DNA from: Blastocatellia bacterium | GTDB taxonomy: Bacteria > Acidobacteriota > Blastocatellia > HR10 | DNA length: 45,895 nt | Assembly (NCBI GenBank): GCA_035573895.1 | Contig: DATLZR010000002.1 | Location: 1-45,895 of the forward strand | Direction of reading: 5' to 3' | Shown: positions 1-45,895 of the stretch, in pieces | How the letters are laid out: each line of letters starts with the position of its first letter | How positions within the stretch are numbered: position 1 is the first letter of the stretch | Made by a program: the position numbers and the translations under genes | Notes under the pieces: generated by a model | Told to the model about the DNA's origin: nothing | The model's database searches: none | What the model saw: only the letters and a program-made list of their open reading frames with translations

Positions 1-596
1 TCCCGAATCCCCGCCAGTGACTTCGGTCGGGGGATGACGGCATCAAGCTCCGGGTCAAGAGCACAGCCACGATTCGTGTTTTCAATTCCGTACAGAGCCC
101 CATTCGGCGTGAAAGCGATTCCCGGTGGAAAATGAATGCCGCTGATGAATCGGACCGTACGGGAACTGAGCGGAGCCTGATTATTGCTGAAGAAGGCTCC
201 CGTGCGTGCCAGAGCTATGGCCCAATCGTCGGCGTTGACCATCTGACCGAAATTCCCCCTGACTTCTCGCGGTGCTGCCGGGCTGCGAAAAAGTCCGAGG
301 ATGCGTCCTCCCCGATCGGTGATGGCAACGACAAGTGACGGTTCATTTGCAGCCCGCACGGCCCGCCCAATGAGCAGACGTACGTCTTCGGCCGTGAGAA
401 TTGCCGACTCCGCTTGTCGTGCGACGACCGAAGCGAGCGAATTCTCGCCTCTTGCAGGGTCCCGGGCGACAATGCCCGGCAAAAGTATGCAAGCGGTCGC
501 CAGGAGCAGGCCGCATCTCCTCCACGAGTCGGGTTTCGGAGATAATGCTCCATACTCTGGGACCCGGCAATCTGGCGGCGTTTTCCTCACCCGCAT
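1..596 (-). CDS. Exported GlcG/DUF336 (haem-binding-like) protein, C-terminus cut by window edge
   Basis: An uninterrupted minus-strand frame runs from an ATG at 596 to the window edge without a stop, so only the first 198 or so residues are seen. The N-terminus has a basic stretch and then a hydrophobic segment (GLLLATACILLPGIVA), a likely signal peptide. The body carries the marks of the GlcG/HbpS (DUF336) fold: a leading helix (ILTAEDVRLLIGRAVRAA), the strand VVAITDRGGRILGLFR, then WAIALARTGAFFS, the segment FISGIHFPPGI and an N-G-A-L-Y-G-I strand. Long exported members of this family contain the same FFS-N-Q ... HFPPGI pattern. Members bind haem or assist small-molecule metabolism; the substrate of this one is unknown. 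No partner gene is visible on its side of the window. The family call is fairly secure, the function is not. Confidence 0.8.
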   Translation of the reverse strand, partial: MRVRKTPPDCRVPEYGALSPKPDSWRRCGLLLATACILLPGIVARDPARGENSLASVVARQAESAILTAEDVRLLIGRAVRAANEPSLVVAITDRGGRILGLFRSPAAPREVRGNFGQMVNADDWAIALARTGAFFSNNQAPLSSRTVRFISGIHFPPGIAFTPNGALYGIENTNRGCALDPELDAVIPRPKSLAGIR

Positions 597-1385
597 AATC
601 AAGACGCCCTTATTCTACAGCTTCCGGGCAGACGGTGTCGAGCGAATGAGCAAATGACGTGAACAGTGAGCCCGTGAATCTCCGTGGGGCTCATTGTGAG
701 ATTGATGATAGTTGGCCATATGCGGTTTCCGTGAATCTCGTTCCTTTGGCCGGAGGAGACAACGGGTCAACGAGATTGACTTCGATCCTCTCATGAGCGG
801 CGATCTGCCGAAGCCATTCGGTGACGTGGTGACGGATGGACTGGCGGAGAAGACCGGCGAGGATCCTGCCGATGGGGAACACCCGCGCGCTGGCAGCCCG
901 GGCGGTGGAGCCTTCGCCACTCAAGCCAGGCCTCGTTGTAACTGAGCATCGTCAGGACGAGGTTCGGATTGATCCCGTTCCTTCGGCCTGTTGAACGCCA
1001 TGGGCGCCAGCGTGGACCTGCGCTCCACTCATGATCTTCACCGGTTGACCGACGGTGATCGTGCCGGAGAACGACGCTCTCGCTGCTCCTCCGATTAGGC
1101 GGAGCTTGACCGGAGCGATGGAAGAACCCTCAGCTTTGGGTGCGAAGCTGTCCATCTCAGCGTGATCAAACGGAGGTAAGTTGATGTCGGTGACGACGGC
1201 TTGAAGCAGGACGCGACCTCGCTTCGGAGAGAGGCGTAATGTCACGACCTCCCTCAACGACGTTCTTCAAGATGATCTCTTGACCCTGCTTGACGGAGAT
1301 CACGGTTCAAATGGCAGCAGATCGGCGAGCTGCCAGCAAGGTGCAGGAAACCCCTGAACGAGGACCTTTCTCAATCCGTCTTCCG
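597..1385. other. Gene-poor region with decayed coding pieces
   Basis: No intact gene was found between the GlcG-like gene and the stop of the protease gene. A minus-strand stretch at about 952-1257 encodes about 100 residues that read like an exported beta-rich domain (PVKLRLIGGAARASFSGTI...VGQPVKIMSG). It has no good start, and its natural upstream continuation (ISVKQGQEIILKNVVEGG, about 1257-1305) is in another frame behind a stop. This looks like the tail of a broken secreted-protein gene. A second minus-strand stretch at 691-924 (HHVTEWLRQIAAHERIEVNLV) is open but unrecognised. Confidence 0.5.
952..1305 (-). pseudogene. Possible frameshifted remnant of a secreted beta-domain protein
   Basis: Two overlapping minus-strand frames join into one plausible protein piece: about 1305-1240 (VISVKQGQEIILKNVVEGG) and then, after a shift near 1240, the stretch reading LSPKRGRVLLQAVVTDINLP and onward to 952. 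Neither piece has a start codon with a ribosome-binding site, and stops lie immediately upstream in both frames. It lies just downstream of the M6 protease gene on the same strand, so it may be a relic of another secreted modular protein. No family was recognised; chance open frame remains possible. Confidence 0.3.
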
Positions 1386-4025
1386 TTACGGTGCGAAGAC
1401 ACGGATAGTAATCTCTTGACTGGCCGACTGCGGTGGCGAGCTATTATCGGTAACCTTGACCGTCACCGTGTAAGTCCCAAAGTCGCTCTCTACCGGACTC
1501 AGCCGAAGTGAGGCTGTTCCGTCCCCGTTGTCCGTCAGTTTCACAAACCCCACCTGTGGCGAAACGGAAAAGGTGAAGCGATTACAGGGCGCACGCGAAC
1601 CCCCCACCGAGAGGCGAATCGTTTGAGTCATTCCATACGGTATGTCAATTGGGCTGCTGATCGGGTTGAGCGTCGGCTTCCGACAGGTGACATTCAAAGA
1701 GCAATCGAATGACTCCGTCGGTTGAACGTCTTTGTCTCCCTGGAGGAACACCTTCACGGTCCACTTGCCCGGCTGATCGGGAGTGAACATGTCTCGAAAA
1801 CCGCCTCTCCCGTCGGTCTCTGCATGGCGCGTCGTCCGATCACCGCTCGGCGGAATGTAATCAAGGGCGACGGTCTTCCCGGCGGTGCCGGGTCTGAGAG
1901 TGCCCGTGAGCATGGCCGGTGTTCCGACGAGCGTCGGCGTTTCCGGCACATAACAGGCGAGACTCGCCCGGTTGGCCACGTAGCTGCGGATTTCCATTTG
2001 TCCCACCGGCGCAAAGGTATCGCCGCTCGGTTGGAAAACGCCCAGAGCAATCCGAGCGCTCTCACCGACACGCACTAACCGAGATGGACCAAGTGTGACC
2101 GTGATGGGCCGTCTTCCGTTCGGATTCATTCTGAGGTAGTCGGGCCGAATTTGCGTGATCCATCGCGGGGGAATTCGGATCGGGATGGGGTAGAGCTTAT
2201 CACAGTTGATGTAAAACAGCCTTAAATCCTTCGCCCGGCTTTCGGGAGAGTGGTAGCTGAAATAAGTCAACAGTTCTGTCTGATTGTTCTCGTTGGAGAT
2301 TTCCTCGTCGGCATGGATCAGCTCCACTTTGATCAGTACCGGCTTATCCAACGACAGTCGAGGTATCCAGTTGACAAAGTCCTTGACCACGTCTCCGGGA
2401 TCAATACGAGTAATGGTGACTGTATCTACCTCTTCCGTCGGGACTCCTTTACACGAGAAAATAACATCGGGTTGTGCGACGGAGACTTTGACTCTCACAT
2501 TAAAGGCGGGAACCTGACTGATATTGCGGACGCGAAAGTAAATCGAGTTGTAATGATGATTCCAGGGTGGATCGCCGGGGCCTTGTGGATCACCCTCACT
2601 GTCCAGCGGCTGATCATCCGGGTATTTGCGATAGTCGTTCATCGGGCTGTCCACCCAAATGTCCCCCGGATAGATGGCCACATCAGGACAGCCTCTGACG
2701 GGAAGATATTGGACTCTCACGTCACAATCTTCCTGAGGGAGCGTAGGCGGGGCCAGGTGGGTAATCGCCAGACCCCAACTGGGTTTGGCATAAACCTGAG
2801 TTTGGTAAAGCACAGCCTGCTCGATGATTGTTTCCTGATCTCGCAGGGCTCTGGCTCTCTCTCGGCCCGATTCGTCAATGTACGTTACAAGCACCCCGGC
2901 TGTCGGGAGGTTCTCATCCTTCCCGATCCTTTTCCGGCATTCGACATAATATCCGGTGAAGCGTGTTCCTTCGGTGGTCGTCACGAGCGTGATGGGAATG
3001 CGAAGCGCATATTTGTCGTCAATGCTGAAGAACGGTCTCGCGATGGGCTTGAGCCTGAAGACCTGATCGAAGGGGTTGGTCAATAGCGGAAGGTCAACAA
3101 CTCTTAGCGATGCCGGGATCCAGCCCCGGTTCACTTTCGACCAGGCTCCGAAATGAGCGAACTGCGAGTCCCACGCCATGAGGTCCCACGGCCCCATGCA
3201 TTCTCCCCTCCAACGCCCGGCCCGCTCACAACCGCCAAGCGGAGGAAACGTGCATGTCCCGTACAGATCGGGCAAGCCAAGCTGGTGACCCAGTTCGTGA
3301 GCCAGGACAGTGGCCATTTCCTTGTCGCTTTTGTCTTCCTGAACAACGGCCGCCGTGAAAGGCTGCAACCCGTTTTTGGTTTGGTAATAGACCGGGCATC
3401 CCGCGCAATTGGCTTGTCCAGCTCGGTCGTGAAGGTTTTCAAGCACGACGATCCGATCATAGGGTGCGAGGTCAATGGCCTTGGCAGCAATCTCTTCAAC
3501 TGCGTCCTTTACGACCCCAGGGTTGCCAACGAAGTTTTGACCACCGACAAGATACTCCTGGAGCTTGTGCGGGAAAGTCCACCAGCCATCAGGACTCGAC
3601 GGATTGATCAGCACATCGAAGTCGAAACTCGTCAGGCCGTATGTCACCTCCAGGTAGTATTCATTCACCGTCGAGTTCAGCACTTCTTCGTACTCCCAAG
3701 CTTTGTGGCGGGGTGGGCCGAACGCAGCGAACGACTGAAAGCACGGCTTATTGGGGTCAGGACAGTGGAATTCCTTGGTCCAGGGCTCTTGGAACTTCAT
3801 CGGAATGACGAGTGTCTTCTGCACACCGATGGGACTGAAAAAGTTCTCGCCGCCGGCTAAGGCGTTGAGCGGTTGATCCTGATGAAGCTGCCACCGCTGC
3901 AGTTCATGATCCGTCGGGGGAAATGAAACTGTGGATTTGATCAATGCAGTCGGACTCAGGAGCATAAATCCAAGGGAAACTATCAAGAGAATGATCCGGA
4001 GCGCTTTCCTCCTGGCTGTTTGCAT
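1386..4025 (-). CDS. Secreted M6-family (immune inhibitor A-like) metalloprotease with C-terminal beta modules
   Basis: The protein has 879 residues. Residues 1-30 are a signal peptide (basic start, then IILLIVSLGFMLLSPTA). The zinc-protease signature is intact: H243-E-L-G-H247-Q-L-G-L-P-D253, the HExxHxxGxxD form used by M6 proteases, within a domain of about residues 60-430. After it comes a CARDB-like adhesion/interaction module (about 480-600, beginning IWVDSPMNDY), a linker, and two more beta modules to the end (about 690-879). The start ATG follows a good ribosome-binding site (AGGGAG, about 8 bases away). It is the last gene of the left signalling block and lies 274 bp downstream of the response regulator; a 21-bp site 115 bp upstream matches one in front of that regulator. 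The C-terminal half is paralogous to the secreted protein at 39823. Role: extracellular proteolysis; substrate unknown. Confidence 0.93.
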   Translation of the reverse strand: MQTARRKALRIILLIVSLGFMLLSPTALIKSTVSFPPTDHELQRWQLHQDQPLNALAGGENFFSPIGVQKTLVIPMKFQEPWTKEFHCPDPNKPCFQSFAAFGPPRHKAWEYEEVLNSTVNEYYLEVTYGLTSFDFDVLINPSSPDGWWTFPHKLQEYLVGGQNFVGNPGVVKDAVEEIAAKAIDLAPYDRIVVLENLHDRAGQANCAGCPVYYQTKNGLQPFTAAVVQEDKSDKEMATVLAHELGHQLGLPDLYGTCTFPPLGGCERAGRWRGECMGPWDLMAWDSQFAHFGAWSKVNRGWIPASLRVVDLPLLTNPFDQVFRLKPIARPFFSIDDKYALRIPITLVTTTEGTRFTGYYVECRKRIGKDENLPTAGVLVTYIDESGRERARALRDQETIIEQAVLYQTQVYAKPSWGLAITHLAPPTLPQEDCDVRVQYLPVRGCPDVAIYPGDIWVDSPMNDYRKYPDDQPLDSEGDPQGPGDPPWNHHYNSIYFRVRNISQVPAFNVRVKVSVAQPDVIFSCKGVPTEEVDTVTITRIDPGDVVKDFVNWIPRLSLDKPVLIKVELIHADEEISNENNQTELLTYFSYHSPESRAKDLRLFYINCDKLYPIPIRIPPRWITQIRPDYLRMNPNGRRPITVTLGPSRLVRVGESARIALGVFQPSGDTFAPVGQMEIRSYVANRASLACYVPETPTLVGTPAMLTGTLRPGTAGKTVALDYIPPSGDRTTRHAETDGRGGFRDMFTPDQPGKWTVKVFLQGDKDVQPTESFDCSLNVTCRKPTLNPISSPIDIPYGMTQTIRLSVGGSRAPCNRFTFSVSPQVGFVKLTDNGDGTASLRLSPVESDFGTYTVTVKVTDNSSPPQSASQEITIRVFAP

Positions 4026-4140
4026 CGTCTTTTCTCCCTATTCAGGCAAATCGTCAATGCTCGCGCTTTCGACGCTAAACACATTTAATTTGATTTTTGC
4101 GTCATACATAGCGATAGAAATACCTTAAGTGCGCTTGGAG

Positions 4141-4161
4141 AGTCACCGGGAATTCACCTAG
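4141..4161 (-). promoter_or_regulatory. Putative response-regulator binding site upstream of the M6 protease
   Basis: On the minus strand this 21-bp site contains two heptamers in the same direction, GGTGAAT and GGTGACT, whose starts are 11 bp apart, preceded by CTA. It matches 18 of 21 bases of a second site at 5004-5024, in the same orientation relative to the next gene. It ends 115 bp before the protease start. The tandem arrangement at about one helical turn fits a regulator dimer; the NarL-type regulator encoded next door is the obvious candidate. This is inference from repetition and position. Confidence 0.5.
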
Positions 4162-4299
4162 CATTGTGGGGGCTACGAATGCAACCGCGTTCAATCGCAC
4201 TATCCTGGGAGCGCAGTCATATTACCTGCTTTCTCACTCGCCGTTGAGGTTGCGCCAACACCCTGGAAGGGTGCGCTGCCAGTTAATCCAGTTGCGGTT

Positions 4300-4965
4300 C
4301 TACTTGATGAGCCGGTTACGGAGGGCCTTGGAGACGGCCTCGGATTTGGAGTGGACTTGGAGTTTCTCGTAGATTTTTTGCAGGTGAAAGGAAACGGTCT
4401 TGACGCTCACGCCCAATTCCGCTGCCGCCGTTTTGTAGCTGTGGCCGTCGGCCAGCAGATTCAAAATCCTCAGTTCATGTGGTGTCAAGTGGTAATCGGT
4501 TCGTTCGGGCGGGCGAATCTCTCTGAATAGCGCAATCACGCGGCGGGCTACATCCGGTGACATCGGGGCACCACCGGCGACAGCCTCGGAGATGGAGTCG
4601 AGCAGTTGCGCCGGCGGCATTTTCTTCAGCAAGTAGCCGGACGCCCCGGCGCAGAGCGCATCGAAAATCCGCTCGTCATCCTCGTACACGGTATTCATCA
4701 GGAGCAGCATCTGGGGATAGCGTTCTTTCAAGATTCGGACGCCATCAATGCCGGACATGCCCGGCAGGCCAATATCCACCAGCACGAGGTCCGGCGGATC
4801 ATAGCCGATTTTCTGGAGCGCCTCTTCCATCGTGCGAAAACTGCCGGTGCAGCGGTAACCGTCCGTATTGTTGAGCAGAAATTCGAGGCACTCACGGAAT
4901 TTATGGTGGTCCTCGATGATGGCCACCTTGATGGGCGACGGTGGAGGTTTGGTTTCAGCAGTCAT
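4300..4965 (-). CDS. NarL/FixJ-family response regulator
   Basis: The protein has 221 residues. The receiver domain (about residues 12-130) has the acidic pocket E18-D19, phosphoacceptor D64 (in VLVDIGLPGMSG) and the conserved lysine in the YLLKK segment (114-115). The usual Thr/Ser position is in LLMNTVYEDD. A LuxR-type helix-turn-helix follows (about 155-218): LTPHELRILNLLADGHSYKTAAAELGVS and onward to KLQVHSKSEAV. It lies downstream of, and on the same strand as, the propeller histidine kinase ending at 5567, with a decayed gene between. It is paralogous to the regulator at 34206; the two end almost identically (VHSKSEAVSKALRxR). Likely output: control of the neighbouring protease gene and possibly of itself, since related 21-bp sites precede both. 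Confidence 0.93.
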   Translation of the reverse strand: MTAETKPPPSPIKVAIIEDHHKFRECLEFLLNNTDGYRCTGSFRTMEEALQKIGYDPPDLVLVDIGLPGMSGIDGVRILKERYPQMLLLMNTVYEDDERIFDALCAGASGYLLKKMPPAQLLDSISEAVAGGAPMSPDVARRVIALFREIRPPERTDYHLTPHELRILNLLADGHSYKTAAAELGVSVKTVSFHLQKIYEKLQVHSKSEAVSKALRNRLIK

Positions 4966-5003
4966 AGTGGTTGAGCCATTAGTCTATCCTCATTTGACGG
5001 ATA

Positions 5004-5024
5004 AGTCACCCGGCATTTACCTAG
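5004..5024 (-). promoter_or_regulatory. Putative autoregulatory site upstream of the response regulator
   Basis: Read on the minus strand the site has heptamers GGTAAAT and GGTGACT, starts 11 bp apart, preceded by CTA. Eighteen of 21 bases match the site at 4141-4161. It ends 39 bp before the regulator ATG. GTGACT at its end lies 17 bp before TAGACT, so the second heptamer may overlap a -35 element. The function is inferred. Confidence 0.5.
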
Positions 5025-5028
5025 TGCT

Positions 5029-5420
5029 TCAACCGCAAAAAGGCACAACAGCACAACGAATGACTTCTCGTAACTTAGCACTCAGGATCGGCTTTTTGAT
5101 TTGCAGTTTTAGAGCACCGAAATTGATCAACAGCCCGTGCTCCATTCGGGCAGCTTTCAAATAGCCAAACCGTTGTGTCATGTGCTCATCTGCACAGGTC
5201 TTCCGCGCTGTCAATTCCACGATCAATCGGTTCTCTACGAGGATTGGCATAAAACTCTCCCAACAATGTTTCGTCTTTCCTTCGTCAAACACTTTGATGA
5301 GTGATACTGCTGCTTCACATGAAATCCTTTTTTCTTGAGCCGGTGAGTAAGAAGACTCTCGTAAATTTTCGTGCCCGTTACGGGGAGGGCAATGGATTGG
5401 AAAGGCTGGTCTCACACGCG
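5029..5420 (-). pseudogene. Frameshifted, truncated GxxExxY-family gene
   Basis: The minus strand encodes a recognisable GxxExxY protein in two frames. The first part (about 5400-5300) reads TGTKIYESLLTHRLKKKGF then HVKQQ, the degenerate GxxExxY segment. After a frame change near 5300 the second part reads VSLIKVFDEGKTK, then FMPILVENRLIVEL, then GYLKAARMEHGLLINFGA, the typical family ending. The usual N-terminus is missing and a stop lies just upstream of the first part. Flanking sequence at about 5460-5570 is T-rich, repetitive and non-coding. It sits between the kinase and regulator genes and probably landed there and decayed. The biological role of the family is not established. Confidence 0.75.
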
Positions 5421-5566
5421 ATATCGCATAATTGCATAAGGCCATCCATGTTTTGTCCCCTTTTTCTTTTTCGTTCCCTGCACCTTTTCAGTCGCAAAAC
5501 CAGCCCCTTAAAGGCATAAAAGCGCATAGGATGTCTCCTTTTGTGCATTCTGTGCCCTCTTGTGGC

Positions 5567-8500
5567 TCACTTGCGGTGCCCCTGAAGCGGCACTTTGAGT
5601 ATCACCGTCGTGCCGACGTCCGGCTGTGAGATCACTTCCAGTTCGCCACCCAGGTTTTTTGCGCGACGACGCATGTTCATCAGCCCGTTGCCCTCGGTCG
5701 CGCGGTCGGGGTCAAACCCCTGGCCGTTATCGCTCAGCTTCAACACCAGCCGGCCTGCTTCAACCCGGAACTCAATCACAGCTTGTGTACAATGGGCGTG
5801 ACGAACGATGTTATTGAGGCTCTCTTTGAATATCTTGAAGATCTCTCGGCGGGTCTCCGCACCCAGCGCAATGTCTGTTTCCTGACCGGGCACGCTGAAC
5901 TGAAAAGCGATGTTGCGAGCACTGAAATTCTCCTCCGCCACCCGTCGCATGCGCTGGGTCAGATCGCCGAGAGAATCCTTTTGCGGGTTGACGGCCCAAA
6001 CGATGTCGCTCATCGAGTCCACCGTCTCGCGCGAGGTGCTGGCAATGAGAGACAACCATCTCGCCATCCGTGGATCATCGGGCGACACGTGCCGGTTGGC
6101 CACTTCGCCAAGCATTGCAATAAATGACAGGTTGGAACCAATCTCATCGTGCAGATCCGTGGCAATGCGCGTGTGCACCCGTTCCATCTCGATCAGCCGT
6201 GCGACGCGAACCCGATAAATGAAATAGGCCGCGAATCCAACCACCATCGTCACCAGCAGGAGAAACCACCACCGCTGCCAGATCGGCGGGAGAACTGTGA
6301 ATGCGACCGTCGCAGGCGTCGGGCTGGGCGTGCCATCCGAATTCACTGCTCGCACCATGAAACGATACTTTCCCGGTGCCAGCTTTGCGTAGTGGACCGT
6401 GCGTTGATCGGTCAGGGCGTTCCAGCCCCGATCTGCACCTTCCAGTTTGTATTCATAACGCAATGACTCACCCAGGCCAAAGCGAAGGCTGGAAAATTCA
6501 ATCTGAAGTTGATTCTCGTTCGGTCCCAGGGTGATATTGGATACGCTGGTCTCCCCCAGCTCAGACACGGGATAGAGTTCGCCGGCGATGCGCAGCCCGC
6601 TGATGCGGATCGGCGGCGGCGACAGGGGCGAGTTCGGCTCGGGCAGGAATCGTGATAACCCTGAATTCGTGCAGAACCAGAGAGCCCCCTGACGGTCGCT
6701 GAACGCGGCAATGGGGTGACCTCTGGCGAGACCGTCCGCCGTTGTGTAGTGCTTGATCCGGCCGGTTGCGGGATCAAGTCGGTCGATGCCGCGACCCGTC
6801 CCGATATAAATGTTGCCTCTCCGGTCTTCGGTGATGCACGATGAAATCTGGTTACTAGAGAGCCCATCAGCCGTGGTATAGGTGACGAAGCGTGGGCGAG
6901 GTGCTGTTGGATTGTCAATGCGGCTTAGGCCCTGATCGCAACCGATCCAGAGCCGACCGGCGCGATCAACATGGAGTGCGCGAATGATCCCCCGGGGCAA
7001 TCCATCGCTGGCGGTGAAGAGTGTAAAGCGGTTCCCCATATAACGAGCCAGCCCCTTTCCACCAATACCGATCCAGACATTTCCCGAGCGGTCTTCGCTA
7101 AAGGCTTCTGCCGTCCAAGTGGGTGGTGGCAATCCATCAGCTTCCGTATAGCGGTGGAACGTCTTGGTGGCGCGTTCCCATCGGATCAAACCAGACCGGA
7201 CGAGGGAGAATGAACTTATCCAGATGTCGCCGCGCGAGTCTTCAAATAGGCGAAATACATCATCCGCGATCAATCCGTCTCGAGTTGTATAGATGGCTTT
7301 TGGAGGCGTATGCGCGAGCTGTTCGACATGACTCACTTTCGGGAAACGACAAAGCCCCTGTCCCGTAGCGATCCACCATTCTCCTGTCCGGTCTTGGAAA
7401 CCAATTTGATTCCATCCCCACCCGAAGTAGGTAATCCTTTTGGGAAAGTCGGGTCGGGCCGCGATGAACCGTCTCCCGTCAAACCGATAAATGAACAGTT
7501 GTCCTGAGCTGTTTTTGGTAAAGACGCAGAGTTCACCGGCTCGGTCCTCAACAAGGGAAGAGACATTCGTATCATCAAAGCTATCAGCCTTAAGATAAGT
7601 CACGAATCCACTCCGGGCCAGCTTCATCGCGCCGCCATAGGTCGTCCCAATCCAGAGATTGCCCTCCCGATCTTCGGCCAGGGCGCCGATCTCGTTATCA
7701 CTCAGGCCATGAGCCGTTGTATAAGTCCGAGATTGAAAACCGATCACTGGCGACGAGGGATCGAGCTTCCGCCCTTGGTCCTCCGTGCGCGAACTGGGGA
7801 TGAACTTGCTCAACCCGTGATTCAGGCCGATCCAGAGATGCCCGTCGGAAGATTGAAACAACGAGAGCACCCACTCCGATGGCAACCCGAAATCCTTCCT
7901 CGTGTATATGTGAGCGACCACCGCATTGGGGATCGCGGATTTACCATTTCGAAGCTCGAAATCCGAAATTCGAAATTCAGCATTCAACAGGCAGAGTCCG
8001 TGCGTCGTTCCCGCCCATAACCGCCCGTCGCGATCTTCCAGCAGCGCATGGACGCGATTGGATGGCAAGCCATTCTGGGCCGTGTAATGCTCCACCCGAC
8101 CATCGGGCCAGCGCCGGTAGAGTCCGCTGCCCCGCGTGGCAATCCACAATGCGCCCCGCCGGTCTTCCAGAATGTCTTCTACCATCCGATCATCCACCGT
8201 CTCTGACGGCATCCCCATTTCCACGAAGTGAAACTTCACCCGTCCACCCGCCTGTTCCAGGCGAAAGAGGCCGGCCCAGGTCCCCACCCACACCGTGCCC
8301 GCGTGATCTTCAAACAACACCGTGACCCTCCGTGCCGCTTCACTTTCACCCGGATGGAAAACGGTGAACAGAGATTGGGTCGTTGTCCCCGGTCCGTTAC
8401 TCGTCGCCTGACTGCGGATTGTATTGGGTTTTTGGTCCCGGGTTGTTGCCACGGATCGCCGACGGCCTCTGGGATTGAATCGGCAGAGGCCATCGCCCGT

Positions 8501-8818
8501 TGCGATCCAATACGTGCCATCGCGCGTTTCCAGCAAATCCCTGACGCTGGGATGTGGCAATCCGTCGTTGGTCGTGTAGTTGATGAACGAGTACCCATCG
8601 AACCGCGAAAGTCCCTCCGGTGAGCAAAACCAGAGAAAGCCGCGCGAGTCGCGGACGATGCGAGTGATTTGATCGCGCGCCAAACCGTCGGCGGTCGTGT
8701 AGATTTTGATTGGCAAACGCTCGGCCACCGCGAGGCGAGTCACAAGCAGCATCGCGCCAATCCACACGGCGAGCCGGGGCAAGACCGCTTTCTTACCGTC
8801 CTTGTTCACCCGTGTCAT
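5567..8818 (-). CDS. Sensor histidine kinase with periplasmic Reg_prop beta-propeller and Y_Y_Y domain
   Basis: The protein has 1083 residues. Residues 1-32 form a signal segment. Residues about 40-745 hold many Reg_prop blades with the recurring pattern TADGL...I...EDRxGxLWIGT, the two-propeller sensor of hybrid and BetR-type kinases. A Y_Y_Y domain follows (about 765-840, with LRYEYKLEGADRGW and APGKYRF). One membrane helix spans about 850-869. The HisKA_3 dimerisation helix has the phosphoacceptor H890 in TDLHDEIGS. The ATPase domain has the N box (KESLNNIVRHAH, about 999-1009), DNGQGF (1030-1035) and GNGLMNMRRRA. The partner is the NarL-type regulator at 4300-4965. Residues about 277-290 (AEFRISDFELRNG) come from a repeat-like DNA stretch inserted in frame. 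The ribosome-binding site is weak. The ligand is unknown; extracellular polysaccharide or peptide is usual for such propellers. Confidence 0.95.
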   Translation of the reverse strand: MTRVNKDGKKAVLPRLAVWIGAMLLVTRLAVAERLPIKIYTTADGLARDQITRIVRDSRGFLWFCSPEGLSRFDGYSFINYTTNDGLPHPSVRDLLETRDGTYWIATGDGLCRFNPRGRRRSVATTRDQKPNTIRSQATSNGPGTTTQSLFTVFHPGESEAARRVTVLFEDHAGTVWVGTWAGLFRLEQAGGRVKFHFVEMGMPSETVDDRMVEDILEDRRGALWIATRGSGLYRRWPDGRVEHYTAQNGLPSNRVHALLEDRDGRLWAGTTHGLCLLNAEFRISDFELRNGKSAIPNAVVAHIYTRKDFGLPSEWVLSLFQSSDGHLWIGLNHGLSKFIPSSRTEDQGRKLDPSSPVIGFQSRTYTTAHGLSDNEIGALAEDREGNLWIGTTYGGAMKLARSGFVTYLKADSFDDTNVSSLVEDRAGELCVFTKNSSGQLFIYRFDGRRFIAARPDFPKRITYFGWGWNQIGFQDRTGEWWIATGQGLCRFPKVSHVEQLAHTPPKAIYTTRDGLIADDVFRLFEDSRGDIWISSFSLVRSGLIRWERATKTFHRYTEADGLPPPTWTAEAFSEDRSGNVWIGIGGKGLARYMGNRFTLFTASDGLPRGIIRALHVDRAGRLWIGCDQGLSRIDNPTAPRPRFVTYTTADGLSSNQISSCITEDRRGNIYIGTGRGIDRLDPATGRIKHYTTADGLARGHPIAAFSDRQGALWFCTNSGLSRFLPEPNSPLSPPPIRISGLRIAGELYPVSELGETSVSNITLGPNENQLQIEFSSLRFGLGESLRYEYKLEGADRGWNALTDQRTVHYAKLAPGKYRFMVRAVNSDGTPSPTPATVAFTVLPPIWQRWWFLLLVTMVVGFAAYFIYRVRVARLIEMERVHTRIATDLHDEIGSNLSFIAMLGEVANRHVSPDDPRMARWLSLIASTSRETVDSMSDIVWAVNPQKDSLGDLTQRMRRVAEENFSARNIAFQFSVPGQETDIALGAETRREIFKIFKESLNNIVRHAHCTQAVIEFRVEAGRLVLKLSDNGQGFDPDRATEGNGLMNMRRRAKNLGGELEVISQPDVGTTVILKVPLQGHRK
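7947..7986 (-). repeat. AATTCGAAAT-type repeat inside the kinase gene
   Basis: The plus strand reads a run of near-tandem units of the type tcgaaat / ccgaaat / tcgaaat. It translates in frame as AEFRISDFELRNG in the kinase. Its base composition differs from the surrounding GC-rich coding DNA, and the matching position in the paralogous kinase lacks it. Sequences of this type are common as dispersed intergenic repeats in many bacterial genomes (recollection, not searched). Confidence 0.55.
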
Positions 8819-9428
8819 CGAAAAAGACCGGGGAATTCTAAACCAATCCCTCGTCCTCGGCGATCTCTGCGGTGTCTTCCTGGAGGTCGCGCTACCCGAC
8901 GTGAGGAGTCTCTACGACGATCGGCTCCTAGCCCAATTGGATCGTGAACTGTTCGTTCAGAAGGGGGATCGTTTATGCTCTCCGTTCCCTCTGCGCCGTG
9001 TCCGTGATGACGTGCCTCGTGAGCGCCTACGACTGCGTCGAAATTCGGCGTTGGCCGATCAGCCAGCCGACCTGTCATCGGCTGGGGCCTTGTGCTCTAC
9101 TGTGTCGAGCGCCCGCGACATCGGCGAGACTGGGGGTGAGGCGGGAAGCAACCGAGCAGATGCAGGTCATTCATCCATGTGTGACAGAAGGGTCGTTGAT
9201 TGCTGCAGACTCAAGTCACTCCTGTTTTTCGATCCCCGAGTCGAGGCTCTTTCTCCGATCGGGCAGTTGCTTATCAGTCAGAGGTGTGCTAATTTCCCGG
9301 CTGCAACTCAGTCGTTTGATACGGCCCTTCAAGCGATGAGATCGTCTGAGGATTACAGTGGTGAGGGCGCGGGAAAGAAATGGTGCTTCAATGACCCAAC
9401 CATCAAACCAATCCACTAGCGTGCCCTG
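8819..9428. other. Intergenic region between divergent kinase and barrel genes
   Basis: This 610-bp stretch separates the kinase (minus) from the barrel protein (plus). Open frames cross it on both strands but none has a ribosome-binding site or recognisable motif. The part at 8840-9010 resembles low-complexity intergenic filler. It should hold the promoters of both flanking genes; no convincing -35/-10 pair was identified. Confidence 0.4.
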
Positions 9429-11693
9429 ATGGCGGGCCATCGAGCCGGAAGAATGAGAGGAGGAGAACAGGGTTCAGGATCAGGTCGGTTCAGCCGGGAG
9501 TGGTTCCCGCTTCTCTTACCGATCAGTCTGGTCCTACCTTTACTCGGTGGAGATCCTCAGATCCCCCGACGACCGATCACTGCCGCGGGGGCGATTCAGG
9601 GTCAGGTTCGGGATGGACACGGGTCGCCGGTTCCGTTCGTTCAGATAACGCTCACTGCCCTCGGAGGAGAAAAGTCATATCGAACGGTGAGCACAGGGGA
9701 GGGGATTTTTCGGTTTTTCGATCTTGTGCCGGGAGAGTATGAGTTGCGCGGGGAACGCGAGGGCATTCGTCCTTTCATTCAACGACCAATCGTGGTGATG
9801 GCGGGCGAGGTCAAGACGCTTATTCTTACGGTCGAGTCTGAGCATCCAGCCCCGAGTCGAACGACGAGACTGCCCCGGCGCCCGACAGAAAAGATCGAGG
9901 GTGTTGTCGAAATAGGACCCCGCGAAGAACCAGAAGACGAACGGATTGTGCTCGAATCGAGACTTCCCCGGCGAGCGGAACCGGAATCAGGCGAAGAGAA
10001 GCCGACGGCCCCCCCACCCATCCCCTTCACCACACCTCGTGATCCTCCGCTGGGTGCGGCAGGGCCATCGCCGATCAAACCAAGAGAGCCAACTGACCCC
10101 GATTTTGTTTCCTGGCCCGACCGATGGCGCGTGGGATTTCCTCCCTGGGATCGGGAGACGGGCTATGAAGCGCCCTACACTCGCGGACGCTGGTGGGACC
10201 CCTTCAATCAGAACGTCCTCAAGGGAGATTATCCCCTCTTCGGCCAGCACGTCTTTTTCAATTTCACAGCGACAAGCGAGACGGTGGTCGAGGGGCGCCG
10301 ACTCTACGTGCCGAGCAATGCGAGCGCTGCCGAACCCCTGAGCGAGCCGTTCTTCGGACGGGGCGGCCAGTTCTTCCTCAACCAAAATTTCATCCTATCG
10401 GCCGCGCTCTTTCACGGGGACACGGCATTCAAGCCCGTAGACTGGCAGATGAAGGTCACCCCTGTGATCAATCTGAACTATCTGGTGACGCGCGAGACCG
10501 GTCTGGTCAACATTGATGTGCGTCGGGGCACAACCCGTTTCGATAGTCACTTCGCGTTCCAGGAACTCTTTGGCGAAGTCAAGCTGGCGGATGTGAGCCC
10601 GAAGTATGACTTCGTTTCCGTTCGGGTGGGCATCCAGCCCTTCATCAGCGATTTTCGCGGTTTCCTGTTCGTGGACAATCAGCCGGGCATTCGCTTCTTT
10701 GGCAACTGGGCATCGAATCTCTATCAATGGAACGTGGCGGCCTTCACGCTCCTGGAGAAGGACACCAACAGTCGGTTGAACACGGTCTTTGAATCCCGCC
10801 ATCAATACGTGATCATCGCCAATCTCTACCGGCAGGACTTCATCAAGAAAGGCTACACCATTCAGGGGAGCATCCATTATAGCGATGATCATGCCGGGCG
10901 ATCGGATGAGGGCGGACTTCATTTCGACAAAAACGGCTTTCTCGTTCGGCCCGCGGCTATCGGCAGCTTCACTCCGCATAATTTGAAGATCGGCTACCTG
11001 GGCATTGCTGGAGACGGGCACATCGGACGATTGAATGTCTCCCATGCCTTTTACCAGGCCCTCGGTCGGGATGATCGAAACCCCATTGCCGGGCGACCGA
11101 TCCGGGTGAATGCGCAGATGGTGGCGGCTGAACTTTCCGTTGACCGTGATTGGCTGAGGCTGAAGGGATCGTTTTTCTTCTCTTCGGGCGATAGCCGACC
11201 GCTCGATGATCGCGGCCGTGGGTTCGATTCGATCATTGACGCGCCGAATTTCGCCGGAGGGATTTTCGGCTTCTTCAACCGCCAGGGCATTCGGCTGACG
11301 GGAACGAATCTGATGCTGGTGGATCGAGATAGCTTGCTCCCGAGCCTCCGTAGCAGCAAGGACGAGGGTCAGGCCAATTTCGTCAATCCCGGCCTCTTTC
11401 TCTTTCACGTCGGGGCTGACGCCGAATTGACGCCCAAGCTGCGAGGATTCGTCAATGTGAGCGTTCTCAGATTTCATCGCACGGAGCCGCTCGAGTTGGT
11501 TTTGTTTCAAGCTCCGATTCGTCACGGCATCGGTGTGGATTACGGTCTCGGCGTTCTCTATCGGCCACCGCTCACGGAAAACATCGTCATCACGGCGGGC
11601 GCTTCGGCGCTCACACCATTTGCCGGATTCCGGGATATTTTCACGTCGAAGACTCTGCTCTCGACATTCGCTGCGGTGAGATTGACATTTTGA
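9429..11693 (+). CDS. Outer-membrane beta-barrel with N-terminal carboxypeptidase-regulatory-like domain
   Basis: The protein has 754 residues (an alternative ATG at 9453 gives 746). A hydrophobic signal segment (WFPLLLPISLVLPLLGG) is at about 25-41. Residues 54-135 form a carboxypeptidase regulatory-like beta sandwich (GAIQGQVRDGHGSPVPFVQ ... VPGEYELR). A proline- and charge-rich linker runs to about 225. The rest (about 255-754) alternates short polar and aromatic strands typical of a large barrel and ends in a C-terminal aromatic residue (AAVRLTF), as outer-membrane proteins do. It lies 62 bp upstream of the decahaem LVIVD cytochrome and is probably co-transcribed with it. It could be the pore partner that gives a cytochrome access to the outside, or simply a transporter or structural barrel. 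It has no plug domain or TonB box that I recognise. Confidence 0.72.
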   Translation: MAGHRAGRMRGGEQGSGSGRFSREWFPLLLPISLVLPLLGGDPQIPRRPITAAGAIQGQVRDGHGSPVPFVQITLTALGGEKSYRTVSTGEGIFRFFDLVPGEYELRGEREGIRPFIQRPIVVMAGEVKTLILTVESEHPAPSRTTRLPRRPTEKIEGVVEIGPREEPEDERIVLESRLPRRAEPESGEEKPTAPPPIPFTTPRDPPLGAAGPSPIKPREPTDPDFVSWPDRWRVGFPPWDRETGYEAPYTRGRWWDPFNQNVLKGDYPLFGQHVFFNFTATSETVVEGRRLYVPSNASAAEPLSEPFFGRGGQFFLNQNFILSAALFHGDTAFKPVDWQMKVTPVINLNYLVTRETGLVNIDVRRGTTRFDSHFAFQELFGEVKLADVSPKYDFVSVRVGIQPFISDFRGFLFVDNQPGIRFFGNWASNLYQWNVAAFTLLEKDTNSRLNTVFESRHQYVIIANLYRQDFIKKGYTIQGSIHYSDDHAGRSDEGGLHFDKNGFLVRPAAIGSFTPHNLKIGYLGIAGDGHIGRLNVSHAFYQALGRDDRNPIAGRPIRVNAQMVAAELSVDRDWLRLKGSFFFSSGDSRPLDDRGRGFDSIIDAPNFAGGIFGFFNRQGIRLTGTNLMLVDRDSLLPSLRSSKDEGQANFVNPGLFLFHVGADAELTPKLRGFVNVSVLRFHRTEPLELVLFQAPIRHGIGVDYGLGVLYRPPLTENIVITAGASALTPFAGFRDIFTSKTLLSTFAAVRLTF

Positions 11694-11755
11694 GACCGTG
11701 GAGGGCGTGACTTCGACGGGATGTGGAGAAGGGTTTCGCCGGAGAGGACGAAGAT

Positions 11756-14700
11756 ATGAGGCGAGCCATTGCATTAAAGGTCGGTGCGATGACATTGTTT
11801 GCCGGCGCGATCGTTTCGGCTGCCTTCGATTTGGATTCCACGCTTTCGGTGGGACAGCAGGCGAGGCTCTCGGATCAATCGGAGGAGGATGTCAAGGCCA
11901 AAAGCGCCGGATGCCTCCGTTGCCATCACCCTATGGATGCGCCCACGATGCACGAGTCGCCGGCGGTTCGTCTCGGCTGCGTGGATTGTCATGGTGGGGA
12001 TGCCACCGTTGAGGTACCGGCGGGAGCGAAACCGGGTGAGCCGGCGTATGAGGAGGCAAAGAAAAAAGCCCACGTTCATCCACGCTTTCCTCGTCAGTGG
12101 GGCAAGGACGCGACTCCGGCGCGGGCAGCTAATCCGGTTCGGTCCTACACACTGCTCAATCGCGAATCCCCCGAGTTCATTCGCTTCATCAATCCGGGGG
12201 ATTTACGGATCGCGCACCTGACCTGCGGGCAGAGCGGCTGTCATCCGAGCGAAGTTGCGACCGTGCGAAAGAGCATGATGGCTCATGGAGCGATGCTGTG
12301 GGGAGCGGCCCTCTACAATAACGGCTCCTTTCCGCTGAAAAATCCGCGCTTCGGAGAAGCCTACGGGTTAGACGGCACGCCGCAGCGGCTTCAGACCTAT
12401 CCGCCGCCGACCGAAGAGGAGATGCGTCGCAAGGGCGTGCTGCCCTATCTCGATCCGTTGCCTCGATGGGAAATCACTCAGCCGGGCAATATCCTTCGCG
12501 TCTTCGAGCGCGGCGGCCGTCGGCGACTGGAGGTCGGTTTGCCCGATCGGGAGGAAGAACCGGGTAAACCCGATAAAGGCCTCAGCCCGCGTGGGCTGGG
12601 CACGCTCAATCGAACCGATCCCGTCTTCCTCGGTCTGCAGAAGACGCGCCTGTTCGATCCGACGCTGTGGTTTCTCGGTACCAATGATCATCCGGGAGAT
12701 TATCGCTCCAGCGGATGTACGGCATGTCATGTCATCTACGCGAATGATCGGTTCGAGGCTCACTCCGGACCTTATGCACGGTTTGGCAATGAGGGGCGCA
12801 GTTTCAGCGCCGATCCGACGATACCCAAAAACGTCCCCGGCCATCCCATTCGTCATGTTCTCACCCGCGCCATTCCGTCCAGCCAGTGCATCGTCTGCCA
12901 CATCCATCCTGGGACAACCGTGACCAATAGCTACCTCGGCTATATCTGGTGGGATAACGAGTCCGACGGGGAGTTGATGTATCCCCGAGAGGAGCGGAAA
13001 CTGACGGCCAAACAAATTGATGAAATCCAGCGAGCCAATCCCGAAGGATCGGCAGTGCGCGGCCTTTGGTCTGATCCTGAGTTTCTCACCCGGCTCGTGG
13101 AACTGAATCCTCGATTGCGCCACAATCAATTCGCCGATTTTCACGGTCACGGCTGGGTCTTTCGCGCCGTCTACAAACGAGATCGAAAGGGACGATTACT
13201 GGATGCCGAGGGCCGCATCGTCGGCGAGGATGATCCGGACCGATTCAAGAAAGCCGTTCACCTGAAAGATATTCACCTCGAGAAGGGAATGCACTGCGTG
13301 GATTGCCATTTCGCTCAGGACAGTCACGGCAACGGCAAACTGTATGGAGAGGTGCGCAACGCCATCGAGATTGATTGCACGGATTGTCACGGGACGATCT
13401 ATCGTCCGGCGACGCTCGTGACGTCGGGACCGGCGGCTCCTCCGGGAGGAACCAATCTGGCGCGATTACGAACGCCCTTGGGGCAGCGCCGCTTCGAATG
13501 GCGCCGAGGACGACTCTTCCAGCGTTCGATGGTCGTGCCCGGTCTCGAATGGGAGGTCGTTCAAGTCCGCGACACAATCACCCCGGGTTCGCCTCATTAC
13601 AACGAGAAGTCACGACTGGCCAAGACGCTTCGCCGCGACGGCCAGCGGTGGGGCGATGTGCCGACATCCGAGACGGAGCTGGCCCATGCCAACAGCCGGA
13701 TGACGTGTTTCTCCTGTCACACAGCGTGGGTGACCAGTTGCTTCGGCTGTCACCTGCCGATGACAGCCAACGTAAAGAAGCCGATGCTTCATAACGAGGG
13801 GGAGGTTTTGCGGAACTGGACTTCCTACAACTTTCAAACGATCCGCGACGATATTTTCATGCTCGGACGCGATGGTACGGTGACGGGACGACGCATCGCC
13901 CCCATCCGTTCCGCGTGCGCCGTGCTGGTCAGTTCGCAGAATCAGAACCGGGAGTGGATCTATTCCCAGCAGCAGACCGTATCGGCGGAAGGTTACAGCG
14001 GTCAGGCGTTCAGTCCCTTCGTCCCTCACACGGTGCGGGCGAAGGAAACGAAAGTCTGCACTGACTGCCACCTATCGGCTGATAATGACAACAACGCCTG
14101 GATGGCGCAGGTGCTCATGCTCGGTACGAACATGGTGAACTTCCTGGGCCGCTATGTCTACGTCGCCGAGGGAAAGGAGGGCTTTGAAGCTGTGGTCGTC
14201 ACCGAACATGATGAACCGCAGGCGGTGATTGGGAGCACGCTGCACAAAATCGCCTATCCGACGAGCTATCGAAAACACATCGCTCGTGGCCGGCGCCTTC
14301 ACGAAGCCTATCACCATCCGGGCAAGGACGTTCTCGCTCTTCCGGGTCATGGGACGGAGGTGCTCAGTGTTCAACTGCGCGGGGAATATCTCTATGCCGC
14401 GACGGGGCGAGGAGGACTTCGCATCTACGATGTCGCGCAGATTGATCAGAAGGGGTTTTCCGAGCGTATCGTGACGGCTCCAGTCTCCCCGCTCGGACAA
14501 CGGTTCTACGTGAAAACGAAATACGCGACGGCTGTGGCCTCTCCTTCGACAATGGCCGTTGATCCCACGCGGCCTCATCGGCCCGAGAACGAAGAGGCCA
14601 TCTATCGTGATGACAAACAGCCGATTCATCCCCTTTATGCCTTTCTCTACGTGACCGATAGGGAGGAGGGCCTCATCGTCATCGGCAATCCTCCGGGGAG

Positions 14701-15694
14701 CGAGATGGCGAAGCGAGCGGGCGTGGGCGTTTCCACGCTACTTGACGGAAATCCCGAGAATAACTTCCTCACGCGAGCCGTCACGTTCAATCCCGGCGGG
14801 ATACTCTCCGGAGCCGTGAACATTACAATAGCCGGTGTGTACGCTTACATTTCCTGCGATCGGGGTCTGGTCATCGTGAGTCTCGACGATCCGCTCAACC
14901 CGCGCGTGGTGGCCGAGGTCGGTCCGCCGGCTATACGGCGGCCCCGCGCCGTAGCGGTTCAATTCCGCTACGCCTTCGTGGTTGATTCTGAGGGAATGAA
15001 GGTGATTGATGTGACATTCCCGGAGAAGCCGCGACCTGTTCCCGGAGCCGTCATCCCGCTTGCCGATGCGCGCAATATCTACGTGGCACGAACATACGCC
15101 TATATCGCGGCTGGTCGGGATGGACTTGTCATCGTTGACGTCGAACGGCCCGAGAAGCCCCGGCTCGATCAAGTCTATACGGCCGATGGCCAGATTAACG
15201 ACGCCAACGATGTGAAGATCGGTATGACCAATGCGAGCGTCTTCGCTTACGTCGCCGACGGCAGGAATGGATTGCGCGTGATTCAACTCATATCGCCGGA
15301 GACGACGCCTACGTTTCTCGGTTTCAGCCCGCGTCCATCACCGATGCTCATCGCCACCTACCACACGCATGGGCCGGCTCTCGCCCTGTCCAAGGGTTTA
15401 GATCGAGATCGCGCCGTTGACGAGAGCGGTAACCAGATCGCCGTCTTCGGTCGGCGTGGCGCGCGTCCCTTCAACCGCGAGGAGATGCAGCGGCTTTACC
15501 TCCGCGAGGGCCAACCTTATTTCGTCACGAATGATCCACCGGGTCCACCCATCTCTGGGACGGAAAAGGCATTAACGCCTATGAGGGGATTGCTTCACGG
15601 CGATCCCTCTCCCTGGGGTCTGGCTCTTGGTCTCATTTCGGCCATCCTCGCGTGCATCAGGATGAAACGAACTCTGACCCGCCAGGCCAAATAG
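11756..15694 (+). CDS. Decahaem cytochrome c fused to LVIVD-repeat propeller, C-terminal membrane anchor
   Basis: The start chosen is ATG 11756, preceded by GGAGAGGA; a GTG at 11723 in the same frame has no such site. The protein has 1312 residues. A signal segment covers about 8-24. Ten haem sites are visible: nine CxxCH (CLRCH, CVDCH, CTACH, CIVCH, CVDCH, CTDCH, CFSCH, CFGCH, CTDCH) and one CX4CH (CGQSGCH), all before about residue 790. From about 860 to 1190 come LVIVD repeats ([26 protein letters not shown]), which fold as a propeller. A hydrophobic segment near 1284-1303 followed by basic residues suggests an anchor. It follows the barrel gene by 62 bp. Likely a periplasmic or surface electron carrier; redox partner unknown. 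It has no recognised catalytic haem pattern of nitrite reductase or hydroxylamine oxidoreductase. Confidence 0.92.
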
Positions 15695-15701
15695 AATCCA
15701 G

Positions 15702-15727
15702 CGGGAGGACATCTCCCGTCTTTGTTT
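15702..15727 (+). terminator. Possible rho-independent terminator after the decahaem cytochrome
   Basis: Arms CGGGAG and CTCCCG pair around a 5-base loop, followed by a T-rich run (TCTTTGTTT). It begins 8 bp after the stop codon. The stem is short and the T-run is interrupted, so strength is uncertain. Confidence 0.45.
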
Positions 15728-15933
15728 CGGACCGTTTGCCGGGAACTTCAAAACAATCCGGTTTCGATCCTCCGTGTGTTCTGAGGGCTGCCTGGACAAC
15801 CCGAATGGATTTGGAAAGTTCGGAAAATGATCTGGCAAACTGGAGGCGCAGTGACGCGCAGGCCGGGAGCAATCAGGTGTCCTGATTTGCCCGCTTGCTT
15901 GGGCGGACGGATTAAACTACGCTTTGACATGGA

Positions 15934-16326
15934 ATGGCGAGCAGGCACCAGGATTGGTTGCGGCAAGCGGAGAAGGATCTGGAGCATGCCCGACATGCGC
16001 TGGAGGATGCTGATCTGGAGTGGGCGTGCTTTGCCGCACAGCAGGCGGCAGAAAAGGCGGTGAAGGCACTGTATCAAAAACTCGGGGCCAGTGCCCGAGG
16101 CCATTCGGTTGCCATGTTGCTCTCCCAGCTTCCACCTGGTGTGGCGGTGGATCAAACGCTGATTGATAAGGCGAAGGTGCTGGACAAACATTACATCCCG
16201 CCGAGGTATCCCAACGCTTATCCGAGTGGCGCGCCCTTTGAGTATTACACTCATGAAGAGGCGGCGCGAGCGATCGAATATGCTGATGCGATCGTCGGAT
16301 TCTGTCGAGATCGAATACTTCCCTGA
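15934..16326 (+). CDS. HEPN-domain protein (toxin of a HEPN/MNT pair)
   Basis: The protein has 130 residues and is all-helical in appearance. It shows the HEPN family pattern: WLRQAEKDLEHARHALE at the start, then CFAAQQAAEKAVKALY, an arginine-glycine-histidine turn (ARGHSV), and the RYPN segment (PPRYPNAYP) near residue 90, followed by a final helix (EEAARAIEYADAIVGF). Such proteins are RNases or ribonucleoprotein-directed toxins kept in check by an adjacent nucleotidyltransferase. The MNT gene overlaps its 3' end by about 40 bp. The pair sits as an island between cytochrome genes, which suggests acquisition. The family call is secure; toxicity is inferred from context. Confidence 0.87.
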   Translation: MASRHQDWLRQAEKDLEHARHALEDADLEWACFAAQQAAEKAVKALYQKLGASARGHSVAMLLSQLPPGVAVDQTLIDKAKVLDKHYIPPRYPNAYPSGAPFEYYTHEEAARAIEYADAIVGFCRDRILP

Positions 16327-16669
16327 TCGCGAGGTCTGGGAAGAACTGCGGGCGTTTGCCGCCCAACTGCGACGGCAACATCCGGAGATCGAGAAGGTGC
16401 TTGTCTTTGGATCATTGGTGCGCGGCGATTGTGTCCCCGGCAGTGACGTGGATCTGCTGGTGGTGCTGCGCGAATCAAATGTGTCCTTTCTGGAAAGGAT
16501 CCCTCAATATACTCCCTCGAATTTTCCGGTAGCTGTGGACGTCTTCCCCTATACGTGCGAGGAATTGGAACACATGCTCAGGGAAGGCAACACTTTCATC
16601 CAGGAAGCCCTGGCCGAAGGAATAGAAGTGCCGAGCGAGGGGGGAAGCAGGGCGGACGAAGCTTCATGA
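16286..16669 (+). CDS. MNT-type nucleotidyltransferase (antitoxin of a HEPN/MNT pair)
   Basis: I place the start at ATG 16286, giving about 127 residues; ATG 16280 is equally possible. Longer starts upstream only read HEPN coding sequence in the wrong frame. The minimal nucleotidyltransferase motif is complete: GS, ten residues, then DVD (VFGSLVRGD ... GSDVDLLVVL), and a third acidic residue in VAVDVFPYT. In the characterised MntA/HepT type systems the MNT enzyme AMPylates the HEPN toxin; an intact GSX10DXD motif makes that mechanism possible here (inference). It overlaps the HEPN gene, so the two are co-translated. Confidence 0.87.
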   Translation: MRSSDSVEIEYFPDREVWEELRAFAAQLRRQHPEIEKVLVFGSLVRGDCVPGSDVDLLVVLRESNVSFLERIPQYTPSNFPVAVDVFPYTCEELEHMLREGNTFIQEALAEGIEVPSEGGSRADEAS

Positions 16670-17251
16670 GTACAACTGCCAGCCCCTTCAAACGTGATGA
16701 GAGGACGTTCCATTTCTCTCCCTCCTCTCAGCCAAGGTGACACTTTATATTGCCGCCTCAGATCCAATCGCTAGGGTGAATAAAACGAAGGATCGTGCGT
16801 TCTTGCCGGCATAGCGCCGTTAAAAACCCCCTGTCATCTGAAACGGCTTCCTTGCCTGAAATCAGGGCATCTCGCGCACTTCGCCATCCCCACGGGCTCA
16901 GCTCATGCCACGATGGAACTATCGTCTCCCCAGTCGGGTCAAGCGACCTGACGCGACGCACGGGATCCGCGCTTTCATCCTGTGGCTCGCCGGTCATGCG
17001 ATAACGCCATGTCCCATATACAGCGCGCGGGTGGAGTGGGCCAACCTTCTTGTGCTTGATACTGTGATATACGGGCTAAGCCATTCGACCGGTGGATCAT
17101 GTCCCAGCATGCTTCGGCCCCATGCTCCCGCACCTCATGCACCAAGATGAGAGGACATTTCGCTGGATGCTCCTTCCCGCCTCTTGATGGCGCTCGATCC
17201 GGCTCGTTGAAGCCGTCACGGGAGTTCCGCCGAACACCCGATCGTCTGCAA
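16670..17251. other. Intergenic region downstream of the MNT gene
   Basis: This 580-bp stretch lies between the MNT stop and the stop of the convergent cytochrome gene. A minus-strand frame at 16758-16997 could encode 79 residues (…RVRSLDPTGETIVPSWHELS…) but it has no family resemblance that I recognise and no strong ribosome-binding site. A short phrase, gatgagaggac, occurs at both about 16697 and 17148, possibly traces of an insertion boundary. Nothing else was supported. Confidence 0.4.
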
Positions 17252-18616
17252 TTAGCGGAAGTGTTGATGAAGCTCGCCCATCAGCGTGGCGAACCTGGTG
17301 GGTTCGAAGCGCTCCGGGCGTTCGAGATAATCGAGCAGCCTCGTGAGGGCCGATTGCACGGCGGGCTCGACGGCGACTCCTCTGGTTGAGGAGAGGGCGT
17401 CGAGCGACATCACCGCTTGTTCGGCGGCACGAACACCCGCGAATCCAATTCTCTCGCCGTCCCCGGAGATGTTCCGTAACAGGGCCTGCGTTACCTGATC
17501 CGTCAAGGGGGTGGTAACAATCTTACCGAGGATGCGTTCGACGATGGCCTGGGTCTGTTTGATCGCGGCGCTGATTTTCTCCCGCTCGACCGTTGGTTGG
17601 CTGAGGAGCATGCTGAGGGTGGCGATTTGCTCGTCAAGCGTCCTGCCCTCATCTGGGGCAATCACGCGCACGAGATGTCGAAAGACGGCGGCACGGGCTG
17701 TATTCCAGGGCGGACGTCCCGGCGCGTGACTGTAACCGCGACGTTGTCTCCAACTGGGTTCGCGCAGATCGTGGTGGCAACTGTAGCAATCGTACTCAGC
17801 GAATTCCGGCCAGGTGGGACTGGAGACGCGCCGGGCCAGCTGGTTCAAAGTCTCTCGCAGGGCGACGGCTTGTCCCACAGCCCAGGCAGTCAGGCCGAAG
17901 GCCTCGCGCTTGGGACGCGCTCCCTTCCAATTGTCCTCGCTCCGCCAGTGCGGCGGCATGGCGAGCGTGAAATACTCCAGCTCGAAGATGAGGTCGGGAT
18001 GGCCGGCGGCGATCAGCTCATGATTGACGGTCTTCTCCTCATCGCCCAGATGACAGGACAGGCAGAGTTCAGCCCGCCTGACGGGATGACGCGTGTCATA
18101 CATGCCGACGGCGACCGATTGTTCGTGCGTCCAGTCGCGGGTCGTGTGAGGCCCGAGCCATTTCTCGGCGGGGCCATGACAGCTTTCACAGCTCACGCCA
18201 TCGCTCAGATCGAACGTGCGAGCGCGACGCTCCGGTGGGACACTCAGGGCATGGCAGGGAAGGCAGCGCCGGCTCTGCTCCGGCTTCTCCTCCATCCCAA
18301 GATTTCGCGCGATCAATTGTGATCTTTCCGTGAGCAAAACCTGATAGGCTTTGGCGTGTTTGTCTTTGAGCACCCAGGTGGTGTACTCGTTCTGCTGGAT
18401 GCGACTTTCTCTGTCGGAGGCCGGAGTCACGGCGCCATGACAGGCCGTTGAACTGCAGGCTCCGGGGCCGGTGTATCGCGCCGGTAGCGTCTGGCCGTTG
18501 GCGACGGCCGAGGAAGAGGAATCGGGGGGAGCCGTCTGTTTGCGGATCAGGCTAAAATAAGCCGTGAGAAATGCCGCTGCCATCAGGCCCGCAAGGGCAA
18601 TTTTTTTCATGTTCAC
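17252..18616 (-). CDS. Pentahaem cytochrome c (cytochrome c554-like)
   Basis: The protein has 454 residues. An N-terminal hydrophobic helix (about 6-22) with lysines on both sides is a signal anchor. Five haem sites are visible: C54SSTACH (a CX4CH), C118LPCH, C143ESCHGP, C185LSCH and C277YSCHH. Distal histidines suited to bis-His ligation occur between them (HAKAY, HTTRDW, RHPVR, NHELIAAGHPDL). The order CESCHGPAEKW ... CLSCH ... GHP...FELEYF is characteristic of the c554-type multihaem family. The GTG at 18616 is 6 bases after GAGAGG, and the ATG at 18610 is 12 bases after, so GTG is the likelier start. It is transcribed towards the HEPN/MNT island. Role: periplasmic electron transfer; the donor cannot be inferred. 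Confidence 0.9.
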   Translation of the reverse strand: MNMKKIALAGLMAAAFLTAYFSLIRKQTAPPDSSSSAVANGQTLPARYTGPGACSSTACHGAVTPASDRESRIQQNEYTTWVLKDKHAKAYQVLLTERSQLIARNLGMEEKPEQSRRCLPCHALSVPPERRARTFDLSDGVSCESCHGPAEKWLGPHTTRDWTHEQSVAVGMYDTRHPVRRAELCLSCHLGDEEKTVNHELIAAGHPDLIFELEYFTLAMPPHWRSEDNWKGARPKREAFGLTAWAVGQAVALRETLNQLARRVSSPTWPEFAEYDCYSCHHDLREPSWRQRRGYSHAPGRPPWNTARAAVFRHLVRVIAPDEGRTLDEQIATLSMLLSQPTVEREKISAAIKQTQAIVERILGKIVTTPLTDQVTQALLRNISGDGERIGFAGVRAAEQAVMSLDALSSTRGVAVEPAVQSALTRLLDYLERPERFEPTRFATLMGELHQHFR

Positions 18617-19155
18617 CGTTATCCTCTCTCCGGTAGGTGCATTCTTGAGTCCGGGGGTGGGATCGGCGGGTGCTCTCTCCGCTCTCCTGATTCACCCATC
18701 ACCGCTCACCCGCGTGAATGCTATGGAAAAGGCAAGGTCAAGTCAACGAGAAACAAGCCCGGGGCGAGCGGTCTCCGACACTGGCAGATGATTCAACGGG
18801 CGCGGGCGAAAGGTACCACCCGTTAATACAACGGACACAGCAGACCGCTCATCCCTCTAGGGCCGGCATCATTGAGGTCAGCCACAAGGGGGTTCATGAG
18901 ATGGCGCCAGCCGTGGTGGTGAAAAATTTTTCGCGTATCCTCTCCGCAGCTCTCCCCGGTCCAAATAAGATCGTAACTTCTCCTGTCGCTGCATGCCGCT
19001 CGGTTTGACCTGGTCTGGCGCCGTCGCTAAATTGACTTGCTCAGGAGCCGTTGCTATAGTAGGCGGGCGAGTTGTAGGATCACCGGCGCTTTTCGATTGC
19101 GGAGGTTGAAAGTGGGAAGGCTCGCCCAAACCGGAGTTCAGCTCAGGCGCTTTCG
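18617..19155. other. Divergent intergenic region with a strong promoter
   Basis: This 539-bp region separates the minus-strand pentahaem cytochrome and the plus-strand cyclic-nucleotide/ferredoxin gene. Short open frames are present on both strands but none has family signals. The plus-strand promoter is listed separately. No clear promoter for the minus-strand gene was seen, although GAGAGG sits before its start. Confidence 0.5.
19032..19060 (+). promoter_or_regulatory. Sigma70-type promoter for the cNMP-binding ferredoxin operon
   Basis: TTGACT at 19032-19037 and TATAGT at 19055-19060 are separated by exactly 17 bp. Each differs by one base from the consensus. It lies about 95 bp before the predicted start at 19156. 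An overlapping weaker candidate, TTGACC with TAAATT 17 bp later, lies just upstream. Confidence 0.6.
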
Positions 19156-20769
19156 ATGATTCCGTCATCGCTTGATCAAAGCGGTTCAAGTGCTTCGTCG
19201 GAGAGGCCGCCTGACCGCGGTGAAGAGAAAGGGGGCCCGGGCGGTGAGCTTCTCACACCGGATGACCTTTCGGCCTATCCGATTTTCCACGAAGTTCCCC
19301 GGAAGCAACTGGAGCGGCTCTTCGAGTGGAATGAGCGGGCTGTTGTGCGTCGGCGGTTTCGTCCCGGCGAGATCGTCTGTCGTCAGGGGGACTACGGCTC
19401 GACGGCCTTTTACATCGTGCGGGGGCGGGTCGAAGTCTTCATCACGAGCCCCATTGCCCATGCCAGGAGTCAGAAGCAGGAGGGGAAGAGAGGCTGGCTC
19501 TCGGGACGGGTTCGGAAATTTGCCACGTTGCTCCTGTCGGCTCGGGAGGACCCGCGTGAGGAAGAAGAGTTTCGCCGCTATATTCCGATTGATGCGCCCA
19601 TTGACCTGGCGATGGATGAACCGGTTGGCCAGTTGCATGATGGGGACCTTTTTGGTGAGATGACGTGCTTGAGCTTCTATCCTCGCTCGGCGACGGTGCG
19701 TGCCGTGACCGACTGCGAGATGCTGGAGATGGAGCGAAATGTCCTCGAGCTGCTCAAGAAGCAGTCGAAGACGTTTCGGGAGAAGCTGGAGCGCGACTAC
19801 CGGCAGCGGGCGCTCGACACGCATCTGCGGAGCGTGCGAGAGTTTGCTTCATTGCCCGACGATTTCTTGGACGAGTTACGGGCGCGGGTCGAGCTTGTCT
19901 CTTATGATCCCGGCGAGGTGATCTGTCGTCAGGGAGAGCCGGCCGATAGTTTCTATCTCATCCGCCTCGGCTTTGTACGCGTGAGTCAACAACATCCCGG
20001 AGGAGAAATTGTCCTGGCCTATCTCTCTCGGGGGCAGTATTTCGGCGAAATCGGTCTTTTAAGCGGAGGGGTGCGGACGGCGACCTGCACAGCGCTGGAT
20101 CATGTCGAGGTGGTGCGCCTGCGCAAGGACGACTTCGTCGCTCTCATCGAGCGATTCCCTGCGATTCGAGCCCAGCTCGAAGCCGAGGCTCAGCGGCGGA
20201 TCGAGGCCACTCAGCGGCTGACGCGTCAGGTTACGGACCTTCCCCTGGACGATTTCCTCCAGCAGGGACTGATGAACGCGCAGAATGTCCTGCTCATTGA
20301 TCTCGAGCGCTGCACCCGGTGCGATGAGTGCGTGAAAGCCTGTGCTGCAGCTCATGACGGAGTGACGCGATTGATTCGTGACGGGCTCCGCTATGACAAA
20401 TATCTCGTGGCCACATCCTGCCGACAATGCACCGATCCGGTCTGTATGATTGGGTGTCCGGTGGGGTCAATCCGTCGGCGAGAATCCCTGGAGATCGTCA
20501 TCGAGGACTGGTGCATCGGATGCGGGAAGTGCGCGGCGCAATGTCCGTATGGCAATATCAATATGCATGAGTTTGAGGTGGCGCGTCGGGGTCCCTCCGA
20601 GCGCATGACCGTTCCCCTTCCGGTCATTGAGCGAAAAGCGGTGATCTGCGATCTCTGCGCGCCCCTGGGGGAGCCAAGCTGTGTTTATGCGTGTCCCCAT
20701 CAGGCGGCCCTGCGCGTCAATCCCCGGGAATTCTTCTTTGCCCAGGGGGAGCACGCACGCCCCCTATGA
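19156..20769 (+). CDS. Fusion of two cyclic-nucleotide-binding folds with a four-cluster [4Fe-4S] ferredoxin
   Basis: The protein has 537 residues and no signal peptide, so it is cytoplasmic. Two CAP_ED/cNMP-binding folds are visible: about 42-200 (REGIVC-like FRPGEIVCRQGDYGSTAFYIV, then GEMTCLSFYPRSATVRA) with an inserted charged segment near 101-155, and about 230-335 (DPGEVICRQGEPADSFYLI, then GEIGLLSGGVRTATC). Both have the GE...L...RTAT type phosphate cassette. The C-terminal third has sixteen cysteines in four clusters: C386-389-392-396, C422-425-430-434, C453-456-459-463 and C498-501-509-513, the pattern of DMSO-reductase B / NrfC-type subunits. It is followed by a membrane b-type-like protein and a decahaem cytochrome in one plus-strand set. 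Inference: an electron-entry subunit whose activity is gated by a nucleotide or similar ligand. Start M19156 lacks a strong ribosome-binding site. Confidence 0.9.
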   Translation: MIPSSLDQSGSSASSERPPDRGEEKGGPGGELLTPDDLSAYPIFHEVPRKQLERLFEWNERAVVRRRFRPGEIVCRQGDYGSTAFYIVRGRVEVFITSPIAHARSQKQEGKRGWLSGRVRKFATLLLSAREDPREEEEFRRYIPIDAPIDLAMDEPVGQLHDGDLFGEMTCLSFYPRSATVRAVTDCEMLEMERNVLELLKKQSKTFREKLERDYRQRALDTHLRSVREFASLPDDFLDELRARVELVSYDPGEVICRQGEPADSFYLIRLGFVRVSQQHPGGEIVLAYLSRGQYFGEIGLLSGGVRTATCTALDHVEVVRLRKDDFVALIERFPAIRAQLEAEAQRRIEATQRLTRQVTDLPLDDFLQQGLMNAQNVLLIDLERCTRCDECVKACAAAHDGVTRLIRDGLRYDKYLVATSCRQCTDPVCMIGCPVGSIRRRESLEIVIEDWCIGCGKCAAQCPYGNINMHEFEVARRGPSERMTVPLPVIERKAVICDLCAPLGEPSCVYACPHQAALRVNPREFFFAQGEHARPL

Positions 20770-20823
20770 CAGTGAAAAGGTCATGGTGGGAATGGTTCAC
20801 TCCATCGAGCCCGGGCGATCGAG

Positions 20824-21867
20824 ATGATCATTGACCGCACGCATCGGCGATGGATAATCGCCTGCCTGCTCATTGTTGTGGTTGGCCTGATCATGTTCAT
20901 TCCCTATGCCGCATGGGCGGTGCCCGGTCCACGAGGAGGGAGCGCCCTCGGTCTTGCGTATGGCATTACGGGTACGGCGTTCATCGTCGTCTGCGCCCTG
21001 CTTGGAGCCCGTAAGAAAGTTCCCACCTGGCGCGTCGGTCGAGCGGAGACGTGGGTGCGGGCGCACCTGTGGCTGGGAATAGCGAGCCTCCCTTTGATTC
21101 TCTTTCACAGCGGATTTCGTTTTGGCGGGACAATAAGCACCATTCTAATGGTCCTCTTTCTCCTGATCGTGGCTAGCGGTATTGTCGGGATGCTGCTCCA
21201 GCACTACCTCCCCCGAAAGATGTTGAACGAGCTGCCGATGGAGACGGTGTACGAGGAGATCCCCCATGTGCTCGATCAGCTTCGACTGGAGGCCGGGCTC
21301 CTCGTCTGGAGCGCCTGTGGATCGCTTGTGGAGGAAGGACTCTCGCTTCAACGGGTGCTCAGGACCGTGAAAGAGACCCTCGATCATCATCGCAAGGCAG
21401 CAGATGCGGGGCAGCCGCCGGGTCCGTGGCCTCCACTCCTGACGGCGTTTTACCGGGAACTCGGTCTCCGTCGTCTGTCTCTGGAAGAGGTGCGCGATCT
21501 CATGGATGAAATGATCAAAGGCCGCTCGACGGAGGTCGCGGAGATGCCGCCATCCGACGGCCTCCGGCTGAAAGAGTTCTACCGGGATGTCCTGAAGCCG
21601 TATCTGGCGGACTCCTGGGATCGGAATGGGCCGCTCAGCGATCCCCGCCGATGCGATCTGGCTTTTTCCCGTCTCAGGGCGACGGTATCACCGGCCGTGC
21701 ACGGTATTGTCGCGGATCTCTCCGAACTGTGTCTGGAGCGAAGGCAACTGGAGCGTCAGCGGCAGATGCATCGGTGGCTGCAGGGATGGTTGTTCGTCCA
21801 CGTACCGCTTTCGATGGCGCTTCTCGTGCTAACGGCGATCCACGCAATCATGAGCCTGCGGTATTAA
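20824..21867 (+). CDS. Membrane b-type-cytochrome-like electron-transfer protein
   Basis: The protein has 347 residues with about five membrane helices: about 10-32, 40-60, 80-97, 101-122 and 318-345. Histidines sit where haem b ligands would lie: in HLWLGIASLPLILFHSGFRF (third helix) and near the end, WLFVHVPLSMALLVLTAIH. A large soluble, charged loop (about 130-310) is between helices four and five. The gene follows the ferredoxin fusion by 54 bp and precedes the membrane-anchored decahaem cytochrome by 92 bp, so it may move electrons from the cytoplasmic iron-sulphur protein across the inner membrane. It shares the general layout of ferric-reductase-like and NrfD/Cyt-b partners but I cannot assign a named family. 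Confidence 0.75.
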   Translation: MIIDRTHRRWIIACLLIVVVGLIMFIPYAAWAVPGPRGGSALGLAYGITGTAFIVVCALLGARKKVPTWRVGRAETWVRAHLWLGIASLPLILFHSGFRFGGTISTILMVLFLLIVASGIVGMLLQHYLPRKMLNELPMETVYEEIPHVLDQLRLEAGLLVWSACGSLVEEGLSLQRVLRTVKETLDHHRKAADAGQPPGPWPPLLTAFYRELGLRRLSLEEVRDLMDEMIKGRSTEVAEMPPSDGLRLKEFYRDVLKPYLADSWDRNGPLSDPRRCDLAFSRLRATVSPAVHGIVADLSELCLERRQLERQRQMHRWLQGWLFVHVPLSMALLVLTAIHAIMSLRY

Positions 21868-21959
21868 AACGGCGAGATCAACTCAGATTACGGCCACTCG
21901 CTTCGCCATGGGATGGATCGAGTCTTCACTTGACGAGCGAGAGCGAGCGGGAGAAAACG

Positions 21960-23459
21960 ATGGCTCGACCACGGACACAAAAAACGCTGGCGCGGCGGAT
22001 TGACCGGGACTATTTCAAGAAGCAGCATCCCTTCCGCCGTTGGCGGAGGATTCTCTCCTATACTGGTGTTGGAGTCTCAATTGGAGCTGTCATCCTCATT
22101 GCGCTTTTTCGCCGGGAAGATCTCTACATGAACGGGCCGGTGGCAACCGCGCACCAACTCTTCGCCCGCGATTGTGTTCTGTGTCATCAGGGGCAAGCGG
22201 GAGCCGATCACGTCCCGGTATCGCCTGAGGGAACAAGGGGAGCTCAATCGGGGCTCGAACGAGCGGCGTCCGTTTCAGTTGATCGGAGCTGGAGGTTCTG
22301 GCGAGACGTGACTGACAGCGCTTGCGTGCCCTGTCATGCTGCACCCCGACACCATGTCAATGAAACGTTCGCGCCGGGGTGCAACGGCTGTCATGAGGAG
22401 CACAAAGGGCGTGCCATCCTCTCACGCGTTGACGACCGTTTCTGCCTTCAGTGCCATGCTGACCTGCGAACGACCACCGGGAGGATGGACGTTGTCCTGG
22501 AAGGAGGGAGGCGCATAACTTCCTTTTCTCTGGACCATCCGGAATTTGCCGTTGCGGTGAGAGGGGATCGTCAGATTGTTCGTCGCCGCCTCGATGATCG
22601 GGAGAAAGTGAGCGACACGACCCCTATCGAGTTGAACCACGCGGTGCATCTCAAGCCCGCTCTTTCAGGACCGGAGAAACAACCGGTTCAGATGAGGTGC
22701 GGCGATTGTCATTACGCGGACTGGTCGGGTGCCTACATGCAACCGATTCAGTACGAGCGGCACTGCATGGCCTGTCATCTGCTGGAATTTGACGCTCGAT
22801 TTCAGCCGAGCCCTCGTCGGAAGGAAGAAGCTCTGGCGGCTTATCGGGCGGGACGGTTCGCTGAGTACGTTGCCGAGCATCCTGATCAATACCCGGTCGT
22901 GCCACATGGCGATCCCTCGATGATCCGAACGTTTTTGCAGGATCGGTATGCCGAATACCTCATGCAACACCCCGATGTGGCTGGCCGCGGCGAGGTTCGG
23001 ATTGAAGGCCGATTGCCACGACGACCGCTCTACAAACAGTTGCCGGTGACGGCGCGGGCGTGGGTGGATGAACAGGTTCGTATTGCCGAGACGCTTCTGT
23101 ATCGTAAGACCTGTCGGGAATGCCACCGGGTAGTAGAGAGACCGGGGGAACTGGCTCAGATTGTTCCTCCTCAGATCCCGGCCCGATGGTTTCCTCACAG
23201 TCGGTTCAGTCACGAGACTCATCGTGAAGTAAGCTGCCTCGCCTGCCATTCTGCTGCCCGGACGAGTCAGACCACGCGCGATATTCTCGTTCCCGGCATT
23301 GCTCTGTGCCGCTCCTGTCACGCACCGGGAAAGGCGCGTGCTGACTGCGTGGAATGTCACTTCTATCACAGCAAGCAGGATCGGGAAGACTTCAATGGCC
23401 CGTTCACGATTGAGGAGATCACGCGGCATCGGAGTCCGGTATCATCAGGTCAAAAATAG
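21960..23459 (+). CDS. Membrane-anchored decahaem cytochrome c
   Basis: ATG 21960 follows GGGAGAAAACG; an upstream in-frame ATG at 21651 would overlap the previous gene and is rejected. The protein has 499 residues. The N-terminus is positively charged, with one membrane helix at about 31-50, so the rest is periplasmic. Ten CxxCH sites are visible: CVLCH, CVPCH, CNGCH, CLQCH, CGDCH, CMACH, CRECH, CLACH, CRSCH and CVECH. Many isolated histidines (HVNETF, HAVHLK, HETHREV, FSHET) can provide the sixth ligands. It is the last gene of the set beginning at 19156. Role: accepts electrons from the b-type-like membrane protein and passes them to periplasmic partners, perhaps the pentahaem or decahaem LVIVD cytochrome. 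Confidence 0.92.
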   Translation: MARPRTQKTLARRIDRDYFKKQHPFRRWRRILSYTGVGVSIGAVILIALFRREDLYMNGPVATAHQLFARDCVLCHQGQAGADHVPVSPEGTRGAQSGLERAASVSVDRSWRFWRDVTDSACVPCHAAPRHHVNETFAPGCNGCHEEHKGRAILSRVDDRFCLQCHADLRTTTGRMDVVLEGGRRITSFSLDHPEFAVAVRGDRQIVRRRLDDREKVSDTTPIELNHAVHLKPALSGPEKQPVQMRCGDCHYADWSGAYMQPIQYERHCMACHLLEFDARFQPSPRRKEEALAAYRAGRFAEYVAEHPDQYPVVPHGDPSMIRTFLQDRYAEYLMQHPDVAGRGEVRIEGRLPRRPLYKQLPVTARAWVDEQVRIAETLLYRKTCRECHRVVERPGELAQIVPPQIPARWFPHSRFSHETHREVSCLACHSAARTSQTTRDILVPGIALCRSCHAPGKARADCVECHFYHSKQDREDFNGPFTIEEITRHRSPVSSGQK

Positions 23460-23593
23460 CCGGGAGGGCGCATGACGAGGAGCGCCACACGCAGCGCAGG
23501 ATGTCGCGTCCGGGAAGAAATGATGATTCTCAGAGGAGGCCTTGCGCGGAGGCAAGCGGTAGTGATATTGTGAGCGGCGTCCCGGAGAGAGTC

Positions 23594-24337
23594 ATGCGAA
23601 TTGCCTTGATCGGGTACGGCAAGATGGGTCAAGAGATCGCGCGAGCCGCAGCCGACGCGGGCATCGAAGTGGGCGCGATCTTCACATCCCGGAACAATGC
23701 CAGCGGGCAAGGACTCACTGCCGACGCGCTCCGAGAGATAGATGTCTGTCTCGACTTCAGTACGCCCCAAACGGTGTTCACGCATCTTCGGGCGCTGGCG
23801 CAGGTCGGGAAACCCGTTGTCGTTGGGACGACGGGCTGGTATGACCGTTTAGACGAAGCCCGTCAGGTGGTGGAACACGCGGGCATCGGCTGTGTCTACG
23901 CACCGAACTTTTCCATCGGGGTGAATCTCTTCTACCGCCTGATTGCCCAGGCCTGTCGGCTTTTTTCGCCATACCCGGACTTCGATCCCTACGTCGTTGA
24001 ATATCATCATCGGGCGAAGGCCGATTACCCGAGTGGGACGGCCCTCCGGCTGGCTGACATTTTGCTGGAAAATCTCACGGCCAAGGCGCGGGCAGTTACA
24101 AGACTGAGTGGGCGGCTGGCCGACGAGGAAATTCATGTTGCGTCGGTTCGCGGCGGCGCAGAGCCGGGCAGACACGTTGTCGGTTTCGATGCGCCTTATG
24201 AAACTATCGAGATCGTTCACTCGGTGCGGCAGCGTCGGGCATTCGCCATGGGGGCGCTTCTGGCGGCGCGATGGATTCGCACGCGGCGCGGATTCTACCG
24301 GTTTGATGATCTGCTCGAGGAATCGCTTTCCCTTTGA
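23594..24337 (+). CDS. dapB: 4-hydroxy-tetrahydrodipicolinate reductase (DapB)
   Basis: ATG 23594 follows GGAGAGA; the longer frame start at 23501 adds 31 unconvincing residues. The protein has 247 residues. The Rossmann nucleotide site is at the start (IALIGYGKMG), a GTTGW turn follows (VVGTTGWY), and the hallmark active-site loop EYHHRAKADYPSGTAL is present with the catalytic histidines and lysine. It reduces hydroxytetrahydrodipicolinate with NAD(P)H in lysine and meso-diaminopimelate synthesis. It heads the dapB-dapA-dapD operon. The first step and the last (DapC/DapE, DapF) are not in the window. Confidence 0.95.
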   Translation: MRIALIGYGKMGQEIARAAADAGIEVGAIFTSRNNASGQGLTADALREIDVCLDFSTPQTVFTHLRALAQVGKPVVVGTTGWYDRLDEARQVVEHAGIGCVYAPNFSIGVNLFYRLIAQACRLFSPYPDFDPYVVEYHHRAKADYPSGTALRLADILLENLTAKARAVTRLSGRLADEEIHVASVRGGAEPGRHVVGFDAPYETIEIVHSVRQRRAFAMGALLAARWIRTRRGFYRFDDLLEESLSL

Positions 24338-24399
24338 GTCCGGCAGAGCCGCATGTTGACCGAGATGCACTTTTCATTCCCTGTCTTGGGAGGAAGACG

Positions 24400-25305
24400 A
24401 TGATGTCCTCACACGAGCGATTTCGTGGTTGTCATGTGGCACTGGTGACACCCTTTCGCCAGGATCTCTCGGTAGATTATGACCGTCTCAAGGCGTTGGT
24501 CAATTTTTTGCTGGAGCGGGGCGTGGATGGGATTGTCCCCTGCGGGACGACCGGGGAAAGCGCCACGCTGCAAGCCGATGAGCAAGAGAATGTCATTCGC
24601 GCCGTCGTCTCTTGCGTCCGCGGGCGGGTACCGGTCATCGCCGGGGCGGGAACCAACTCAACCCATGAAGCTATTGCTCTGGCCAGGCGAGCGGAGGCTG
24701 CCGGAGCCGACGCCATTCTCTCGGTAACGCCGTATTATAACCGGCCCACTCAGGAGGGTCTCTACCGACACTATCGCGCCCTGGCTGAAGCCGTGACACT
24801 CCCGATCATCCTCTACAACGTGCCGGGACGAACCGGGTGCAACCTTGAACCGACGACGGTCTGTCGCCTGGCGGAACTCCCCAACATCATCGGGATCAAA
24901 GAAGCATCGGGAAATTTCAATCAGATTATGGAGCTGATTCGCACCAGACCGGAAGGATTCCTCGTCCTTTCGGGTGACGATAGCTTCACACTTCCGATTC
25001 TCGCGCTCGGGGGAGATGGCGTCATTTCCGTTGTCGCCAACGAAGTCCCCCGCGAAATGCGCGCTCTGGTTGAGGCGGCGCTTCGAGGGGACTTTGCGAC
25101 AGCCCGCGAATGGCATTACAAGCTCCTGCCGTTGATGACTGCCAACTTTCTCGAAGCCAATCCGATTCCCGTCAAAGCGGCGCTCGCCCTCATGGGACTT
25201 GTGGAGGAGAATTATCGGCTGCCGCTCTGCCCACCGAGCGATGCGACCCGCAACCGACTGAAGCGTATTCTCGAAGACCTCCAGCTCCTTCCGGTGACGG
25301 TATGA
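24400..25305 (+). CDS. dapA: 4-hydroxy-tetrahydrodipicolinate synthase (DapA)
   Basis: ATG 24400 follows GGGAGGAAG; earlier in-frame starts have no such site. The protein has 301 residues. It has the family motifs: LVTPF near the start, [10 protein letters not shown], the catalytic tyrosine in [22 protein letters not shown], and the Schiff-base lysine in [10 protein letters not shown]. It condenses pyruvate with aspartate semialdehyde in a TIM-barrel enzyme. It lies 62 bp after dapB, and its stop overlaps the start of dapD by four bases (ATGA), which signals translational coupling. Confidence 0.96.
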
Positions 25306-26144
25306 ACATCAACGAACTGCAAGCGGAGATCGAGCGACTGTATGACTCTTCCCCTAAGGGTGATGCCGAAAAGGCTCGCCCCATCTTCGAGGAATTTATC
25401 TCGCTCCTGGACCGAGGGGATATTCGGGCGGCTGAACCAGTCGGAGACCGATGGGTCGTTCACCCCTGGGTGAAGAAGGGAATTCTGCTGGGCTTTCGGA
25501 TTGGACAGATTCGAGATTATTCATTGCGACCTTATTGGCGGTTCTTCGATAAGGACACATATCCGCTGAAGGAGTTCGATGGCCGCGACGATCTTATTCG
25601 CATCGTTCCTGGAGGGAGTTCGGTTCGTCGAGGGGCGTTTCTGGGACCGCACGTTGTCGTTATGCCGCCGTCGTATATCAACGTGGGGGCTTACGTGGGA
25701 GAAGCCACGATGGTGGACTCCCATGTTCTCGTTGGCTCCTGTGCGCAAATTGGCAAGCGCGTCCACCTGAGTGCGGGGACGCAAATTGGCGGCGTGCTGG
25801 AACCGGCAGGGGCATTGCCGGTCATCATCGAAGATGATGTCTTCGTCGGCGGGAACTGCGGCCTCTTTGAAGGTGTGATCGTTCGGCGACGGGCTGTGCT
25901 GAGCGCGGGTGTCATCCTCACGGGATCCACGCCCGTTTATGATCTCGTGCGCGAGACAGTCTATCGCCGGACCGAAACGGAGCCCCTGATTATCCCCGAG
26001 GGGGCTGTGGTCGTTCCCGGCGCTCGCCCGGCCGAAGGGGAGTTCGCTCGCACGCGCCAACTCCTGATAGCTGCGGCAGTCATCGTCAAATATCGTGATG
26101 AGCGAACGGATGCACGGACGGCCCTGGAGATGAGCCTGCGGTGA
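25302..26144 (+). CDS. dapD: 2,3,4,5-tetrahydropyridine-2,6-dicarboxylate N-succinyltransferase (DapD)
   Basis: ATG 25302 overlaps the dapA stop; the frame continues upstream but that part is dapA in another frame. The protein has 280 residues, a usual length. A left-handed beta helix is evident from hexapeptides such as [40 protein letters not shown] and [20 protein letters not shown], plus the tail with the family segment [10 protein letters not shown]. It uses succinyl-CoA to block the amine in the succinylase branch of lysine/DAP synthesis. It ends 6 bp before a convergent gene. Confidence 0.94.
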
Positions 26145-26150
26145 GTGAGA

Positions 26151-27059
26151 TCAACGGATTGCCTCCCAGGGGTCGGAAGTTTCTCCGCGAACTTCAGTCG
26201 GAGAAGGGAAGAGCCTGATCAGGGCTTGCGTCCCTTGCTCTCCAAGGCCCCTGGCTACCGCATCGCTAAATAACGAAAAAGCCAGCTCGGTTCCCGGTAA
26301 GGACAGGCCGAGCGGCCGGAGAAGTTCCTGAACGAGGCGGAGGTCCTTGTGCTGAAGGCGAATCATGAAGCCGGGGGTGAAATCGTTTTGCAGGATCTTC
26401 GGCCCGAGCTGCGTTAGCATCCACGAAGCAGCAGCGCCGCTTGAGACAACGCGCAACGTGGTCTCCAGGTCAAGACCAATCACGCGTGCCATTTGTAGTC
26501 CCTCCACCATTGCCAGGATGTTGAGAGCACAAATGACCTGATTGACGAGCTTCGTTTTCTGGCCGGAGCCGCTTGGTCCGGTATAGATGACGGTTTTGCC
26601 CAGGGCGTGGAAGATTGGCAGGCATTGCTCGTAGGCAGACCGAGATCCACCGACCATGATCGTAAGAGTGGCATCGCGGGCCCCCTTCTCACCACCGGTA
26701 ACCGGGGCGTCGAGCAACTCGCAGTCTTTCTCCCGAAGGCGATGAGCCCACTCAACGGTCGCAGCGGGAGAGACGGTGCTCATATCAATGACGATGGTTC
26801 CCGGTTGAATCCCCTCGCACACCCCCGCCGGCCCGAAGAGGACGGCTTCAACATCCGGCGTATCGCTGACCATTGTGATGATGACGTCGGATCGGGAGGC
26901 GACCTCCCGGGGACTATCGGCAACTTCGGCTCCCGCCTGAACCAGCGGCTGACACTTCGAGGGCGTGCGATTGTGGACCGTAAGCGCGTAGCCCGCTTTG
27001 ACGAGGTTCAGGGCCATCGGTCTACCCATGATTCCCAGGCCAATAAAGCCGATTCGCAT
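26151..27059 (-). CDS. 2-hydroxy-3-oxopropionate (tartronate semialdehyde) reductase / 3-hydroxyisobutyrate dehydrogenase family
   Basis: The protein has 302 residues. An NAD(P) site opens it (MRIGFIGLGIMGRPMALNLV). The family signatures follow: the substrate loop DAPVTGGEKGARDATLTIMVGG and the catalytic lysine in GQKTKLVNQVICAL. The start is the ATG 27059, with GGGAGGGATA upstream. It lies 158 bp downstream of a hydroxypyruvate-isomerase-like gene on the same strand. That pairing supports the tartronate-semialdehyde branch (glyoxylate or glucarate metabolism) rather than valine breakdown. Substrate within the family cannot be decided from sequence alone. Confidence 0.9.
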   Translation of the reverse strand: MRIGFIGLGIMGRPMALNLVKAGYALTVHNRTPSKCQPLVQAGAEVADSPREVASRSDVIITMVSDTPDVEAVLFGPAGVCEGIQPGTIVIDMSTVSPAATVEWAHRLREKDCELLDAPVTGGEKGARDATLTIMVGGSRSAYEQCLPIFHALGKTVIYTGPSGSGQKTKLVNQVICALNILAMVEGLQMARVIGLDLETTLRVVSSGAAASWMLTQLGPKILQNDFTPGFMIRLQHKDLRLVQELLRPLGLSLPGTELAFSLFSDAVARGLGEQGTQALIRLFPSPTEVRGETSDPWEAIR

Positions 27060-27217
27060 CTTATCCCTCCCGAACGTGACATTGAGCGGCCGATCCCGCT
27101 CGCTAACGGTTGTGCTCTCGTGGAGCTGGTAGCCGTTGCAAGCCTGAAAGAGCCTTTTGAACGCCGACTGTTTTCCCCTTCGTGTCCATGGGCAACTGTA
27201 GAGACGGAGTCCACGGC

Positions 27218-28327
27218 TTATTGGATCCCCGCTCTCCGCCCCAGCTCCTTCACCTGCTGAAGCACGAGAAAGTCGTCCCGGCTGGGAATGAATTCGAGGC
27301 CGATGAACCCCCGGTATCCTGATTGAACAATAGCTTGCAGGATGTTGCCGTAGTTGATCTCACCGGTTCCAGGCTCGTGCCGACCGGGCACATCAGCGAT
27401 GTGAAAATGGCCGATGCGAGCGATGTTTTTGGTGATGGTTGTAATGAGATTTCCCTCGGAGATTTGTTGATGATAAATGTCGAAGAGAACCTTGACCGAG
27501 GGACTGTTGACCTGGTCAATGATTTCAAAGGCTTCGTCGGAGTGGACGAGGAAATAGCCCGGGTGATCAACCTGGACGTTGAGGGGTTCCAGAAGAAGCG
27601 TTACGTTGGCCTCTTGAGCCAGTGGGGCCACTTCTTTGAGCGCGGCGATGCAATTTTGACGCTGCCGCTGGCGTGAAAGGTGAGGAAGGGTATTGCCTGT
27701 GAGAATGATGAGTGCTCGACCGCCCAGTTTCCGCAGAACTGCGATACTGGCCGTCACCTCAGCGATGAACTCGCGCCGTTGCCGAGGATCAAGTGGCGAT
27801 TTGTTACTGGGGCCAGCGACACCGCCATTGCCGTTAATGCAATTGAGAGTGAGTCCCAGTTCGCGGATGGTCGAGGCGAGGGTTTCAAGATCCTCGCGAT
27901 GCCAGTCAGTGAACTCAAAGGCGCGGAAACCGGCCTGGTGCAGGAGCCGGAGTTTTTCACGCGTTGATTTTCCCCGGAAGAATCCCCAGAGCATGAGCGA
28001 GAAAGTAATTAACGGGGCTTGGGGAAAAGGAGAGGGGAACGACGGGTTATCTGCGTCCGATAAGCTTTTGCAGACTACTCTTTCCCCTTCTGTTTCGACC
28101 TGAGCACGGAGAGGCTCTCCCCCCGCTAAGGAATTCCCCCCAATCCGACCGCCGCCACGCGACTCTCCTGAACAACCGTGATGTAGCTCGTTCGGGCGGC
28201 GCGCTAACTGCGAGCGAGAGCTGTCGAAGAAAGCCGAGATTCGAGCGGCTGGGTCCGAAAGGAAGGGAAGGGCAGAGAGCCCCGTTAAAGCTCTATCTAT
28301 GAACTGTCGCCTCGTTAGGTCGGTCAT
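27218..28327 (-). CDS. Tat-exported hydroxypyruvate isomerase-like protein
   Basis: The protein has 369 residues. The N-terminus carries a twin-arginine signal (TRRQFIDRALTGLSALPFL). After a long low-similarity segment (about 30-95) a TIM-barrel of the xylose-isomerase-like/Hyi family follows, with LLLEPLNVQVDHPGY, VLFDIYHQQISEGNL and the diagnostic HIADVPGRHEPGTGEINY, and a final glutamate in IGLEFIPS. Family members interconvert hydroxypyruvate and tartronate semialdehyde. An exported version next to a cytoplasmic reductase is odd: the enzyme might serve a different, periplasmic sugar substrate. The linker after the signal could be an extended secretion segment. Confidence 0.85.
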   Translation of the reverse strand: MTDLTRRQFIDRALTGLSALPFLSDPAARISAFFDSSRSQLARRPNELHHGCSGESRGGGRIGGNSLAGGEPLRAQVETEGERVVCKSLSDADNPSFPSPFPQAPLITFSLMLWGFFRGKSTREKLRLLHQAGFRAFEFTDWHREDLETLASTIRELGLTLNCINGNGGVAGPSNKSPLDPRQRREFIAEVTASIAVLRKLGGRALIILTGNTLPHLSRQRQRQNCIAALKEVAPLAQEANVTLLLEPLNVQVDHPGYFLVHSDEAFEIIDQVNSPSVKVLFDIYHQQISEGNLITTITKNIARIGHFHIADVPGRHEPGTGEINYGNILQAIVQSGYRGFIGLEFIPSRDDFLVLQQVKELGRRAGIQ

Positions 28328-28758
28328 GCCAAGACTTTAGTTGATCAGTGCGAGTTGTCGCAAGCGATGCCTCACGTGATTGCCCAAACCCCAGGAGTCA
28401 CGCCGTTGGTTCAAAAACTTAAAGACGCGCGCGTGGGCCACAGAGCTGTCGTTGTCCTCTGCTTGGGCTCTCGTTCGGGTCTAGGGAAGCGGTGCGCGTC
28501 GCCTGTCGTGGGGTCCGCTATGGCCGACTTTTAAATTGCCCGCTTGCAGGAACCGACATGTGGGGTGGGAATAAGCCTTGCCCACAGGCGAGTCTCGTTG
28601 AGCTTGACTTAGTTCGTACGGACCCTGCGTCAGCAGGAGACCGAATATAGGCCGTGCCGATCAAAAGCGAGGCCTGGGACCCGTGGTGGAAAATGATTGC
28701 AGACGGGATTGCCGGCGGATGGCATTGAAAGGACCGCAGTTTCTGCCCCTTCTGTGGC
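28328..28758. other. Intergenic region upstream of the isomerase gene
   Basis: This 430-bp stretch lies between two minus-strand genes: the isomerase start and the stop of the metallophosphoesterase gene. It should carry the isomerase promoter. No -35/-10 pair, tRNA fold, or conserved open frame was supported. Confidence 0.4.
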
Positions 28759-30447
28759 TCAAGCAATCCGGATGGGATCCTCGATCAAGCGAGATTCGAT
28801 CTCACGACCTTCTGGCCTATACCTCGGGCCACTTGTGTCCGTGTCTACCTTCTGCCACTTCCGGGGAACCTTTTTGATCCCAATGGGGAAGATCGTAAGA
28901 GCCCCTTCTTTGCTCAGATGGAGGCGGAGGAAATTCTTATAGTCCTGGATCCGCAGCGACGAGAAAGCTTCATTGGCATGTCTGCCGAAGATATTCAGCG
29001 ACACAAACAAGTACAGCCCCATAATGAAAGAACCAACAAGCCATCCGCCAGTAAACGTTATGATCGCTGTGAGAATAAAATGACAGACCGAATGAGGGAC
29101 AAATTCGAAGGCCTGTACGCTCACACAATTTCCGATCCAGGCGACAACTAACGCTGCTCCGAGATGAACTATAGCATGAATGATTCCAGCCGCCCACCTA
29201 TAGATCTTATTGTGCGTATCGGTGAAAAGAATAAATCCCGCCACGATCACAAATAGCCAGACGATGGCCGAGGGGCTGCGAACCAGGTCGCCAAGTGCGC
29301 TCCATACAGCGCCGATCAAATTTGTGAACTCGTAGAGACGATGCGGCATGCTCCAGTTGAGCGCGGTATACAGGATTCCGGGCATGATGCCGAACCAAGG
29401 ATTTGGGACCAGGAAAAAGAGATTTCGAAGCGATAGGCATCGCGACACGTTTCGGCTTGGGAATTCAGCTTTTAACCGGAATCGGCGTTTCTTCCCATCC
29501 GACCAGTATTCGATTTCGTCCACGTTCTCGCCGTGCGTTGGGTGAAGGAATGCTCCACCGCCGCCGGCGATGATGAGGTGAATCTGACCATCATCGGATT
29601 CGTGTCGCCGATAGTGGTGGATGTCGCCCGTGAGCTTAAGGACGACCCTCGCCCCCTGTTGGGCGATGAGTTTTCGCTCAAGATAGGCCAAATTATTTTC
29701 CAGGCGCGGATCGTAGATGTTGGCATAGATCCAATCTGGCTTGGGCGTGCAGAGGATGACACGGTCGCCGGATTTCATCTGGCGAGCGACGTTCTGAAAG
29801 TACTCAAGCTGCGGTGTGTCAATATCGGCTTCCAGTTGAATATCAACTCCGAGGAGCCACCAGCGGTGCGGGAGCTTGAGCGCGAAATAACTGCGCGTTT
29901 GGAAAGTGCGCCACCCACTCCATCGCCTTCGGGGATACCTCTGGCAGAATAACCGCGTGAAACTGACCAGACCGTCGTACCAGTCATGATTGCCCGGGAT
30001 TGCATAGAGGTGAGGAGAGGATTGGTCATGGGTCTGTGGCTCAGGGAAAGCGGCCTGATACGGCGCGACCAGTCGTTCCTGATAGTTCTCGCGACTGGCT
30101 TCGGGATAGACTTCATCTCCACCCATGATGAGGATGTCGCCCCGCCGCGTTTCGTATTCTTCGCCCTGCGAGCCTCTCAGCGGCAGCCTCTCTCTCGCCA
30201 GCAGGCACGCCACCGTATATGTCGGGTTCCATCCATCTCCCAGATCGGCCACATAGTCAATCCAGAGTTCGCTCAGATGACTATAATCAAACACCTCCTG
30301 AGGGGCCACCAGTGACTCGATCACACGATAGTCCACCCTGGAACCGAGCAACAACGAAGTGGCCACCTGGATGCCGGTCTTTATGAGCGGAATCGGATCG
30401 TACCAATTAACCATGTCTATCTTCCGCGGATCGTTTTGCTTTGGCAT
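28759..30447 (-). CDS. Membrane-anchored calcineurin-type metallophosphoesterase
   Basis: The start is ATG 30447, which follows GGGAGG at about 10 bases; the longer in-frame ATG at 30522 lacks a good site. The protein has 562 residues. The metallophosphoesterase motifs appear: DLGDGWN, MGGDEVYPEA, GNHDWYDG (N-H-D), and TGDIHHYRRH (G-D-x-H), so the dinuclear metal site is complete. The C-terminal third has about four or five hydrophobic helices (about 380-530). It has no close functional name; membrane phosphoesterases of this layout may cleave lipid or nucleotide phosphates. It is divergent from the second propeller kinase. Confidence 0.85.
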   Translation of the reverse strand: MPKQNDPRKIDMVNWYDPIPLIKTGIQVATSLLLGSRVDYRVIESLVAPQEVFDYSHLSELWIDYVADLGDGWNPTYTVACLLARERLPLRGSQGEEYETRRGDILIMGGDEVYPEASRENYQERLVAPYQAAFPEPQTHDQSSPHLYAIPGNHDWYDGLVSFTRLFCQRYPRRRWSGWRTFQTRSYFALKLPHRWWLLGVDIQLEADIDTPQLEYFQNVARQMKSGDRVILCTPKPDWIYANIYDPRLENNLAYLERKLIAQQGARVVLKLTGDIHHYRRHESDDGQIHLIIAGGGGAFLHPTHGENVDEIEYWSDGKKRRFRLKAEFPSRNVSRCLSLRNLFFLVPNPWFGIMPGILYTALNWSMPHRLYEFTNLIGAVWSALGDLVRSPSAIVWLFVIVAGFILFTDTHNKIYRWAAGIIHAIVHLGAALVVAWIGNCVSVQAFEFVPHSVCHFILTAIITFTGGWLVGSFIMGLYLFVSLNIFGRHANEAFSSLRIQDYKNFLRLHLSKEGALTIFPIGIKKVPRKWQKVDTDTSGPRYRPEGREIESRLIEDPIRIA

Positions 30448-30775
30448 AGTCTCGAACCTCCCGTCTGTGAAGGAAAGGGAATTACTCCCGAGCTTATTCT
30501 GTAGGCCCGGAGTTTGGACCATTCTTCATCAGGGCTCGCAAAACGTCACAGCTTCCGGTGGCGGACCAAGAAAAGAACTGGAATTTGTGAAGCGTCCGAC
30601 CAGCCATCGGTCTTCCCCTTAATATTCGGATAAGTACTCCTGCACAGCCCTCACCACCACGAAAAGGATCAAGAGGTATCTTCAAAGCAGAAATAGCACA
30701 GTGCCAAACCGACTTTCAATCTTCCCCAATGGGTTTTTGTAAGTCTGGAGATAGGGACTTGTGTTGTGGTAATTT
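30448..30775. other. Divergent intergenic region upstream of the second kinase
   Basis: This 328-bp region should carry the promoters of the metallophosphoesterase and the kinase. No convincing -35/-10 pair or copy of the heptamer site found in the left block was seen here. Confidence 0.4.
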
Positions 30776-33700
30776 GTGGGTGTGTGTTGCCGTCTGCCGC
30801 AAGGAATTGCCCGGGCCCGGATCGGGTGTTGGCTCGGTCTGTTGCTGGCGATGCCGTTTATCGTTCGGGCTGAGCGATTGCCGATCAAGACCTACACCAC
30901 GGCCGACGGCCTGGCGCATGACCGGATTAGACGGATCGTCCGGGACTCGCGTGGGTTCCTCTGGTTTTGTACCGTTGACGGATTGAGCCGTTTCGATGGC
31001 TTTCGCTTAATAAGTTACGGCAGAGAACATGGGCTCCCCCATACAGTCGTTACTGATCTGGTGGAGACTCGGCACGGCCAGTACTGGGCAGCGACCTTCG
31101 GAGGCGTGTGCCGATTCAACCCCCGAGGCCGCCCGACGTCCGTCGTCCGTAGCTTGGTGCCGAAGGCTCAGAATCACCAGCCACAAGCAAACGAGCACGC
31201 CCAAGGCGTGCGCTCCCAGACGGTCAAACGCCAGAGGACGACGGGCCAACCGTTGTTCACCGTATATCCTGTTGGCAATGACACGGCCACAAATCACGTC
31301 GAGGTTCTCTACGAAGACCGTGCTGGACGGCTGTGGGCCGGAACCTGGGGTGGTCTGTTCTGTCTGGATGATCCTCACGGGCAGGGGGCGTTTCGTCGCG
31401 TTCCGCTGAATCACCCGTCCAGATCGGGAAACCTGCAGGTACGGGCGCTGCTCGAAGACCGAGACGGGAGCCTCTGGATTGCGACGGAGTTCGGCCTGGT
31501 GCGTCGCTTGCCCGATGGCCGGATGATCCATTACGAAGTTCTCGTCCACTCGTTGCTCGAAGATCGTGAGGGGCGATTGTGGCTTGGAGGAGACCGCGAG
31601 GTGTTTGTGCTCAAGCCGACGCCGGTGACTACTATTGGTGCAGGCGACCGGTTCCCGTGGCGAAGTCTGACCGATCACCGCACGGGCGGGCCAATGCTAT
31701 TGCCGATCAATCCCGGCCAAGCCGTTCGATTCTCCGCTGCTCATGAGTGGCCCCGCGACCGTATTCTGGATCTGCATGAGTCTTCCGATGGGCGGATCTG
31801 GATCGCCGTTGATTACGCCGGCCTGATCGAATTTGACGGCCGCAGGTTTCGCCGTTACACCACCGCCCACGGCTTGAGTAGCAACTGGCTCGCTTCAATC
31901 GCCGAAGACCGCGAGGGCAACCTGTGGCTGGGGACTTTTGCCAACGGCGCGATGAGACTGGCCCGGCAGGGCTTCTTGAGCTATCTCGAAGCCGATGGGT
32001 TGGAGAATGCGCGTATTCTTTCGATTTTTGAGAATCAGGCGCGCCAGTTGTGCGCCGTCAGTGATCGTGGGTTCTTCCATTGGCTTGACCGTGGGCGATT
32101 CAAGGCAATCCAACCTCGCGTACCCGAACCGATGAGAATGTCCTGGTACCACGTTCCGCTGCAGGATCATACGGGGCAGTGGTGGGTGCCTACCGACGCT
32201 GGCCTGTATCGCTTCCCGAAGGTGAACCGCATCGAGGAACTCGCACGGGTGCGTCCCCAGGCCGTCTATACCGCCCGTGACGGGTTAAGTGGCAATGATG
32301 TGTTCCGCCTGTTTGAGGACTCGCGAGGAGATCTATGGATCGGCACGAGTTCTGATACACGGGACCGATTGACGAGATGGGACCGGTCCACCCAGACGTT
32401 CCATCGCTACACGGAAGCGGATGGACTGCCGCCCTTCCACACGCCGAGCGCCTTTTGTGAGGATGCTGCCGGGAATCTCTGGATCGGGTTCTGGCAAGGC
32501 GGTATAGCACGCTACGCGGCCGGCCGATTCACCTTTTTGACCACGGCCGACGGGATTCCTCCGGGTGAAATTACGGCCTTATTCCGCGATCGCGTCGGTC
32601 GGCTCTGGGTTGGAATCAACGGCGGTGGTCTGGCCCGCATAGAGAATCCCGAGGCAGATCGTCCACGACTGGTTACCTACACGACTGCCCAGGGGCTGAC
32701 CAGTCATAATGTACGGTGCATCACGGAAGATCAGTGGGGACGTCTCTACATCGGGGCTGGGCGAGGCGTGACCCGACTTGACCCGAAAAGTGGCCGCCTG
32801 AAGCATTTCACCACCGCCGACGGACTGGTCAATAGCTATGTGAACGTCGCCTTCCGCGACCGTCATGATCGGCTCTGGTTTGGCACGTTACAGGGCATCT
32901 CCCGGTTCACTCCCGAAGTGGACCAACCGGAGGAGCCGCCGCCGGTGTGGATCAGCGGGCTGCGCATTGCCGGTGTCCCACATCCGGTCTCCGAGTTGGG
33001 AGAAACCGAGGTGCTGGGGCTCGAACTCGAACCGAACCAGAATCGTCTTGAAATTGACTTCGCCAGCCTCAGCTTCGGCGTCGGCGAGACGCTGCGCTAC
33101 CAGTACAAGCTCGAGGGCGCTGATGAGGATTGGAGCGCGCCGACCGATCACCGGACGGTGAACTACGTGAATCTCACGCCGGGAACCTATCGCTTTCTCG
33201 TGCGAGCCGTGAGCGCCGACGGTCTCACCAGCCCAGCGCCAGCGACGGTGACCTTCAGGATTCTCCCACCCGTCTGGCAGCGGTGGTGGTTTTTGATGCT
33301 GGTAGGGGTGATCACAGGGTGGTCCGTTTATGCTCTTCACCGGTATCGTGCCCGGCGACTGGTGGAGCTGGAGCGCGTGCGCACACGGATTGCCGCCGAT
33401 CTCCATGACCACATCGGGACAGGGCTCTCGCAGATGGCGCTGTTGAGCGAAGTCGTCAAGCAGCAGATTGGAACTCCGTCCGAGAAGGTGGAACAGTTGC
33501 TCTCGGACATCGCCAGAACGGGCCGGGAGTTAGTCGAAGCGATGAGCGATATCGTCTGGGCGATTGACCCTCGACGCGATGATCTGGGAAACCTTATTGC
33601 TCGCGTGCGCCAACTGGCCAGTGACCTCTTCGACCCCCAGGGGATTCGCTGGGAGCTTCAAACGTCCGAGGAACTTGAGAGAATCAAGCTCACTCCAGAT

Positions 33701-33997
33701 CAGCGCCGCCACCTCTATTTGATCTTCAAGGAAGCGATCACCAACATCGTGCGTCATGCCCACTGTCGCTCTGTCTGGTTGAGTCTCACGCTGACCGATC
33801 ACCGTCTGGCGGCAGAGATCCGGGATGATGGCCGCGGCTTCGTTGCTCTGGCTTCATCAGACCCGATGAATCCGGAACGCCGAGGGAATGGCCTCATGAA
33901 CATGCGCGGGCGGGCGGCGGAGCTGAGGGGCGAGGTCAGCATCGAGACATCTCCTGGGGAGGGAACACGAGTGAAGCTGACGATCCCACTCAAATGA
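30776..33997 (+). CDS. Second sensor histidine kinase with Reg_prop propeller and Y_Y_Y domain
   Basis: The protein has 1073 residues and the same layout as the kinase at 5567-8818. The likely start is GTG 30776 and the first hydrophobic stretch is at about 17-32. Reg_prop blades fill about 40-735 (LPIKTYTTADGL, DRDGSLWIATE, DREGNLWLGTF). A Y_Y_Y domain precedes one membrane helix (about 837-857). The HisKA_3 phosphoacceptor is H877 in ADLHDHIGTG, and the ATPase motifs are N box (EAITNIVRHAH), DDGRGF (about 1017-1022) and GNGLMNMRGRA. The cognate regulator starts 208 bp downstream. Residues about 139-149 (NEHAQGVRSQT) are encoded by a dispersed-repeat copy. The ribosome-binding site before GTG is weak. 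Confidence 0.94.
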   Translation: MGVCCRLPQGIARARIGCWLGLLLAMPFIVRAERLPIKTYTTADGLAHDRIRRIVRDSRGFLWFCTVDGLSRFDGFRLISYGREHGLPHTVVTDLVETRHGQYWAATFGGVCRFNPRGRPTSVVRSLVPKAQNHQPQANEHAQGVRSQTVKRQRTTGQPLFTVYPVGNDTATNHVEVLYEDRAGRLWAGTWGGLFCLDDPHGQGAFRRVPLNHPSRSGNLQVRALLEDRDGSLWIATEFGLVRRLPDGRMIHYEVLVHSLLEDREGRLWLGGDREVFVLKPTPVTTIGAGDRFPWRSLTDHRTGGPMLLPINPGQAVRFSAAHEWPRDRILDLHESSDGRIWIAVDYAGLIEFDGRRFRRYTTAHGLSSNWLASIAEDREGNLWLGTFANGAMRLARQGFLSYLEADGLENARILSIFENQARQLCAVSDRGFFHWLDRGRFKAIQPRVPEPMRMSWYHVPLQDHTGQWWVPTDAGLYRFPKVNRIEELARVRPQAVYTARDGLSGNDVFRLFEDSRGDLWIGTSSDTRDRLTRWDRSTQTFHRYTEADGLPPFHTPSAFCEDAAGNLWIGFWQGGIARYAAGRFTFLTTADGIPPGEITALFRDRVGRLWVGINGGGLARIENPEADRPRLVTYTTAQGLTSHNVRCITEDQWGRLYIGAGRGVTRLDPKSGRLKHFTTADGLVNSYVNVAFRDRHDRLWFGTLQGISRFTPEVDQPEEPPPVWISGLRIAGVPHPVSELGETEVLGLELEPNQNRLEIDFASLSFGVGETLRYQYKLEGADEDWSAPTDHRTVNYVNLTPGTYRFLVRAVSADGLTSPAPATVTFRILPPVWQRWWFLMLVGVITGWSVYALHRYRARRLVELERVRTRIAADLHDHIGTGLSQMALLSEVVKQQIGTPSEKVEQLLSDIARTGRELVEAMSDIVWAIDPRRDDLGNLIARVRQLASDLFDPQGIRWELQTSEELERIKLTPDQRRHLYLIFKEAITNIVRHAHCRSVWLSLTLTDHRLAAEIRDDGRGFVALASSDPMNPERRGNGLMNMRGRAAELRGEVSIETSPGEGTRVKLTIPLK
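31192..31220 (-). repeat. Dispersed intergenic-type repeat inside the kinase gene
   Basis: This 29-bp stretch matches an intergenic copy at 39669-39697 at 25 of 29 positions. Both contain cgagcacgcc and the core gcgctcccag. It lies in a linker of the kinase that the paralogue at 5567-8818 does not have. Confidence 0.65.
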
Positions 33998-34205
33998 AAA
34001 GCTCGTTCAGGACGTCAGGCTGTCCTCAATCTGTTGGGTTGGAGGGAATCACCCAGGACGAGGAAACCACGTTCTTTCGGGTCGTTTGTTTCAGGGGCTC
34101 TTTTGAGGAGGAGCTTATCGTCTCCAGGTGTCGCATGACCATGCGATTGCCGAAGCGAACGAGGTGGGATAGCATAGGACCTCAGCTAAAAGCACAGGAA
34201 TGTGT

Positions 34206-34853
34206 ATGCCCGCCGACCAGCCAATCCGTGTCGCTGTCGTTGAAGACCAGCGACTCATGCGCGAAGGCTTGCGCCTGCTCATTGACGGCAGCCCCGGTTA
34301 TCGTTGCGTGGGTGCCTTCGGTTCGGTGGAAGAAGCGCTCCGCGTGATTGACCGGGAGGTGCCTGAGGTGATGCTGCTGGACATTGAGTTGCCGGGAATG
34401 TCGGGTTCTGAGGGCGTCCGCCTGCTGAAAGAAAAATACCCCGGTATTCAAATTCTCATGCTCACGATCTATGATGAGGATGATCGCGTGTTCGAATCAA
34501 TCTGCAACGGAGCGTGTGGCTACTTGCTGAAGAAGACGCCGCCAGCGCGGCTGCTTGAGGCCATTCGGGAGGCTCACGAGGGCGGCTCGCCCATGACGCC
34601 GGAGATTGCTCGCAAAGTGGTCACCCTCTTTCAAAAAATCGGGCCGCCAGAAAAACTTGACCAACAACTGACCCCCCAGGAGGTTCGGTTGCTGAAGCTG
34701 CTGGCGCAGGGTCATAGCTACCAGGCCATCGCCGACCAGCTTCATGTCAGCATCAACACCATCCGCGAGTACATCCGCCGCGTCTACGACAAGCTCCACG
34801 TTCACTCCAAATCCGAGGCCGTCAGCAAAGCCCTCCGCAGTCGAATTATTTAG
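34206..34853 (+). CDS. NarL/FixJ-family response regulator of the second module
   Basis: The start is ambiguous: ATG 34200 sits directly after AGGA, ATG 34206 has a better 6-base spacing. The latter gives 215 residues. The receiver domain has the acidic pair E-D in VAVVEDQRLM and the phosphoacceptor aspartate (D61 counted from ATG 34200) in VMLLDIELPGMSG, then LTIYDEDD and YLLKK. A LuxR helix-turn-helix follows (LTPQEVRLLKLLAQGHSYQA, then LHVSINTIREYIRRVYDKL). The last residues match the other regulator. The partner is the upstream propeller kinase. No copy of the 21-bp heptamer site was found in front of it. Confidence 0.93.
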   Translation: MPADQPIRVAVVEDQRLMREGLRLLIDGSPGYRCVGAFGSVEEALRVIDREVPEVMLLDIELPGMSGSEGVRLLKEKYPGIQILMLTIYDEDDRVFESICNGACGYLLKKTPPARLLEAIREAHEGGSPMTPEIARKVVTLFQKIGPPEKLDQQLTPQEVRLLKLLAQGHSYQAIADQLHVSINTIREYIRRVYDKLHVHSKSEAVSKALRSRII

Positions 34854-34875
34854 AGCAGTTTGCAAATGCGATCGT

Positions 34876-34900
34876 CCTGGGAGCGCGCGCTTCTCGCCGG
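34876..34900 (+). repeat. Dispersed repeat copy (GGGAGCGCGCGC type)
   Basis: It contains cctgggagcgcgcgc, which is the reverse complement of part of the copy at 39669-39697 over 15 bases. It lies just after the response regulator gene, in opposite orientation to the copies at 31192 and 39669. Confidence 0.55.
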
Positions 34901-35196
34901 CCTGTCCCCACACGATGCGGGCGCTCCCGGGGTACATGAGACTGGCCCGTCCAGCTCCCTGAACGTTACTGGCCCAATTACTGTCGCCAACACTTTATTC
35001 GCCGACGGTATTGCTGGCAAACTGATCCGGGCCGCCGACGATATCCCACACCCCATCGGCCAGAGTTACCCGGCCAGTCAATAGACCCGTCAACGCTGGA
35101 AATTTGTCTCTTCCACAGTTGACCTCCTCATGCTCAGTCTCTAGGGGTTACACAGGTCATGGACGACAAACAGCGGAGAACGGACACAGAGCAAAA

Positions 35197-35212
35197 TCGC
35201 ATGTTCATGCGA
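35197..35212. promoter_or_regulatory. Perfect inverted repeat, possible operator
   Basis: TCGCAT and its exact complement ATGCGA are separated by GTTC. It lies about 155 bp upstream of the secreted-protein start and just upstream of a TATACT. It could be an operator or a small hairpin. The 16-bp palindrome may also be chance. Confidence 0.3.
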
Positions 35213-35367
35213 TACCGTCCGCGCAAACGGGGTGTATACTGAGGCATCGCACTTGAAGGCGGAGGGCGCGATGCTCGATAGATAGCGGTCGAGTGAGGCC
35301 AGCTCGGGTGGATCACGCCAGCTACGGAGCACTGACCTTTTAAGATCTGACCCTTAGGAGGCCAGCT

Positions 35368-38300
35368 ATGAGGGGTATCAAGCGGTTTGGCATAGTATTT
35401 CTCAGTTTCTCGTTGATTACCCTCACGGGACTACCATTGGGACCAGAGGGAAGGTTCATGGTGGCCGAGAATTTGAGCGCGTCTTGGCCGACGCGACCGA
35501 ATGAGCGGCTGTCAGTCATTCAGCCAGGAGAATCGCGGCCACTGGCTCGCTCTGGTGATCGTCTGCCGCTCGCTGAGTGGTGTGCTCGTGAGCTGCCCCA
35601 AGAGCCACCGGCCACTCTGACGGTGCCGGCGGACGTGATGTGGAAATATGACGGGAACATCACCGAAAGTGGACAACGCCAGATCAACCATCTGGCCCTG
35701 TCGGTCACGCCGCGCCCGACCGCCGGCCCTTTGCCCGCCGAGGCGACGTCGTCGTCCCTTTCACCCATCACGGTTGAGTGGCCCGCGCCAGCCGAGCACA
35801 GCCTTCCGAGCGCCGCAGCACCGGCGCAGTCCTCGATCCTGGTGAACGTCTCTCCGACTAACGCTTTTGCTGGATCGGAGGTGACGGTCAGCGGGAAGGT
35901 GCCGGCGGTGCAGGTGCCCACCGTGCCAACGGTGCGCATCCTGTTTCGAGATTGCGAATTCACGCGCGGGTTGGGTGAAGCTCCGGTCAGTTCGGATGGA
36001 TCCTTCAGCGCGAGAGTCAAGATTCCGTCTGATGCCACCACCGGCCCGCACGAACTCATGGTCACGGGTGGGAGCACGTCTGTCTCGAACACCCCTCCGC
36101 TATCAGGAAATTTTGTCGTTAACATCCCACCACTGCCGCCGGGCAGTATCTCCGGGACAATCTTGCTTGAGCGGGCCAGCGGCGGCGAAGACCCAGCCTT
36201 CCCTCAACCCTTTTGGCTCGATAATACCGAGAAAGAGGGTGGGCCAGGAAGCTTGTTCTCCGGTAAGACAGATTCGAACGGTCGTTTTTATTTCCCCAGC
36301 GTCCCGCCCGGCAAGTACAGTTTCATTGTGGTCCGAGGAGGCTACGTTTTCGAGACGTTTGTCGTCGTCAAAGCGTCTCAAGGCGGCCCCGTCCGGGTTC
36401 CTGCTCCCGTCATTGAGGTTAAGCCGGCTGAGGAGCTGACCGACGTCATCATCGTTGGAAAGCTTAGACCTGCGGGAGTGGGGGCCTGCATAGCCTGGAA
36501 GCAAACGAACGAGGACGCCGGGCTGCGCCTTCCCATGGGGGCGACGATCGAAGCGAGTGCTGCTAAAGCGAATGAGGGCAGTCTCCGCCACATCGGCTAT
36601 TTCGTCTCGGGCGTCCCGGTGACGAATCAGTTCATCGCCCTCGTGCCCTTTCCTCTTGGGAACGCGTCGCTGAGCCTCGAATTCCTGCAAGGCGATAAGG
36701 TTGTTAAAACTGTGGCGGCTCAGCCTGAAGCAATCCTCTTTAGCGCCTCTGTGAACATGGACGACCTTCCTGTGGGTTTATATAGGGTCCGGACGGTCAT
36801 CGGCGGACAGTGTGCGCTCGAGCCCAGTCTGGAGTTTCGGATGGTGGACCTGGGCTGGAATAATCCGTGGGTGAAGAAGAATCAGGCGACATTTAAAGAC
36901 GGTCCGCCCCGGTACGAGTTCTCCGGACTTTTGCCGGCTCCGCTGGGCTTCAGCTTCAAAAAAGATATCAATTTAGTTGACATCACCACGCTTCACAACG
37001 AAGTTACGTTCGGCATTCCGATCAGCGAAACTTTCTATCTTGACGGGAAATTGAAGGGCCAGGCCCAAGCGCAAGCCAAGGTCACCCTCCTCAGTCAGAG
37101 CCTGCTGAATGAAACTCTTAATTACACCCCCAAAATCCCCGGTGCTCCCTTTGGGTTTCTCCGCCAGTATTATTGGCAGGATCAGATGACGTTATTTGAT
37201 AAGACGGACCCAATCTGCAAACCCTGTTTTTGGATCGGTCTCGTCCCAGAGATCCTCGATGCCAGTGTCAGTGCGAGCTTACACTTCGGCGGATTCGTTG
37301 ATTTCGATTCGACCATCAAGTCAAACTTAGGCGTCAGTGTGGGGGTTACTCCCGGAGCTTATATAGGCATTCCGATTGATGTAGAGGTTCACCTTCTCCT
37401 TCTCGCCAATTTCGATGGGAGCGCGGAACCGAAGGTCACCGTGGAGTTACCCATCGAGTGCGATATCACCCCTTCGGTCGGATGCGATTTCCTCAGCCCA
37501 TGCCTTCGCGGTGAAGCGAGGGTCTGCGGCTGTGTGTACAGCGGCCCCTCTTGCGGTTGCGAGGAATGTTTTGGTGTATGCGTGCCATGTTCCATAGACT
37601 GGTGGGAAGGTTGTACTGACTGGAAGCAGCTCTTCAGTTGGGGATGCGGTTCCTCGGCCACAAGTCTGATCACCGAGCAGGATCAACCCCCGCCGGCTCG
37701 GCCTCCGTCGCCCAGCCCGTCGGTGGCGAGCGACGGATCTGGTCATGCTCTGTCGGTCTGGCTCCAGACGGACGACAGCAGCGCCGAGCGATCTCGCCTC
37801 TTTTTCAGTTTTTATGATGGCAGGTCATGGAGTTCTCCGCAGCCTGTCTTCGCCGAGCCGAGAGCCCTGGCCTCATGGCCCAAAGTCGCGTTCATCGGTC
37901 CCAATCGAGCTGTAGCCGTGTGGATGAATTTCCCGGCGACCAACCGGAGTCGCATCCTGAGCGATGAGGGCCTCGCCTATGCGATCTGGGACGGGAGGCG
38001 GTGGAGCGAGCCGATGCTGCTTACGAACGATCCAGCTTATGATGCCAAACCCTCGCTCGCCGCCGATCCGAAGACCGGTCAAGCGATGGTCGTCTGGCTG
38101 CGGGCGAGCCAACCGGAGAGTTTGGGCCCGACGTCCAGACCTGACGGCATCTACTATTCACGGTTTGACGGAAGGCAGTGGAGCGCTCCGGCTCTGGTCA
38201 CTCCTCCTTCGACGGCGATAGATTTCTTCCCCAGCGTGAAGTTCGACCGTCGCGGGCAGGCAGCGGCAGTGTGGATGCGCGATGTGGACGGCGATGTGAA

Positions 38301-39618
38301 CACGAGCGAGGATCGGCAGATCGTGATGTCGCGGTTTGACCGTCGCTCGTGGAGCCTGCCGGAACCGATCCCCGATCTACCGCCCGGACCCTACACCCCT
38401 TCGCTGGCTTTCGACCGAGAGAACAATCCCATCGTCGTCTTCGTCGTGCCACCGCTCGATCCTCAGACGGGGCGGAGCAGTAGTGGCGTCGGGACGAATA
38501 ACCAATTGTATTCGGCTTACCGTCGCCAGGACCGGTGGGAGGTTGTCCCGGTGGGCCAAACCACATTTGCCGAAACCCCCGTCGTTAACGTGAATCCGGA
38601 CAACCGAGCGATCATTATGTATCGCCAGTTTGGGGACACAAGCGTAGTGCACGCGTCCGGCGATCTGGCGGCGGCTGTCGCCGATCTGAATGTGCCGAGG
38701 CTTGAGTGGACGACTGGATATCTGACCAATGACGGGATGTCGAATTGGAAAGTCGCGTTCGACATTGACGAGCAGACCTCAGCGAATTTCGTCGTGAATG
38801 TGAAGAAGGTTCCGGGGAATCAGCAAAAACGGACGGAAGTCGCACAGGAGCTGGCGCGATTGCCCAAAGGCGAGCGGGTGAACGGGACGTGGCGGCTTAA
38901 CACGCTCGGTGGGGTAACGCTGCCCTCGGAATCGTTCTCGCAGGCCGAGCCGGATATTTCGGTGGCCAGCTTTGTCATTCCATACGCGGTGGACTTGGCC
39001 GTCACGCCCGATGATCTCACCATCTCGAATACCCACCCGATCGTCGGCGAGCAGGTCACTGTCACCGCCACCATCCGCAATGCCGGGCTGAAAGCCATTT
39101 CCAGCCGCGAGCCCTTTACCGTGAAGCTTTACGATGGCGATCCGTCAAGCGGCGGGGCGGTGCTCATCGAACAGCAGCGGATTGAACAGGCCATGCCGTT
39201 CAACGCGGCCGTCCCGATCTCGTTCACCTACACCGTGTCGCGCGGCGGGCTCCAGACCCTCGCCGTCGTCGTGAATGAGGAGAATGCCATCGCCGAATCG
39301 AGCAAGGCCAACAACACAGCGCTTGTGACGTTCGGCCAGATGCCGGCCCCACTCCAGTTGTCGGCGACGGCGGATTCTGAACAACCCGCCATCTTGCTTG
39401 TGTGGGGAGCGCCGGACACGCAAGGCATTAACGAGTATCAAATCTTCCGCTCGACGCGACCGGGTGGGCCCTACGAGTTTGTCGGCGATACGCTGGAGAC
39501 GTCCTTCACGGACACGTTGGTCCGGCCCGGCGTGACCTATTACTACGTCGTCGTGGCAGTTGACGCTTACGGCGTGCGCTCGGCCTTCAGCAACGAAGCC
39601 ACGGCCCGCCTGCCGTGA
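35368..39618 (+). CDS. Very large secreted modular protein (carboxypeptidase-regulatory-like, propeller, CARDB, FN3)
   Basis: The protein has 1416 residues. ATG 35368 follows AGGAGG. Residues about 5-25 form a signal peptide. Recognised modules in order: an Ig-like segment near 165-250 (PTNAFAGSEVTVSGKVP), a carboxypeptidase-regulatory-like domain (about 256-351, ISGTILLERA ... VPPGKYSFIVV), a cysteine-rich patch (about 697-761) with about a dozen closely spaced cysteines, sialidase/BNR-like repeats (about 774-1067: FFSFYDGRSWSSPQPV, AIWDGRRWSEPMLL, YYSRFDGRQWSAPALV, MSRFDRRSWSLPEPI), a CARDB module (about 1207-1324) and a fibronectin type III domain at the end. No catalytic residues are recognised. 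It is downstream of the second kinase/regulator pair and probably an output of it. Likely role: surface or extracellular matrix or binding protein. Confidence 0.88.
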   Translation: MRGIKRFGIVFLSFSLITLTGLPLGPEGRFMVAENLSASWPTRPNERLSVIQPGESRPLARSGDRLPLAEWCARELPQEPPATLTVPADVMWKYDGNITESGQRQINHLALSVTPRPTAGPLPAEATSSSLSPITVEWPAPAEHSLPSAAAPAQSSILVNVSPTNAFAGSEVTVSGKVPAVQVPTVPTVRILFRDCEFTRGLGEAPVSSDGSFSARVKIPSDATTGPHELMVTGGSTSVSNTPPLSGNFVVNIPPLPPGSISGTILLERASGGEDPAFPQPFWLDNTEKEGGPGSLFSGKTDSNGRFYFPSVPPGKYSFIVVRGGYVFETFVVVKASQGGPVRVPAPVIEVKPAEELTDVIIVGKLRPAGVGACIAWKQTNEDAGLRLPMGATIEASAAKANEGSLRHIGYFVSGVPVTNQFIALVPFPLGNASLSLEFLQGDKVVKTVAAQPEAILFSASVNMDDLPVGLYRVRTVIGGQCALEPSLEFRMVDLGWNNPWVKKNQATFKDGPPRYEFSGLLPAPLGFSFKKDINLVDITTLHNEVTFGIPISETFYLDGKLKGQAQAQAKVTLLSQSLLNETLNYTPKIPGAPFGFLRQYYWQDQMTLFDKTDPICKPCFWIGLVPEILDASVSASLHFGGFVDFDSTIKSNLGVSVGVTPGAYIGIPIDVEVHLLLLANFDGSAEPKVTVELPIECDITPSVGCDFLSPCLRGEARVCGCVYSGPSCGCEECFGVCVPCSIDWWEGCTDWKQLFSWGCGSSATSLITEQDQPPPARPPSPSPSVASDGSGHALSVWLQTDDSSAERSRLFFSFYDGRSWSSPQPVFAEPRALASWPKVAFIGPNRAVAVWMNFPATNRSRILSDEGLAYAIWDGRRWSEPMLLTNDPAYDAKPSLAADPKTGQAMVVWLRASQPESLGPTSRPDGIYYSRFDGRQWSAPALVTPPSTAIDFFPSVKFDRRGQAAAVWMRDVDGDVNTSEDRQIVMSRFDRRSWSLPEPIPDLPPGPYTPSLAFDRENNPIVVFVVPPLDPQTGRSSSGVGTNNQLYSAYRRQDRWEVVPVGQTTFAETPVVNVNPDNRAIIMYRQFGDTSVVHASGDLAAAVADLNVPRLEWTTGYLTNDGMSNWKVAFDIDEQTSANFVVNVKKVPGNQQKRTEVAQELARLPKGERVNGTWRLNTLGGVTLPSESFSQAEPDISVASFVIPYAVDLAVTPDDLTISNTHPIVGEQVTVTATIRNAGLKAISSREPFTVKLYDGDPSSGGAVLIEQQRIEQAMPFNAAVPISFTYTVSRGGLQTLAVVVNEENAIAESSKANNTALVTFGQMPAPLQLSATADSEQPAILLVWGAPDTQGINEYQIFRSTRPGGPYEFVGDTLETSFTDTLVRPGVTYYYVVVAVDAYGVRSAFSNEATARLP

Positions 39619-39668
39619 TGAACGTCTGGGGACGTCCCGCTTCGCGCGGGCTTGGCCTTCAACTCCAC

Positions 39669-39697
39669 CGAGCACGCCGGAGGCGCGCGCTCCCAGG
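39669..39697 (-). repeat. Dispersed intergenic repeat copy
   Basis: This 29-bp stretch matches the copy inside the second kinase gene at 25 of 29 positions. It sits in the gap between two secreted-protein genes, after a GC-rich hairpin-prone stretch (cccgcttcgcgcggg, about 39637-39651). The same orientation is seen in the kinase copy, opposite to the copy at 34876. Confidence 0.65.
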
Positions 39698-39822
39698 CAT
39701 TTTCGGAGGAATCGGGCCAGGCCCAAAGCACGCCACGAAGGATGAAAATGATTCGCCAGTGGATGAAATGTGCCAACTGATAGTTTATCCGTTGGGAGAT
39801 GATTCTTAAGGGAGAGACACGC

Positions 39823-41349
39823 ATGAGGAAGAGACATCATTTAACACATCGGACCCTTGTGGCGGCAGTGCTCCTGATCCTGCTGGTGATGAGCAGTAGC
39901 GGCAGCAGACGGCTCGTCGTGGCCGAAGCGCAGGCCGCTCCTGACGTGGGGTTCATCCCGGTCGAAGGTCCGCCGTTTGACTCGCCCGACGTGTGGGTGG
40001 ACAGCCCGCTCAATGGCTACGGAACCTATCTGACTCCCCTCGCATCCGATCGTGCGCCGACGTTCAGCGGCGATCCGCTCTGGCCCGGACGGGTTCACCG
40101 CATTTATGCGCGCGTGCACAACTTCGGCAGTCGAACAGCAAGCAACCTGACGGTGCGCTTCTACGTGCGACAGCCCGCCGGGATCAGCGACGACGGCTTC
40201 TGGCAGTTGGTCGGGACTCTCCAGCGCTTTGGGCCAATTCAAGCCAATTCCCTCCGCGAGGGTTTCATCGAATGGACTCCGCTCACCGACGTCCCGACGT
40301 CCATCAAGGTCGAGGTTAGTCCCCTGAGCGACGAAACCGTGACGGCGAACAATTCTATCATTGAGGCCAGCGTACTGGTCACTTCTGGTCCGACGCTCGA
40401 TGGAGGGCGAGCGATTGACCTGGCGATTCACAATCCCTTTGACTCCACGGTGGAGATGTTCTTTGAAGCCAGCGTGATGCCACTTGGCCAATCGAAAGAT
40501 GAATTGGTGGCTGCGCAAGCGCCGGCGTGGCAGATCGTGTTTGACCTTGCCACTCGGAGAGTGCGACCGGGTTGCGGCTGCCTGGCGCGGGTGAATCTGT
40601 ATCCGCCGAATCCCTGCGATGTCGCCAACGGCGCGCCCGCGCTGATCAACATCCTGCCGTATGCCCAAGAGGTTGGTAAGCCGCGCGTGCCGCTGCGGGG
40701 TGTGACGCTCCTGGCGCGCTCGGTCAAGCCCGCCGCCATGGAGATGAGCTGCCCGACCCGTCCGACATCGCTGAGGACACAGACGCGAATCACCGGCCAG
40801 CTCTTCGAATCAAGCTGTCCGTTATCGAATTTTGACATCGTTCCCCTGAGCGCCTCTAATCAACCGATCACGCTCGAGTACCGCTCTCCATCAGGCAAGA
40901 TCACTTTGCACACCGTGAGGACAAATACCCGAGGAGGGTTCTCAGATGCCTTCGTGCCTGACGAGTCGGGAATCTGGAATGTGCGAGCGAACTGGATTGG
41001 CGATAGCACACACTCCCTTACCGTGTCAGTGCCCTGTTCCGTGGAAGTGGTCGGCTGCCCGCCGCCCGAACTCTTTCCGGTCCCTGATCCCATCACGATA
41101 GGAGTGGGCACGACTCGCGAGCTGTTGCTTTCTGTGGTTAATCCCCACCCCGGGTGCGGATACACGTTTTCCATCTCCCCATCATTGTCGTTCGTGACGC
41201 TGAGTGACCACGGGGATGGAACGGCGACACTGCGCATCAGTCCGGCGCGGAGCAACGTGGGAACCCATCGTTTGACGATCACAGTGAGGAGCAACTACTC
41301 GTCGCTGGACTCCGATAGTCAAATAGTGACCATCAATGTGACCCCGTAG
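39823..41349 (+). CDS. Secreted CARDB-type beta-module protein related to the M6 protease C-terminal half
   Basis: ATG 39823 follows GGGAGAG; the frame start at 39799 is upstream of that site. The protein has 508 residues. A signal peptide (LVAAVLLILLVMSSSGS) opens it. A CARDB-like module begins PDVWVDSPLNGY, the same opening phrase as IWVDSPMNDY in the M6 protease, and continues IYARVHNFGSRTASNL. It then has a middle domain and a C-terminal pair of beta modules with CPPPELFPVPDPI and DHGDGTATLRISPARSNVGT, matching DNGDGTASLRLSPVESDFGT in the protease. The protease domain is absent. It follows the 1416-residue gene by 204 bp. It may be a non-catalytic partner or surface ligand. Confidence 0.87.
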   Translation: MRKRHHLTHRTLVAAVLLILLVMSSSGSRRLVVAEAQAAPDVGFIPVEGPPFDSPDVWVDSPLNGYGTYLTPLASDRAPTFSGDPLWPGRVHRIYARVHNFGSRTASNLTVRFYVRQPAGISDDGFWQLVGTLQRFGPIQANSLREGFIEWTPLTDVPTSIKVEVSPLSDETVTANNSIIEASVLVTSGPTLDGGRAIDLAIHNPFDSTVEMFFEASVMPLGQSKDELVAAQAPAWQIVFDLATRRVRPGCGCLARVNLYPPNPCDVANGAPALINILPYAQEVGKPRVPLRGVTLLARSVKPAAMEMSCPTRPTSLRTQTRITGQLFESSCPLSNFDIVPLSASNQPITLEYRSPSGKITLHTVRTNTRGGFSDAFVPDESGIWNVRANWIGDSTHSLTVSVPCSVEVVGCPPPELFPVPDPITIGVGTTRELLLSVVNPHPGCGYTFSISPSLSFVTLSDHGDGTATLRISPARSNVGTHRLTITVRSNYSSLDSDSQIVTINVTP

Positions 41350-41874
41350 TAAGCGTGATCGTCACGACTCCCGTCGCACCAGACGTGTCCCGGCAAGAGA
41401 TGTGTTGACGGAGTCCGTGAAGTGACGCGAACTCGTACCAACCCACAGTCCCGGCGCAGTTGGCAATTCCTTGTCCATTTCTTGCGAGTCGGGAGCCGTT
41501 AATCTCCGGGCCTTAAGGTGGGGCTTACGCCCGTTCACTGTAAAACGCTACCGTATCATCGGCAGGGAATTTCAGCCCACAAGATACCTCCTGCATGAAA
41601 GACGTCACGGCTTGGGCCAAGCGTATTGGGCAACCTTGCAACAGCCCCTGGCTTCAAATTTCAGCGCGTTCGCTTTCCGCTATGATCACCTCAGCATCAT
41701 GCTCAAAGTATGGGGTCAACAAAGACAGCCGGTCAGCGTTTGAAGCGGCCCTCAATCGAAACACCGGGCGCGTCCTTGACGTGCAGCTTGCTAGCGTCTA
41801 CCCCGGATCCGACTACCACCTCGGCCTAACGGCAGATTACATTAAGAGTAAACCATGATGAGGAGATGAAAACC
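41350..41874. other. Intergenic region upstream of the barrel gene
   Basis: Open frames of up to 90 residues exist at 41471-41858 but lack a good ribosome-binding site and family resemblance. No terminator was seen after the upstream gene apart from a weak hairpin (CGTGA TCG TCACG) without a T-run. Confidence 0.4.
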
Positions 41875-42984
41875 ATGGTGGCATTATTAACACGCACAGG
41901 CAGACGGAGTCCCAGGCGAACCGCATTGCTTACATCCCTTCTGATGTTTTTCGCAAACCTTCTCGCATATGAGCATCAAGCCGTCGCGAACCAGGGATCC
42001 GGAGCGATTCACCTGAATCCTCCCATTCGTTTGAAGGTCCCTTGGTCAGAGCGATCAGAAGAGGGGTGCAATGGTTATGGGCATCCAACGAAGTCTTGCA
42101 ACCCATGGTGCGATGGTGTTTCCGATAGCGATCACCGAGAGAACTCCAGTAACGATCCCTCTCGTACCATTGGCCTCTACATATCCCAGGAGCGGACCGA
42201 AATCCTGACGGCTGACTCAGGAATTGCGAGATTTTGGCTGCACGGCGCCGGTGTTCGACGCGACATAACGGTACCCGACGACTTCACCGGAATCCTCAAG
42301 TCATATGCACATCTTCAGCTCGACACTGCATTCGTCAACCTACTACCGAGTGGGACTTGTGAAGATCGCGTCGCAAAGCCTGGTGACATCATCAGGCCCG
42401 TGGAGGAAAAGAGTGGGCTTCACCTGCCGTTCCAGGTACGGCAAAAGCAATGGGTCGGGGGCTGGAAGATCGTTGAGCTGAGAGATCCGGTTGAGAGATC
42501 ACGGTACCATCGCCTGTCCCAGGTGCCATCTCAGGTACAGAGTGCGCTTGTTGAAGCACGAGCGATAGTTGGATATGGAGGATTTGCAGATGAAAGAATT
42601 CTTGAGCATCATCACTTCGTAGTCGGCGGGTCACTGCGGGTTTACCTGAGGCAGCGCTTCGGAGTGGAACCGGAGTTCCTCTACATGCGTCACTCTGAAG
42701 CCGACCAGGATTTTACCTTCATCCCAAATTTCGTGCTCGATCTTGTTGGGGAGGGTAAACGAGTTGTGCCGTATATCAGTGGTGGTATCGGGATTCTTCT
42801 TCACCGGGACGAATTTCGAGGACGTGCATCCTGGGGAACTTGGTGGACGGCCGGCGGCGGCATAGGCGTGAAGGCTTTTCTCACCGAGCGACTGTTCGTC
42901 TCCCCTGAATTTCGTCTCGGATGGGAACCGTTTCTGCGTGTGACGGGGAGCATCGGTTACGTCCTGACGTCGAGGAAGAAGTAG
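41875..42984 (+). CDS. Outer-membrane beta-barrel protein
   Basis: GAGGAG at 41860-41865 is 9 bases before ATG 41875, which I choose; ATG 41866 is directly adjacent to it. The protein has about 369 residues. A hydrophobic signal segment (LLTSLLMFFANLLAYEH) is followed by a non-barrel part with four cysteines in a short stretch. The C-terminal half (from about residue 225) alternates strands of an outer-membrane barrel: GGSLRVYLRQRFGVEPEFLYM, PYISGGIGILLH, TAGGGIGVKAFLTERLFVSPEFRLGW and VTGSIGYVLTS. It resembles the porin-like OMP_b-brl family. Function unknown. Confidence 0.8.
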   Translation: MVALLTRTGRRSPRRTALLTSLLMFFANLLAYEHQAVANQGSGAIHLNPPIRLKVPWSERSEEGCNGYGHPTKSCNPWCDGVSDSDHRENSSNDPSRTIGLYISQERTEILTADSGIARFWLHGAGVRRDITVPDDFTGILKSYAHLQLDTAFVNLLPSGTCEDRVAKPGDIIRPVEEKSGLHLPFQVRQKQWVGGWKIVELRDPVERSRYHRLSQVPSQVQSALVEARAIVGYGGFADERILEHHHFVVGGSLRVYLRQRFGVEPEFLYMRHSEADQDFTFIPNFVLDLVGEGKRVVPYISGGIGILLHRDEFRGRASWGTWWTAGGGIGVKAFLTERLFVSPEFRLGWEPFLRVTGSIGYVLTSRKK

Positions 42985-43830
42985 CCCCTTAGTGTGAGAA
43001 AGAACGACTTAAAGCGAAGAGCAGAAAAGAGCTGTCCGGCCCTATGCTCATGTCGGTTCCTCGTGTTGAATCCTGTACCTGTGATTCATGCGCCTACGAT
43101 AACCGATTCCTGGAGATTTGAAAACGCCCCCCCGCGTGACGCCGCATCAATCTTACGTTCGGACGCAGGAGCACCTCTTTTGACCTCGAAGGCTCACGGT
43201 ATTTCCGGCTCAGGCAAATGACTGAACCTCTATTGCCGCCGACGTCAGCCTTCATCACGCAACGTTTGACGTCATGCGCAACAGTGATCGCTTCATCAGA
43301 TGTCGGATGTCCTGCCTGGCGATTCCATCCTCAGCATTTTACCAAGTTCCAAATACCCTTCTAACTACTTAGGTGCTGGCCGCTGTCTTGACCCTGGATA
43401 GTCGTGTCAGAGACTTATTGTGGGAGAATCCGTCACCCTTCGGTCATTCGTGCACCAGTTCTGGCCGGATGATTTTTTAAGCGAACGTGTGCTTGAGGCC
43501 CGACCAGGCTCGGTCATGTCTTGCGGGTGTGTAGACGGAGGTTGCGGTTAGGGATGTGGGAGCATCTGGGTGGTGAGATTCGGTCGGGAGGCGTCTATAT
43601 GCTAACGGAATTTCGCTTATCGGACGTAAGCTTACCCTTCTCCTCGTGACCTTAGCCCCACTTCTCGTCTTCCTCCTTTTTCTGGGCGATGCCCTGCCCA
43701 CAAACACAAAGGCCTGCGAGGCGCAAAAGTTCCATCCTACAAATTTGCCTGATGGTTTTGACAGTCTACCCTTCCTGCTGCAAGTATGTCTCTTTTTGAA
43801 GGACAGGTCGTCAATGCCCCGGCAGAACCA
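42985..43830. other. Intergenic region between the barrel and RDD genes
   Basis: This 846-bp stretch has no gene I can support. A plus-strand frame from about 43610 encodes a hydrophobic start (LTLLLVTLAPLLVFLLFL, then GDALPTNTKACEAQ) that looks like a signal peptide, but it runs into the opposite-strand RDD gene without any recognised domain. It may be the start of a truncated secreted gene. No promoter or RNA fold was found. Confidence 0.4.
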
Positions 43831-44298
43831 TCAATCGCCTACCTCAACGACTTTGGTCCCGGCCAGCTTATCGCCCAGGCGGCGCCCCTCGGGATCTGTA
43901 GCGATCAGTGCGAGTTCAATCAGGACCACGGCCACTGCTAGGATCCCCAGGATAATGGCGATGAACCACCCCACAAAAGGTATGATCCCAAAGAGTGCCC
44001 CCACCATCCCGATGACGAATACCAGGTTCCGTCTGACCGATGTCGTGATGTCCATCGGCTGGCCGTCGAGCCGCACCGGGCGAAGTTTCATGAGTTTTTT
44101 GCCAACCGATCGGTGGTCGGCAAATCCCAGCTTGAGGCCATCACGAACCAACATATACACACCGGACGCTATCCACCCGACTAACGGAATCCACCCGACC
44201 GCGATGCACAACACGCCGTCAATGATGGCGGCAATGATGCGCTTTCCTAAATCGGCTTTTTTAGGGTATCGCTGTAGTTCCTGCTCCGACATGGCCAT
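43831..44298 (-). CDS. RDD-family membrane protein
   Basis: ATG 44298 is six bases after GAGGTG and is chosen over the upstream frame start at 44331. The protein has 155 residues. It has the RDD pattern: K-A-D-LGKRIIAAIIDGVLCIAV, then ASGVYMLVRDGL with the basic loop DHRSVGKKLMKLRPVRLDG, then two more hydrophobic helices and the ending DKLAGTKVV. RDD proteins have three or four membrane helices; the role is transport or ion balance in some, unknown here. Confidence 0.88.
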   Translation of the reverse strand: MAMSEQELQRYPKKADLGKRIIAAIIDGVLCIAVGWIPLVGWIASGVYMLVRDGLKLGFADHRSVGKKLMKLRPVRLDGQPMDITTSVRRNLVFVIGMVGALFGIIPFVGWFIAIILGILAVAVVLIELALIATDPEGRRLGDKLAGTKVVEVGD

Positions 44299-44530
44299 AG
44301 CTCGCACCTCGTTCGTGGACAGTTGTGACACCGGGCGTGATTCTATGAGTTGCGCATGTTATGGTCAAGAAAGATTAGACTCCAGAAGGATATCTCCCTG
44401 AGATAGATCAATTTGAGAGCCACAGACATCAGGGGGGACTCGTTCCCGCTCCATTGTCAGCCGGCATGTGATGACGCATCTCACACGGGCGAGTAACGCT
44501 GCCCCCCTGAGGGTTGTCGCTACAAACCTT

Positions 44531-44560
44531 TTAGCATTATCTTTAGGCGGCCATTATGCT
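44531..44560 (+). promoter_or_regulatory. Possible promoter for the ClpP-like gene
   Basis: TTAGCA at 44531-44536 and TATGCT at 44555-44560 are 18 bp apart and lie just upstream of the AGGAGGTGA ribosome-binding site (44577-44585). The -35 is poor, so this is weak. Confidence 0.35.
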
Positions 44561-44596
44561 AGAATTGGCCTCCTTCAGGAGGTGAGTGACGGCACT

Positions 44597-45214
44597 ATGC
44601 TTGTACCAATGGTCATCGAGACAACGAGTCGAGGCGAGCGAGCCTACGACATTTACTCGCGACTCCTCAAGGAGCGCATTGTTTTCCTCGGCACTCCGAT
44701 TGACGATCAGATCGCCAATCTCATCATCGCCCAACTTCTCTTTCTGGAGGCGGAAGACCCCGAACGAGACATCACCCTTCACATCAACAGTCCGGGGGGC
44801 TCGATCACAGCGGGCCTCGCCATTTACGACACGATGCAATTCATCCGCCCGGACGTCGCCACTATCTGTGTAGGTGAGGCAGAAGCTATCGCCGCTCTGC
44901 TTCTGGCTGCCGGGGCACCGGGCAAACGCTATACCCTGCCCAACTCCCGTATGGTCATCTATCAGCCCTACCTCTATGGGATCTCCGGTCAGGCGACCGA
45001 CATCCGGATTCACGCGGAAGAGCTGATGCGACTCCGCAAGCTTGTCAGCTCACTCCTGGCCCGCCACACGGGACGCACGGTCGAGGAGATCGAACGGGAC
45101 GTTGAAAGAGACTTCATTCTCACAGCCGACCAGGCCGTCTCCTATGGACTCGTTGACCGTGTCCTCCAGTCGCGAAAAGTTGCAGAAACTGCCGTCGCCC
45201 GGATGACGCGGTGA
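44597..45214 (+). CDS. ClpP-family protein lacking catalytic Ser and His (ClpR-like pseudoprotease)
   Basis: ATG 44597 follows AGGAGGTGA by about 11 bases and gives 205 residues, the usual ClpP length. The family signature is otherwise intact: [58 protein letters not shown] and [20 protein letters not shown]. However the catalytic serine region reads [16 protein letters not shown] where active ClpP has CVGQAASMGA, so the nucleophile is Ala97. The catalytic histidine region reads MVIYQP where active ClpP has MIHQP, giving Tyr122. The third residue of the triad, Asp172, is retained. It is likely an inactive subunit that joins an active ClpP ring elsewhere, like cyanobacterial ClpR. Followed by the HU gene. 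Confidence 0.9.
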
Positions 45215-45271
45215 CAATTTCATGCTAATATAACGGCAGGTTGACACGATTATTACATTCTGGAGGAGGCT

Positions 45272-45568
45272 ATGGCAAAAAAGGGTCTCACGAAAGCCCA
45301 AGTGATCGGCCACTTTGCCGATAAGATCGGCGTGAAACGGGCGGTGGTCAGGAGTTTTTTCGACGAACTGACGGCACTTGCTGCTAAGGAGGTCAAGAAA
45401 TCGGGCCAGTTTGTCATTCCAGGCATCGGCAAGCTCGTTCTTTCCAAACGCAAAGCACGTATGGGGCGTAATCCGCAGACCGGTGAACCGATTCAAATCC
45501 CTGCCAAGACGGTTTTGAAATTCCGCATTGCCAAGCAAATGAAGGATACCGTCTTGCCCAAGAAATAG
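45272..45568 (+). CDS. HU-family DNA-binding protein
   Basis: The protein has 98 residues and starts at ATG 45272 after GGAGGAGG. It has the HU/IHF fold: an N-terminal helix pair (LTKAQVIGHFADKIG, RSFFDELTALAAKEVKK), the beta-arm with GIGKLVLSKRKARMGRNPQTG, and the ending TVLKFRIAKQMKD. HU coats and bends the chromosome. It is a small basic protein (many lysine residues). It is followed by a clear terminator, so it is likely transcribed alone or with the ClpP-like gene. Confidence 0.93.
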   Translation: MAKKGLTKAQVIGHFADKIGVKRAVVRSFFDELTALAAKEVKKSGQFVIPGIGKLVLSKRKARMGRNPQTGEPIQIPAKTVLKFRIAKQMKDTVLPKK

Positions 45569-45587
45569 TTCAGCACTGACTCTTATT

Positions 45588-45642
45588 ACAGCCACGAGCT
45601 GACCCCCTGAAGCTTCTTCCCCTGTCACTCGTGGCTGTTTTC
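45588..45642 (+). terminator. Rho-independent terminator after the HU gene
   Basis: An 11-base stem (ACAGCCACGAG with CTCGTGGCTGT) encloses a loop of 29 bases and is followed by TTTT. It lies 20 bp downstream of the HU stop codon and just before the 3' end of the convergent ATPase gene. Confidence 0.75.
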
Positions 45643-45895
45643 ATAACCGTACCGTTCTCAGCCGTAATGCATTGGTGACGACCGACACGGAACTGAACGT
45701 CATCGCCGCAGCGGCAATCATCGGGCTCAGGAGGATTCCCCACAGGGGATAAAGCACACCAGCGGCAACAGGCACGGCCAGCGCATTATAGCCAAAAGCC
45801 AGCCAGAGATTCTGTCGAATATTCTTCATGACTAACCGGCTCAACCGCCGCGCGCGAGCGATTGCGCGGAGATCCCCTTTGATGAGAATTATGTC
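45641..45895 (-). CDS. P1B-type heavy-metal (copper-type) ATPase, C-terminal end, N-terminus beyond the window
   Basis: A minus-strand frame enters from the window edge without a start and ends at 45641, encoding about 84 residues. It is the family tail: [20 protein letters not shown], then [15 protein letters not shown] and the last helices with [22 protein letters not shown] and [12 protein letters not shown]. This sequence is typical of copper-exporting ATPases (CopA-like), with the MxxSS-type last helix. The metal cannot be decided without the rest of the protein. Opposed to the HU gene. Confidence 0.9.

Follow-up and report, generated by a model that had tools for sequence, protein, structure and literature searches.

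A tandem cyclic nucleotide-binding ferredoxin encoded with a putative transmembrane electron conduit

P0001 is a 537-residue protein that joins two cyclic nucleotide-binding (CNB) domains to a four-cluster ferredoxin domain and heads an operon with genes for a candidate membrane cytochrome b and a decahaem cytochrome c. It is encoded in a 45,895-nucleotide stretch of Blastocatellia bacterium DNA (the window, meaning the whole stretch analyzed). We suggest, with a probability of roughly 0.55, that P0001 is a cyclic nucleotide-sensing Fe-S electron-entry subunit of a transmembrane conduit, and that its CNB domains gate electron flow post-translationally. Known cyclic nucleotide control of bacterial respiratory chains runs mainly via transcription, through CRP. 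If our reading is correct, a ferredoxin with its own nucleotide pockets would let a second messenger switch respiration or extracellular electron transfer directly, and it would be useful in engineering electro-active cells. Full-text word matching in the open-access literature found no description of this family.

Architecture of P0001 and its phosphate-binding cassettes

The reading frame of P0001 is open over 537 residues (ORF analysis) and contains the following features.

19156 to 20769, forward strand: P0001, CNB-CNB-4x[4Fe-4S] protein, 537 aa (ORF, Pfam, sequence inspection)
19282 to 19755, forward strand: CNB1, aa ~43 to 200 (Pfam; AlphaFold2 strands and helices)
19456 to 19620, forward strand: CNB1 insert between β4 and β5, aa 101 to 155 (alignment, AlphaFold2)
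19642 to 19704, forward strand: phosphate-binding cassette 1, GDLFGE(168)MTCLSFYPR(177)SATVRA (alignment, motif)
19819 to 20190, forward strand: CNB2, aa ~222 to 345 (Pfam, AlphaFold2 model, Foldseek)
20032 to 20094, forward strand: phosphate-binding cassette 2, GQYFGE(298)IGLLSGGVR(307)TATCTA (alignment, motif)
20278 to 20730, forward strand: four-cluster ferredoxin domain with 16 Cys, aa ~375 to 525 (Pfam, alignment, motifs)

The Pfam model cNMP_binding (PF00027) matched P0001 with an E value of 1.8e-42; the match falls into three stretches, CNB1 being split by the insert. The CNB fold was identified both by Pfam and by Foldseek, which matched PKG and PKA R. Several Fer4 models matched within residues 416 to 517. 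The cluster cysteines form the four motifs of a four-cluster ferredoxin (386, 389, 392, 396; 422, 425, 430, 434; 453, 456, 459, 463; and 498, 501, 509, 513), and all 16 are kept in 58/58 aligned homologues. Therefore, the 16-Cys pattern is far beyond chance. The Pfam matches and the cysteine conservation confirm the fusion of two CAP_ED folds with a sixteen-cysteine domain that the initial annotation had read from the DNA.

The Fe-S domain is nearest to the HydN/HycB/DmsB type (E values: HydN, 1.3e-16; DmsB, 1.2e-10; NrfC, 5.8e-7), and its earlier label of NrfC/DmsB type was a fair one. P0001 scored below the curated full-length cut-offs (DmsB, 41.7 versus 214; NrfC, 29.1 versus 377.6), and it is therefore of this type rather than a member. 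HydN, HycB, DmsB, and NrfC are four-cluster subunits of the DMSO-reductase type, with four 4-Cys motifs in the same order as in P0001. We know of no CNB domains in these matched subunits. NrfC has a known Tat signal, whereas P0001 is predicted to be cytoplasmic because inspection of its N terminus revealed neither a twin-arginine motif nor an evident signal peptide.

An AlphaFold2 model of P0001, built with 31 aligned sequences and containing neither clusters nor ligand, had a mean pLDDT of 75. It has two CNB folds, a disordered stretch at residues 102 to 137, and an Fe-S half of modest or lower confidence. The best Foldseek matches in the PDB were the tandem CNB domains of PKG I-beta with cGMP, Bcy1, and PKA R. 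Like P0001, these proteins have two consecutive CNB folds with E-x8-R cassettes. However, their output is a kinase, whereas that of P0001 is a ferredoxin, and P0001 has in addition the long insert in CNB1. The whole-chain TM-scores were low, and we take this to mean that the two CNB domains are arranged differently in the P0001 model.

The CNB1 insert sits between strand 92-95 and strand 157-160, and residues 102 to 137 have a pLDDT below 50. Every aligned member that has a CNB1 carries a variable stretch at this site, with 39 to 106 residues over segment 95 to 160. Judging from the model and the alignment, the insert is a loop found family-wide, mostly disordered and lying outside the cassette, and neither source gave any sign that it enters cassette 1. 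The charged insert noticed at about 101 to 155 thus exists, but nothing in the model or the alignment indicated that it alters binding; as a family-wide β4-β5 loop away from the cassette, it was rejected as a pocket modifier for the main reading.

Both cassettes have the canonical E-x8-R (E168/R177 and E298/R307), with the spacing of PKA R. In the 20-member clade around P0001, E168, R177, and R307 are conserved at 100% and E298 at 95%; the mean majority frequency over 240 CNB columns in this clade is 64%. By alignment, the cassette Glu and Arg are among the most conserved CNB positions of the clade. Loss of the pocket residues in both folds, which the initial annotation had taken to mean purely structural domains, is not what we found in P0001.

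The family was found in Planctomycetota, Acidobacteriota, Omnitrophota, Binatia, Proteobacteria, and others in a single scan, and its cassettes vary. In Pirellula-type and several same-phylum lineages, the Arg positions hold H, Q, V, W, or Y, or the second Glu is replaced by L. In some lineages, proteobacterial members among them, one or both cassettes are gone although the operon is retained. Therefore, cyclic nucleotide binding is not essential to the family, and a structural or protein-contact role can be enough to maintain the CNB folds. Parsimony on a tree of the Fe-S domain only, in which many deep forks are open, gave about five cassette changes for CNB2 and about four for CNB1.

A different change interrupts cassette 2, where about 102 to 110 residues with FHA features lie between the Glu and the Arg in Acidobacteriota and in two Binatia/Deltaproteobacteria members.

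L016, L017, L018, L019, L020, L021, and L022 (Acidobacteriota); L025 and L028: FHA or FHA-like insert in cassette 2

The Acidobacteriota count rests on seven members with CNB2 sequence. The L025 insert was recognized as FHA by Pfam; that of L016 is FHA by motifs and was modeled as a confident all-β unit. A fold search with an FHA-inserted homologue had CNB proteins alone among the matches listed, and the FHA call therefore rests on Pfam (L025), motifs (L016), and the all-β model. In the alignment, the FHA-inserted Acidobacteriota members also have an 11-residue insertion in cassette 1. L016 has an additional C-terminal FHA, and a Ser/Thr kinase is encoded near L020. The family offers a testable series on one conduit, with pockets intact, FHA-interrupted, or lost.

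The operon, its neighbors, and homologous loci

The genes around P0001 encode a set of putative electron carriers.

9429 to 11693, forward strand: porin-like outer-membrane protein candidate with a CarboxypepD_reg domain; barrel assigned by inspection
11756 to 15694, forward strand: giant 9-CXXCH cytochrome with LVIVD repeats and partial ExtM similarity
17252 to 18616, reverse strand: P0004, divergent cytochrome c554-like multihaem protein (Pfam, homologous loci)
20824 to 21867, forward strand: P0002, membrane dihaem b-type cytochrome candidate (His conservation, TM/charge pattern)
21960 to 23459, forward strand: P0003, membrane-anchored decahaem c-type cytochrome with 10 CXXCH and an N-terminal TM segment; the ORF can start earlier

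The P0002 gene begins 54 bp downstream of P0001, and the P0003 gene is next. P0002 has about five helices and weakly resembles Ni_hydr_CYTB. Four of its histidines are near-invariant among homologues (H81 and H95, 43/43; H326 and H340, 42/43), a conservation that suggests two stacked b haems. The positive-inside pattern predicts that the N terminus and the long loop at 127 to 321 are in the cytoplasm. Ten CXXCH motifs are present in 34/36 P0003 homologues; the other two have 7, and both are contig-edge fragments. Upstream of P0001 lies the divergent P0004 gene, and further upstream are the genes for the porin-like protein and the giant cytochrome, which are paired in relatives. The giant cytochrome is also linked to CNB-FeS homologues in other genomes.

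Among 57 homologous loci, a P0002 (cytB) homologue is encoded in 48, and in 43 it is directly adjacent on the same strand. Many of these contigs end early, and within them c554 was found in 26 loci, the porin in 14, and the giant cytochrome in 11. Among these loci there is conserved linkage of a putative outer-membrane barrel and a candidate outer multihaem cytochrome with the inner-membrane module. In two loci (L103 and L041), the CNB-FeS protein is fused to cytB in a single ORF, a fusion that speaks for electrons passing directly between P0001 and P0002. From its gene content, the P0001 cluster looks like an electron conduit from the cytoplasm to the cell surface.

This layout resembles two kinds of known system. 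In CISM/Dsr-Hmc-Qrc modules, a 16-Cys Fe-S protein, a membrane subunit, and a multihaem cytochrome are encoded together, and the P0001 operon has the same gene trio. However, P0002 had no NrfD match in Pfam, so it does not qualify as an NrfD/PsrC-type subunit. To our knowledge, nucleotide-sensing domains are new to this scheme. With porin-cytochrome systems and Geobacter Ext, the cluster shares a porin candidate and a giant multihaem cytochrome with partial ExtM similarity. However, the giant cytochrome scored far below the curated NCBIfam cut-offs (ExtM, 78 versus 800; ExtN and ExtO, 27 versus 200), and it bears LVIVD repeats. We are aware of no cyclic nucleotide-type gate described for these conduits.

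The cultured soil bacterium Sphingobium herbicidovorans has a homologous operon on plasmid pMSHV, where the whole conduit operon is present. Its CNB-CNB-FeS protein (WP_231568103.1), which RefSeq names merely "cyclic nucleotide-binding domain-containing protein," is followed by cytB and a decahaem cytochrome c, and its giant cytochrome is 50% identical to that of the window. Three features differ: the CNB-FeS protein has a fused N-terminal flavin oxidoreductase, the decahaem cytochrome has an FHA-like N terminus (by eye), and the operon includes an SpdA/CpdA-like phosphoesterase. A CNB-FeS homologue was seen on large plasmids in twelve Sphingobium records (pMSHV and 11 other replicons), suggesting horizontal spread.

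Relatives also carry putative electron-donor modules. A NuoE-NuoF fusion protein is encoded in eleven loci, where the N terminus of the CNB-FeS protein is NuoG-like, with 2Fe-2S and 4Fe-4S sites; in these members the CNB pair lies between the entry and exit clusters. The L101 and Sphingobium members have a fused N-terminal flavin oxidoreductase (Pyr_redox) domain. These modules make NAD(P)H the probable donor in the relatives that have them. P0001 has neither a NuoG-like nor a flavin oxidoreductase domain, and its genome has three Complex1_51K genes, away from the P0001 locus. Next to the CNB-FeS-cytB fusion of L103, one ORF (10713 to 13988) has an FHA domain and eight CXXCH together with Fer4 and a pyridine-nucleotide oxidoreductase domain; L104 has a comparable ORF, also with eight CXXCH, at 3108 to 6437.

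Other genes lie in and around the conduit cluster. Between the giant cytochrome and c554 genes, a HEPN-domain ORF (15934 to 16326, forward strand; Pfam, 9.9e-35) overlaps an MNT-type nucleotidyltransferase ORF (16163 to 16669, forward strand; 1.9e-10); they are a probable HEPN/MNT toxin-antitoxin pair. Two look-alike sensor kinases are at 5567 to 8818 (reverse strand) and 30776 to 33997 (forward strand), the second with Reg_prop, Y_Y_Y, HisKA_3, and HATPase domains. Beside each is a response regulator-like ORF (4300 to 4965, reverse strand; 34200 to 34853, forward strand). These are apparently paralogous two-component pairs flanking the cluster.

Cyclases and phosphoesterases

The genome of the window has one class III cyclase, an FHA-GAF-cyclase on another contig, with KYIGD and DTVNLAAR motifs. 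In class III cyclases, the KYIGD lysine is linked to the selection of adenine. A class III cyclase was found in 14/14 same-phylum genomes with both cassettes intact, versus 66/99 in the phylum sample. However, a clear one was also present in 14/17 same-phylum genomes with degraded cassettes, so that cyclase presence does not separate the two groups (14/14 versus 14/17; Fisher P = 0.23) and was dropped as a discriminator. In a rough comparison uncontrolled for phylogeny, the enzyme was commoner in P0001-positive genomes (29/32, with two lacking a match and one having a marginal match alone) than in P0001-negative ones (59/91; P = 0.006). Weak matches in three Acidobacteriota genomes, MAGs of unstated completeness, are suggestive only.

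We consider physical linkage more telling than genome-wide presence. In 5/34 same-phylum loci, a cyclase is encoded no more than 18 kb from the CNB-FeS gene, where 0.64 such loci are expected; the P value of about 5e-4 is a rough guide, as the genomes are related and not phylogenetically independent. In L113, the cyclase gene is the last in a co-directional array of 16 kb that includes the conduit genes. Of the five linked cyclases, one (L112/G015) neighbors a degraded-cassette member. Outside the 34-locus set, a Planctomycetaceae MAG (L014) has a cyclase about 5 kb downstream, in which not all catalytic motifs were recognized. On pMSHV, where both cassettes of the CNB-FeS protein are intact, a metallophosphoesterase gene begins about 20 nt after the decahaem gene; its product is related to SpdA (E = 1.9e-38) and CpdA (8e-22), with scores below their curated cut-offs. 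In the window itself, about 5 kb from the operon, a 587-aa ORF (28759 to 30522, reverse strand) has a metallophosphoesterase-like motif, GNHDW, by eye and no Pfam match.

The initial annotation had proposed that a nucleotide directly gates respiratory electron flow, without transcription. Its electron-transfer part is strongly backed by the context of dihaem b, decahaem c, porin-like, and giant multihaem proteins, and its nucleotide part gains from the cyclase and phosphodiesterase genes linked in some relatives. The gating itself we infer.

Proposed mechanism and alternatives

In the mechanism we favor, electrons would enter the four [4Fe-4S] clusters of P0001 from a cytoplasmic donor. In relatives this would be the NADH-oxidizing NuoEF/NuoG-like module or the fused flavin oxidoreductase; in the window's genome it would be a separately encoded protein. 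Electrons would then pass to the b haems of P0002, across the membrane to P0003, and on to an external acceptor by way of c554 and the porin/giant-cytochrome pair, or they may run in the reverse direction for uptake. The ligand of CNB1 and CNB2 would be a 3',5'-cyclic nucleotide, with cAMP the most likely. Binding may move the C-terminal helix of CNB2 (residues ~335 to 357), which leads into the ferredoxin. This shift would change the position of the ferredoxin or its docking on P0002, and electron entry would thereby be gated. A point against this mechanism is that CNB domains can also bind other ligands, such as nucleosides in trypanosomatid PKA R, a type of entry among the Foldseek PDB matches.

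The CNB domains might instead bind a cyclic nucleotide but control ferredoxin assembly, stability, or membrane localization rather than moment-to-moment flow. Cassette conservation and the cyclase/phosphoesterase linkage apply equally to such a role; assembly and inhibition are what CNBs serve in PKA R and encapsulin shells, and both PKA R structures and an encapsulin 2B model were among the matches to P0001. However, the CNB pair of the NuoG-like members is inside the electron path, between NADH-side clusters and exit ferredoxin, which fits gating at least as well, and we regard control of assembly as unlikely. We give a similarly low probability to CNB folds that are structural or protein-docking and sense no nucleotide, their cassettes being kept for folding. 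The conduit persists in Pirellula-type, proteobacterial, and other lineages without the cassette Glu or Arg, and an FHA or FHA-like insert splits cassette 2 in Acidobacteriota/Binatia relatives, as such a role would allow. However, the cassette Glu and Arg are near-invariant in the P0001 clade while most CNB columns vary, and their lineage-specific loss shows that the fold does not need them.

That P0001 is a Crp/Fnr-family regulator, with an Fe-S sensor, of the adjacent cytochrome genes is very improbable. Its CNB domains do score to CRP (3e-23), but the Pfam scan found no helix-turn-helix domain in P0001, and the four-cluster ferredoxin and the fusions to cytB, NuoG-like, and flavin oxidoreductase modules point to electron transfer. 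A Crp/Fnr transcription factor was rejected because no C-terminal HTH family was matched.

Alongside the nucleotide-gated entry subunit that we prefer for P0001, a broader reading is tentative and falls somewhat short of even odds. P0001 may belong to an undescribed multi-phylum conduit family whose entry subunit is a direct target of second messengers, and in which both the sensor input and the donor side are exchangeable. The input would be intact cyclic nucleotide pockets in the P0001 clade and an FHA or FHA-like insert in the second cassette of others, with loss elsewhere; in some Acidobacteriota, the FHA insert and a neighboring Ser/Thr kinase might supply a phospho-signal instead of a nucleotide. 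The donor side would be NuoEF/NuoG-like, a flavin oxidoreductase, or none. Apart from its bearing on this family, an FHA domain nested inside a CNB phosphate-binding cassette is an unusual nested-domain event and is worth separate study.
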